Source: a virus
IMG/VR virus record: IMGVR_UViG_3300009551_000088
Span: 1 to 33,198 of that record
Length of the DNA stretch: 33,198 bases
Reading direction: 5' to 3' (one strand)
The translations under genes were made by a program, and so were the position numbers. The notes beneath the pieces are model-generated. The model made no database searches, was not told where the DNA came from, and saw nothing but the letters and a program-made list of their open reading frames with translations. Shown here piece by piece: positions 1-33,198 of the stretch; positions within the stretch are counted from its first letter, which is position 1, and each line of letters starts with the position of its first letter.

Positions 1-1
1 C

Positions 2-796
2 TTGGTCCCGCCTACTGTCCAATTGGGCAATAGCGGTATCGATCCCCCAGCCCAAGTGCCACAACGCGACATCATTGATGCGCAAATGGCTTTCTTCGGC
101 ACAGGTTGTATCATAAACGAGCAAGTAATTCTTCAAGACCAAGAGGGAGTCCTCGCTTGGGTGTCCGAGCGTCTTGCTGTTGCCATGAGACAGGCAGAGG
201 ATTTGATCCTTAGAGATTACATCCTTTCTGCTGCATCTGTGATCAACGCAGGCGGCGGCAACAACGGCGATAACCCGACTAACTTAGGTGTGTCGGATTT
301 CTCCCTAGTTGCGACTACATTGGATACCAACAATGCCTACAAATTTATGTCTGGCATTGAGGGCATGGACCGATTTGGTACAGGCCCAGTTCGTTCAGCT
401 TATTTCATGCTATCTAGCACGGAATTGCAAACGGACTTTGATGGTTTGACTGGCTCAGGATTCCTGTCCCAGTGGAACTATCCAACCAACGCGAGCGCAT
501 TGCCATCTGAGTATGGCTCGGTCTTCAACATCCGCATTCTGGTATCTTCAGAAGCGCCTGTTGCTAGACTTGCCTCGGCTAACGGACGCGATGTCTATTA
601 CAACTTTGTAATGGGCAAACAAGCGGTAACGCATATCAATCAGGATGGTTATTCCATGAACCTGATTTATCGCGATCCGTACTATTCTGGCATGTTGGCG
701 CAAAACGCTACCTTGGCGGTTAAATTCGCCCAGGCCCAAGCGATTACGCAAGATACTGCTATCCGAAACCTCGCTGCTACACGCAGCGGTAACTAA
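2..796 (+). CDS. Major capsid protein, N4-gp56 family (5' end outside window)
   Basis: This is the C-terminal 264 residues of the protein that forms the phage head shell. The frame is open at the left edge and no start context is visible, so the gene is truncated by the window. Blocks that match my recollection of N4-gp56-type capsid proteins are RDIIDAQMAFFGTG (about residues 22-35), the helix AMRQAEDLILRDY, the GTGPVRSAY strand, SEYGSVFNIRILVSSEAP near residue 170-185 and YRDPYYSGMLAQNA near the C terminus. These proteins are usually 300-400 residues, so roughly the N-terminal quarter is missing. It ends in TAA, and AAGGAGG directly after the stop serves the next gene. First visible gene of the late plus-strand operon. 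Confidence 0.85.
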   Translation: MVPPTVQLGNSGIDPPAQVPQRDIIDAQMAFFGTGCIINEQVILQDQEGVLAWVSERLAVAMRQAEDLILRDYILSAASVINAGGGNNGDNPTNLGVSDFSLVATTLDTNNAYKFMSGIEGMDRFGTGPVRSAYFMLSSTELQTDFDGLTGSGFLSQWNYPTNASALPSEYGSVFNIRILVSSEAPVARLASANGRDVYYNFVMGKQAVTHINQDGYSMNLIYRDPYYSGMLAQNATLAVKFAQAQAITQDTAIRNLAATRSGN

Positions 797-808
797 GGAG
801 GCAGCTAT

Positions 809-1939
809 ATGACAGAATATTCAAGAATGATGCACGGGACATTTACAACCGCTGCAACGCCTGTTGTACAGGTTATTAACTTGCCCTTCCAACCGACTAA
901 GGTCTATCTACGCAATATTACAGCCTATGATGAGCCTGCTCAGTATGCTGTAACAGAAGCATGGTGGGATTCTTTAGCGGATGCGCAAGGCACCGCCGAG
1001 ATGTACTATCTTGAGTCGGCTAGTGCGCCTTGGATTGTAGCAGCAGATTCCGTTGATACTGGTGGTATTTCTACCTTTAGCAATGGTCTTGCTCTTCAAT
1101 TAGGTGCGCAGTTGCAGATTAGCGGCATTACCAAAGCAAGCCCTGCTCAGGTAACCACCGCCAGCGCACACGGTCTTTCAACTGGTCAAATTGTCATTCT
1201 GGAAGGTCTCTATCAGTCTTCAACCACTGGTATGCCACAGCTTAGCAATATCCCATTTGTAATCACTGTGACAGGTGCTACAACCTTTACGATTCCGTTC
1301 AACACTAACCAGTCTAACTATACTGCACTCTCTGGCTCGCCAACGGGCGCATATGTTAGACAGATTACAGCTCCGAACTTGTACTTGCCAGGCGACAATT
1401 ATATCGCCAGCATTACCCTTTCGGGCACGAACGTTGTCGTAGCAACCACCTCAAATCACAACTTCGTTGTTGGCCAAGAGATTGCGTTCCGTATTCCAAG
1501 TGCATTTGGATCTACGCAGCTCAATAGCTTGCCAAACAACCTTATCCCAGGCTCGCCGATCTATTACTATGTGTCGGCAGTAGGGAGCAATACTTCCTTT
1601 ACTTGTACAGCATTGTCTGCTGGCGTAACTGCTTTCAACAGCAATCCAACTGTTGCAAGCGTTCCTGGCTTGACATGGGCGCAAGTATTGGCTGTAGGTG
1701 ATGTGAATACTGGTGGCACTCCTTATAGTGGCGGCGCATTGTACCCAAGCCCTTCCTTCCCGACATTCTCGGGCGGTGTGGCTACGATCAATGGTCCTGC
1801 TATTAGCGGCGCGTTTGTCAACAATACGGCCCAAGGATTCGTAATTGGACTTGGTGTAGGGGAAGTGCAGGCATCTGCATTACTTCTTGCAGCATCTTCA
1901 ATTTACGTATGGGAAGCATATAGATTCGATTCGGATTGA
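809..1939 (+). CDS. Head-surface/structural protein with two FCCH-like modules
   Basis: A 376-residue virion protein placed directly after the capsid gene, preceded by AAGGAGG at a good distance from ATG 809. I see two beta-rich modules. The first (about residues 110-190) carries SAHGLSTGQIVILEG and ends with an FTIP strand, the pattern of the small FCCH-like domains common in phage structural proteins. The second (about 200-360) carries FVVGQEIAFRIPSAFGSTQLN, then VLAVGDVNTGG and ISGAFVNN. The second module recurs as most of the protein encoded at 2555-3007, so the two are paralogs. Position suggests a head decoration or head-completion role; that is inference. No transmembrane segment or catalytic motif is seen. 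The stop TGA 1937-1939 is followed by the endonuclease gene. Confidence 0.7.
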   Translation: MTEYSRMMHGTFTTAATPVVQVINLPFQPTKVYLRNITAYDEPAQYAVTEAWWDSLADAQGTAEMYYLESASAPWIVAADSVDTGGISTFSNGLALQLGAQLQISGITKASPAQVTTASAHGLSTGQIVILEGLYQSSTTGMPQLSNIPFVITVTGATTFTIPFNTNQSNYTALSGSPTGAYVRQITAPNLYLPGDNYIASITLSGTNVVVATTSNHNFVVGQEIAFRIPSAFGSTQLNSLPNNLIPGSPIYYYVSAVGSNTSFTCTALSAGVTAFNSNPTVASVPGLTWAQVLAVGDVNTGGTPYSGGALYPSPSFPTFSGGVATINGPAISGAFVNNTAQGFVIGLGVGEVQASALLLAASSIYVWEAYRFDSD

Positions 1940-1962
1940 CCAAACATACGCATTTTGGTACT

Positions 1963-1989
1963 CTGGGCTCTCTTAAAATGGGAGCCCAG
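1963..1989 (+). promoter_or_regulatory. RNA hairpin burying the SD of the HNH gene
   Basis: CTGGGCTCTC (1963-1972) pairs with GGGAGCCCAG (1980-1989) across a 7-nt loop: ten pairs including one G-U. The 3' arm contains GGGAG (1980-1984), the only Shine-Dalgarno-like sequence in front of ATG 1993. In transcripts coming through from the capsid genes this stem would hide the ribosome-binding site. Sequestration of this kind is established for homing endonuclease genes of phage T4. A terminator role is unlikely because only three T residues follow. Confidence 0.65.
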
Positions 1990-1992
1990 TTT

Positions 1993-2526
1993 ATGAAGAT
2001 ATGCACCAAATGTGGACAATCCAAAGAATTAGAACTTTTTTGTTTAAACAAGAAAAGTAAAGACGGCAGAACTACAAGATGTAGGAAGTGCCATTCAGAA
2101 TCAGTAATGGCATGGGCTAGAAACAATCCCGAAAAACACCAAGCACATAGAGATACGGTTTGGCGAAATTATAGGATTAAACGCGGACTTTCTCTTGATA
2201 AACCAAGAAAGCCTCATAAAAAGTTAGGAGGAAGCATAGACCCTAACGGATATATGGTTTTTAGAGGCAATAAATGGATTGGGCATCCTTGTGCAGACAA
2301 ACGAGGAAGAGTTTCGCATCATCGGTTAGTTATGTTCGAAATTCTTGGAAGGCCATTAAAAGAGCATGAAACTGTGCACCATAAGAACGGCATTCGCCAT
2401 GACAACCGACCTGAAAATTTAGAATTATGGAGCAGCAATCACCCTCCAGGACAAAGAGTAGGTGATCAAATCGAATGGGCCATTGCGTTTCTCAAAGAAT
2501 ACGGATATAACGTAGAAAAAATTTGA
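1993..2526 (+). CDS. HNH homing endonuclease with N-terminal zinc finger
   Basis: A 177-residue free-standing homing endonuclease. It is expected to cut DNA at phage alleles lacking it and spread by repair. The N terminus has a treble-clef-like zinc knuckle, C4-x2-C7 and C30-x2-C33. The C-terminal nuclease runs from about residue 105: HHRLVMFEILGRPL, then ETVHHKNGIRHDNRPENLEL. H129/H130, N142 and H150 are candidate catalytic or metal residues. The frame is open upstream to a TTG at 1936, but I choose ATG 1993 because GGGAG lies 8 nt before it and translation then begins right at the zinc finger. It sits alone between two paralogous virion genes, which is typical of selfish insertion. Its RBS is buried in the hairpin just upstream. 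Confidence 0.88.
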   Translation: MKICTKCGQSKELELFCLNKKSKDGRTTRCRKCHSESVMAWARNNPEKHQAHRDTVWRNYRIKRGLSLDKPRKPHKKLGGSIDPNGYMVFRGNKWIGHPCADKRGRVSHHRLVMFEILGRPLKEHETVHHKNGIRHDNRPENLELWSSNHPPGQRVGDQIEWAIAFLKEYGYNVEKI

Positions 2527-2554
2527 GTCCAACCGTTGGACATCTAGGAGATAT

Positions 2555-3007
2555 ATGACATTCCCCCCAAATCAAGGCCCAAAAGCCCCAGAACGCAATC
2601 CAACACCAACCCCTCAGTATTATCAGCCTAGCGACTTCGAGATTACGGCTTTGACGCTTGGTGCTTCGACCACTGTGACCACTGCCGGCAATGTGAATTA
2701 TGTCGTTGGACAGCAGGTAAGGTTCTTGATCCCCTCCTTTTATGGGACATTTCAGCTCAATAATCTGGATGGATTTGTGACGTCTGTTCCGTCGGATACC
2801 CAAGTTGTCGTGAATATCAACAGCTCTAAGATGAACGCCTTCATCGCTAATCCAACATACGGCCCAACCAAACCTCAGATCATTGCTATAGGCGATGTAA
2901 ATACAGGCCAGACTATTCCAACGGGGAGAGCCGAGACCATGCAAGAGACGTCTATCCCTGGTGCCTTCATAAATATTAGTCCTTCTCCAGTTGGCACTTT
3001 TGTCTAG
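2555..3007 (+). CDS. Structural protein, paralog of the second module of the 809-1939 product
   Basis: A 150-residue virion protein with TAGGAG before ATG 2555. After a Pro/Asn-rich leader of about 25 residues it is a single beta-rich module: TTAGNVNYVVGQQVRFLIPS (about residues 43-62), YGTFQLNNLDGFV, IIAIGDVNTGQT, then SIPGAFINI near the end. Every block has a counterpart in the same order in the C-terminal half of the gene before the endonuclease (VGQEIAFRIPS, STQLNSL, VLAVGDVNTGG, ISGAFVNN). I know the IPS...QLN...GAF-N pattern from uncharacterised structural proteins of podovirus-like phages, so a head or neck surface role is likely. The two paralogs are now separated by the endonuclease gene. 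Confidence 0.7.
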   Translation: MTFPPNQGPKAPERNPTPTPQYYQPSDFEITALTLGASTTVTTAGNVNYVVGQQVRFLIPSFYGTFQLNNLDGFVTSVPSDTQVVVNINSSKMNAFIANPTYGPTKPQIIAIGDVNTGQTIPTGRAETMQETSIPGAFINISPSPVGTFV

Positions 3008-3059
3008 ACTTGCAATCTGTTATATTCTAATTTTAACTTGACAAATCAAGAGGTTAGAT

Positions 3060-3647
3060 ATGGCTGAACGACCACAAGTTAAATCGGAATCGCAAAAAGA
3101 ACTCGACAAAGTAGAAATGCAATTCGACCAGTTTGAAAAGCAGCTAATGGCGCTTAGAGATATGCCCATGAGCAATGCAGAACAGACTGAAGCCCAAACC
3201 AAAATATCTACGAAGGAAGCCGTCCAAAGCGATGCTCCTTATCTGAAGCCAATAAGAACAATTGGTCCTGGCGTAAATCCAAAGTCCGGCGAAAAGGAAG
3301 CATTCAATGAGAAATTTCGCGCTCAATATGAATATGCCAAGCAATATGTGCGTGTGATCGCAGAGAACAATGAAATTGCAGGCGAGACTATTGAAGTATG
3401 GACAAAGCCTTTTGGCGGTCTAAATTGCGAGCTTTGGAAGGTGCCTACGAATAAGCCTGTGATGATCCCTAGATATTTGGCGTCTCAGCTCTCTACAAGG
3501 TAATATATCCGCTACACGATGGAAGAGCCAAGAATGACAGGCACAGAAGGCGGCCACCAATTCTATAGCGGCATGATTGGTAGAGATGTAAGAAGAAGGC
3601 TTGATTGCCGTCCTGTTGGAAATGTAAGCGTGTCGATGTTTAGCTAA
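3060..3647 (+). pseudogene. Conserved virion-operon gene interrupted by in-frame TAA (3501-3503)
   Basis: GAGG precedes ATG 3060. The first 147 codons encode a charged, helical N terminus and a conserved core: NEKFRAQYEYAKQYVRVIAE, then ETIEVWTKPFGGLNCELWKV and PTNKPVMIPRYLASQL. Codon 148 is TAA. The same frame then stays open for 47 codons (MEEPRMTGTEGGHQFYSGM, VRRRLDCRPVGNVSVSMF) and ends at TAA 3645-3647, sharing one base with the ATG of the next gene. As I recall, homologs in capsid operons keep a YHR-x-x-M and G-x-x-YG-type tail after the PRYLA block, which matches the extension. So the full gene is 195 codons with one premature stop. Truncation, readthrough or a sequencing error are all possible; coupling to the next start survives only if ribosomes reach 3645 or re-initiate, for example at ATG 3519. 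Function unknown. Confidence 0.75.
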
Positions 3648-4798
3648 TGAACCTACTTCAAGATGTCATCACTTACGTTCGGCGCATCGTCAAGACTCCT
3701 AGCAATTCGAGCCTTAGCGACAATCTGATCATAGACTACGTCAACCGATTTTGGCTGAATGACAGTGATGGCATCTTTCAATTATTCGATCTTAAGGTCA
3801 AATATACATTCCAAACGCAGCCAGGCATTAATCATTACAATATGCCTCTGTATAATACGAATGGGTATCCTACTCAGATTGAACCAGGAAACCAGTCGAT
3901 TTCTTATTATCCAGTCTACCAAGGGTTCTTTCAACCTGCATTCGTGAATGGCATTCAGGTGCCTTTCTACACGGACAGCGCAAGCTTTTATAATATTTGG
4001 CCTTTATATGTTCAGGCTCTTAATAACACTTTTGTCGGCGATGGGACTGCTGGTCCTTATTCTCTTACTTTGCCCAATTTTCCTGCTTTGGCGGGGTATA
4101 CGGACATTACTGGGGTCATTGCTGCTGGCTCTGCTACTGATCCTATCATTGCCGCTGCGCCTAATCCTGCTATTTCAAAGACCAGTATCAATCCGGCAGT
4201 TTATATAACGACGCAAGATGCTAGCCAAAACTTGATCCAAGTCAATGATACGGGGCAGTTCTTCAATCAGCCTGCATTGTCCGGTAATATGCAATTGGGC
4301 CTTTTGACGGGGAATGTAGGCGGTCTCTATAGCCAGACATCGAATGTCATAAATTACACCAATGGTCAGATGAACGTGACGTTTAGCACGAGCATTCCTG
4401 CTAATACGCCGATCAACTTACAATGCTTATTCTTTCAGCAAGGCATCCCTAGAGCGATATTATTCTACAATAACTGCCTATCTATTATGCCTCCGCCTGA
4501 CACGAACTATCAGATCGAACTGAATGCCTACCTTAGCCCCGCAGCATTCTTAACGACATCGACCGCTATTCCATTTGCCTACATGAGCGAATACATCGCC
4601 AGAGGCGCGGCGAGGAAGATTCTGACGGATACAGGGGATGTCGAACAATTCCAGTTCTACGAGCCGATCTTTAAAGAGCAGAGAGATTTGGTCTGGAAAC
4701 GCAGTCAGCGAATCAAAACAAGTCAAAGAACTGGAACCATCTTCAGCGAATTCAGTTCGCAATCCCCATCTAATAACTATGCAGGCGGAGGGAACTAA
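3647..4798 (+). CDS. Adaptor-like head-tail connector protein
   Basis: A 383-residue protein starting one base inside the previous stop (TAATG), so probably translationally coupled. The N terminus, LLQDVITYVRRIVKTPSN followed by LSDNLIIDYVNRFWL, has the helix-turn-helix layout of phage head-tail adaptor proteins that dock under the portal. The middle (about 60-290) is beta-rich with many Pro, Asn and Tyr. The C terminus returns to helices (YMSEYIARGAARKILTDTGD, then FQFYEPIFKEQRDLVWKRSQ), also as in such adaptors. At 383 residues it is longer than the compact T7-type adaptor, with an extra beta domain inserted. Order capsid - adaptor - nozzle supports the call. The assignment rests on layout and N-terminal pattern, not on a catalytic signature. 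Confidence 0.55.
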   Translation: MNLLQDVITYVRRIVKTPSNSSLSDNLIIDYVNRFWLNDSDGIFQLFDLKVKYTFQTQPGINHYNMPLYNTNGYPTQIEPGNQSISYYPVYQGFFQPAFVNGIQVPFYTDSASFYNIWPLYVQALNNTFVGDGTAGPYSLTLPNFPALAGYTDITGVIAAGSATDPIIAAAPNPAISKTSINPAVYITTQDASQNLIQVNDTGQFFNQPALSGNMQLGLLTGNVGGLYSQTSNVINYTNGQMNVTFSTSIPANTPINLQCLFFQQGIPRAILFYNNCLSIMPPPDTNYQIELNAYLSPAAFLTTSTAIPFAYMSEYIARGAARKILTDTGDVEQFQFYEPIFKEQRDLVWKRSQRIKTSQRTGTIFSEFSSQSPSNNYAGGGN

Positions 4799-5367
4799 TG
4801 TCGATTTCCTATAACCCCAATGTGCCCAATCCGCCCAATAATCCATCTTCAGACGTGGGCGACATGCACACGAATGCCGCTTCGATCAATACATGGGTGG
4901 CAGTTGATCATACGGGATTCAATACTGGGTCTGTTCCGAGCGGTCTGCATAAGCAGGTAACGATTCAAGATGAGAATGTCCCGGTATCGAAGCCAGCTGA
5001 CCCAACTTCGGTGATTTATACCGATGATGGGGTAGCAGACCCTTTGCGCCCCCAGTTATTTTGGGAAAATTCAAATTCTTGGTCCGGCGTCGGCCCGTCT
5101 TTAACAGCCCCGTTCCACTTAAGCGCGATAAGGGCTTGGGCTTTGATTTCAAACGGCGCGATCGTAGCTGGACAAGCTTCGAATTGCACTGTATCAACTC
5201 CAGGCAGCCCTGTTATGCAAATAAATCTAGCTGCTAATTGTGTAAATAGCGCCGACTACGGTGTATTGTCCAATATCGGTAGCCCCCTCAATCGAACCAC
5301 TTCGAGCTTTCAATTCATTACAGGATTAACACAGCCTTATGTTGTCTTTGTAGTCCTTCAAATTTGA
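4798..5367 (+). CDS. Virion-operon protein of unknown function
   Basis: A 189-residue protein overlapping the previous stop by one base (TAATG). It is rich in Asn, Pro and Ser, has no transmembrane segment and contains no motif I recognise. The first 30 residues are Pro/Asn-rich (YNPNVPNPPNNPSSDVG); the rest reads as beta strands (LFWENSNSW, FHLSAIRAWALISNGAIV, YGVLSNIGSP, YVVFVVLQI at the end). It lies between the adaptor-like gene and the nozzle-like gene, where podoviruses may carry small neck or head-closure proteins. A structural role is inferred from position only. Confidence 0.45.
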   Translation: MSISYNPNVPNPPNNPSSDVGDMHTNAASINTWVAVDHTGFNTGSVPSGLHKQVTIQDENVPVSKPADPTSVIYTDDGVADPLRPQLFWENSNSWSGVGPSLTAPFHLSAIRAWALISNGAIVAGQASNCTVSTPGSPVMQINLAANCVNSADYGVLSNIGSPLNRTTSSFQFITGLTQPYVVFVVLQI

Positions 5368-5373
5368 GGTCCT

Positions 5374-8300
5374 ATGAGCCAAAAAATTATTGTTGGGCCA
5401 TTCTCTAAAGGACTCAGAAATGATATCCCTCCTTTTTACATAGACAATGAGTCATTTCCTCAGCTAGTCAATGCATTTCAATGGCGCTCAAGAGTAAGAA
5501 GAAAACGCGGGACAGAGTTCTTAACAAGGCTAGAGCGATATTTCGATTCTACGAATGCAGCTTATACGCCTAGTTCGCCGCCTTATCATATCGTTTTAGA
5601 TGGATCGGGTAACGGGAACCTTTTTACTAGCACATATACGAATGGGACTACAACATTTACGCTAGAAGCTACAGGGAATATCAAGCCAGGGACCGTCACT
5701 CTTGTTGATACTACGTCCTCTACGACTTACACAGACCCCACCCAGGATGGGTATTTGACGCCTACGGGGACAGGCGGATTAAATACCATAAATTACTCGA
5801 CAGGGGCCATCCATATCAATGGAGGCGCAGGCCATAGTATAACGGCTGTGTTCAATTACTTTCCTGGCCTGCCCGTGATGGACATAGAGGAGCTGAATCT
5901 TAATGCCACGCAATTCCCGCAAACGTTGGCGTTTGATACAAAATATTCTTACCAAGTGCTGACTTCCTCCCCGTACTATTCTTACGACGTCAGCTTCTAT
6001 AAAAATCCTCCATCGGCAACTTATATTAACTATGTAGCTAAGGCGTCTCCAACTCCCGTAAAATGGCATGGGCAGAATTACCAGCAATTCTGGTCTGTCA
6101 ATCATGAGAACGCGCTTTGGGCGACAAATGGCATAACAGTCCCCTTTACGACGGCCAATATTGGGATGCAGTTTAAGCCGATCGTGACAGTGGATAATAT
6201 TACGGCTGGCCCGCCTGCCTCTGCCGATCTTGCTATTACCGCACACGGCCTGCTTGTAGGGGATTTTGTTTTTATCAATGAAGTTTTGACGACTACAGGA
6301 ATTAATCTACAAACTGGATATGTAATTTCTGTAGTAAATGCAAACAAGGTCAGAGTCGAATTCCCCAATGCGACATTAGCCACGAATGGGACAGGCGGAA
6401 TAGCACAGTATCTTACGAGCAGCGCCGCCAACCCTAATGTCGATCCAATACGATGGTATGATGGAGACCCAACTGGAGGCCAAGAATCAGCCCCTACTTT
6501 TACTGGTCTTGGGTGGGTCAACTTCTCGCCTCCTATTTATCTAAATAATGGTGCTGTCCCTGCAATTGGCGATTTGCAATCGATTATCTATTACCTTGTC
6601 GGCGCCAGGATGATTATCCCCTATAAGGATAGATTGCTTTTCTTAGGGGTGGTTGTCCAATCTTCTGGGACTGGACCATTCTATCTGCAAGATACGATTG
6701 TCTGGAGCCAAGCTGGAAGCCCCTATTATACAGCCTCATTTGCCTATAGCACAGTAGTCCCTTCGACAAGCGTTTTTGCGGCTGCTACGACTCCAATTTT
6801 AACTCCAGCAGTGCAAGCAGGATCAACGATTACGCAATCAGCCATCCCTATTGCCTATGCAGCGGATGTGCAAGGATTCGGAGGTTGGTTAACCGCGGGC
6901 TACGCTCAGCCAATAACAACGGTTGGATATAATCAAGACGTTCTGTTGGTAGGCTTTACGAATAGGAAGACAAAGCTTCTGTTCACAGGTAGCGATCTTT
7001 TCCCCTTCCAATTCTATATTATCAACTCTGAGCTAGGCGATACGGCTACATTTGGCACGGTCACCTTAGATAGAGGGCTTCTTAATGTAGGTGATAGAGG
7101 GTTTACTATTACCGACCAACAATCGAGTGCGCGCTTCGACCTAGAAATCCCCGATCAAGTCTTTCAATTCGACCTTCTTAATAACGGCACGCAAAGAATC
7201 ACGTCTATAAGGGACTTCACGCAGGAATGGGTCTATTTTACATATCCCGCCAGCACTGAGCAGGCGTTGACTAGCCCTTTCCCGAATCAAACTCTTTTTT
7301 ATAACTATCGCGATCAATCATGGGCGCTATTTAATGAGTCCTATACCGCTTATGGGCCTTTTAGAAGGGTGACAGGGGTCACGTGGTTGACGATAGGAAA
7401 TGAATATCCGAGCTGGTTAGATTGGAACCAAGGATGGACAGAAACCGACTCTAGCTTAGAGCAGCCAGAGGTTCTTGGCGGCAACCAGCAGGGCTTTATT
7501 TTAGTCCGATTGGATGGAACGACTGGCGAAGGGACTTCGCTATCTATCACGGCAGTTTCTATATCTAGCAATGTCACAACTGTAACGTCGCCCAGCCATG
7601 GCTTGAACACAGGCGACTTCGTCTATTTTACTGGAGCCTTGGGCCTATCGAACTTCAATTCCAACCTTACGAACTCGCCTGTAAGCTATATCATTTGGAA
7701 AGTGGATGTCATAGATGTAGATACATTTACGATTTCTGGCGATCCGGAGCTGCCTATCCAAATAGCCCCATCGGGAACATATCGAGGAAATGGGCTTATC
7801 ACCAGGCTTTATGTCCCATTTATTCAGTCAAAGCAATTCCCGACCGCATGGGGAATGTCCAGAAAAACCAGATTAGGGCCACAGCGATACCTTTTGACCA
7901 CGAATGACGCGCCTAATTCTCAAGTTACGCTGAATATTTATCTCAGCCAAAATGCGGGATTGGCATTCAATACGCCACCATATGTTCCAGATAGTAATTC
8001 AACAAATAACTCTGTTATTTATAGCAATGTGATGTTCACGTGCCAGGAGCCGAACAATTTACAGCAGCTTGTTGCCGATCAAGCGCAGACTTGGCATAGG
8101 CAAAATACGAGCCTGATAGGCGATACGGTGCAGGTGGCAATTACCATGTCCGATGAGCAGATGTTTGGACTTTACCCGTCTTCCGTATATTCCAATATTA
8201 CAGGTGCAACGCAGGCCAATCCTTGCGTTTTGACTGTCGTCAATCAGTTCGCAGTAGGCAGTTACATTTTCATTATGACTGTGGGCGGCATGACCCAGTT

Positions 8301-8487
8301 AAACAATAATAATTATTTGATAACGGCTGCAAATTCAACTTCAGTGACGATCAATGTGGACTCGACAGCCTTTACCGCCTACACATCTGGCGGCTTTTGC
8401 TTCAATGTCACGCCAGCCCCAAGCACAGGTGAAATAGAATTGCATGGGATGATCCTAGATGTCTCTCCAAGCCAGGTTCTTGCATGA
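5374..8487 (+). CDS. Large tail nozzle-like structural protein
   Basis: At 1037 residues this is the largest gene in the window, with GAGG close before ATG 5374. The N terminus, GPFSKGLRNDIPPFYI then FPQLVNAFQWRSRVRRKRG, is the Gly-x-N-x-x-(S/P)...L-x-N-x...RRRxG opening typical of podoviral nozzle or tail-stabilisation proteins of the T7 gp12 / P22 gp10 class. The middle (about 430-680) has strand blocks such as DRLLFLGVV, IVWSQAGSPYY, KLLFTGSDLFPFQF and GVTWLTIGNEYPSWL, which suit a beta-propeller. Two FCCH-like inserts carry ITAHGLLVGDFVFI (about 288-301) and SPSHGLNTGDFVYF (about 739-752). By analogy it forms the tube below the adaptor through which DNA exits. The ATG of the next gene overlaps its TGA. 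Confidence 0.6.
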   Translation: MSQKIIVGPFSKGLRNDIPPFYIDNESFPQLVNAFQWRSRVRRKRGTEFLTRLERYFDSTNAAYTPSSPPYHIVLDGSGNGNLFTSTYTNGTTTFTLEATGNIKPGTVTLVDTTSSTTYTDPTQDGYLTPTGTGGLNTINYSTGAIHINGGAGHSITAVFNYFPGLPVMDIEELNLNATQFPQTLAFDTKYSYQVLTSSPYYSYDVSFYKNPPSATYINYVAKASPTPVKWHGQNYQQFWSVNHENALWATNGITVPFTTANIGMQFKPIVTVDNITAGPPASADLAITAHGLLVGDFVFINEVLTTTGINLQTGYVISVVNANKVRVEFPNATLATNGTGGIAQYLTSSAANPNVDPIRWYDGDPTGGQESAPTFTGLGWVNFSPPIYLNNGAVPAIGDLQSIIYYLVGARMIIPYKDRLLFLGVVVQSSGTGPFYLQDTIVWSQAGSPYYTASFAYSTVVPSTSVFAAATTPILTPAVQAGSTITQSAIPIAYAADVQGFGGWLTAGYAQPITTVGYNQDVLLVGFTNRKTKLLFTGSDLFPFQFYIINSELGDTATFGTVTLDRGLLNVGDRGFTITDQQSSARFDLEIPDQVFQFDLLNNGTQRITSIRDFTQEWVYFTYPASTEQALTSPFPNQTLFYNYRDQSWALFNESYTAYGPFRRVTGVTWLTIGNEYPSWLDWNQGWTETDSSLEQPEVLGGNQQGFILVRLDGTTGEGTSLSITAVSISSNVTTVTSPSHGLNTGDFVYFTGALGLSNFNSNLTNSPVSYIIWKVDVIDVDTFTISGDPELPIQIAPSGTYRGNGLITRLYVPFIQSKQFPTAWGMSRKTRLGPQRYLLTTNDAPNSQVTLNIYLSQNAGLAFNTPPYVPDSNSTNNSVIYSNVMFTCQEPNNLQQLVADQAQTWHRQNTSLIGDTVQVAITMSDEQMFGLYPSSVYSNITGATQANPCVLTVVNQFAVGSYIFIMTVGGMTQLNNNNYLITAANSTSVTINVDSTAFTAYTSGGFCFNVTPAPSTGEIELHGMILDVSPSQVLA

Positions 8488-8948
8488 GCGGTAGAATTAT
8501 CAATTCTGGTCCTTTCCTTCGAGCTTCTCGGGACTTCCCAGAAGATTCCCAGGCTATGCGTATGGAGCTCATCAAAATGTACAATGATGTCTCCAACAAT
8601 ACGAACGCCAGGACGATTGGTAATTTCGCAACCGGGGGCAGCTCTGTAAATGGGGAGTCTTGGTTTTTTACGGGCACGAGACAACAGGGTCTTAGGCAGG
8701 TCTATGCATTTACGACCTTTGCTTCGATAACTCATAATCTACAAATCAACAACATTGGACGTTTCGTACGGATATTTGGGGCATTTACAGATGGCAGCGT
8801 CTGGTATCCGTTGCCCTATGTGTCCAGCACAGCAGCGAACCAAGTAGGCGTTAAAGTTACGAGCACACAGATAGTTTTTGATGCTGGAGGAACGGCTCCC
8901 ACGCCTACGAATGGCCAGGTTGTGTTGGAATGGATAGGCAACGTGTAA
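8484..8948 (+). CDS. Small conserved tail protein
   Basis: A 154-residue protein starting at ATGA, overlapping the nozzle-like gene by four bases. An N-terminal helix (DSQAMRMELIKMYNDVSNN, about residues 21-39) leads into a compact beta domain: ARTIGNFATGG, GESWFFTGTRQQGLRQVYAF (about 58-77), then FVRIFGAFTDGSVWYPLPYV. I recall short proteins of this layout (MY-D-V-x-x-x-N-x-R-x-I-G, then a W-F/Y-G strand) beside the nozzle gene in podovirus-like phages, where they are annotated as tail or head-fibre components. The exact function is not known to me. The tight overlap argues for production together with the nozzle-like protein. Confidence 0.55.
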   Translation: MSGRIINSGPFLRASRDFPEDSQAMRMELIKMYNDVSNNTNARTIGNFATGGSSVNGESWFFTGTRQQGLRQVYAFTTFASITHNLQINNIGRFVRIFGAFTDGSVWYPLPYVSSTAANQVGVKVTSTQIVFDAGGTAPTPTNGQVVLEWIGNV

Positions 8949-8991
8949 AATAATTATTTATTATATACACTCAACGAAAACGAGGTCTTCT

Positions 8992-9567
8992 ATGACGATA
9001 CCCACAGGCGCCCCAGGCGTCCAAAAAGCCAAAATTCCAGGCTATAATACCCAACAGCTAAGCACGCTTTCCCCAGAGCAACAACAACTCTTCTCTAGCG
9101 TCTTTGGCAATATGATGCCGGGGCTTCAATCTGGCATTGGACATCTTGGAAAATTAGCAAGCGGCGATCAATCGGCTTTTGAGCAATTGGAACGGCCCGC
9201 ACTTAGTCAATTCTCTTCGCTTATGGGCGGATTGTCTTCTAGATTAGGCGGAGCAGGGCTTCGCAGATCAGGAGGAACAGGGCTTGCAGGCTCGACGGCA
9301 GCAGCAGACTTAGCAGAAAGGCTACAAGGCCAAAGACTAGGATTGCAGCAGAATGCCATTCAGCAGCTTCTTGGCTTAAGCCAGTCGCTTTTAGGCAGGC
9401 AATCTGTAGAGAATGTGACCATGCAAAAACAAAGACCAGCGTGGCAGGAGTTCTTGATGGCGATGGCTCCAGGGCTAGGGCAAGGATTAGGCTCAGCCGC
9501 TACAATGGGGATGGGGAACTTTTTGCAACTTCCTGGAATGATTGCGCCAAAACCTGGAACGGTGTGA
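8992..9567 (+). CDS. Gly/Leu/Gln-rich virion protein, possible ejection protein
   Basis: A 191-residue protein preceded by a 43-base AT-rich spacer and GAGG. It is rich in Gly, Leu, Gln and Ser. An N-terminal segment (SPEQQQLFSSVFGNMMPG) and a central Ala/Gly-rich helical part (AAADLAERLQGQRLGLQQNA) are followed by a C-terminal Gly/Met-rich hydrophobic stretch (about 150-180: FLMAMAPGLGQGLGSAATMG). Such amphipathic, small-residue helices recur in podoviral internal proteins that leave the capsid with the DNA and form a channel across the cell envelope. It is the first of three adjacent genes of this kind. The role is inferred from composition and position; sequence similarity to a named ejection protein is not evident by eye. 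Confidence 0.45.
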   Translation: MTIPTGAPGVQKAKIPGYNTQQLSTLSPEQQQLFSSVFGNMMPGLQSGIGHLGKLASGDQSAFEQLERPALSQFSSLMGGLSSRLGGAGLRRSGGTGLAGSTAAADLAERLQGQRLGLQQNAIQQLLGLSQSLLGRQSVENVTMQKQRPAWQEFLMAMAPGLGQGLGSAATMGMGNFLQLPGMIAPKPGTV

Positions 9568-9575
9568 GGTAAAAA

Positions 9576-10367
9576 ATGGTACAAGTATTACAGCCTAGAG
9601 AAGGCTTTGGTCAAGGGGTAGCAAAGGGGCTCGGGGCCGGGCTTTCTGCTGGGATAGGACAAGAATTAGAAGCCGGCAGGCAAGCGAGATTGCTTCAAGC
9701 AAAAGAAGAAGCTAAAACGCAAAAACATGGCGAGCTTTTAAAAAGCTTTGGATTCAAAGGAGCTGGCGATCAGCTTACAGAATCTTCTGGAAAATTCCCC
9801 AAGCTTTCGCATGAACAGAAAGCCATGCTGGCTTTGACAGACCCAACAGCCTTTAAAGCATATGAGCAGCTAGAATCCGGAATTAAGGAAGAAGAAGAAA
9901 AGGCACAAAAAAAAGAAAACTTAACGGGAATCTTGAAAGGAATGTCAGAAACGCTTTTAGAAGGCAATTTAGGCTATACCCCAGCCAAATATGCAACGGC
10001 ACAAGGGCGAAGAGATGCGCAATATTTTGATTCTCTAGGCGTGCAGTTAGAAAGCATTGGTAAGGAAATGGTTTCAAAAGGCGTTCTTTCCGCTCCTCGT
10101 TTTGCTTATCTTTTGAGCAATTTGCCCTCGGCTAACAAATCCGATGCTACCAACGCGGGCGCTATCGAGGCATGGGCAGATGAATTAAATCTCCCTCGGC
10201 CTGAAGGTCTAGAAAGCCTTTATAAAAAGAAATCCAAGAAGCCACAAAAAAAAGCTGAGAAACAATCTTCTAAATCTGTGGCTTTTCAAGACGCGCAAGG
10301 GAATGTTTACGACATTCCTCTTGATATGGCCGAAGAAGCAAGAAAAGAAGGCTTAAAACCTTTATGA
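9576..10367 (+). CDS. Probable internal/ejection protein
   Basis: A 263-residue protein with GAGG next to the previous stop and ATG 9576. The first 35 residues are Gly/Ala-rich (GFGQGVAKGLGAGLSAGIGQ) and could form a membrane-active helix. Residues about 35-140 are strongly charged and probably coiled-coil (ARLLQAKEEAKTQK, IKEEEEKAQKKENL). The C terminus is Lys-rich (KKKSKKPQKKAEKQ) and ends in a small segment, SVAFQDAQGNVYDIPLDMAE, that resembles short C-terminal modules of ejection proteins. It overlaps the next gene by four bases (ATGA). Together with its neighbours it probably forms the internal-protein set released with phage DNA. No enzymatic motif (for example a lytic transglycosylase Glu motif) is seen. 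Confidence 0.5.
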   Translation: MVQVLQPREGFGQGVAKGLGAGLSAGIGQELEAGRQARLLQAKEEAKTQKHGELLKSFGFKGAGDQLTESSGKFPKLSHEQKAMLALTDPTAFKAYEQLESGIKEEEEKAQKKENLTGILKGMSETLLEGNLGYTPAKYATAQGRRDAQYFDSLGVQLESIGKEMVSKGVLSAPRFAYLLSNLPSANKSDATNAGAIEAWADELNLPRPEGLESLYKKKSKKPQKKAEKQSSKSVAFQDAQGNVYDIPLDMAEEARKEGLKPL

Positions 10368-11749
10368 CCACGAAAACGGATTTTTCTAAATATTTGAGGA
10401 AGCCATCTTCTGAAAATAAGTTTGAACAATACAGACGGGAAGAAAAACCAAAAAGCGCATTAAAAGAAGTTGCGCAACAGGTCCCCCTTGGGGCGGCAAA
10501 AGGGGCTATGTCTTCTTATGGCAATATTTTAGAGCTGGTTGGAGCAAACCCACAAGAACCCTTTACGCCATCACAACAGGAGAGGATAGAAAGAGAAGCA
10601 AGAGGAACCCCTGAACAATTGGCCTTTTCTATTGGGGATGAGTTAGCGCCAGAGACATCCGGAAGGTTGCCTACAAGCAGAGATATAGGCGAATTTTCAC
10701 AAATGTTAGGGGCGCCAGAAGCGCAAACTTCAGCTGGGCGAATAGCGGGAATAGGAGCAGAGGCAATCGGAAGCGCTGCCATGTTAGGGCCACAAGGAAT
10801 CGGCTTGGCTGGAGCAGGCGCAGCAGGCGGAGAAGCTGTACGTGAATTGGGGGGTCCTGAATGGCTGGCCCAAGCCGCTGATATAGGAATTAATTTTTCT
10901 AATCTTGGCAAAGCAGCCCTATCAAAGAATTTAAAGCCTTCGTCTAAGCAAGAAAAAGTGGCCGAATTTCTTCGCTCTAAAGGCATACCAGATAAAAATA
11001 TCACTCCAATTATCCAAGACAAAAAGAAACTTGGGCTTCTCTCGAAAGTTGCAAGTAAATACGAACGAAATGATCCTTGGCTAAATGCGATAAAGGGTGA
11101 TTTAGGAACAATATTTGAGGATATAAGGGGGAAAGGCAAAGAAGCAGGATTTCTTGAAGGGAAACCGCTTATGGCATTTGAAGAAAGTTTCGATAAGGCT
11201 ATGGAGAAAGTGCCGCGCATGTACCGCGGGCTTATCAAAAAAGAAATTTCTGATTTATTCCATAACCCAATTGACTTTACAGAGCTTCATGATTTCAATA
11301 AGGCAGTTAATGCCATTGTTAAAGATGTGCAAGGCGGGAAAGCAGCCATTGGTCTGCTTAAAGACCCCATTGAAAAGGCCATGGCTTCTATGAATCCAGA
11401 CCTTTATAAAGAGCTAAAGCTTACAAATGAAGCCTATTCTAAGTTAAGCAAATTCACTGACAAGATGACAAAAAAAAATTGGGAATCCCTCTTAAACATG
11501 GGGCAGATTGGCGGTCTTGTTTATGGGCTTTTGACATTAAATACAGACGCCTTGGAAACGGCCGGTCTAACGCTTGCTGGAAGATATGGGGTAAAAAAGC
11601 TTCTTACAAGTCCTAGACTACAAAATATGCACGGGAAACTATGGTCTTCTTTCCTTAAAAATGATGTATCGAAAACGCTTCGGATAACTTCAGATATAAA
11701 AAAAGAGCTTCAGAAAGAGCAATCGGCTTCATCGGGATCGTATGAATAA
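10364..11749 (+). CDS. Probable internal/ejection protein, 461 residues
   Basis: The last gene of the head-tail block, coupled to its neighbour through ATGA. The N-terminal 60 residues are charged. Residues about 110-190 are Gly/Ala-rich and hydrophobic (AGIGAEAIGSAAMLGPQG, IGLAGAGAAGGEAVRELGG), suitable for membrane insertion. Residues about 200-380 are helical and basic (EKVAEFLRSKGIPDKNITPI, DFTELHDFNKAVNAIVKDVQ). A second hydrophobic stretch, MGQIGGLVYGLLTLN, lies near 380-395. This membrane-helix plus coiled-coil layout fits DNA ejection proteins; no peptidase or transglycosylase motif is visible. Its last 40 bases are overlapped by the small antisense gene at 11710-11841, and the strand switches here. 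Confidence 0.5.
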   Translation: MTTKTDFSKYLRKPSSENKFEQYRREEKPKSALKEVAQQVPLGAAKGAMSSYGNILELVGANPQEPFTPSQQERIEREARGTPEQLAFSIGDELAPETSGRLPTSRDIGEFSQMLGAPEAQTSAGRIAGIGAEAIGSAAMLGPQGIGLAGAGAAGGEAVRELGGPEWLAQAADIGINFSNLGKAALSKNLKPSSKQEKVAEFLRSKGIPDKNITPIIQDKKKLGLLSKVASKYERNDPWLNAIKGDLGTIFEDIRGKGKEAGFLEGKPLMAFEESFDKAMEKVPRMYRGLIKKEISDLFHNPIDFTELHDFNKAVNAIVKDVQGGKAAIGLLKDPIEKAMASMNPDLYKELKLTNEAYSKLSKFTDKMTKKNWESLLNMGQIGGLVYGLLTLNTDALETAGLTLAGRYGVKKLLTSPRLQNMHGKLWSSFLKNDVSKTLRITSDIKKELQKEQSASSGSYE

Positions 11750-11841
11750 TGGTCGCCATTATGTCTCGAGTTTTCTTCTTTGTCGTCTTTATTCAAAAGA
11801 AGCGCAACTACGCCACCTAGCATAAGCCAAAAAAACCACAT
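11710..11841 (-). CDS. 43-residue single-pass membrane protein
   Basis: A small minus-strand gene: the start codon is complementary to 11839-11841 and the TGA lies at 11710-11712. The N terminus WFFWLMLGGVVALLL is one membrane helix, followed by a charged, His/Asp-rich tail (NKDDKEENSRHNGDHYSYD). GAGGAG, inside the last codons of the upstream minus gene, sits 7-8 nt before the ATG, so it is probably coupled to that gene (stop 11843-11845, one base apart). Its 3' end runs 40 bases into the ejection gene on the other strand. Two tiny membrane proteins in tandem suggest a holin-like or superinfection-exclusion function, but the sequence does not decide this. Confidence 0.6.
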   Translation of the reverse strand: MWFFWLMLGGVVALLLNKDDKEENSRHNGDHYSYDPDEADCSF

Positions 11842-11842
11842 A

Positions 11843-12196
11843 TCATTTCTCCTCTTCGTATAAGGGATGTTTCAATCCGAACAAATACCCTTCTAAAAAC
11901 GCCACCTTCTGCGATAGCTCTCTAACGTCCTCTTTAGTGGCGAACTCAACGAACTTATAGGGCGTTTTGACCTTCTCTTGTCGAGGCTTGCCGCTCATCA
12001 AGAATTCCCTGTCTTTCTGCCGGATGGCTTCTTGTTTGCGGGAGTCGTAAATCATGAAGACAAGGATAGTAATAAAAAATACGATCAGGATCGATATGCC
12101 GATAGAGCCATCATAGTTTCTGTCTAAAAGCAATTTTGCTAGGAGGCCCATAAGGACTACAATCGCTAAGATAGGAAATACATATTCAGCTTTCAT
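11843..12196 (-). CDS. Two-helix membrane protein with cytoplasmic coiled tail
   Basis: A 117-residue protein. Two hydrophobic segments, YVFPILAIVVLMGLLAKLLL (about residues 5-24) and ISILIVFFITILVFMIY (about 34-50), are joined by a short DRNYDGS loop. A charged tail of about 65 residues follows, including KEDVRELSQKVAFLEGYLFG, which looks like a short coiled coil. Size and two-helix topology resemble class II holins, but the long tail is unusual for one and no endolysin is adjacent. GGGAG lies just before the ATG. It is the middle gene of a minus-strand group with the P63C gene upstream and the 43-residue gene downstream. Function open. Confidence 0.6.
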   Translation of the reverse strand: MKAEYVFPILAIVVLMGLLAKLLLDRNYDGSIGISILIVFFITILVFMIYDSRKQEAIRQKDREFLMSGKPRQEKVKTPYKFVEFATKEDVRELSQKVAFLEGYLFGLKHPLYEEEK

Positions 12197-12258
12197 AGGC
12201 TCCCTTTTTTCTATAGTATGCGAAGATTATTGATAACGCGTCAGTCCGAAAATTTATT

Positions 12259-13161
12259 TTAGTTAGATTCTTTATTCTCTAAAATTTCTATGTCTTCAGT
12301 AGTGGAATAAGGAAGAAATGCATTCACTTTTTCCATAAAATCTTCCCAAGACGAGCTAGATTTCATTAGCTTCCTTAACATGTAAATATGCGATTTTAAG
12401 TGAGTAACCCCTTGCTCTTTTGTCAACCACTGATGATGGCGACTGGCACGATGGCCCGTTGGCGTAATAGGGTTTCTTTCTTCAAGCATATCGACTAAAT
12501 TCGGCGCCATCCTTGCATAAACCAGGTCTTTTGTGTATTTAGCGATCACCCCTGGCCGATGCTGGATCTCTCGAGCAGGGTTCCATTTTTTTAATCGGAA
12601 AATCTCTAAATAAAATTCATCAGGGAATGTTTTTGCCCATTTTGCCGCCTCTTGGTTCAAATACTTGTCTAAAAGAAGCTGCAAAGCATTTTTATCCCGC
12701 AATTCCTGGTATCCGCAGGATTCGTCTACAAGGGCAGTGATCCCAATCTTTGCTAGAGATTTTTGGACTATTTTTGCAGATGCCGCAAATTTAGTTTGCC
12801 TTTCATCTAAATAACCTTTTTCTAAGGAATCGATATATAATTCACAAGTAAGAGGAAGAAGAGATGCGTCATACCCGATTGCGCGAGTCCCCGTGGGGAG
12901 CCTAAACTCAATAGGAGAGCTTGCAACAATTATCTCTTTTGTAATTAAGGGCTTGAAAACACTGGCGCGAAGGAATGGAGGAAGCTTTTCAGCCATAGCG
13001 CCGGCCCCTCCCTCGGGCCGCGATCGTCCCAAAGCTTTGTGCATGCCCGAAGAGGTCAATAGACGCCTGCCATCAGGAAGAACGGCGCATTGGATGTCTG
13101 CTATCCCCAGTTTCAAAATTCCGGATTTCACTGCTTTTGGCAAACTTTTCACATCTGACAT
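12259..13161 (-). CDS. P63C-domain protein (phage regulatory/antirepressor-like)
   Basis: A 300-residue protein read on the minus strand from the ATG at 13161, with CGGAG about 8 nt upstream. The N-terminal half starts with ADIQCAVLPDGRRLLTSSGM, then HKALGRSRPEGGAGA, FLRASVFKPLI and IGYDASLLPLTCELYIDS. The C-terminal third has LYARMAP-like AYARMAPN region and RHHQWLTKEQGVTHLKSHIY (about residues 241-260) followed by MLRKLMKSS: the signature of the P63C domain. P63C proteins are widespread in phages and mobile elements and are presumed regulators; their biochemistry is poorly known. The gene is alone with two membrane-protein genes between head and tail operons. A perfect palindrome overlaps its putative promoter, suggesting repression or autoregulation. 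Confidence 0.75.
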   Translation of the reverse strand: MSDVKSLPKAVKSGILKLGIADIQCAVLPDGRRLLTSSGMHKALGRSRPEGGAGAMAEKLPPFLRASVFKPLITKEIIVASSPIEFRLPTGTRAIGYDASLLPLTCELYIDSLEKGYLDERQTKFAASAKIVQKSLAKIGITALVDESCGYQELRDKNALQLLLDKYLNQEAAKWAKTFPDEFYLEIFRLKKWNPAREIQHRPGVIAKYTKDLVYARMAPNLVDMLEERNPITPTGHRASRHHQWLTKEQGVTHLKSHIYMLRKLMKSSSSWEDFMEKVNAFLPYSTTEDIEILENKESN

Positions 13162-13177
13162 GGAGTCGCTCCGTTTA

Positions 13178-13220
13178 GATCTCGATCGAGATCGTAGCTA
13201 AGAGAGCCCATATTTGTCGA
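13178..13220 (-). promoter_or_regulatory. P63C promoter with perfect 16-bp palindromic operator
   Basis: On the minus strand TCGACA (13215-13220, 5/6 to the -35 consensus) is followed after 18 nt by TACGAT (13191-13196, 4/6 to -10). The last three bases of this -10 are the first three of GATCTCGATCGAGATC (13178-13193), a perfect 16-bp palindrome. It ends 16 nt before the P63C start codon, just ahead of the CGGAG ribosome-binding site. A dimeric repressor bound here would block the promoter. It could also form an 8-bp hairpin without a loop in DNA, but as RNA a stem with no loop bases is poor, so an operator is the better reading. Confidence 0.5.
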
Positions 13221-13263
13221 TTGGCAATCTTTATTTTATTTCTCGCACAGCGCCATTTCGTAT

Positions 13264-13339
13264 GCAGGACAGCCAAAAAAATGCAGGAGATATTAAAAGG
13301 TGCAGGGGGGCAAAAAACGCGCAGGTTATGCACGTCTTC
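13264..13339 (+). repeat. Four 19-bp iterons with GCAGG heads
   Basis: GCAGG occurs at 13264, 13283, 13302 and 13321, exactly 19 bp apart each time. The units are GCAGGACAGCCAAAAAAAT, GCAGGAGATATTAAAAGGT, GCAGGGGGGCAAAAAACGC and GCAGGTTATGCACGTCTTC. Units 1-3 also keep an A-run in the second half. A degenerate fifth unit may start in phase at 13245 (GCACA). The array fills the gap between the divergent P63C and tail-fibre genes. Direct repeats at a fixed pitch near two helical turns are typical of sites for a protein that binds in a row on one face of DNA (replication iterons or multi-site operators). The rest of 13221-13419 holds no gene. Confidence 0.6.
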
Positions 13340-13419
13340 TAAATTGGTTCATTTTTTTATGGACTTATCCTGCTTGGTAAATTAAATTTTGATTTAGCTT
13401 ATTCCTCCAAGGAGTCCCT

Positions 13420-15507
13420 ATGTCTTTCAATCCCCTGACAGCACCTCAAGGCGCCAATCTCTCAACCGTCGGGTTTGGCTATCGTCCTGAGAATGTCGAA
13501 ATCCCTTTCATCTCAACTGTTTCCCCAACATCTTCTAACATCGGGCCTCCTGGCGCGCCTTTCCCTGTTGGTAAGAGATGGATCAATACTCTGACGAACA
13601 ACGAATATGTGTTGACCTCAGTTGCTTCTTCAGCGGGATCAATTGCTGCTAACTGGATTAGCATTAACGCTGGCGCAGGATCGGTTAATAGCATCAACGG
13701 CCTTACTCCTTCCGGTGGCAACATTACGATTGCAGGGACAGCCAACCAGATTGGCGTGTCGAATGCAGGTTCGACCGTAACGCTTTCGGTTCCTAGCTCC
13801 TTTGCTGTACCAGGAACAATGACTGTGGCAAGCAATGCTGCATTCAATGGTCCTGTTGCGATCAATGATGGTGTGACTGTTACTGGGGGCTTGACCCTGG
13901 ATAGCATCACGATTTCAGGGAACGTAACCCTCGGAAACACCGCGGGCGATATCGTGGCTCTTGGAAACACCAGTGGCGCAACTGCTGTGACGATTGCGGT
14001 AGGTACTGGCAACTTTGCCCTTTCTGGTGCTGCAGGATCGACTGTCACCATTGGCACTGGTCTTACTACTGGCACTATCCTGATCGGTGGTACCGCAGAG
14101 ACGGGGACTATAACTCTTGGCTCGTCTTCTGGGACTAACACAGTTGCAATTGGCGCTGGAGCAGGAGCAACCACGGTCAACATAGCCCAAGGCAATGGCG
14201 GCAATACTGTCGCGATGGGCGGCGGGACGGGTACTAATACAATTAACATAGGTCACGGCGCGGGCACTAATACGATCTCTATCGGAGATTCTGCGACTGG
14301 CGTGGAAACGATCACAATCGGCTCTGCTAACTCCACAAGCGGCATGACGCTGAAGGTTGGAACAAGCAACTTCGTTCTAGATGGTGCTGCAAGTTCTACT
14401 TATGCAGTTGGTGCATCTACAACAACAGGCACCATTACAATCGGCGGGACAGCGCAGACAGGTGATCTAGTATTAGGCTCTTCATCTGGCACCAATGCCG
14501 TAAAAATCATGAATGGAGCAGGAGCTGGTACATTGAGCTTAGGCGTTGTGCAAACAGCTGGCGCAATCAATGCCGGTACCGCGATGACAACAGGGACAAT
14601 CACGATTGGCGGCACTGCTCAGACAGGCACAATCACCCTTGGTTCATCTTCGGGGACTAACACACTGGTAATTGCTGGCGGAGCGGGAGCGACAACGCTT
14701 CAATTGGCAAATGTCCAGACAGCAGGCTCTGTTGCTGTCGGCGCAGGCATGACCACCGGCACGATCACTATAGGTGGCACAGCCCAAACTGGAACATTGA
14801 CTTTGGGAAGCTCTTCTGGAACCAATACTCTTGTGATTGCAGGTGGTGCAGGCGCCACTGCGGTACAGATCGCCAACGTCCAAACAGGCGGCTCAGTAGC
14901 AATTGGTGCTGGCATGTCAACGGGAACTATCGCAATTGGCGGCGCTCAGACAAGTGGTACGATCTCCATCGGTGGCGGCGTGCAAACAGGCACCATTACT
15001 GTGGGCGGTGGCACTGGCGCACAGATAGTGAACCTTGCAACTGGCGCAACTGGCGTTAAGACTGTCCATATTGCGGATTCTGCTGTAGCCAACGTTGTCA
15101 CCCTTGGATCAACCACTGGAGCAGCTTCTACAACAATCCAAGCAGGCTCGCTTGGCATTACGCTTACAGGCGCTGTAGTTGCTTCGACAGACGTTACATC
15201 TACCGCGGGAAACATCATCATCAACGGAGCCGCAAAACAGCTTAGAGTTCATGGTGGCGCTGTAACCGACTTTATCGGCCAAGCGACACTTGTAAACGGC
15301 ACATTAGACGTAGCGAACACGAATATCGCCTCAACGGACCGTATTTTTATCACAAGATCGGCTAAGAACGCCTCGACAGCGTATGGCTCGTATACTACAA
15401 CCATTACCGCAGCGACCAAATTTAACATCACTGCGCAAAAAGCAGACACTACAACCGAAACAAATGATGTATCGACACTTGACTATTTCATCGTAAGACA
15501 AGTCTAA
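13420..15507 (+). CDS. Repeat-built tail fibre/adhesin, 695 residues
   Basis: AAGGAG precedes ATG 13420. The N-terminal ~70 residues include PFPVGKRWINTLTNNEYVL and AGSIAANWISI, an attachment-type module that returns in the 21978-22787 product. From about residue 120 to 590 the protein is a run of short Gly/Thr/Ile repeats (TGTITIGGTAQTG, LGSSSGTNT, AGAGATTV), as in trimeric beta-helical or beta-solenoid fibre shafts. The C-terminal cap (about 590-695) reads QLRVHGGAVTDFIGQATL, IASTDRIFITRSAKN and DYFIVRQV, a cap domain I know from several phage and giant-virus fibre proteins. It lies outside the cell as part of the virion and probably contacts the host surface. It is the first gene of a 10-kb fibre array. 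Confidence 0.7.
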   Translation: MSFNPLTAPQGANLSTVGFGYRPENVEIPFISTVSPTSSNIGPPGAPFPVGKRWINTLTNNEYVLTSVASSAGSIAANWISINAGAGSVNSINGLTPSGGNITIAGTANQIGVSNAGSTVTLSVPSSFAVPGTMTVASNAAFNGPVAINDGVTVTGGLTLDSITISGNVTLGNTAGDIVALGNTSGATAVTIAVGTGNFALSGAAGSTVTIGTGLTTGTILIGGTAETGTITLGSSSGTNTVAIGAGAGATTVNIAQGNGGNTVAMGGGTGTNTINIGHGAGTNTISIGDSATGVETITIGSANSTSGMTLKVGTSNFVLDGAASSTYAVGASTTTGTITIGGTAQTGDLVLGSSSGTNAVKIMNGAGAGTLSLGVVQTAGAINAGTAMTTGTITIGGTAQTGTITLGSSSGTNTLVIAGGAGATTLQLANVQTAGSVAVGAGMTTGTITIGGTAQTGTLTLGSSSGTNTLVIAGGAGATAVQIANVQTGGSVAIGAGMSTGTIAIGGAQTSGTISIGGGVQTGTITVGGGTGAQIVNLATGATGVKTVHIADSAVANVVTLGSTTGAASTTIQAGSLGITLTGAVVASTDVTSTAGNIIINGAAKQLRVHGGAVTDFIGQATLVNGTLDVANTNIASTDRIFITRSAKNASTAYGSYTTTITAATKFNITAQKADTTTETNDVSTLDYFIVRQV
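14434..14928 (+). repeat. Three tandem 55-residue protein repeats (165 nt each)
   Basis: Inside the fibre gene, units starting at 14434, 14599 and 14764 each encode ITIGGTAQTG, then LGSSSGTN, a Gly/Ala-rich loop, VQTAG or VQTGG and a final M(T/S)TGT. Units 2 and 3 are nearly identical as protein, but their codons differ at most shared residues (see findings). The repeat is therefore hard to see at DNA level. Confidence 0.75.
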
Positions 15508-15516
15508 GGGGAATAA

Positions 15517-15699
15517 ATGCTTAAGAACCTATCGACTCTTGAACATAAAATCGAAGATCGGATCTATCAATTCGTATGCGCATCTAACGCGCCTCTTGGT
15601 GAGGTGCACGATGCGCTGGTTAAAATGAAGGCATTTGTAATTGGAAAAATCCAAGAAGCACAAAAGGCAGAAGAGCCAAAAGAGGAGAGTCCCCAATGA
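15517..15699 (+). CDS. 60-residue helical protein in fibre operon
   Basis: A short gene with GGGG-AATAA before ATG 15517. The product is helical and charged: LSTLEHKIEDRIYQFVCASN, then VHDALVKMKAFVIGKIQE, then an acidic Glu/Lys/Pro-rich end (EEPKEESPQ). There is no signal peptide or membrane segment. I recognise no family. It overlaps the next gene by four bases (ATGA), so its expression is tied to the fibre operon. It might be an assembly chaperone or a virion accessory protein. Confidence 0.55.
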   Translation: MLKNLSTLEHKIEDRIYQFVCASNAPLGEVHDALVKMKAFVIGKIQEAQKAEEPKEESPQ

Positions 15700-16058
15700 G
15701 TTTAGCTGTAAGGGCAAATTATGACACCCTTCGTTCCTTAGCTTTTGGCTCCATAAGCGGAACCTATGCAGCTTTGGGAACGGCTTTCACTCGGCCAGTG
15801 AGAGTTTTTAAAATAGTAAACAACACTGACGGCGACGTTTTTATAAGCACAGATGGATCTAATGATATGGATTTCATCCCTGCTAATAGCTTCGTTCTCT
15901 ATGACCTATCATCAAACAGAGAAATCACTGCGGGGGTATTTGAATTGCCCGCTGGCACACAGTTTTTTGTGAAGCAAAGCACGGCTCCCACGAAAAACGC
16001 TGTTTACCTGGTCGTTTTTAAAGCTCTGCCAATTAACCCGGCTCCTAATAATCTATGA
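15696..16058 (+). CDS. Conserved phage structural protein, 120 residues
   Basis: The gene starts in an ATGA overlap. The protein is a compact beta domain: YDTLRSLAFGSISGTYAALG, FTRPVRVFKIVNNTDGDVFI (about residues 32-51), STDGSNDMDFIPANSFVLYD, LSSNREITAGVFELPAGTQF, FVKQSTAPTKNAVYLVVF. I recall this layout (R-x-x-K-I-x-N-x-T-D-x-x-V-x-I-S-x-D-G ... F-x-L-Y-D) from uncharacterised structural proteins in many phages and prophages. Its exact position in the particle is not established as far as I know. Its place inside the fibre array suggests a tail component. Confidence 0.6.
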   Translation: MSLAVRANYDTLRSLAFGSISGTYAALGTAFTRPVRVFKIVNNTDGDVFISTDGSNDMDFIPANSFVLYDLSSNREITAGVFELPAGTQFFVKQSTAPTKNAVYLVVFKALPINPAPNNL

Positions 16059-16957
16059 TGCAATCTGGACAGCCTAAAAAGCCCGATCCTGAGTATGAAG
16101 TACGATTAGCTGAGATGGAGCGCAAGTACTCAGCTATCTTGGAGAAAATCCAAAAATACGATGCTGGGTTAGCCAAGATATTTGAATTTTCAGCGCGCCT
16201 GGATGATGTTATCGCCAAGCTAAATGCTCACATTAGCGACTACGTGCAGTTCAGAGAGAACCAAGAAAAGTCTTTCTGGAGCACGGACAAGATCATAAAA
16301 AACCACGAAACTGTCCATGTGAACCTTAAGGCTGATTTCCAAAATGTAAGCACTAGGGTCGAACAATATGACAAGCAACATATTGAAAATCTTGCGACGA
16401 TTGGTAAATCGGTCGGGGCTCTGAATGAGAAGCTGAACCATATTGCCAATGTGGTCATTGATAAAGATCAGATGCAAGAGATCATGGAGCATGTGTTGCT
16501 GCAGATCGAAGGGGTTGCCAATAGCAAACAGCCCCTTATAGCGGAGATCGATAAGCTAAAGATCGATAACTATAGGCTTTCTGAGGCTATACGGCAGATT
16601 CAGGAAATCCCTCAAAAGCTATCCGATAAAATGCAATCAATGGGGCAGTCGATCGGGGTCTTGGAAAGCAATTTGAAGCGCGACATAACCCATGTTTCGG
16701 ATGCACAAGACGTGTCATTTAAGATCTTTATGCAGGACTGCGAGAAGAAGCTGGCCGATTGGAAAGTGGAAATATTGGGCACGCCTACAGCCAACTTGAA
16801 GGTTAAGGAAGAGTTAGAACAAAAGATGCAAATGGCCCAGCTCGACGGCTCCAATGCTGTGATTAAAGTGAATAACGTAGAGCAGCAGATTAAGCTTTTA
16901 GAGAAAAAGCTGGAAAACTTACAACTTCAAGTGAAGAGAAACGAGCTTGCAAAATGA
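16055..16957 (+). CDS. 300-residue coiled-coil protein
   Basis: Starts at ATGATG overlapping the previous TGA. Almost the entire chain is heptad-rich helix: VRLAEMERKYSAILEKIQKY at the start, ENLATIGKSVGALNEKLNHI in the middle, and VEQQIKLLEKKLENLQLQVK at the C terminus. It has no hydrophobic membrane segment and little sign of a globular domain. It could be a long rod in the virion (a fibre stem or whisker) or a trimerising scaffold for the neighbouring fibres. It is coupled on both sides by four-base overlaps with fibre or structural genes, which favours a tail role. No family recognised. Confidence 0.55.
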   Translation: MMQSGQPKKPDPEYEVRLAEMERKYSAILEKIQKYDAGLAKIFEFSARLDDVIAKLNAHISDYVQFRENQEKSFWSTDKIIKNHETVHVNLKADFQNVSTRVEQYDKQHIENLATIGKSVGALNEKLNHIANVVIDKDQMQEIMEHVLLQIEGVANSKQPLIAEIDKLKIDNYRLSEAIRQIQEIPQKLSDKMQSMGQSIGVLESNLKRDITHVSDAQDVSFKIFMQDCEKKLADWKVEILGTPTANLKVKEELEQKMQMAQLDGSNAVIKVNNVEQQIKLLEKKLENLQLQVKRNELAK

Positions 16958-17463
16958 GCCAAGCAGGTGCATTAACTGAAGGCGGCAACGCGCCAGGAGG
17001 TAATGTTGACCAAATCGACGCTGACATCGGTTTTGCTGTTCCTCTTGCTGGCGTTATTAACATTTTTGGCGGGTCTGGCGTTAGTACATCAGCCAGTGGA
17101 AATACTGTCACCATCAACGTATCTGGAACTGGGTTCACATGGAATGTAGTTACGAGCGCAGACAATCCTGTGACATTGGCTCCGAACAATGGCTATATCA
17201 CAAAAGGAGCCAGTGCGGTGCAATTTACGCTGCCTGCGTCTGCCTCGATCGGCGACGATTACAGAATCGTAGGGTATGCGAATCTGTGGACGATTGCACA
17301 AAATGCGAATCAGACAATGACGTTAGGGGTACGGACTACCACGGCTGGAGTAACTGGATCGCTCACCGCGACAGCCGTAAACGACTCGATAGAGTTGGTG
17401 AATGTGACAAATAATCTGGAATGGGTCATAACGGATTCGGTGGGCAATCTAACGATTGTGTAA
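16954..17463 (+). CDS. Tail-fibre protein with TF-type C-terminal head
   Basis: A 169-residue protein starting in an ATGA overlap. Its N terminus MSQAGALTEGG resembles that of the 19328-21028 product (MSQAGMLEKNGG), which suggests a shared anchoring tag. A short GSGVSTSASGNTVTINVSG shaft leads to a C-terminal domain of about 110 residues with W-x(10)-NNGYITKGASAVQFTLPASA, then IGDDYRIVGYANLWTIAQN, a TMTLGVRTTT loop, SIELVNV and WVITDSVGNLTIV. The same domain type ends the 18011-18601 and 19328-21028 products. I know this domain as a receptor-facing C-terminal head of phage fibre-like proteins. The shaft is one of the shortest in the array. Confidence 0.65.
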   Translation: MSQAGALTEGGNAPGGNVDQIDADIGFAVPLAGVINIFGGSGVSTSASGNTVTINVSGTGFTWNVVTSADNPVTLAPNNGYITKGASAVQFTLPASASIGDDYRIVGYANLWTIAQNANQTMTLGVRTTTAGVTGSLTATAVNDSIELVNVTNNLEWVITDSVGNLTIV

Positions 17464-17480
17464 AAGATAAGAGCAGCGTA

Positions 17481-17504
17481 CCATCTCCATCATAAAAGGA
17501 GTGG
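17481..17504 (+). promoter_or_regulatory. RNA hairpin burying the SD of the second HNH gene
   Basis: CCATCTCC (17481-17488) can pair with GGAGTGG (17498-17504), seven pairs with one bulged T, across the loop ATCATAAAA. GGAG (17498-17501), 6 nt before ATG 17508, is part of the stem. The arrangement repeats that of the intact endonuclease gene at 1993 although the sequences differ, so the shared feature is the structure. Confidence 0.5.
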
Positions 17505-17507
17505 GGT

Positions 17508-18010
17508 ATGCTAAGAGTTTGCAAGGATTGTGGAGAACAAAAAGAGCTAAATAAGTTTGTCAACCAGAACGGCAAATATCGCTTTAAGTGTAAAGAATGC
17601 AAGAACAAGGCGCGAAGAACTGGAAGGCCGAACGAAGGCAAATTTAAGCCTGGACATGACAAAGGAGTAAGGTTCCAGAAAGGCCATACTCCCTGGTACA
17701 AAGTGAAGGGTGTGCCGCCTCCTGCTAAAGGAAATGTAGATCGGGACAATTTTAACAGATTCTCGAGCCATCGATATAAGGTTTGGCGTGAGGCGGTCTT
17801 TGAAAAGCATGGGAAAAATTGTAAACTTTGCCAGAATGATAAAAGAGTGTGAATACATATCTTAAATCATGGAAGGAAGACGAAGGCTTGAGATTTGACC
17901 CAGAAAATGGGATTCCTCTTTGCTGCTCATGCCATGGGAGTTTAGAGGCCTTGATAAGAAAAAACAAAAAAGAAAAAGATTTGATAGAAAGACAATCCAA
18001 GGTAAACTAA
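17508..18010 (+). pseudogene. Decayed HNH homing endonuclease (nonsense plus 1-nt deletion at the active site)
   Basis: The first frame encodes 114 residues: a zinc finger (CKDCGEQKELNKF ... CKECKNKAR), a GRPNEGKFKPGHDKG / FQKGHTPWYKVKG segment typical of HNH homing enzymes, then FSSHRYKVWREAVFEKHG and CKLCQNDKRV. It stops at TGA 17850-17852. The nuclease continues: ATA CAT (I-H) follow in the same frame, two bases (17859-17860) break the frame, and from 17861 the reading LKSWKEDEGLRFDPENGIPL, CCSCHGSLEAL runs to TAA 18008-18010, touching the ATG of the next gene. An intact ancestor would read V-x-I-H-H-L-K-S-W, so one base is missing in the second His codon of the HH motif and the preceding codon has become TGA. 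The enzyme is therefore expected to be dead. It is inserted between two fibre genes. Confidence 0.8.
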
Positions 18011-18601
18011 ATGGCCACTGGTAATTCGATCAATGCTAACGGAGTAGGTCTGGCCAAATACGATGGCGCAGGCACGTGGTCAACAACCACGGTCACCCAG
18101 CACAGCGTGCTTATAGGCGGCTCATCCAACGCAATCACTTCGCTTGCCCTGACAAATGGTCAGCTTGCAATTGGCTCTACGGGAGCCGATCCAAGCGCAG
18201 CCACGCTAAGCGCTGGAACAGGTATTAGCATTTCAAACGGCGCAGGATCGATTACTATTAGCGGGATTGGAGCTGGCCTTACATGGTCAACTATCACAGC
18301 GAACCAGACAGCGGCGATCAATAACGGCTATGTTTGTAATAAGTCCGGGACACTTGTTCTGACAATGCCAGGAACAGCGGCTGTAGGAACCGTCATCGCA
18401 GCGGCTAATCTCAATACAACCAACGGGACGCAATTTTTGAGCGCCAACCCAGGCCAATTGACTCTTGGGATTGCATCAGCAACAGCGAATACAGGAACGT
18501 TTACAAGCACGCAGTTAGGCGATATGATTTTCTTGGTCTGTGTCGTGGCCAATACAACGTGGTTCGCCTATGGCGTACAAGGGAACTGGACGGTAGCGTA
18601 A
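18011..18601 (+). CDS. Tail-fibre protein, TF-type C-terminal head
   Basis: A 196-residue protein directly after the endonuclease remnant. The N terminus MATGNSINANGVGLAKYDG parallels that of the 21030-21884 product (MAEANSINSSAAGIV), a second type of N-terminal tag. The shaft module TQHSVLIGGSSNAITSLAL, GQLAIGSTGADPSAATLSAG, TGISISNGAGSITISG occurs twice more in the 19328-21028 product. The C-terminal half (from LTWSTITANQ) is the same head type as in the 16954 gene: NNGYVCNKSGTLVLTMPG, QLTLGIAS, GDMIFLVCVVANTTWFAYG. It is a virion protein probably contacting the host. TAA 18599-18601 overlaps the next ATG by one base. Confidence 0.65.
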   Translation: MATGNSINANGVGLAKYDGAGTWSTTTVTQHSVLIGGSSNAITSLALTNGQLAIGSTGADPSAATLSAGTGISISNGAGSITISGIGAGLTWSTITANQTAAINNGYVCNKSGTLVLTMPGTAAVGTVIAAANLNTTNGTQFLSANPGQLTLGIASATANTGTFTSTQLGDMIFLVCVVANTTWFAYGVQGNWTVA

Positions 18602-19326
18602 TGGTAACAAATAGCGCCGGCAACTTAGCAACAGGTACTAGCGGGCAAATAGTGGTGGGCCAAGGCTCTGGCTCTACGCCTCTATTTAAGACACCGACTG
18701 CCGGAACTGGGCTAACGGGCACTTTCAATACCACAACGCATGACTATGCATTGACAATACCGGTTGCTAAAACTAGCGGTGGTAGCGGTTCAACGAACTT
18801 CACGGGCAATAGAACTCTTTTAGGCACTCAGTCCCCTACAGGAACAACTGCAGTGTTCAATAGCTGGACGACTGGCTATCAATACTATTTATGTGAGTTC
18901 ATCGAAGTAATCCCTACAACAACCTCCACGCGTCTAGAAATCGCCTTTTCAACGGATGGTGGCTCTACTTATACCAACGTGACCTGGGACAATGGCGGCT
19001 TTGATGCTGCTTCCACAGGTGGCGGGTCTTTTGTAGCCAACTCCGGCGTCTCGGCTACTCCTGATATCTTGCTCGGCAACGTTCAGACCAACAACGCCGA
19101 TGAAGGGGTAAATGGCTGGCTTTACTTATGGGGACTAGATTCCTCGGGAACTTTTCGAAAAGTCATGCATCAATACATTACGCATCCTACAGGTACCAAT
19201 AGCATGACATTTCGCAATATCGGCTATCACGTGCGTCTGACAACCCAAGTCACTGGCTTGAGATTTATCTATAGCGGAGCAGGCGGCTTTGCCTCGGGAA
19301 CGATTAACTTCTATGGGGTAAACTGA
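18601..19326 (+). CDS. Tail-fibre protein with jelly-roll-like C-terminal head
   Basis: A 241-residue protein. The frame is open a little further upstream, but ATG 18601 overlapping the previous TAA (TAATG) gives a clean coupled start. The short shaft is SAGNLATGTSGQIVVGQGSG, TGLTGTFNTTTHDYALTIP. The head (about residues 85-241) has YQYYLCEFIEVIPTTTSTRL, EIAFSTDGGSTYTNVTWDNG and RFIYSGAGGFASGTINFYGV: alternating strands ending in a G-x-I-x-F-Y-G signature. The 21030-21884 product has a head of the same type ending SGTFTWYGL. This differs from the TF-type heads of the neighbouring genes, so two head types alternate along the array. Confidence 0.62.
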   Translation: MVTNSAGNLATGTSGQIVVGQGSGSTPLFKTPTAGTGLTGTFNTTTHDYALTIPVAKTSGGSGSTNFTGNRTLLGTQSPTGTTAVFNSWTTGYQYYLCEFIEVIPTTTSTRLEIAFSTDGGSTYTNVTWDNGGFDAASTGGGSFVANSGVSATPDILLGNVQTNNADEGVNGWLYLWGLDSSGTFRKVMHQYITHPTGTNSMTFRNIGYHVRLTTQVTGLRFIYSGAGGFASGTINFYGVN

Positions 19327-19327
19327 T

Positions 19328-21028
19328 ATGTCGCAAGCAGGGATGCTAGAAAAAAACGGCGGGTCGGGTGGCTCAAGTATCAATGCGATTCAAGTAGACG
19401 CATCTACACCTCCAGGCACCAATCCTGTCGTACCGAACGCTGCGAACTTGTTAACAATGACAGGGGCGCAAGTTGCTGCGGGAACGACTTCTAATGTCAT
19501 ACGCACAGATTCCGTTGCTGCGAATACGGTAACGATTGAGGTGCAGAGATCTCAAGCGGTTGCCTCTTCGACGATAGGCGACAATGGCGTTTCGCATTTC
19601 GATTCGCACTTTTTCACCGTAGACGCGAACGGCTTTGTAAGCTTTACAGGGACAGGCGCAGCTGAGACGTTGACAGGCAATAGCGGTGGTGCCGTAGGCC
19701 CCACTGCAAACAACATCAATACCGTCGGAACTGGCTCGATTACGATTGTAGGCAATCCTGGGACAAGCACGCTTACGACAGAATTGACAGGACTGACAAA
19801 TCATTCTCTTCTCGTGGGAGCAGGAACGCCCACGATCACTAGTTTAGGCGTTTCTACAGATGGACAGCTTCCAATTGGTTCGACTGGAGCCGATCCGGTG
19901 TTGGCCACATTGACTGCCGGAACTGGTATATCCATCACAAACGGGGCAGGATCAATTACGATTGCAGCGAATGGATCAGCGGTTGTTGAGACACTTACAG
20001 GGAATACAGGCGGTGCAATTAGCCCTACGGCAGGAAATATTAATACTGTCGGCACGGGATCTATCACAATAGCAGGATCTGGATCTACGCTAACAACTCA
20101 ATTAACGGGCCTCACAGCACACGATGTTTTGATAGGCGCAGGAACAGCTACTATCGGACTTGTCGCTCCAAGCGCAACGAGTGGCGTACCGCTTATTAGT
20201 CAAGGCGCAGCGGCTGATCCGGTGTTTGGCACGGCTGTCGTTGCTGGCGGCGGGACTGGAGCAACTACGCTTACAAATCACGGCGTGCTTTTAGGACAAG
20301 GGTCCTCCGCCGTTGTTGCCACTGCGGTTGGCGCTACAGGCACCGTTTTAGCAGGCAATACGGGTGCTGATCCAACATTTCAGACTATAGCCGCAGCTGG
20401 CGGCATTACGACGATCACAGGGAATACAGGTGGGGCCGAAAGTCCACTAGCTGGAAATTTCAATATCGTTGGCACTGGGAGCATTACTGTTGCAGGATCG
20501 GCGAATACGGAGACAGTACAACTTACAGGCCTAACTAATCACTCGTTGCTTGTAGGTGCAGGGACAGCCACAATCACCAATCTTGGTGTGGCGACGAATG
20601 GCCAATTGCCGATAGGCAGCACAGGCGCAGACCCAGTTTTAGCCACATTGACCGCTGGAACCGGCATTTCGATTAGTAATGGAGCTGGCAGCATAACGAT
20701 TGCTGCTACCGCCCTTACCACTTGGACAGACAACGGAACAAATTTTAATGCCGCAGTAAATAACGGCTATTTCACAACGGCAGCGCTAACAGCGACCCTT
20801 CCTGCAAGCCCTTCCCAAGGCGACACGATCGTATTTATAGCGGATACAGCTTCCCAGCTCACAATTTCTGCAAATACCGGACAAATTATTCGTATCGGGT
20901 CGGCTACATCAACAGCTGCGGGAACTGCAAAAAGCAATGCTATCGGTGACTCGGTTACTTTGACCTATAGAGCCGCCGATACGACATGGCTGGCAAGATC
21001 TGTAAACGGAACATGGACAACGGCATAA
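19328..21028 (+). CDS. Long repeat-built tail fibre, 566 residues
   Basis: The start MSQAGMLEKNGGSGG shares its tag with the 16954 gene. The shaft contains three copies of an ETLTGN(S/T)GGA...NTVGTGSITI...LTGLT module and two long copies (from 19796 and 20534) of TNHSLLVGAGT, QLPIGSTGADPVLATLTAGT, GISI(T/S)NGAGSITIAA. The C-terminal head (about residues 460-566) is of the TF type: NNGYFTTAALTATLPASPSQ, GDTIVFIADTASQLTISANT, GQIIRIGSATST, DTTWLARSVNGTWTTA. The two long copies use different synonymous codons at most positions. It is the longest fibre in the second half of the array and probably forms a trimer exposed on the virion. Confidence 0.68.
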   Translation: MSQAGMLEKNGGSGGSSINAIQVDASTPPGTNPVVPNAANLLTMTGAQVAAGTTSNVIRTDSVAANTVTIEVQRSQAVASSTIGDNGVSHFDSHFFTVDANGFVSFTGTGAAETLTGNSGGAVGPTANNINTVGTGSITIVGNPGTSTLTTELTGLTNHSLLVGAGTPTITSLGVSTDGQLPIGSTGADPVLATLTAGTGISITNGAGSITIAANGSAVVETLTGNTGGAISPTAGNINTVGTGSITIAGSGSTLTTQLTGLTAHDVLIGAGTATIGLVAPSATSGVPLISQGAAADPVFGTAVVAGGGTGATTLTNHGVLLGQGSSAVVATAVGATGTVLAGNTGADPTFQTIAAAGGITTITGNTGGAESPLAGNFNIVGTGSITVAGSANTETVQLTGLTNHSLLVGAGTATITNLGVATNGQLPIGSTGADPVLATLTAGTGISISNGAGSITIAATALTTWTDNGTNFNAAVNNGYFTTAALTATLPASPSQGDTIVFIADTASQLTISANTGQIIRIGSATSTAAGTAKSNAIGDSVTLTYRAADTTWLARSVNGTWTTA

Positions 21029-21029
21029 T

Positions 21030-21884
21030 ATGGCAGAAGCCAATAGCATAAATTCATCCGCAGCAGGAATAGTAACCAATACAGGGACTGGATTTACTTC
21101 ATCCACAGTTACGCAACATGGCGTATTAGTTGGCGGAGCTTCTAATGCAGTTTCAAGCACATCTGTCGGTTCAACAGGTCAAGTTTTACAGGCAAATTCA
21201 AGCGCCGATCCTACATATAGCACTGCTACCTATCCTTCGACGGCTACAGGCACGGGCAAGATTTTAAGAGCCGACGGGACGAACTGGGTAGCAACCACAG
21301 CGACTTATCCAAATACGGCAGGGACATCTGGGAACGTACTTACTTCGGACGGAACAAACTGGAATAGTTCGGCATCTTCTGGTGTAGGCGGATGGGTTAA
21401 GATTACAACAACAACAGCGTCCAGTTCAGCTTCGATTTCCTTTAATGACACAGCTTATTCAAATTATGTTTTGGTAGTAAACGATTCACTTCCTGCTACC
21501 AATACCACAACTTTGCAATGTCAATTTACCACAAATAGCGGGTCAACTTATGTAGCAACCAGCTATCAATCTGGCCTGAATAATGCTCAATATAATTCTG
21601 CTTCTTTTGGAAATACAAGTAGCACAACCTTCACCCTTTTAGCAGGCGCACAAGATAGCGCTGGATCTATAGGTATTAGTGGGACTTTCTTTTTCTATGG
21701 GTTTAATACTCCTACAGCCAACTTTTCATGTCGCGGGAATGCTACATTTATGTTTGGTGGTCAAACTTTTATGGCCATAGCCGCTACAGGACATGCCACA
21801 ACGGGAGCAAATGGAATAAAAATCACCTTTAGCTCTGGAAACATAGCATCGGGGACTTTCACTTGGTATGGGCTGGCAACATGA
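21030..21884 (+). CDS. Tail-fibre protein with jelly-roll-like C-terminal head
   Basis: A 284-residue protein two bases after the previous stop. The N-terminal tag MAEANSINSSAAGIVTN resembles the 18011 gene. The shaft has VTQHGVLVGGASNAVSSTSV, GSTGQVLQANSSADPTYSTA and two ATYP...T-x-G-x-(I/V)L-x-(A/S)DGTNW units. The head (about residues 125-284) contains YSNYVLVVNDSLPATNTTTL, QCQFTTNSGSTYVATSYQS, GNTSSTTFTLLAGAQ and ends SGTFTWYGLAT, the same type as the 18601 gene. Its TGA overlaps the start of the small lipoprotein gene by four bases (ATGA). Confidence 0.62.
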   Translation: MAEANSINSSAAGIVTNTGTGFTSSTVTQHGVLVGGASNAVSSTSVGSTGQVLQANSSADPTYSTATYPSTATGTGKILRADGTNWVATTATYPNTAGTSGNVLTSDGTNWNSSASSGVGGWVKITTTTASSSASISFNDTAYSNYVLVVNDSLPATNTTTLQCQFTTNSGSTYVATSYQSGLNNAQYNSASFGNTSSTTFTLLAGAQDSAGSIGISGTFFFYGFNTPTANFSCRGNATFMFGGQTFMAIAATGHATTGANGIKITFSSGNIASGTFTWYGLAT

Positions 21885-21985
21885 AATATATAATTATTGC
21901 ATTACTCCTCTGCGGTTGTATGCCATATGGCGGTGAAGAGTTTGATTTGAAAGTTGAGCCAATTAAGGAAGAGCATCATGCCTGA
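21881..21985 (+). CDS. 34-residue lipoprotein nested between fibre genes
   Basis: ATG 21881 overlaps the preceding TGA; TGA 21983-21985 lies inside the start of the next gene. The product begins MKYIIIALLLCGCMPYGGEE: a short basic start, a hydrophobic core and a lipobox L-C-G-C, with lipidation expected at C13, leaving a mature peptide of 22 residues rich in Glu. Candidate roles are a superinfection-exclusion lipoprotein masking the receptor used by the adjacent fibres, or a very small outer spanin; neither has direct support. Overlaps on both sides argue that it is real and made together with the fibre proteins. It implies an envelope with lipoprotein processing. Confidence 0.65.
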   Translation: MKYIIIALLLCGCMPYGGEEFDLKVEPIKEEHHA

Positions 21986-22787
21986 TTATACAGCTACCTT
22001 TCTAGATGCATTAGCAGTCGGCAGGACTGGCAGTGATGCCTTTATCACGCACTTCAATACACGCGATCCTACGCCCCAAGATATTAACTACCCTGTGCAA
22101 AAGCGCTGGGTCAACACTGACAATAATACCGAGTGGATATTGCTCGGCTTTCTTTCCACAGGCGGCGTCATAACAGCTAATTGGCTAGAGCTGATTTCTG
22201 GGTCTGGCATTACCGAAACGCTTACAGGCAATACTGGAGGAGCTGTATTTCCCGACGGAAGTAACAACATAAATGTTATCGGCGATACAACGACAGTAAA
22301 CATTGCTGGTAATCCTGGCACACACACATTAACGGTGTCTGCAGTAGCTGAAATCCCCACTTCATTCGTTACCGACTCTGGAACGGCCACACCTATTGCA
22401 CATGTTTTGCGCGTGGTGGGAGGAACGAACGTATCTACTTCAGGACTTACCAATACCATCACTATCAATAGCACATCGACACAGTTCGCTTTTAATTATA
22501 CGAACGTGAATCATGCGGCATCTCCCTATACCGTGCTTACGACAGATAACTATATTTCTGTGGACTGTTCCGGGGGAGTGGTTACGCTCAATTTCCCCAA
22601 TACGCCAGTTGCCAAGCAGATTTGGATCATAAAGGACCGCACGGGCAGCTGCGCAACAAACAACATAACGATTACTACTCCAGGTGGAACTGACACATTT
22701 GACGGGCAGACAAGCTTAATAATGGACAGCAATTACATGTCCTTAAATCTTTTAGCAAATGCAAGCCACAATTACGAGGTCTGGTAA
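21978..22787 (+). CDS. Tail-fibre protein with attachment module
   Basis: A 269-residue protein. I choose ATG 21978 (AAGGAAGAG just upstream, product MPDYTATFLDALAVG) over more upstream non-ATG possibilities. Residues about 30-70 carry QDINYPVQKRWVNTDNNTEW and GGVITANWLELISG, matching the N-terminal module of the 13420 gene (PVGKRWINT, IAANWISI). Then come the array shaft unit TETLTGNTGGAVFPDGSNNI and a second shaft type, SFVTDSGTATPIAHVLRVVG, GTNVSTSGLTNTITINST. The C-terminal part has the NYTNVNHAASPYTVLTTDNY, ISVDCSGGVVTLNFPNTP pattern followed by IWIIKDRTGSCATNNITITT, familiar from C-terminal domains of phage fibre proteins. Overlaps the next gene by one base. Confidence 0.65.
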   Translation: MPDYTATFLDALAVGRTGSDAFITHFNTRDPTPQDINYPVQKRWVNTDNNTEWILLGFLSTGGVITANWLELISGSGITETLTGNTGGAVFPDGSNNINVIGDTTTVNIAGNPGTHTLTVSAVAEIPTSFVTDSGTATPIAHVLRVVGGTNVSTSGLTNTITINSTSTQFAFNYTNVNHAASPYTVLTTDNYISVDCSGGVVTLNFPNTPVAKQIWIIKDRTGSCATNNITITTPGGTDTFDGQTSLIMDSNYMSLNLLANASHNYEVW

Positions 22788-23527
22788 TGGGATATGTAGG
22801 AAGAGGAACGAATACTCAAGTTTTAAGCGACCATACAGGCGGGACGCTGCCTAATTTCCAGACTATTAGCTCTACTGGTGCAATAACTCAGATAAAACCT
22901 CAGATATTTACTTCTTCAGGAACATATACCCCAACTATAGGCATGAAATATATACAGTGTATATGTGTAGGAGGGGGCGGTGGCGGAGGCGGCACAGCAA
23001 ATGCGGCGGCCAGCACACTTACAACAGGCGGCTGTGGTGGAGGTGGGGCAACATCTTATATTATTTTAAGCGCCGCTTCAATAGGAGCTTCACAAGCAGT
23101 AACAATTGGGGCTGGAGGAACAGCTGGGGCGTCAGGGAATAATGCGGGAGGGAATGGCGGAACAACTTCTTTGGGAATTTTATGTACCGCTCCTGGAGGG
23201 TCTGGGGGTCCTGGAAGTGCTGGCAGCGGAGCTGTTACAGGGGGGGCTGGAGGAATAGCCGGAGTGGGAGATTTTTCAATGCCTGGGCAAAATGGCGGGA
23301 GCGTAAATCAAACCTCGACGATTAACTTTGTTCCTGATGGAGGGAATTCTTTATTTGGTTTTGGTGGTCAAAACGACTGGGTGCATCCGTCACCGAACGC
23401 TGGGTTCCCAGGAAAAAATTACGGGGGCGGAGCATGCGGCGGGGGGTCATTTAATGGAAACGGAGCAGCTGCTGGGGCTGTTGGAGCGCCTGGCATTGTG
23501 ATAATCACAGAATACATTAGCACCTAA
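22787..23527 (+). CDS. Glycine-rich receptor-binding-type adhesin
   Basis: A 246-residue protein coupled through TAATG; the last gene of the fibre array. Residues about 45-60 (QIFTSSGTYTPTIGMKYIQC) are the F-x-x-S-G-T-x-T-P-x-x-G-x-K-x-x-x-V opening of a glycine-rich tail domain. It is followed by very Gly-rich loops (VGGGGGGGGTANAA, GGAGGIAGVG, YGGGACGGGSFNGNGAAAG) and a terminal GAPGIVIITEY strand. This matches the class of polyglycine-rich phage tip proteins in which loops between polyglycine strands recognise the host surface. It is likely the distal receptor-binding component. Four Cys residues are present, unusual for an extracellular phage tip. The 63 bases after the stop, before the convergent minus-strand gene, show no terminator. 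Confidence 0.65.
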   Translation: MGYVGRGTNTQVLSDHTGGTLPNFQTISSTGAITQIKPQIFTSSGTYTPTIGMKYIQCICVGGGGGGGGTANAAASTLTTGGCGGGGATSYIILSAASIGASQAVTIGAGGTAGASGNNAGGNGGTTSLGILCTAPGGSGGPGSAGSGAVTGGAGGIAGVGDFSMPGQNGGSVNQTSTINFVPDGGNSLFGFGGQNDWVHPSPNAGFPGKNYGGGACGGGSFNGNGAAAGAVGAPGIVIITEYIST

Positions 23528-23590
23528 TCCTCTGGCAATCTCCATCCCACAATCCATCCTAAGCAAGCCCAAAACATGGCGCGTATAAAC

Positions 23591-23950
23591 CTAGTTGACA
23601 TAGCGCCACGTCTTGAAATGCCCATTGACGGCATAGATCAAAACCCTACCATGCGCAGGAGGATATATATCATCGACAGACACCCATTTGCCACCCTCAA
23701 AGTCAGCTTCAATTGATCTGTCAGAAGATTCTTTAGCGTCGTATTCTGCTCGCTCCTCATCGGAAGCCCTTTCATAAGCCGATTCCTTGATAGCCTCATC
23801 CAATGGCCTATCAGTATGCACTTCGACGTGCGCATATAGGGGGTTAAAAGGCTTGTCCCAATCGAATATCTTTTCTAGGCCAAGGCCAACGCCAGCAATG
23901 CCTAAGAATATTCCTAATGTGAATGTCAGCAATTTGGTTTCATGTTTCAT
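23591..23950 (-). CDS. Membrane-anchored DUF551-like protein
   Basis: A 119-residue protein, last gene of the minus-strand recombination operon, with AGAGGA 7 nt before its ATG. The N terminus LLTFTLGIFLGIAGVGLGL (about residues 7-25) is one membrane helix. An acidic linker rich in Asp/Glu/Arg follows (ERASDEERAEYDAKESSD). The last 33 residues, GKWVSVDDIYPPAHGRVLIY then AVNGHFKTWRYVN, resemble the start of DUF551: W-(I/V)-S-V-x-(D/E)-x-x-P-x-x-G-x-V-L-(V/I)-Y. DUF551 proteins are common small phage proteins of unknown function and are normally soluble, so the anchor is unusual. Start overlaps the upstream gene's 3' end by 11 bases. Confidence 0.6.
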   Translation of the reverse strand: MKHETKLLTFTLGIFLGIAGVGLGLEKIFDWDKPFNPLYAHVEVHTDRPLDEAIKESAYERASDEERAEYDAKESSDRSIEADFEGGKWVSVDDIYPPAHGRVLIYAVNGHFKTWRYVN

Positions 23951-24173
23951 TTGTTTTTCCTCTTGGATGAAGTCGATTCATAGTTCGCCAGGTATCGGAG
24001 TTCGTAGCGTATCCTCTCGCCTTTCGCTGGGATTCCCGCATAGCCTTCCGGTGGCATAGCTTGCAAACATGACGGCTATCACCTTTTGACGAGGGGAAGG
24101 GAAATTCGCAGGTGGGCTTGGTTTCTTTGCACTTGCGGCATTCTTTAGGCTGCAAGACGGGTGGCAGAGTCAT
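23940..24173 (-). CDS. 77-residue zinc-finger protein (HEG-type knuckle)
   Basis: A minus-strand gene with ATG 24173 in an ATGA overlap with the gene upstream. It contains CRKCKETKPTCEFPF ... HVCKLCHRKAMRESQRK, i.e. C-x2-C ... C-x2-C followed by a basic helix. This is the same arrangement as the N-terminal finger of the two plus-strand homing endonucleases (C-x2-C-x(n)-F...C-x2-C-x-R), but no HNH nuclease follows. The basic C terminus (ARGYATNSDTWRTMNRLHPR) could bind nucleic acid. It may be a domesticated or truncated endonuclease fragment, or an independent small DNA-binding protein; overlaps on both sides favour a working gene. Confidence 0.55.
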   Translation of the reverse strand: MTLPPVLQPKECRKCKETKPTCEFPFPSSKGDSRHVCKLCHRKAMRESQRKARGYATNSDTWRTMNRLHPRGKTNET

Positions 24174-24367
24174 GGCTTCCCTTCCACAAGTGTTATATGG
24201 TCTACATTGAAAATTAAAACGGAGCCATCTTCATTCGTAATACTACAGAACCCGCCGTTTTTCTTTCGTCCCTGCTTAAAGAAATAGTATACATCTTCTA
24301 TAGTGTCGATGTCTTTTAAACAGCAGGTTATCTTTCTTTCATCAATTAGATAGAATGTCCATTTCAT
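24170..24367 (-). CDS. 65-residue hypothetical protein
   Basis: I place the start at ATG 24367 (MKWTFYLIDERKITC), which forms an ATGA overlap with the upstream gene, rather than at a TTG ten codons earlier. The product is a small alpha/beta protein with YYFFKQGRKKNGGFCSITN and GSVLIFNVDHITLVEG, resembling the short immediate-early phage proteins that end in a V-x-(N/D)-V-x-H-I strand. No family is recognised with confidence. Coupled to both neighbours by four-base overlaps within the recombination operon. Confidence 0.5.
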   Translation of the reverse strand: MKWTFYLIDERKITCCLKDIDTIEDVYYFFKQGRKKNGGFCSITNEDGSVLIFNVDHITLVEGKP

Positions 24368-24684
24368 CGTTCGCTCTCTTTTGGCGAATAGCCGCAATTA
24401 GGGCAATAAGCTACAGGATGCTCTACACATTCCATTCTATTTATAAACCAGCAACTAACCTTCAATCCATGCTTTGTTTCCGTACAGATAAGCCCGCTAG
24501 GTGTTATGCAAGAAGGCATTTCTTTTTTAGGAATCCCGGGGTCTTCAAGCTCTCTCCACCATTGCCATTCGGAAAAATCAATTTTGTCTCTTTCTTCTAA
24601 AATCGACTTTTCACCATTAGAAACCCATAATAAATATTTTCCGTCGATAGGAATGAGTTCAGATGATTCTATCCATTCGCTCAC
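24364..24684 (-). CDS. DUF551-like protein, 106 residues, GTG start
   Basis: The start is GTG at 24684: GGAGG lies 5 nt before it and GTGA overlaps the upstream TGA. Reading from further upstream would ignore this ideal signal. The N terminus SEWIESSELIPIDGKYLLWV then SNGEKSILEE is DUF551-like (W-I-x-x-x-x-x-I-P-x-D-G-x-Y-L-L-W). The middle is Trp/Glu-rich (FSEWQWWRELEDPG). The C terminus carries AYCPNCGYSPKE, a C-x2-C half-finger, with further Cys residues upstream (SCITPSGLIC, VSCWF, MEC) that could complete a zinc site. Function unknown; early phage accessory protein. Confidence 0.6.
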   Translation of the reverse strand: MSEWIESSELIPIDGKYLLWVSNGEKSILEERDKIDFSEWQWWRELEDPGIPKKEMPSCITPSGLICTETKHGLKVSCWFINRMECVEHPVAYCPNCGYSPKESER

Positions 24685-25538
24685 GTGAACCTCCAACTCT
24701 CAATTCTGCCTTTCCTATAATCCTCGACATTAAGATTCGCGTCAGCAGCTAAACGGGCGGTATCGATGTTGCCTTTGCGCATATACTTCACGAACCTATG
24801 ATCCCCGATTTTGCATGACCTGCCGTTGCTGTTCTTTTTTAGCACAGACTTGGCCTCTTCGATCATGTTTTCTTGCTGCTTGATGATCATATTGGCCGAC
24901 TCGATAATTTTTACGGCCTCAGTTGACGCAGGATCGTGTAAAACCTCTAGATCCATATCTGTAGGCTCTGGCGGAATAAACTCAACCAAATTGCGGTAAA
25001 AGGCCTCAGCAGCGATTTTAGCCTTTTCTATGAATGCGTCGTCGCGCTTGACCGCTATGATCTCATAATCGCTATCCGTTTGATAAGAAACGTAGTACAG
25101 CATCTCGACATTCGCTACATACAATTGCCACTGGCATTGGCAAAAATAAATACTCGGCACCACGCCCAGCTTGGCCGATTGATGATTGGTCGCTCCAAGC
25201 ACCTTAATCTCCACTATTTTCACTTTTGCCGATGGACAATAGCCATCCAGCGATGCAATGAAATAAGGGATCGTCTCATGCTCAACGCAAGCTTCGGGAT
25301 AAGAGACGCCGAAATGCCTTTCTATGCACTTTCTTGCATCCGGTTCCTTATCAATGCCCCTCTGCATTGCATCGTTGACAGGCTCTTTGTGGCCTGAATT
25401 AATCTCATCGTAGAGCATGAGTGCCGACTTTTTTGGATGAAGCCCCATAATTGGGGCAATCATCGTCGCACTAATTTTGCCCCTGCGCCATTGAAGCCAG
25501 GAATCGGTTTTCTGAACTTGGGGGACAGTCTTAACCAT
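24681..25538 (-). CDS. YqaJ/lambda-type phage exonuclease (PD-(D/E)XK)
   Basis: A 285-residue 5'-3' exonuclease expected to resect phage dsDNA ends for the Bet/RecT-type protein encoded upstream in the operon. Motifs: SWLQWRRGKISATMIAPIMG (13-32), RGIDKEPDAR with E65, SLDGY with D98, VEIK with E110 and K112, and YFCQCQWQLYV shortly after, the Gln motif of this fold. The core ends near residue 190; a helical, coiled tail with IIKQQENMIEEAKSVLKKNS and a basic end follow, as in YqaJ proteins. GGAG is 7 nt before ATG 25538. The start overlaps the 58-residue gene by eight bases and the stop forms GTGA with the next gene. Confidence 0.85.
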   Translation of the reverse strand: MVKTVPQVQKTDSWLQWRRGKISATMIAPIMGLHPKKSALMLYDEINSGHKEPVNDAMQRGIDKEPDARKCIERHFGVSYPEACVEHETIPYFIASLDGYCPSAKVKIVEIKVLGATNHQSAKLGVVPSIYFCQCQWQLYVANVEMLYYVSYQTDSDYEIIAVKRDDAFIEKAKIAAEAFYRNLVEFIPPEPTDMDLEVLHDPASTEAVKIIESANMIIKQQENMIEEAKSVLKKNSNGRSCKIGDHRFVKYMRKGNIDTARLAADANLNVEDYRKGRIESWRFT

Positions 25539-25707
25539 TGATAATCTCCAATGCTTGAGAAAAGGCTTTAGTGGCTCTGGTTAAGTAGGTTTTTGCCTCT
25601 CTGATAACTTCTAAGTTCTCTTCAGAGGCCCCTTGAGAAAGCAAAGTCAAGCATGTATCTAACTTATATAAATATTCTATGGGATTGCGTGTGGGCATTT
25701 TAGCCAT
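25531..25707 (-). CDS. 58-residue wedge protein between annealase and exonuclease genes
   Basis: ATG at 25707, TAA at 25531-25533. The product starts MAKMPTRNPIEYLYKLDTCL and continues as helices: SEENLEVIREAKTYLTRATK and AFSQALEIING. It overlaps both the recT-like gene (25700-25707) and the exonuclease gene (25531-25538) by eight bases, in the same ATGG(C/T)TAA style, and GGAG lies 7 nt before its ATG. No known family. Being locked between the two halves of a recombination pair suggests it acts with one of them or adjusts their stoichiometry; this is inference. Confidence 0.6.
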   Translation of the reverse strand: MAKMPTRNPIEYLYKLDTCLTLLSQGASEENLEVIREAKTYLTRATKAFSQALEIING

Positions 25708-26452
25708 TGACCGTCTCCATTTCAGTCTTTAGTCGTTCGGCGTTATGAACTTCAACCCTTTCCATGATCGTCTTAAACTCGCTTGCTGGAACGTCCTGGA
25801 ACGACGAGGCCTTATAGAAATTCAGGATGCGAGCCTTATATTCTAAATCATCCCCGATCAGCTCCAGAATCTTCCTAGCATCATCGGCAGAGATCGTTTC
25901 TACTGATTTGCTATTAATTTGTGCAGATTTAGTATTTGGCACGATCTCGATAGCCTGCTCCATTTCCTCTTCCGTGTACGTGCCTGCCATTTCGGATGGG
26001 AACGCGCGTCTTAAAGCAAGGCTCTCTGCGCACTTGGCCAGCATAGCATGGGGCATCTTCTTCCACTGACCCTGACCAGCATCGTATTCCGACAGGATAG
26101 CCGTAGCCCCGATCTCATGCCATTGCTTATCCGGCCCCAATCGCTTCACGTAGGCCGTAGCGGAGAACAGGTTATTGTTCTTGTAGGTAAAGCTAGGCTC
26201 TTTGCCTGGCATGTACTTGCCCGATCTTTCGGCTATCTTGCGATATCCATCAATGCCAACGATCATGGTAGGCTTGGCCTTCTCGCCTTGGCCGTACTTG
26301 ATAAAATAAATTTCCTTTTTCTTAGGGTCGAGACCCAAGGACTTCGCCATCTCAATGAATAGGCGGAATTCCATGTCTGTCGCATTGGCACAGAACATGT
26401 TCTTGATGACGGTCATCTCTTCTGGGTTAAACTCGATCAGGTCGTTGCTCAT
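25700..26452 (-). CDS. recT: Bet/RecT-family single-strand annealing protein
   Basis: A 250-residue recombinase that coats ssDNA exposed by the exonuclease and anneals complementary strands. Family blocks are clear: VIKNMFCANATDMEFRLFIE (about 15-34), AKSLGLDPKKKEIYFIKYG, TMIVGIDGYRKIAERSGKYM (about 62-81), KKMPHAMLAKCAESLALRRA (about 131-150) and FPSEMAGTYTEEEMEQA. These match the phage Bet-type proteins; beyond about residue 165 the chain is a variable helical tail. It is the first gene of the minus operon and is transcribed from the divergent promoter region at 26475-26512. The pairing with a YqaJ exonuclease is the usual SynExo arrangement. Confidence 0.88.
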   Translation of the reverse strand: MSNDLIEFNPEEMTVIKNMFCANATDMEFRLFIEMAKSLGLDPKKKEIYFIKYGQGEKAKPTMIVGIDGYRKIAERSGKYMPGKEPSFTYKNNNLFSATAYVKRLGPDKQWHEIGATAILSEYDAGQGQWKKMPHAMLAKCAESLALRRAFPSEMAGTYTEEEMEQAIEIVPNTKSAQINSKSVETISADDARKILELIGDDLEYKARILNFYKASSFQDVPASEFKTIMERVEVHNAERLKTEMETVNG

Positions 26453-26474
26453 ATTCCCTCATGGTTTTTTCTTG

Positions 26475-26512
26475 TTGCCCACAAAGATAGCATAGGCTAC
26501 CATTTATCACAA
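26475..26512. promoter_or_regulatory. Overlapping divergent promoters with central inverted repeat
   Basis: Minus strand: TTGTGA (26507-26512), 17 nt, TATCTT (26484-26489), reading toward recT. Plus strand: TTGCCC (26475-26480), 17 nt, TACCAT (26498-26503), reading toward the HTH gene. Each box has 4/6 consensus matches. The two promoters interleave, so RNA polymerase cannot occupy both. TAGC-ATAG-GCTA (26488-26499) sits at the centre and is a candidate operator for the HTH protein encoded at 26544. Confidence 0.45.
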
Positions 26513-26543
26513 CACAAAAGCAGAAAAAGGAGACTTTGTAGAC

Positions 26544-26741
26544 ATGGACTTTTACACGTGGCTCGCCAAGTACAGGATCGAGCAAAAAGATATGTCAAAG
26601 AGATTGGGTGTATCAGCAAAATATTTATCTGCGATTGTAAATGGTAGGCGCAAACCTGGGGAAACATTAATTATTTTAATCTTGCACCTAACCAATAACG
26701 AAGTTACGCGCAAAAGTTTGTTAGAGCCAAGGAAGAGGTGA
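26544..26741 (+). CDS. Cro/CI-like helix-turn-helix regulator
   Basis: A 65-residue protein of XRE type: FYTWLAKYRIEQKDMSKRLG (about 3-22), VSAKYLSAIVNGRRKPGETL (about 23-42), then a hydrophobic helix ILILHLTNNEV and a basic end. The Q-x-x-x-A/S-x-R-L-G-V-S-x-x-x-L-S-x-I-x-N-G-R-R-x-P pattern is a textbook HTH. Size fits a Cro-like repressor without a dimerisation or cleavage domain. AGGAG is 11-12 nt from ATG 26544, longer than usual. It is divergent from recT across overlapping promoters and probably regulates both arms. No CI-like partner or integrase is present in the window. Confidence 0.75.
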   Translation: MDFYTWLAKYRIEQKDMSKRLGVSAKYLSAIVNGRRKPGETLIILILHLTNNEVTRKSLLEPRKR

Positions 26742-26742
26742 T

Positions 26743-26919
26743 ATGAAAGTTAACTTTTTAGATTACGACGCCCCAAATAGCAACGCTAAAGAATTAGACG
26801 CAATTGCCGTCAAGTCTCTAAATGAGAAAGGCGGCGTTTGGTATCAGAAAAAAGGCGCAATGTATTACATGGATGCTGATTTTGTAAGGAACGTGTGTAA
26901 GGAGCAAGATGCAACCTGA
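26743..26919 (+). CDS. 58-residue early protein
   Basis: GAGG is 5 nt before ATG 26743, inside the last codons of the HTH gene. The product reads MKVNFLDYDAPNSNAKELDA, VKSLNEKGGVWYQKKGAMYY and DADFVRNVCKEQDAT. No family recognised. The GGVWYQKKGAMYYMDADFVR part looks like a compact beta-hairpin plus helix. It overlaps the next gene by 11 bases. Probably a small phage accessory protein made early. Confidence 0.5.
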   Translation: MKVNFLDYDAPNSNAKELDAIAVKSLNEKGGVWYQKKGAMYYMDADFVRNVCKEQDAT

Positions 26920-27295
26920 GATGCCCGAGCTTATAAGCGGCGTTCCAATTGGAGCACTTGGTGAAGCCCTATCAAAGGACCAGGCCAATCTAATAAGCGA
27001 GCTTATGCAACCAGATATGTTTAAATGGGAATACCAACGAATTGGAGGATGTATTGTGGAAGCTGCGGATATACCAGAATGGAAGGCCATACGCACGATG
27101 TCCGACGAGGACTTGCGGGGCTTTTTGGAGAACAACGATAAGATTGATCCGCATTTGCTAGCGATTGTGTGTAGCGAGGTTTTGAGGCGAATGTGGAAAA
27201 GCAAGATTACGAGAATGCAGCTTCCTATAGATGTTTCGCATTTGCCTGCTATGAAGCTTTCAAAAGATATGTTGACTAGGGATGGGGCAAAGTGA
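26909..27295 (+). CDS. 128-residue helical early protein
   Basis: ATG 26909 with AAGGAG four bases upstream. The protein is mostly helical and weakly acidic (EALSKDQANLISELMQPDMF, DEDLRGFLENNDKIDPHLLA, VCSEVLRRMWKSKITRMQLP). No catalytic or metal motif is visible and no family is recognised. Overlaps the previous gene by 11 bases and shares one base with the next start (TGATG). Likely a phage early accessory protein. Confidence 0.5.
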   Translation: MQPEMPELISGVPIGALGEALSKDQANLISELMQPDMFKWEYQRIGGCIVEAADIPEWKAIRTMSDEDLRGFLENNDKIDPHLLAIVCSEVLRRMWKSKITRMQLPIDVSHLPAMKLSKDMLTRDGAK

Positions 27296-27450
27296 TGGAA
27301 ATCACGAAAGAACTATTAAGCCAGGGGCCGCAGCCTCCAAAGATTCCTAACCATTCTGACAAGAAAAGATCGTTAAAGGACTATGATGAGCTTGTTGAGT
27401 CGATTGAGAAGAGGATAGGGGCCGTTAAGTTGCCAGAGGAGCCAAAATGA
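27295..27450 (+). CDS. 51-residue charged early protein
   Basis: ATG 27295 shares its A with the preceding TGA. The product MEITKELLSQGPQPPKIPNH, SDKKRSLKDYDELVESIEKR, IGAVKLPEEPK is Pro-rich then helical. TGA 27448-27450 overlaps the next ATG (ATGA). GAGGAG in its last codons serves as the ribosome-binding site for the DUF551-like gene. No family recognised. Confidence 0.5.
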   Translation: MEITKELLSQGPQPPKIPNHSDKKRSLKDYDELVESIEKRIGAVKLPEEPK

Positions 27451-27656
27451 CAGGGTGGTTAAAATGCACAGAAAAGATGCCCCAGATAGGTTCGATTGTT
27501 TTGGCATGGGGCGGGAATATGCTCGAACAAGGAGGATATTTTATCTGCCAATATTTTAATCGCCGGGTTCTGCTAAACGACACCTATCCTAACGACTCCA
27601 ATTATAGAAATTTTAACCCAAGCCACTAGATGCCGTTGCCGCAGGAGCCGAAATGA
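27447..27656 (+). pseudogene. DUF551-like gene with amber codon at the conserved C-terminal Trp
   Basis: From ATG 27447 the product is TGWLKCTEKMPQIGSIVLAW, GGNMLEQGGYFICQYFNRRV, then ...YRNFNPSH and TAG (27627-27629) after 60 residues. The W-L-x-C-x-E-K-M-P-x-x-G-x-x-V-L-x-W start is DUF551. DUF551 proteins commonly end in a (T/S)-H-W-M-P-L-P-x-x-P block. Here the same frame reads S-H-TAG-M-P-L-P-Q-E-P-K-TGA, so the stop replaces the Trp codon (TGG to TAG, one base). The extended frame ends at TGA 27654-27656 in an ATGA overlap with the next gene. The protein therefore loses only nine residues and may remain partly functional, or the amber codon is read through. Confidence 0.72.
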
Positions 27657-27892
27657 AAATCTGCCATATATGCGATTCAAAAGAACATAAGAAGATCGTA
27701 ATGCAACATAATTGGGACGCGTGGGATGTCTTTATGACAATTAGAGATTTTAATCAGTTTAAAAACCTCCATCCAAAGAAAGTTTTAGAAAGGGAAGATG
27801 GAGAGGTCTTTATCAGGATCGCAGAGCAGGATGGGACGGAAGCAACCTATATCACGAAAAGATGTAGAGCAGGGGCGGAGATGCGGGAATAG
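27653..27892 (+). CDS. 79-residue hypothetical early protein
   Basis: GGAG is close before ATG 27653. Product: MKICHICDSKEHKKIVMQHN, then a helical and beta segment, NLHPKKVLEREDGEVFIRIA and ATYITKRCRAGAEMRE. One C-x2-C pair occurs at the N terminus, with a single further Cys near the end, so a zinc site is not assured. No family recognised. It is the last gene before a 216-nt gap. Confidence 0.5.
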   Translation: MKICHICDSKEHKKIVMQHNWDAWDVFMTIRDFNQFKNLHPKKVLEREDGEVFIRIAEQDGTEATYITKRCRAGAEMRE

Positions 27893-28108
27893 TAAGAAAT
27901 TTTTCACTACCGATTTAAGCTGCCGAGGCTTATCTTGGCCAGAAATAAAGAAGCCCCTAGGTATGAACTAGAGGCTCTAGAGACTTCAGATACTCGATAC
28001 GGCAATGTCGAATATCTTACTCGAGGCGGGATTTAATTCCATCTTAAGTAAAAAGTTTACAGAGTCAAGTCAAATCTAGGGGTCTTCCACCAACACAAGG
28101 AAGGCTCT
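27893..28108 (+). promoter_or_regulatory. 216-nt structured leader before the replication gene
   Basis: No gene fits this gap. It contains at least two strong RNA hairpins: GCCGAG-GCTTAT-CTTGGC (27922-27939) and CCCCTAG-GTATGAA-CTAGAGG (27954-27974). The second competes with CTAGAG-G-CTCTAG (27968-27980), since both use CTAGAG. Mutually exclusive stems suggest a regulatory leader (attenuation or antitermination-like) or a replication or protein-binding site. No U-run follows any stem, so simple termination is unlikely. No tRNA fold is visible. Confidence 0.4.
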
Positions 28109-28897
28109 ATGCATCATTCATTCGATATATCCCTGGCATCTGATCTTAGCGTTCACGAAGCCATCATGATCCATCATTTTCAGCACTGGATTAGGATCAA
28201 CCGAGAAATTGGCAAAAACAACCACGATGGGCATTGGTGGTCTTACCAGACCCAGGAATGGATCGCTGCGCACTTTCCATACTGGAGCGAAGACCAAGTC
28301 CAAAGGATCATAAAGAAGTTGGTTAAAAAAGAAATTTTACTGGTCAGCAACCACAATAAAGCGAAGTACGATCAGACCAACTGGTATGCCTTCAAAGATG
28401 AGGCAAAATACCTTCCCGCCATAGAGAAAACGCGAAATCGCGTAATCGACGACGCGGAATCGCGGGATTCATTCCGCGAGATCGCGGAACCTATACCAGA
28501 TTCTTTAACAGATACTGAAAACAAGAAGACTGTTTGTCCGGAAGCCCCCCTGTCGGGGTCTTCGGTCTCAAAAGTCGTTAAGATGACTTCTGACAGAAAA
28601 GAGATCATAATCCGCCAGGACGACATCTTTAGGCAGGCGATTGCCCAGCGCAAGGACTGGACGACGGCGGAAATCATGCAAGCCTGGGAAGCCTTAATCG
28701 AGACCGAGGGGGTTGTCAACTGCGGCTTTGGGTTTGTAGAGGGGACGATCAAGAACATGCGAGTGAAAAATAGATTTGACAAGATGTCAAAGAAAACGAA
28801 CAAAGCACACGAGGTACGATCATGGAATACAGGAGTGATTCAGTCGGTGGAAGATTGCGAAATCCCTTCGGAGATAGATTTGACCAAGCTTCTCTAG
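28109..28897 (+). CDS. Replication initiator/replisome organiser protein
   Basis: A 262-residue protein with GGAAGG before ATG 28109. The N-terminal ~105 residues are a winged-helix-type domain with very recognisable blocks: HSFDISLASDLSVHEAIMIH (3-22), HHFQHWIRINREIG, HDGHWWSYQTQEWIAAHFPY, WSEDQVQRIIKKLVKKEILL and KAKYDQTNWYAF. This is the N-terminal domain of many phage replication (O-like, DnaD-like) proteins that bind the origin. A charged linker (about 110-165) leads to a C-terminal helical part. The helicase-loader gene starts inside its 3' end, 76 bases before the stop, which fits an initiator and loader working as a pair. Stop is TAG. Confidence 0.75.
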   Translation: MHHSFDISLASDLSVHEAIMIHHFQHWIRINREIGKNNHDGHWWSYQTQEWIAAHFPYWSEDQVQRIIKKLVKKEILLVSNHNKAKYDQTNWYAFKDEAKYLPAIEKTRNRVIDDAESRDSFREIAEPIPDSLTDTENKKTVCPEAPLSGSSVSKVVKMTSDRKEIIIRQDDIFRQAIAQRKDWTTAEIMQAWEALIETEGVVNCGFGFVEGTIKNMRVKNRFDKMSKKTNKAHEVRSWNTGVIQSVEDCEIPSEIDLTKLL

Positions 28898-29391
28898 CTA
28901 AGCTCAGGTTCTCAAAAGAAGACGCTCAGGCGATGTCAGATTGGCTAAAGGGGAAAAGGGACTTCTTAGTCTTTACAGGCAATCCTGGCTGCGGGAAAAC
29001 CTATTTTTGCGCGGCTGTATGGAATCACAATCGCCAGCACAAAGTGTTTGAAACGGCAAGGGCCTGGAAGGAGTCAGAGCTGCTTGGCCGCCTGCGAACC
29101 CAGATGAACAACGGGCGCGATTATCTTGAGGATGCGAAAGAAATGTGCGACGACGAGCTTGTAATTATAGATGATATTGGAAGCACTGGGGTTAATGATT
29201 GGAGAAACGAAGTTTATTTCACAATTATTGACTATAGATCTTCTACCAGAAAGCCAACTATTATAACGACCAATCTTAATAAAGATCGGTTAGCCGTGGA
29301 CGTGGGGACTCGTGTCTATAGCCGGATCATGGCCAAAGAAAATACTTTTATTGAAATGCAGGGGAAAGACTTGCGAATGTTGGGGCTTTGA
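28822..29391 (+). CDS. DnaC-like helicase loader (AAA+ ATPase)
   Basis: A 189-residue ATPase that should load the replicative helicase at the origin bound by the preceding protein. Walker A is GNPGCGKT (53-60), Walker B LVIIDD (113-118), sensor-1-like TTNLN (149-153) and a basic TRVYSRI (163-169) with a candidate arginine finger. The N terminus is short, without a long helicase-binding domain, so it belongs to the small phage DnaC type. GAGG precedes ATG 28822. The 76-base out-of-frame overlap with the initiator gene is longer than others here. No helicase gene is in the window, suggesting use of host DnaB or a helicase encoded outside. Confidence 0.82.
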   Translation: MEYRSDSVGGRLRNPFGDRFDQASLAKLRFSKEDAQAMSDWLKGKRDFLVFTGNPGCGKTYFCAAVWNHNRQHKVFETARAWKESELLGRLRTQMNNGRDYLEDAKEMCDDELVIIDDIGSTGVNDWRNEVYFTIIDYRSSTRKPTIITTNLNKDRLAVDVGTRVYSRIMAKENTFIEMQGKDLRMLGL

Positions 29392-29392
29392 T

Positions 29393-29551
29393 ATGGATGA
29401 AAGGGTTCGAAACAGACTTATTTACATGACGCTTCTTTTTCAAAGAGAAATAACACCAGACGAATATTACGAGATCGAAAATGTTTACGAACGGATGCAA
29501 AAGGAAGGGTATCTAGATGAGCGAATGGCTCCCGATTACAGAAGCGACTAA
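29393..29551 (+). CDS. 52-residue early protein
   Basis: The start is ATG 29393, one base after the loader's stop; an upstream in-frame ATG at 29312 would lie deep in the loader gene and give an unlikely N terminus. Product: MDERVRNRLIYMTLLFQREI, TPDEYYEIENVYERMQKEGY, LDERMAPDYRSD, a two-helix charged protein. The last 35 bases overlap the next gene. No family recognised. Confidence 0.5.
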   Translation: MDERVRNRLIYMTLLFQREITPDEYYEIENVYERMQKEGYLDERMAPDYRSD

Positions 29552-29747
29552 GCTTGATTATTACAAAGTTCTTTTTGATGGAGGGGGCGAAGCAATCGCC
29601 TCCCTAACTCCGCGAGGATGGGTATTGATAGAACAGAGCGTCAGCGTCGGGAAAGATGCCGATATTGTGGCCTATAAACATCTTTCTAAGGCCGACAAAG
29701 AGAAAATAAAGTTTAATATCGAGCGCGGCAAGAAAGGATTCTTTTGA
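29517..29747 (+). CDS. DUF551-like protein, 76 residues
   Basis: ATG 29517 lies inside the previous gene. The N terminus SEWLPITEATKLDYYKVLFD, GGGEAIASLTPRGWVLIEQS follows the DUF551 layout (W-x-P-I-x-E-x-x-x-x-x-Y-x-V-L-F), but with Y-Y in place of the usual P-x-x-G. The C terminus is basic (SKADKEKIKFNIERGKKGFF). After TGA 29745-29747 the same frame stays open for 17 codons (EGEAAEREAYNKVMIDA) to TAA 29799-29801, overlapping the next gene by eight bases; whether this extension was once coding is uncertain. Function unknown. Confidence 0.55.
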   Translation: MSEWLPITEATKLDYYKVLFDGGGEAIASLTPRGWVLIEQSVSVGKDADIVAYKHLSKADKEKIKFNIERGKKGFF

Positions 29748-29793
29748 GAAGGCGAGGCGGCCGAAAGGGAAGCTTACAATAAGGTGATGATCG

Positions 29794-29958
29794 ATGCCTA
29801 AAAAGTGTACGAAATGTGGAAATGCGGTCAGCCTGGAATGGATCGATTCTGAAACTGGAATTAAACTTAGAGAAATCGATCAATGCAAAGATTGTTTTTT
29901 TGGAAAATATGAATATAAGCCAATCATTGAGCAAGTTGTTCTAAGAAATGAAAAGTAA
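29794..29958 (+). CDS. 54-residue zinc-ribbon protein
   Basis: AAGGTG is about 7 nt before ATG 29794. The product MPKKCTKCGNAVSLEWIDSE ... DQCKDCFFGKYEY has C5-x2-C8 and C31-x2-C34, a typical four-Cys zinc ribbon, then a hydrophobic-acidic end (IIEQVVLRNEK). Such small ribbons are frequent in phage early regions and may bind nucleic acids or proteins. It overlaps the nuclease gene by 11 bases, which suggests joint expression. Confidence 0.6.
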   Translation: MPKKCTKCGNAVSLEWIDSETGIKLREIDQCKDCFFGKYEYKPIIEQVVLRNEK

Positions 29959-30364
29959 ATACGGCAACGAACCGCAGACCGTCGAGATTGAGGGCCAGCT
30001 CTACAAATTCAAGAGCCGCGCTGAAATGCGGTATAGTCTTTATTTGGAATTCCTGCGCAAAAACGGAGATATCCTAGAATGGTCTTATGAACCCGAGACA
30101 TTTGCTTGGGCTAATAAGGCTGGCAACCGCGTGCTTTACAAGCCTGATTTTAAGGTGCTGGAGAAAATAGGACGCTCCCCCTGCGGGATGATCGAGGCAA
30201 GAAGAAGCTGGCACGAGGTCAAGGGATTCATGGACGCGCGATCTAAGGCCAAACTAAAGGGCTTTGCTAAGCATTTCCCAGATGAAAAGCTCGTGCTTGT
30301 GGATTCGGGGTGGTTCAAACGTAATACAAAAAAATTGAAAGGTCTGGTGCCAGGATGGGCTTGA
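29948..30364 (+). CDS. PD-(D/E)XK endonuclease, DUF1064/resolvase-like
   Basis: A 138-residue nuclease. Motifs in order: KYGNEPQTVEIEGQLYKFKS (4-23), SRAEMRYSLYLEFLRKNGDI with the first acidic residue, YKPDFKV (D of the PD motif), WHEVKGFMDARSKAKLKGFA with E-V-K, and KLVLVD. This order is that of the DUF1064 family, considered phage Holliday-junction resolvases or T7 endonuclease I-like enzymes by position and fold. Here it ends the replication arm, suiting a branch-cleaving role after recombination. The segment between PDF and EVK is somewhat long (EKIGRSPCGMIEARRS). TGA at 30362-30364. Confidence 0.75.
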   Translation: MKSKYGNEPQTVEIEGQLYKFKSRAEMRYSLYLEFLRKNGDILEWSYEPETFAWANKAGNRVLYKPDFKVLEKIGRSPCGMIEARRSWHEVKGFMDARSKAKLKGFAKHFPDEKLVLVDSGWFKRNTKKLKGLVPGWA

Positions 30365-30455
30365 GTAGATTACAAAATGATACCGACTGAATGTCTCCAA
30401 AAGTTCAAAAATGAAGACATGTAGACCAAAGATATCCACAAAACGTGAAAATCCG

Positions 30456-30512
30456 AGATGCAACTTCAGAATTGCAAGGTGATTTGCATCTATTCAGCTT
30501 TAGGCGTATAAC
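30456..30512 (+). promoter_or_regulatory. Promoter with inverted repeat over the -35
   Basis: TTGCAT (30484-30489), 17 nt, TATAAC (30507-30512, 5/6). AGATGCAA (30456-30463) and TTGCATCT (30484-30491) are perfect 8-bp inverted repeats 20 bp apart; the right arm contains the -35. A further TTGCAA (30472-30477) lies between. It would drive the 37-residue membrane-protein gene at 30541 and could be controlled by a dimer bound to the arms. The rest of 30365-30540 holds no convincing gene. Confidence 0.45.
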
Positions 30513-30540
30513 CGTTTAGCATTGTAACTCAGAGGGTTCT

Positions 30541-30654
30541 ATGCAGCATTTCTGGGGCTTAATATTCGTGCTGGTCGTCATGCTAGGATTCGGTGTCTGG
30601 TATGTCATGAAGACTGCGAAAGACAAAAGCGGCGGCCCTCCAGCGCATCCTTGA
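30541..30654 (+). CDS. 37-residue single-pass membrane protein
   Basis: AGAGGG sits just before ATG 30541. Product: MQHFWGLIFVLVVMLGFGVW is one membrane helix (about residues 4-23), followed by YVMKTAKDKSGGPPAHP, a basic and Pro-rich tail, probably cytoplasmic by the positive-inside rule. The gene is preceded by a recognisable promoter and followed by a 10-bp hairpin that begins at its last base. Pinholin-like or envelope-disturbing function is possible; nothing in the sequence fixes it. Confidence 0.6.
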   Translation: MQHFWGLIFVLVVMLGFGVWYVMKTAKDKSGGPPAHP

Positions 30655-30678
30655 ACTATACGGTTTTTCCGTATAGTT
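30654..30678 (+). repeat. Perfect 10-bp inverted repeat with T5 loop
   Basis: AACTATACGG (30654-30663), TTTTT, CCGTATAGTT (30669-30678). No U-run follows on either strand, so it is not a standard intrinsic terminator. It separates two tiny membrane-protein genes and may protect or partly terminate the upstream mRNA, or bind a protein. Confidence 0.6.
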
Positions 30679-30710
30679 GACCATTTGAGGCCATGAACTT
30701 TTAAGGTTTT

Positions 30711-30782
30711 ATGTACGATTGGATTATGATTTTAATCGCCGCTGCTAGTACTTTAGCTTTTTTACTCTACATGAGGAATTGA
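30711..30782 (+). CDS. 23-residue membrane peptide
   Basis: TTAAGG is 4-5 nt before ATG 30711. The product is MYDWIMILIAAASTLAFLLY followed by MRN: almost entirely one membrane helix. Its length, position after another mini membrane protein and good ribosome-binding site support it, but at 23 codons chance cannot be excluded. It ends 7 bases before the convergent HNH gene. Confidence 0.45.
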   Translation: MYDWIMILIAAASTLAFLLYMRN

Positions 30783-30789
30783 TACGGGG

Positions 30790-31290
30790 CTATTTGTCCT
30801 TGGATTTCTCTCGCCAATGCAGTCGAGTATGTTCGCAGATATCAAGCACTTCTAAATTTTCAATACGATTATCATGCCTGTCGTGGTTTTTGTGGTGTAC
30901 ATGCTCGCGACTATTTAGTTTTCTGCCCAAAAAGGTCTCCATAATATGACGATGTACATGCTTTCGGATGCCATTTACGTATATTCTTAAATACTTTTTT
31001 AATGGCGCAGGCGATGTTTGGCTTTCTGTGTAACATTTTTGCGAGCAAAACTTTTTCGTGTGTATTCGAGAAGGAGATATGAAAAATGATTTTTTGCAAA
31101 GATAGCAATTTATTTTCAAATTTGCGCTGTTTGCTGCTTTTTTGCCCGTAATAGTTTTAAGTCTTTTTGGTTCGCGATCTTTTTTTGTGATGTGCCATAA
31201 GCATTTTCTTGAACAGCATTTTGCTATATCTTTTCGATAGTCTCTGACATAAAATATTTTCTGACAAAATAGACAGGTTTTGGTGATCAT
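30790..31290 (-). CDS. HNH endonuclease with two zinc fingers
   Basis: A 166-residue endonuclease on the strand opposite to its neighbours. First finger: C6-x2-C9 and CCSRKC; second: [15 protein letters not shown] ... [12 protein letters not shown]. The nuclease part is [36 protein letters not shown], then [13 protein letters not shown]-x-N and D-N-R-I-E-N-L and a final H as in HNH_3-type homing enzymes. Compared with the two plus-strand copies it has a different finger arrangement, so it is not a recent duplicate. Its start codon abuts the start of the divergent gene (CATATG at 31288-31293). It appears intact. Possibly a homing endonuclease; it is AT-richer than its surroundings. Confidence 0.85.
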
Positions 31291-31425
31291 ATGCCTTTAA
31301 AAAAGGGAACAAGCCGGAAGGTTCAGTCTGAGAATATAAAGGAACTTGTGAATTCTGGGTACAAGCAAAAGCAGGCCGTTGCAATATCTTACGCAGAAAA
31401 AAGAAAGTCTAAGAAAAAGAAATAA
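31291..31425 (+). CDS. 44-residue basic protein, PLKKG family
   Basis: Product [45 protein letters not shown] know this small family (M-P-L-K-K-G...S-x-N-I-x-x-L-x-x-x-G-(Y/K)-x-Q-K-Q-A-V-A-I-A) from many phage genomes; it has no assigned function. The Lys-rich ends and central helix suggest nucleic-acid binding. The ATG is directly against the start codon of the divergent HNH gene, so its promoter must lie inside or beyond that gene. The hairpin at 31428-31449 follows the stop. Confidence 0.7.
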
Positions 31426-31427
31426 TC

Positions 31428-31449
31428 CCCCATGCCCTTTGCATAGGGG
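31428..31449 (+). terminator. Stem-loop after the PLKKG gene (weak terminator)
   Basis: CCCCATGC (31428-31435) pairs with GCAT-A-GGGG (31441-31449) with one bulged A and a CCTTT loop. It directly follows the TAA. The downstream sequence is CGGCCCTTCTATAA without a T-run, so termination may be weak or the stem may only protect the mRNA 3' end. Bases 31450-31499 hold nothing else recognisable. Confidence 0.4.
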
Positions 31450-31499
31450 CGGCCCTTCTATAACCATTCAGATGTTGGCCGAAAGCGCGAGAATTTATC

Positions 31500-31688
31500 A
31501 TGTCAATTTCAGTTGGTCAACTGGTCAAAGAATTGGATAGGATCAAAAGGGCCAAAGCCAAATTGCTAGATGAGGCTGAGAAGCTAGAATTGCGTGAGTT
31601 TGCTATCGTAGAGGAGCTGCATAAGTTCTACAACTCCCCCGTAACCAATGATTGCGAGATCGTGATCGTTTTAAAGAGGCCATTATGA
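31500..31688 (+). CDS. 62-residue helical early protein
   Basis: Product MSISVGQLVKELDRIKRAKA, KLLDEAEKLELREFAIVEEL, HKFYNSPVTNDCEIVIVLKR, PL: a long charged helix or coiled coil and a short C-terminal strand. A clear Shine-Dalgarno is missing (only GCGAGA upstream). The stop overlaps the next start (ATGA). No family recognised. Confidence 0.5.
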   Translation: MSISVGQLVKELDRIKRAKAKLLDEAEKLELREFAIVEELHKFYNSPVTNDCEIVIVLKRPL

Positions 31689-31831
31689 AAAAAGATGACA
31701 CCAAGTTTATTGAATATTTCCCTCCACCTTGGAATCCCAATGAATTCCCAGAAAAGACACAGGGCTGGCTAGCATTTCAAGACGCAATGAGAAACGATCC
31801 AGAATTCTATAACCCTTCAAACTGGTCGTAG
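31685..31831 (+). CDS. 48-residue hypothetical protein
   Basis: ATG 31685 overlaps the previous TGA. Product: MKKDDTKFIEYFPPPWNPNE, FPEKTQGWLAFQDAMRNDPE, FYNPSNWS, rich in Pro, Trp and Phe. The last 25 bases overlap the convergent minus-strand gene at 31807-31920. No family recognised; coupling supports that it is expressed. Confidence 0.5.
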   Translation: MKKDDTKFIEYFPPPWNPNEFPEKTQGWLAFQDAMRNDPEFYNPSNWS

Positions 31832-31920
31832 AAAGGCAGCAACTCGACTAGATCCCAAGCCTCCGACACATCGCTATCATCACCCAAAAACTTCTTAATA
31901 TCCTCAAGCGTTTGAAACAT
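31807..31920 (-). CDS. 37-residue acidic protein
   Basis: Minus strand, ATG at 31920 with GAGG 6 nt upstream, TAG at 31807-31809. Product: MFQTLEDIKKFLGDDSDVSE, AWDLVELLPFYDQFEGL. It starts 17 bases inside the end of the 96-residue gene and ends inside the convergent plus-strand gene. Two short acidic helices; no family recognised. Confidence 0.5.
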   Translation of the reverse strand: MFQTLEDIKKFLGDDSDVSEAWDLVELLPFYDQFEGL

Positions 31921-32194
31921 GGGATACCTCGCCTGTTCGTGTGAATTCTGCAAATCTCGTTTCAATCTCTTTGTGTAGATAGGGAAACAAAGCCTCGATT
32001 ACATGCAGGAATGTCTTATCTACTAGCCCTTCAGAGGTAAGCCATACCTCCTCCATTAAAACGGCGGTAGCATTCCAGGTTCCATGTTGTATAATTAAAT
32101 CTATAAGTTGACAATACTTTTTAGGCGTGTCTACCCAAAAATCAACTATCGCTTCTGCCAATTCTTGCTTTAAATGATCTTTAAGAACTACCAT
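31904..32194 (-). CDS. 96-residue helical early protein
   Basis: ATG 32194 with AAGG about 8 nt upstream. Product: MVVLKDHLKQELAEAIVDFW, VDTPKKYCQLIDLIIQHGTW, then LVDKTFLHVIEALFPYLHKE. Mainly helices, weakly acidic, with Trp and His. No family recognised. A plus-strand TATAAT at 32090 and the intrinsic terminator at 32231-32258 bracket its 5' half and ribosome-binding site, so it may be under antisense control. Confidence 0.5.
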   Translation of the reverse strand: MVVLKDHLKQELAEAIVDFWVDTPKKYCQLIDLIIQHGTWNATAVLMEEVWLTSEGLVDKTFLHVIEALFPYLHKEIETRFAEFTRTGEVSHVSNA

Positions 32195-32230
32195 CTGGCT
32201 GCCTTTTGGTTAAGGTATATGTTTCGTTTG

Positions 32231-32258
32231 CCCTGCAAGTCGCATTGCAGGGTTTTTT
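32231..32258 (+). terminator. Intrinsic terminator, plus strand
   Basis: CCCTGCAA (32231-32238), loop GTCGCA, TTGCAGGG (32245-32252), then TTTTTT (32253-32258): a textbook Rho-independent terminator read on the plus strand. On the minus strand the stem is preceded, not followed, by the T/A run, so it does not serve the flanking minus genes. The nearest plus-strand gene ends 400 bases upstream. Confidence 0.8.
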
Positions 32259-32260
32259 AT

Positions 32261-32470
32261 TTACTGCCTAGCTATGTTCCTGACTTTCAGTTCCTCCAGG
32301 TTGTAATAGCAAGCCTTTCCATTTGTAGCCACTTTAACTACGGTGGCATGGCTTAAATTTCTGTCTCTTATCTGTTGTTTGCATAGGATCAAGCAGCTTA
32401 ATGCGTTGCCCACATGCAATACTTCGGCTTTCACATCTCGATCCAATAGTTCGATTTCGTATGCTTGCAT
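32261..32470 (-). CDS. 69-residue hypothetical early protein
   Basis: ATG 32470 with AGGA 7 nt upstream. Product: MQAYEIELLDRDVKAEVLHV, GNALSCLILCKQQIRDRNLS, HATVVKVATNGKACYYNLEE, LKVRNIARQ. A compact alpha/beta protein with basic C-terminal half; the VKVATNGKACYYNLEELK segment looks like a beta-hairpin. No family recognised. Bases 32471-32544, between it and the next terminator, hold no gene. Confidence 0.5.
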   Translation of the reverse strand: MQAYEIELLDRDVKAEVLHVGNALSCLILCKQQIRDRNLSHATVVKVATNGKACYYNLEELKVRNIARQ

Positions 32471-32544
32471 TGTAAATCCTGTTGTCGTAGTCTAAAAAAG
32501 ATTTGCCCTCCCCATGGTTGGTAATTCGTGTGAGTATCCCCCTT

Positions 32545-32574
32545 AGCCCTTTAGCGCGAACTAGAGGGCTTTTT
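32545..32574 (+). terminator. Intrinsic terminator, plus strand
   Basis: AGCCCTTTAG (32545-32554) pairs with CTAGAGGGCT (32561-32570), ten pairs with one G-U, loop CGCGAA, followed by TTTTCTATTTTA. It is oriented for plus-strand transcripts although the flanking genes are on the minus strand; the last codons of the 51-residue minus gene lie in the 3' arm. Confidence 0.7.
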
Positions 32575-32716
32575 CTATTTTATGCCAGAGGTTCATTCCT
32601 CTCTCCTCTGCCTGTTTTAGATATTCATAGGCTGTATCCGATCGCTCTTCTTCCAGATAGTGCAATGCGCACCGAATCTCTATATTGAGCTGTCTTACTT
32701 CTTCAATTAGATCCAT
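32561..32716 (-). CDS. 51-residue helical protein
   Basis: I take ATG 32716 (MDLIEEVRQLNIEIRCALHY, LEEERSDTAYEYLKQAEERG, MNLWHKIEKAL), which overlaps the end of the acidic gene by 14 bases. The frame is open further upstream to 32800, but that part runs in another frame through the acidic gene and reads poorly. The product is one or two amphipathic helices. No family recognised. Confidence 0.5.
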   Translation of the reverse strand: MDLIEEVRQLNIEIRCALHYLEEERSDTAYEYLKQAEERGMNLWHKIEKAL

Positions 32717-32864
32717 AGTACCTGTCCATTGCTGTTTGAATTGGGTCGTAATCTTCATCCTCGTCTTCCATCTCTGGCTCTTCGCATACGCAATCTTCAT
32801 CTGCTAATTCTTCCTCCTCGCTTTCGCAAGGAGGGTCTAGGCGTTCGTTGTATAGGAAATTCAT
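32703..32864 (-). CDS. 53-residue extremely acidic protein
   Basis: The start is ATG 32864 because GAGGA lies 4-5 nt upstream; an in-frame ATG at 32900 has a poorer site. A consensus -10 TATAAT for this strand lies at 32909-32914. Product: MNFLYNERLDPPCESEEEEL, ADEDCVCEEPEMEDEDEDYD, PIQTAMDRYYGSN. By count 21 of 53 residues are Asp/Glu and only two are Arg, with no Lys. Three Cys include a C-V-C. Small, strongly acidic early phage proteins are sometimes DNA mimics that block restriction or nucleoid proteins; whether this one is cannot be seen from the sequence. Confidence 0.55.
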   Translation of the reverse strand: MNFLYNERLDPPCESEEEELADEDCVCEEPEMEDEDEDYDPIQTAMDRYYGSN

Positions 32865-32999
32865 ATTGTCCTCTTGGTTACTATTCCACAAATATGCCAT
32901 ATGCCCACATTATATCCAAGCCATTTCAGAAAAAAAGAATTTCTGTACACAAGATACAGAGAGAAATTGTATAAAATATTTTGTAAACAATGAGGGTAT

Positions 33000-33119
33000 A
33001 TGGCTAAGAAAATGCATCACAAAGAAGAAATGCACCACGAGAAGCATGAGAAGAAGGCCCACCACAACAAAGATGGGCATGGCAAAGTCGCAAAGAAAGC
33101 TAAAGTGGCTTCTAAATAG
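33000..33119 (+). CDS. 39-residue His/Lys-rich protein
   Basis: GAGGG is 4 nt before ATG 33000, and a -10-like TATAAA lies at 32970-32975. Product: MAKKMHHKEEMHHEKHEKKA, HHNKDGHGKVAKKAKVASK. Eight His and many Lys with no hydrophobic core: probably disordered, potentially metal- or nucleic-acid-binding. No family recognised. The next gene starts 7 bases downstream. Confidence 0.5.
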   Translation: MAKKMHHKEEMHHEKHEKKAHHNKDGHGKVAKKAKVASK

Positions 33120-33125
33120 GTCGTT

Positions 33126-33198
33126 ATGGACAAAGCTATACGTAAAATTGAACGAGACACCAAGAAGGTCTCTGGTGAGCTAAAGTCTCTTGAAAAAG
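33126..33198 (+). CDS. Small charged helical protein (3' end outside window)
   Basis: ATG 33126, seven bases after the previous stop. The visible 24 codons read MDKAIRKIERDTKKVSGELK, SLEK, a lysine-rich helix of the D-K-x-I-x-K-x-x-x-D-x-K-K-x-x-K-E-L-x-x-L-E-K type common in tiny phage proteins. The gene runs off the right edge. Function unknown. Confidence 0.5.
   Translation, partial: MDKAIRKIERDTKKVSGELKSLEK

Follow-up and report, generated by a model that had tools for sequence, protein, structure and literature searches.

When examining a virus record of 33,198 bases (the window, meaning here the whole stretch of DNA that was analyzed), we noticed a phage gene of 190-200 codons, conserved throughout its group, which lies between capsid and tail genes, in a place like that of gp55 in phage N4, and is cut at codon 148 by a nonsense codon private to this copy. 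The interruption looks like an isolated point change, and it is very probably either a genuine nonsense allele carried by the phage that was sampled or a mistake in the assembled consensus. Were the allele real, termination at the TAA would leave a product of 147 residues, missing the last three strands of a beta domain, and less translation would be expected for the following gene, whose ATG shares a base with the natural stop.

Reading frame and homologues

The frame begins at ATG 3060 on the plus strand and runs for 147 codons to a TAA at 3501-3503. Past this stop, 47 codons are open in the same frame (YIRYTMEEPRM...SVSMFS; 3504-3644) and are closed by a TAA at 3645-3647, which has one base in common with the ATG at 3647-3649. 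All of this agrees with a preliminary description of the window, as does its remark that overlaps of this kind recur in the operon, the second one being formed by TAA 4796-4798 and ATG 4798. An open run of at least 47 codons is unremarkable by itself, being found after 9% of all plus-strand stop triplets in the window; the extension was therefore judged real because of its homology.

No relatives of the gene came up when 50,697 annotated phages were searched directly with tblastn or when IMG/VR was scanned with the gene as a single query sequence; they were supplied by the capsid gene and then by a family alignment. The window starts with this capsid gene (2-796, plus strand), of the N4-gp56 type (TIGR04387, 68.8 bits with a cutoff of 60), whose 5' end is lost at the contig end. 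With the capsid protein as the query, 80 loci were fetched from IMG/VR. Wherever at least 2.2 kb of sequence follows the capsid gene (72 loci), a homologue of the interrupted gene is there; the 8 loci lacking one are cut off no more than 1.43 kb past the capsid gene. In tblastn with the frame read through the stop, the alignment crosses codon 148 in 71 of the initial loci. Further homologues came from a second scan with the family alignment and from a scan of GTDB contigs, giving a set of 124 distinct homologous DNA stretches from IMG/VR and some GTDB contigs. Two of these, L071 and L167, lie at or near a contig end and cover the C terminus only partly.

No stop was found at codon 148 or elsewhere within the matched part of any of the 124 stretches. 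Codon 148 is a sense codon in every one and encodes a variable residue (Ser in 30, Lys in 20, Phe in 18, Tyr in 14, and others), and Tyr149, directly after the TAA, is conserved in 120 of them. The homologues thus align on both sides of codon 148, and those with enough sequence all run past the equivalent of residue 147 rather than ending there. When a profile of the homologues' C termini was run against the six-frame translation of the window (1,249 stretches), 3504-3644 matched with an E value of 2.8e-13, the runner-up having 0.4. The preliminary description had held that the extension looked like real protein and like the C terminus of homologous proteins; judged by this homology, it is the gene's true C terminus. 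By the identity of the read-through frame to the homologues, the stretch at 3060-3503 is the front three quarters of the interrupted gene, encoding its N-terminal helix and the first part of its beta domain.

The gene belongs by whole-length homology, including the C terminus, and by its neighborhood, between the capsid gene and the gene starting at 3647, to a family from uncultured phages of about 40 kb (IMG/VR loci L002-L203; alignment A1). The other members are uninterrupted, with intact homologues of 182 to 212 amino acids compared with 195 codons for the full frame of the window; the window copy alone is broken, by its private TAA. Sequence identities between the read-through frame and 65 homologues range from 37 to 49%. 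No near-identical DNA turned up when the sequence around the stop was used in a scan, and the closest relatives found share only about 50% of their residues.

Some copies from this phage group (L162-L167) were found in metagenome-assembled "bacterial" genomes, for example Simkania and Patescibacteria bins, mostly on contigs of about 33 to 40 kb. Rather than prophages, these are probably phage contigs that ended up in bacterial bins.

Integrity of the window

We searched for further breaks by aligning 2,583 reading frames from relatives to the window and looking for internal stops or changes of frame. The stop at 3501 falls inside 124 alignments. The next-ranked positions, 794 and 1937, are natural gene ends, and none of the remaining internal-stop positions, which were not traced individually, is shared by more than 19 alignments. 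A single frame change was flagged, and it is no break, being located at the natural boundary of the capsid gene. Other conserved genes of the window end where those of relatives end, and the gene with the TAA at 3501 is the only one in the conserved part for which a break was detected. With no other homology-supported break found in the window, general decay of the contig was rejected, and the suggestion of a defective phage in the preliminary description is not borne out.

The genes ending at 796, 4798, and 8948 are terminated by TAA at the end points of their relatives. TAA is a genuine stop at these places, and the code is therefore unchanged. No tRNA gene was found in the 33,198 bases.

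A free-standing HNH_3 endonuclease gene (1936-2526, likely start at 1978; Pfam E value of 1.1e-7) is inserted between two virion-region genes which seem to be adjacent in several relatives, and a second HNH_3 gene is found at 30790-31290 on the minus strand. Within the long plus-strand late operon, a gene on the minus strand encodes a P63C domain (12259-13161; Pfam E value of 7e-29, phrog_2384 E value of 3e-90); it is absent in all seven relatives compared and is a possible moron. A YqaJ exonuclease and RecT/Bet form a lambda-type recombination pair at 24681-26452 on the minus strand. The tail-fiber-like genes at 13420-23527 have modules in common among themselves and with relatives in shuffled order, and single frames of relatives match several of them. 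The contig begins within the capsid gene and the region upstream of that gene, which is about 11 kb in one relative, is mostly missing; the genomes of relatives are about 39 to 43 kb.

Predicted effect of the stop

An AlphaFold2 model of the full frame was built with 66 sequences (mean pLDDT of 84). It shows a helix at the N terminus and a beta domain, with strands 148-154, 173-179, and 181-185 all past the stop, and it places the break in the loop separating helix 138-145 from strand 148-154. According to the model, the 147-residue product would be without these three beta-strands, which are part of the core, and we infer loss of function for it.

The natural stop and the next start form a TAATG at 3645-3649. 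An anti-Shine-Dalgarno check found no ribosome-binding site at ATG 3647, and translation of the next gene is therefore probably dependent on ribosomes arriving at the TAATG. If the stop is real, it would probably exert a polar effect, with reduced translation of the gene at 3647.

Origin of the stop

A real nonsense mutation and a consensus error are in our estimate equally probable, each a little short of an even chance, the other explanations together taking up the small remainder. A fixed real allele would be somewhat odd, as a lytic phage population should lose a nonsense codon in a universally kept gene. On the other side, the ratio of identity after to identity before the stop is 0.70 for the window compared with 0.886 ± 0.09 for the homologues, although 4 of 65 homologues are equally low. 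This extra divergence after the stop hints, on sequence comparison, at relaxed constraint and thus at a real, older allele. In the ratio of C-terminal to N-terminal branch length, computed on a fixed tree, intact homologues stand ahead of the window, which is 5th of 61 tips.

The preliminary description offered programmed readthrough as a third option beside mutation and sequence error, and this part was not supported. Occasional insertion of an amino acid at the TAA would yield the short form as the main product and the long form as a minor one, which would agree with an intact frame and an extension made of homologous protein. All 124 homologues make the long form only, so that the stop, and with it a pair of short and long forms, is conserved in none of the relatives. 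The base after the TAA is T, and TAA followed by T is an efficient termination context. RNA folding past the stop is ordinary (z of -0.2 to 0.8), which leaves neither a permissive context nor a notable 3' structure, and the window has no tRNA gene. Readthrough thus seems highly improbable. The idea that the phage or its host decodes TAA as an amino acid has the open frame in its favor and nothing more; the conserved genes with their ends at 796, 4798, and 8948 and the gene's own frame at 3645 all end in TAA. Recoding across the genome was rejected on these grounds, and we give this explanation next to no weight.

Slightly better placed than readthrough, and still very unlikely, is a functional split gene, in which translation stops at 3503 and restarts at ATG 3519, the pieces of 147 and 42 residues assembling into a working protein. 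This in-frame ATG lies 15 bases past the TAA and encodes a Met (Met154) conserved in 92% of the homologues, the break falls within a loop of the model, and the restart frame (3519-3647) runs to the TAATG at which the gene is naturally coupled to the next. Against this, 3519 has no ribosome-binding site, its anti-Shine-Dalgarno energy being no better than that of 40% of random positions; a restart there would skip the greater part of strand 148-154 and with it Tyr149, which hardly varies; and none of the 124 homologues is split. Taken more broadly, a functional interruption, whether as a two-piece protein (stop 3501, restart 3519) or as a stop tolerated via host suppression, is improbable, and we know of no suppressor for this stop. 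On the preferred reading, the interruption is a nonsense codon of the ordinary kind, private to this sequence, or else a sequence error, and involves no novel way of making proteins.

Significance and comparison with known systems

For annotation, a gene caller would list a 147-amino-acid gene here, which is really the front of a gene of about 195 codons, and the significance of the finding beyond correct annotation is small. The analysis also yielded, usefully, a family of capsid-region proteins from uncultured phages of about 40 kb that is well sampled and free of interruptions and resembles a strongly diverged counterpart of N4 gp55.

No convincing Pfam, NCBIfam, or PHROG model was found for this family. 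Foldseek found nothing meaningful for the model in the PDB; in BFVD it returned entries from uncultured phages and a 237-amino-acid protein of Achromobacter phage Axy24, with an E value of 1.7e-5 and a probability of 1.00 but a TM score of only 0.37. In Axy24, the protein with this length is Axy24_061, an N4 gp55 orthologue encoded between the capsid gene and the structural gene that follows. In N4, the gene order is capsid gp56, gp55, gp54; gp54 is the tail tube (PMC12633501), and gp55 is one of the 14 core genes of N4-like phages, with unknown function (PMC4193335). The window keeps the order of capsid gene, interrupted gene, and gene in the place of gp54, with two to three genes (809-3007) intervening. 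The gene in the place of gp54 (3647-4798, plus strand) is intact, has a weak SU10 adaptor match (E value of 3e-4, below the gathering score), and is a tail-gene candidate.

The preliminary description had called the interrupted gene a virion or structural gene, a label that is not borne out. The virion mass spectrometry table of phages Moo19 and B2 has the capsid (gp73/gp36) and the tail tube (gp71/gp34), with nothing numbered between them (PMC11654681). The positional counterpart thus went undetected in these virions, which favors an assembly factor. By this analysis, the gene more likely encodes an assembly factor than a structural protein, and its product is probably not a virion component.

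The likeness to the N4 gp55 family, a Schitoviridae core gene family (phrog_2130), consists of a comparable place in the gene order, apart from the intervening genes, a similar length, and the tentative fold match. It comes without similarity of sequence profiles: hhalign between the window's family and gp55 was not significant (probability of 0.5%, E value of 0.13), and the window's family has no match to phrog_2130, which gp55 members do match. We did not assign membership in the gp55 family because sequence profiles fail to connect the two families, and "gp55-like" is used here for structural and positional resemblance. The phages differ in size as well, the genomes of the window's relatives being about 40 kb compared with about 72 kb for phages with N4 gp55. 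The stop itself, which no tested feature separates from ordinary phage nonsense mutations, is like them a single in-frame stop in a conserved gene that is otherwise intact.
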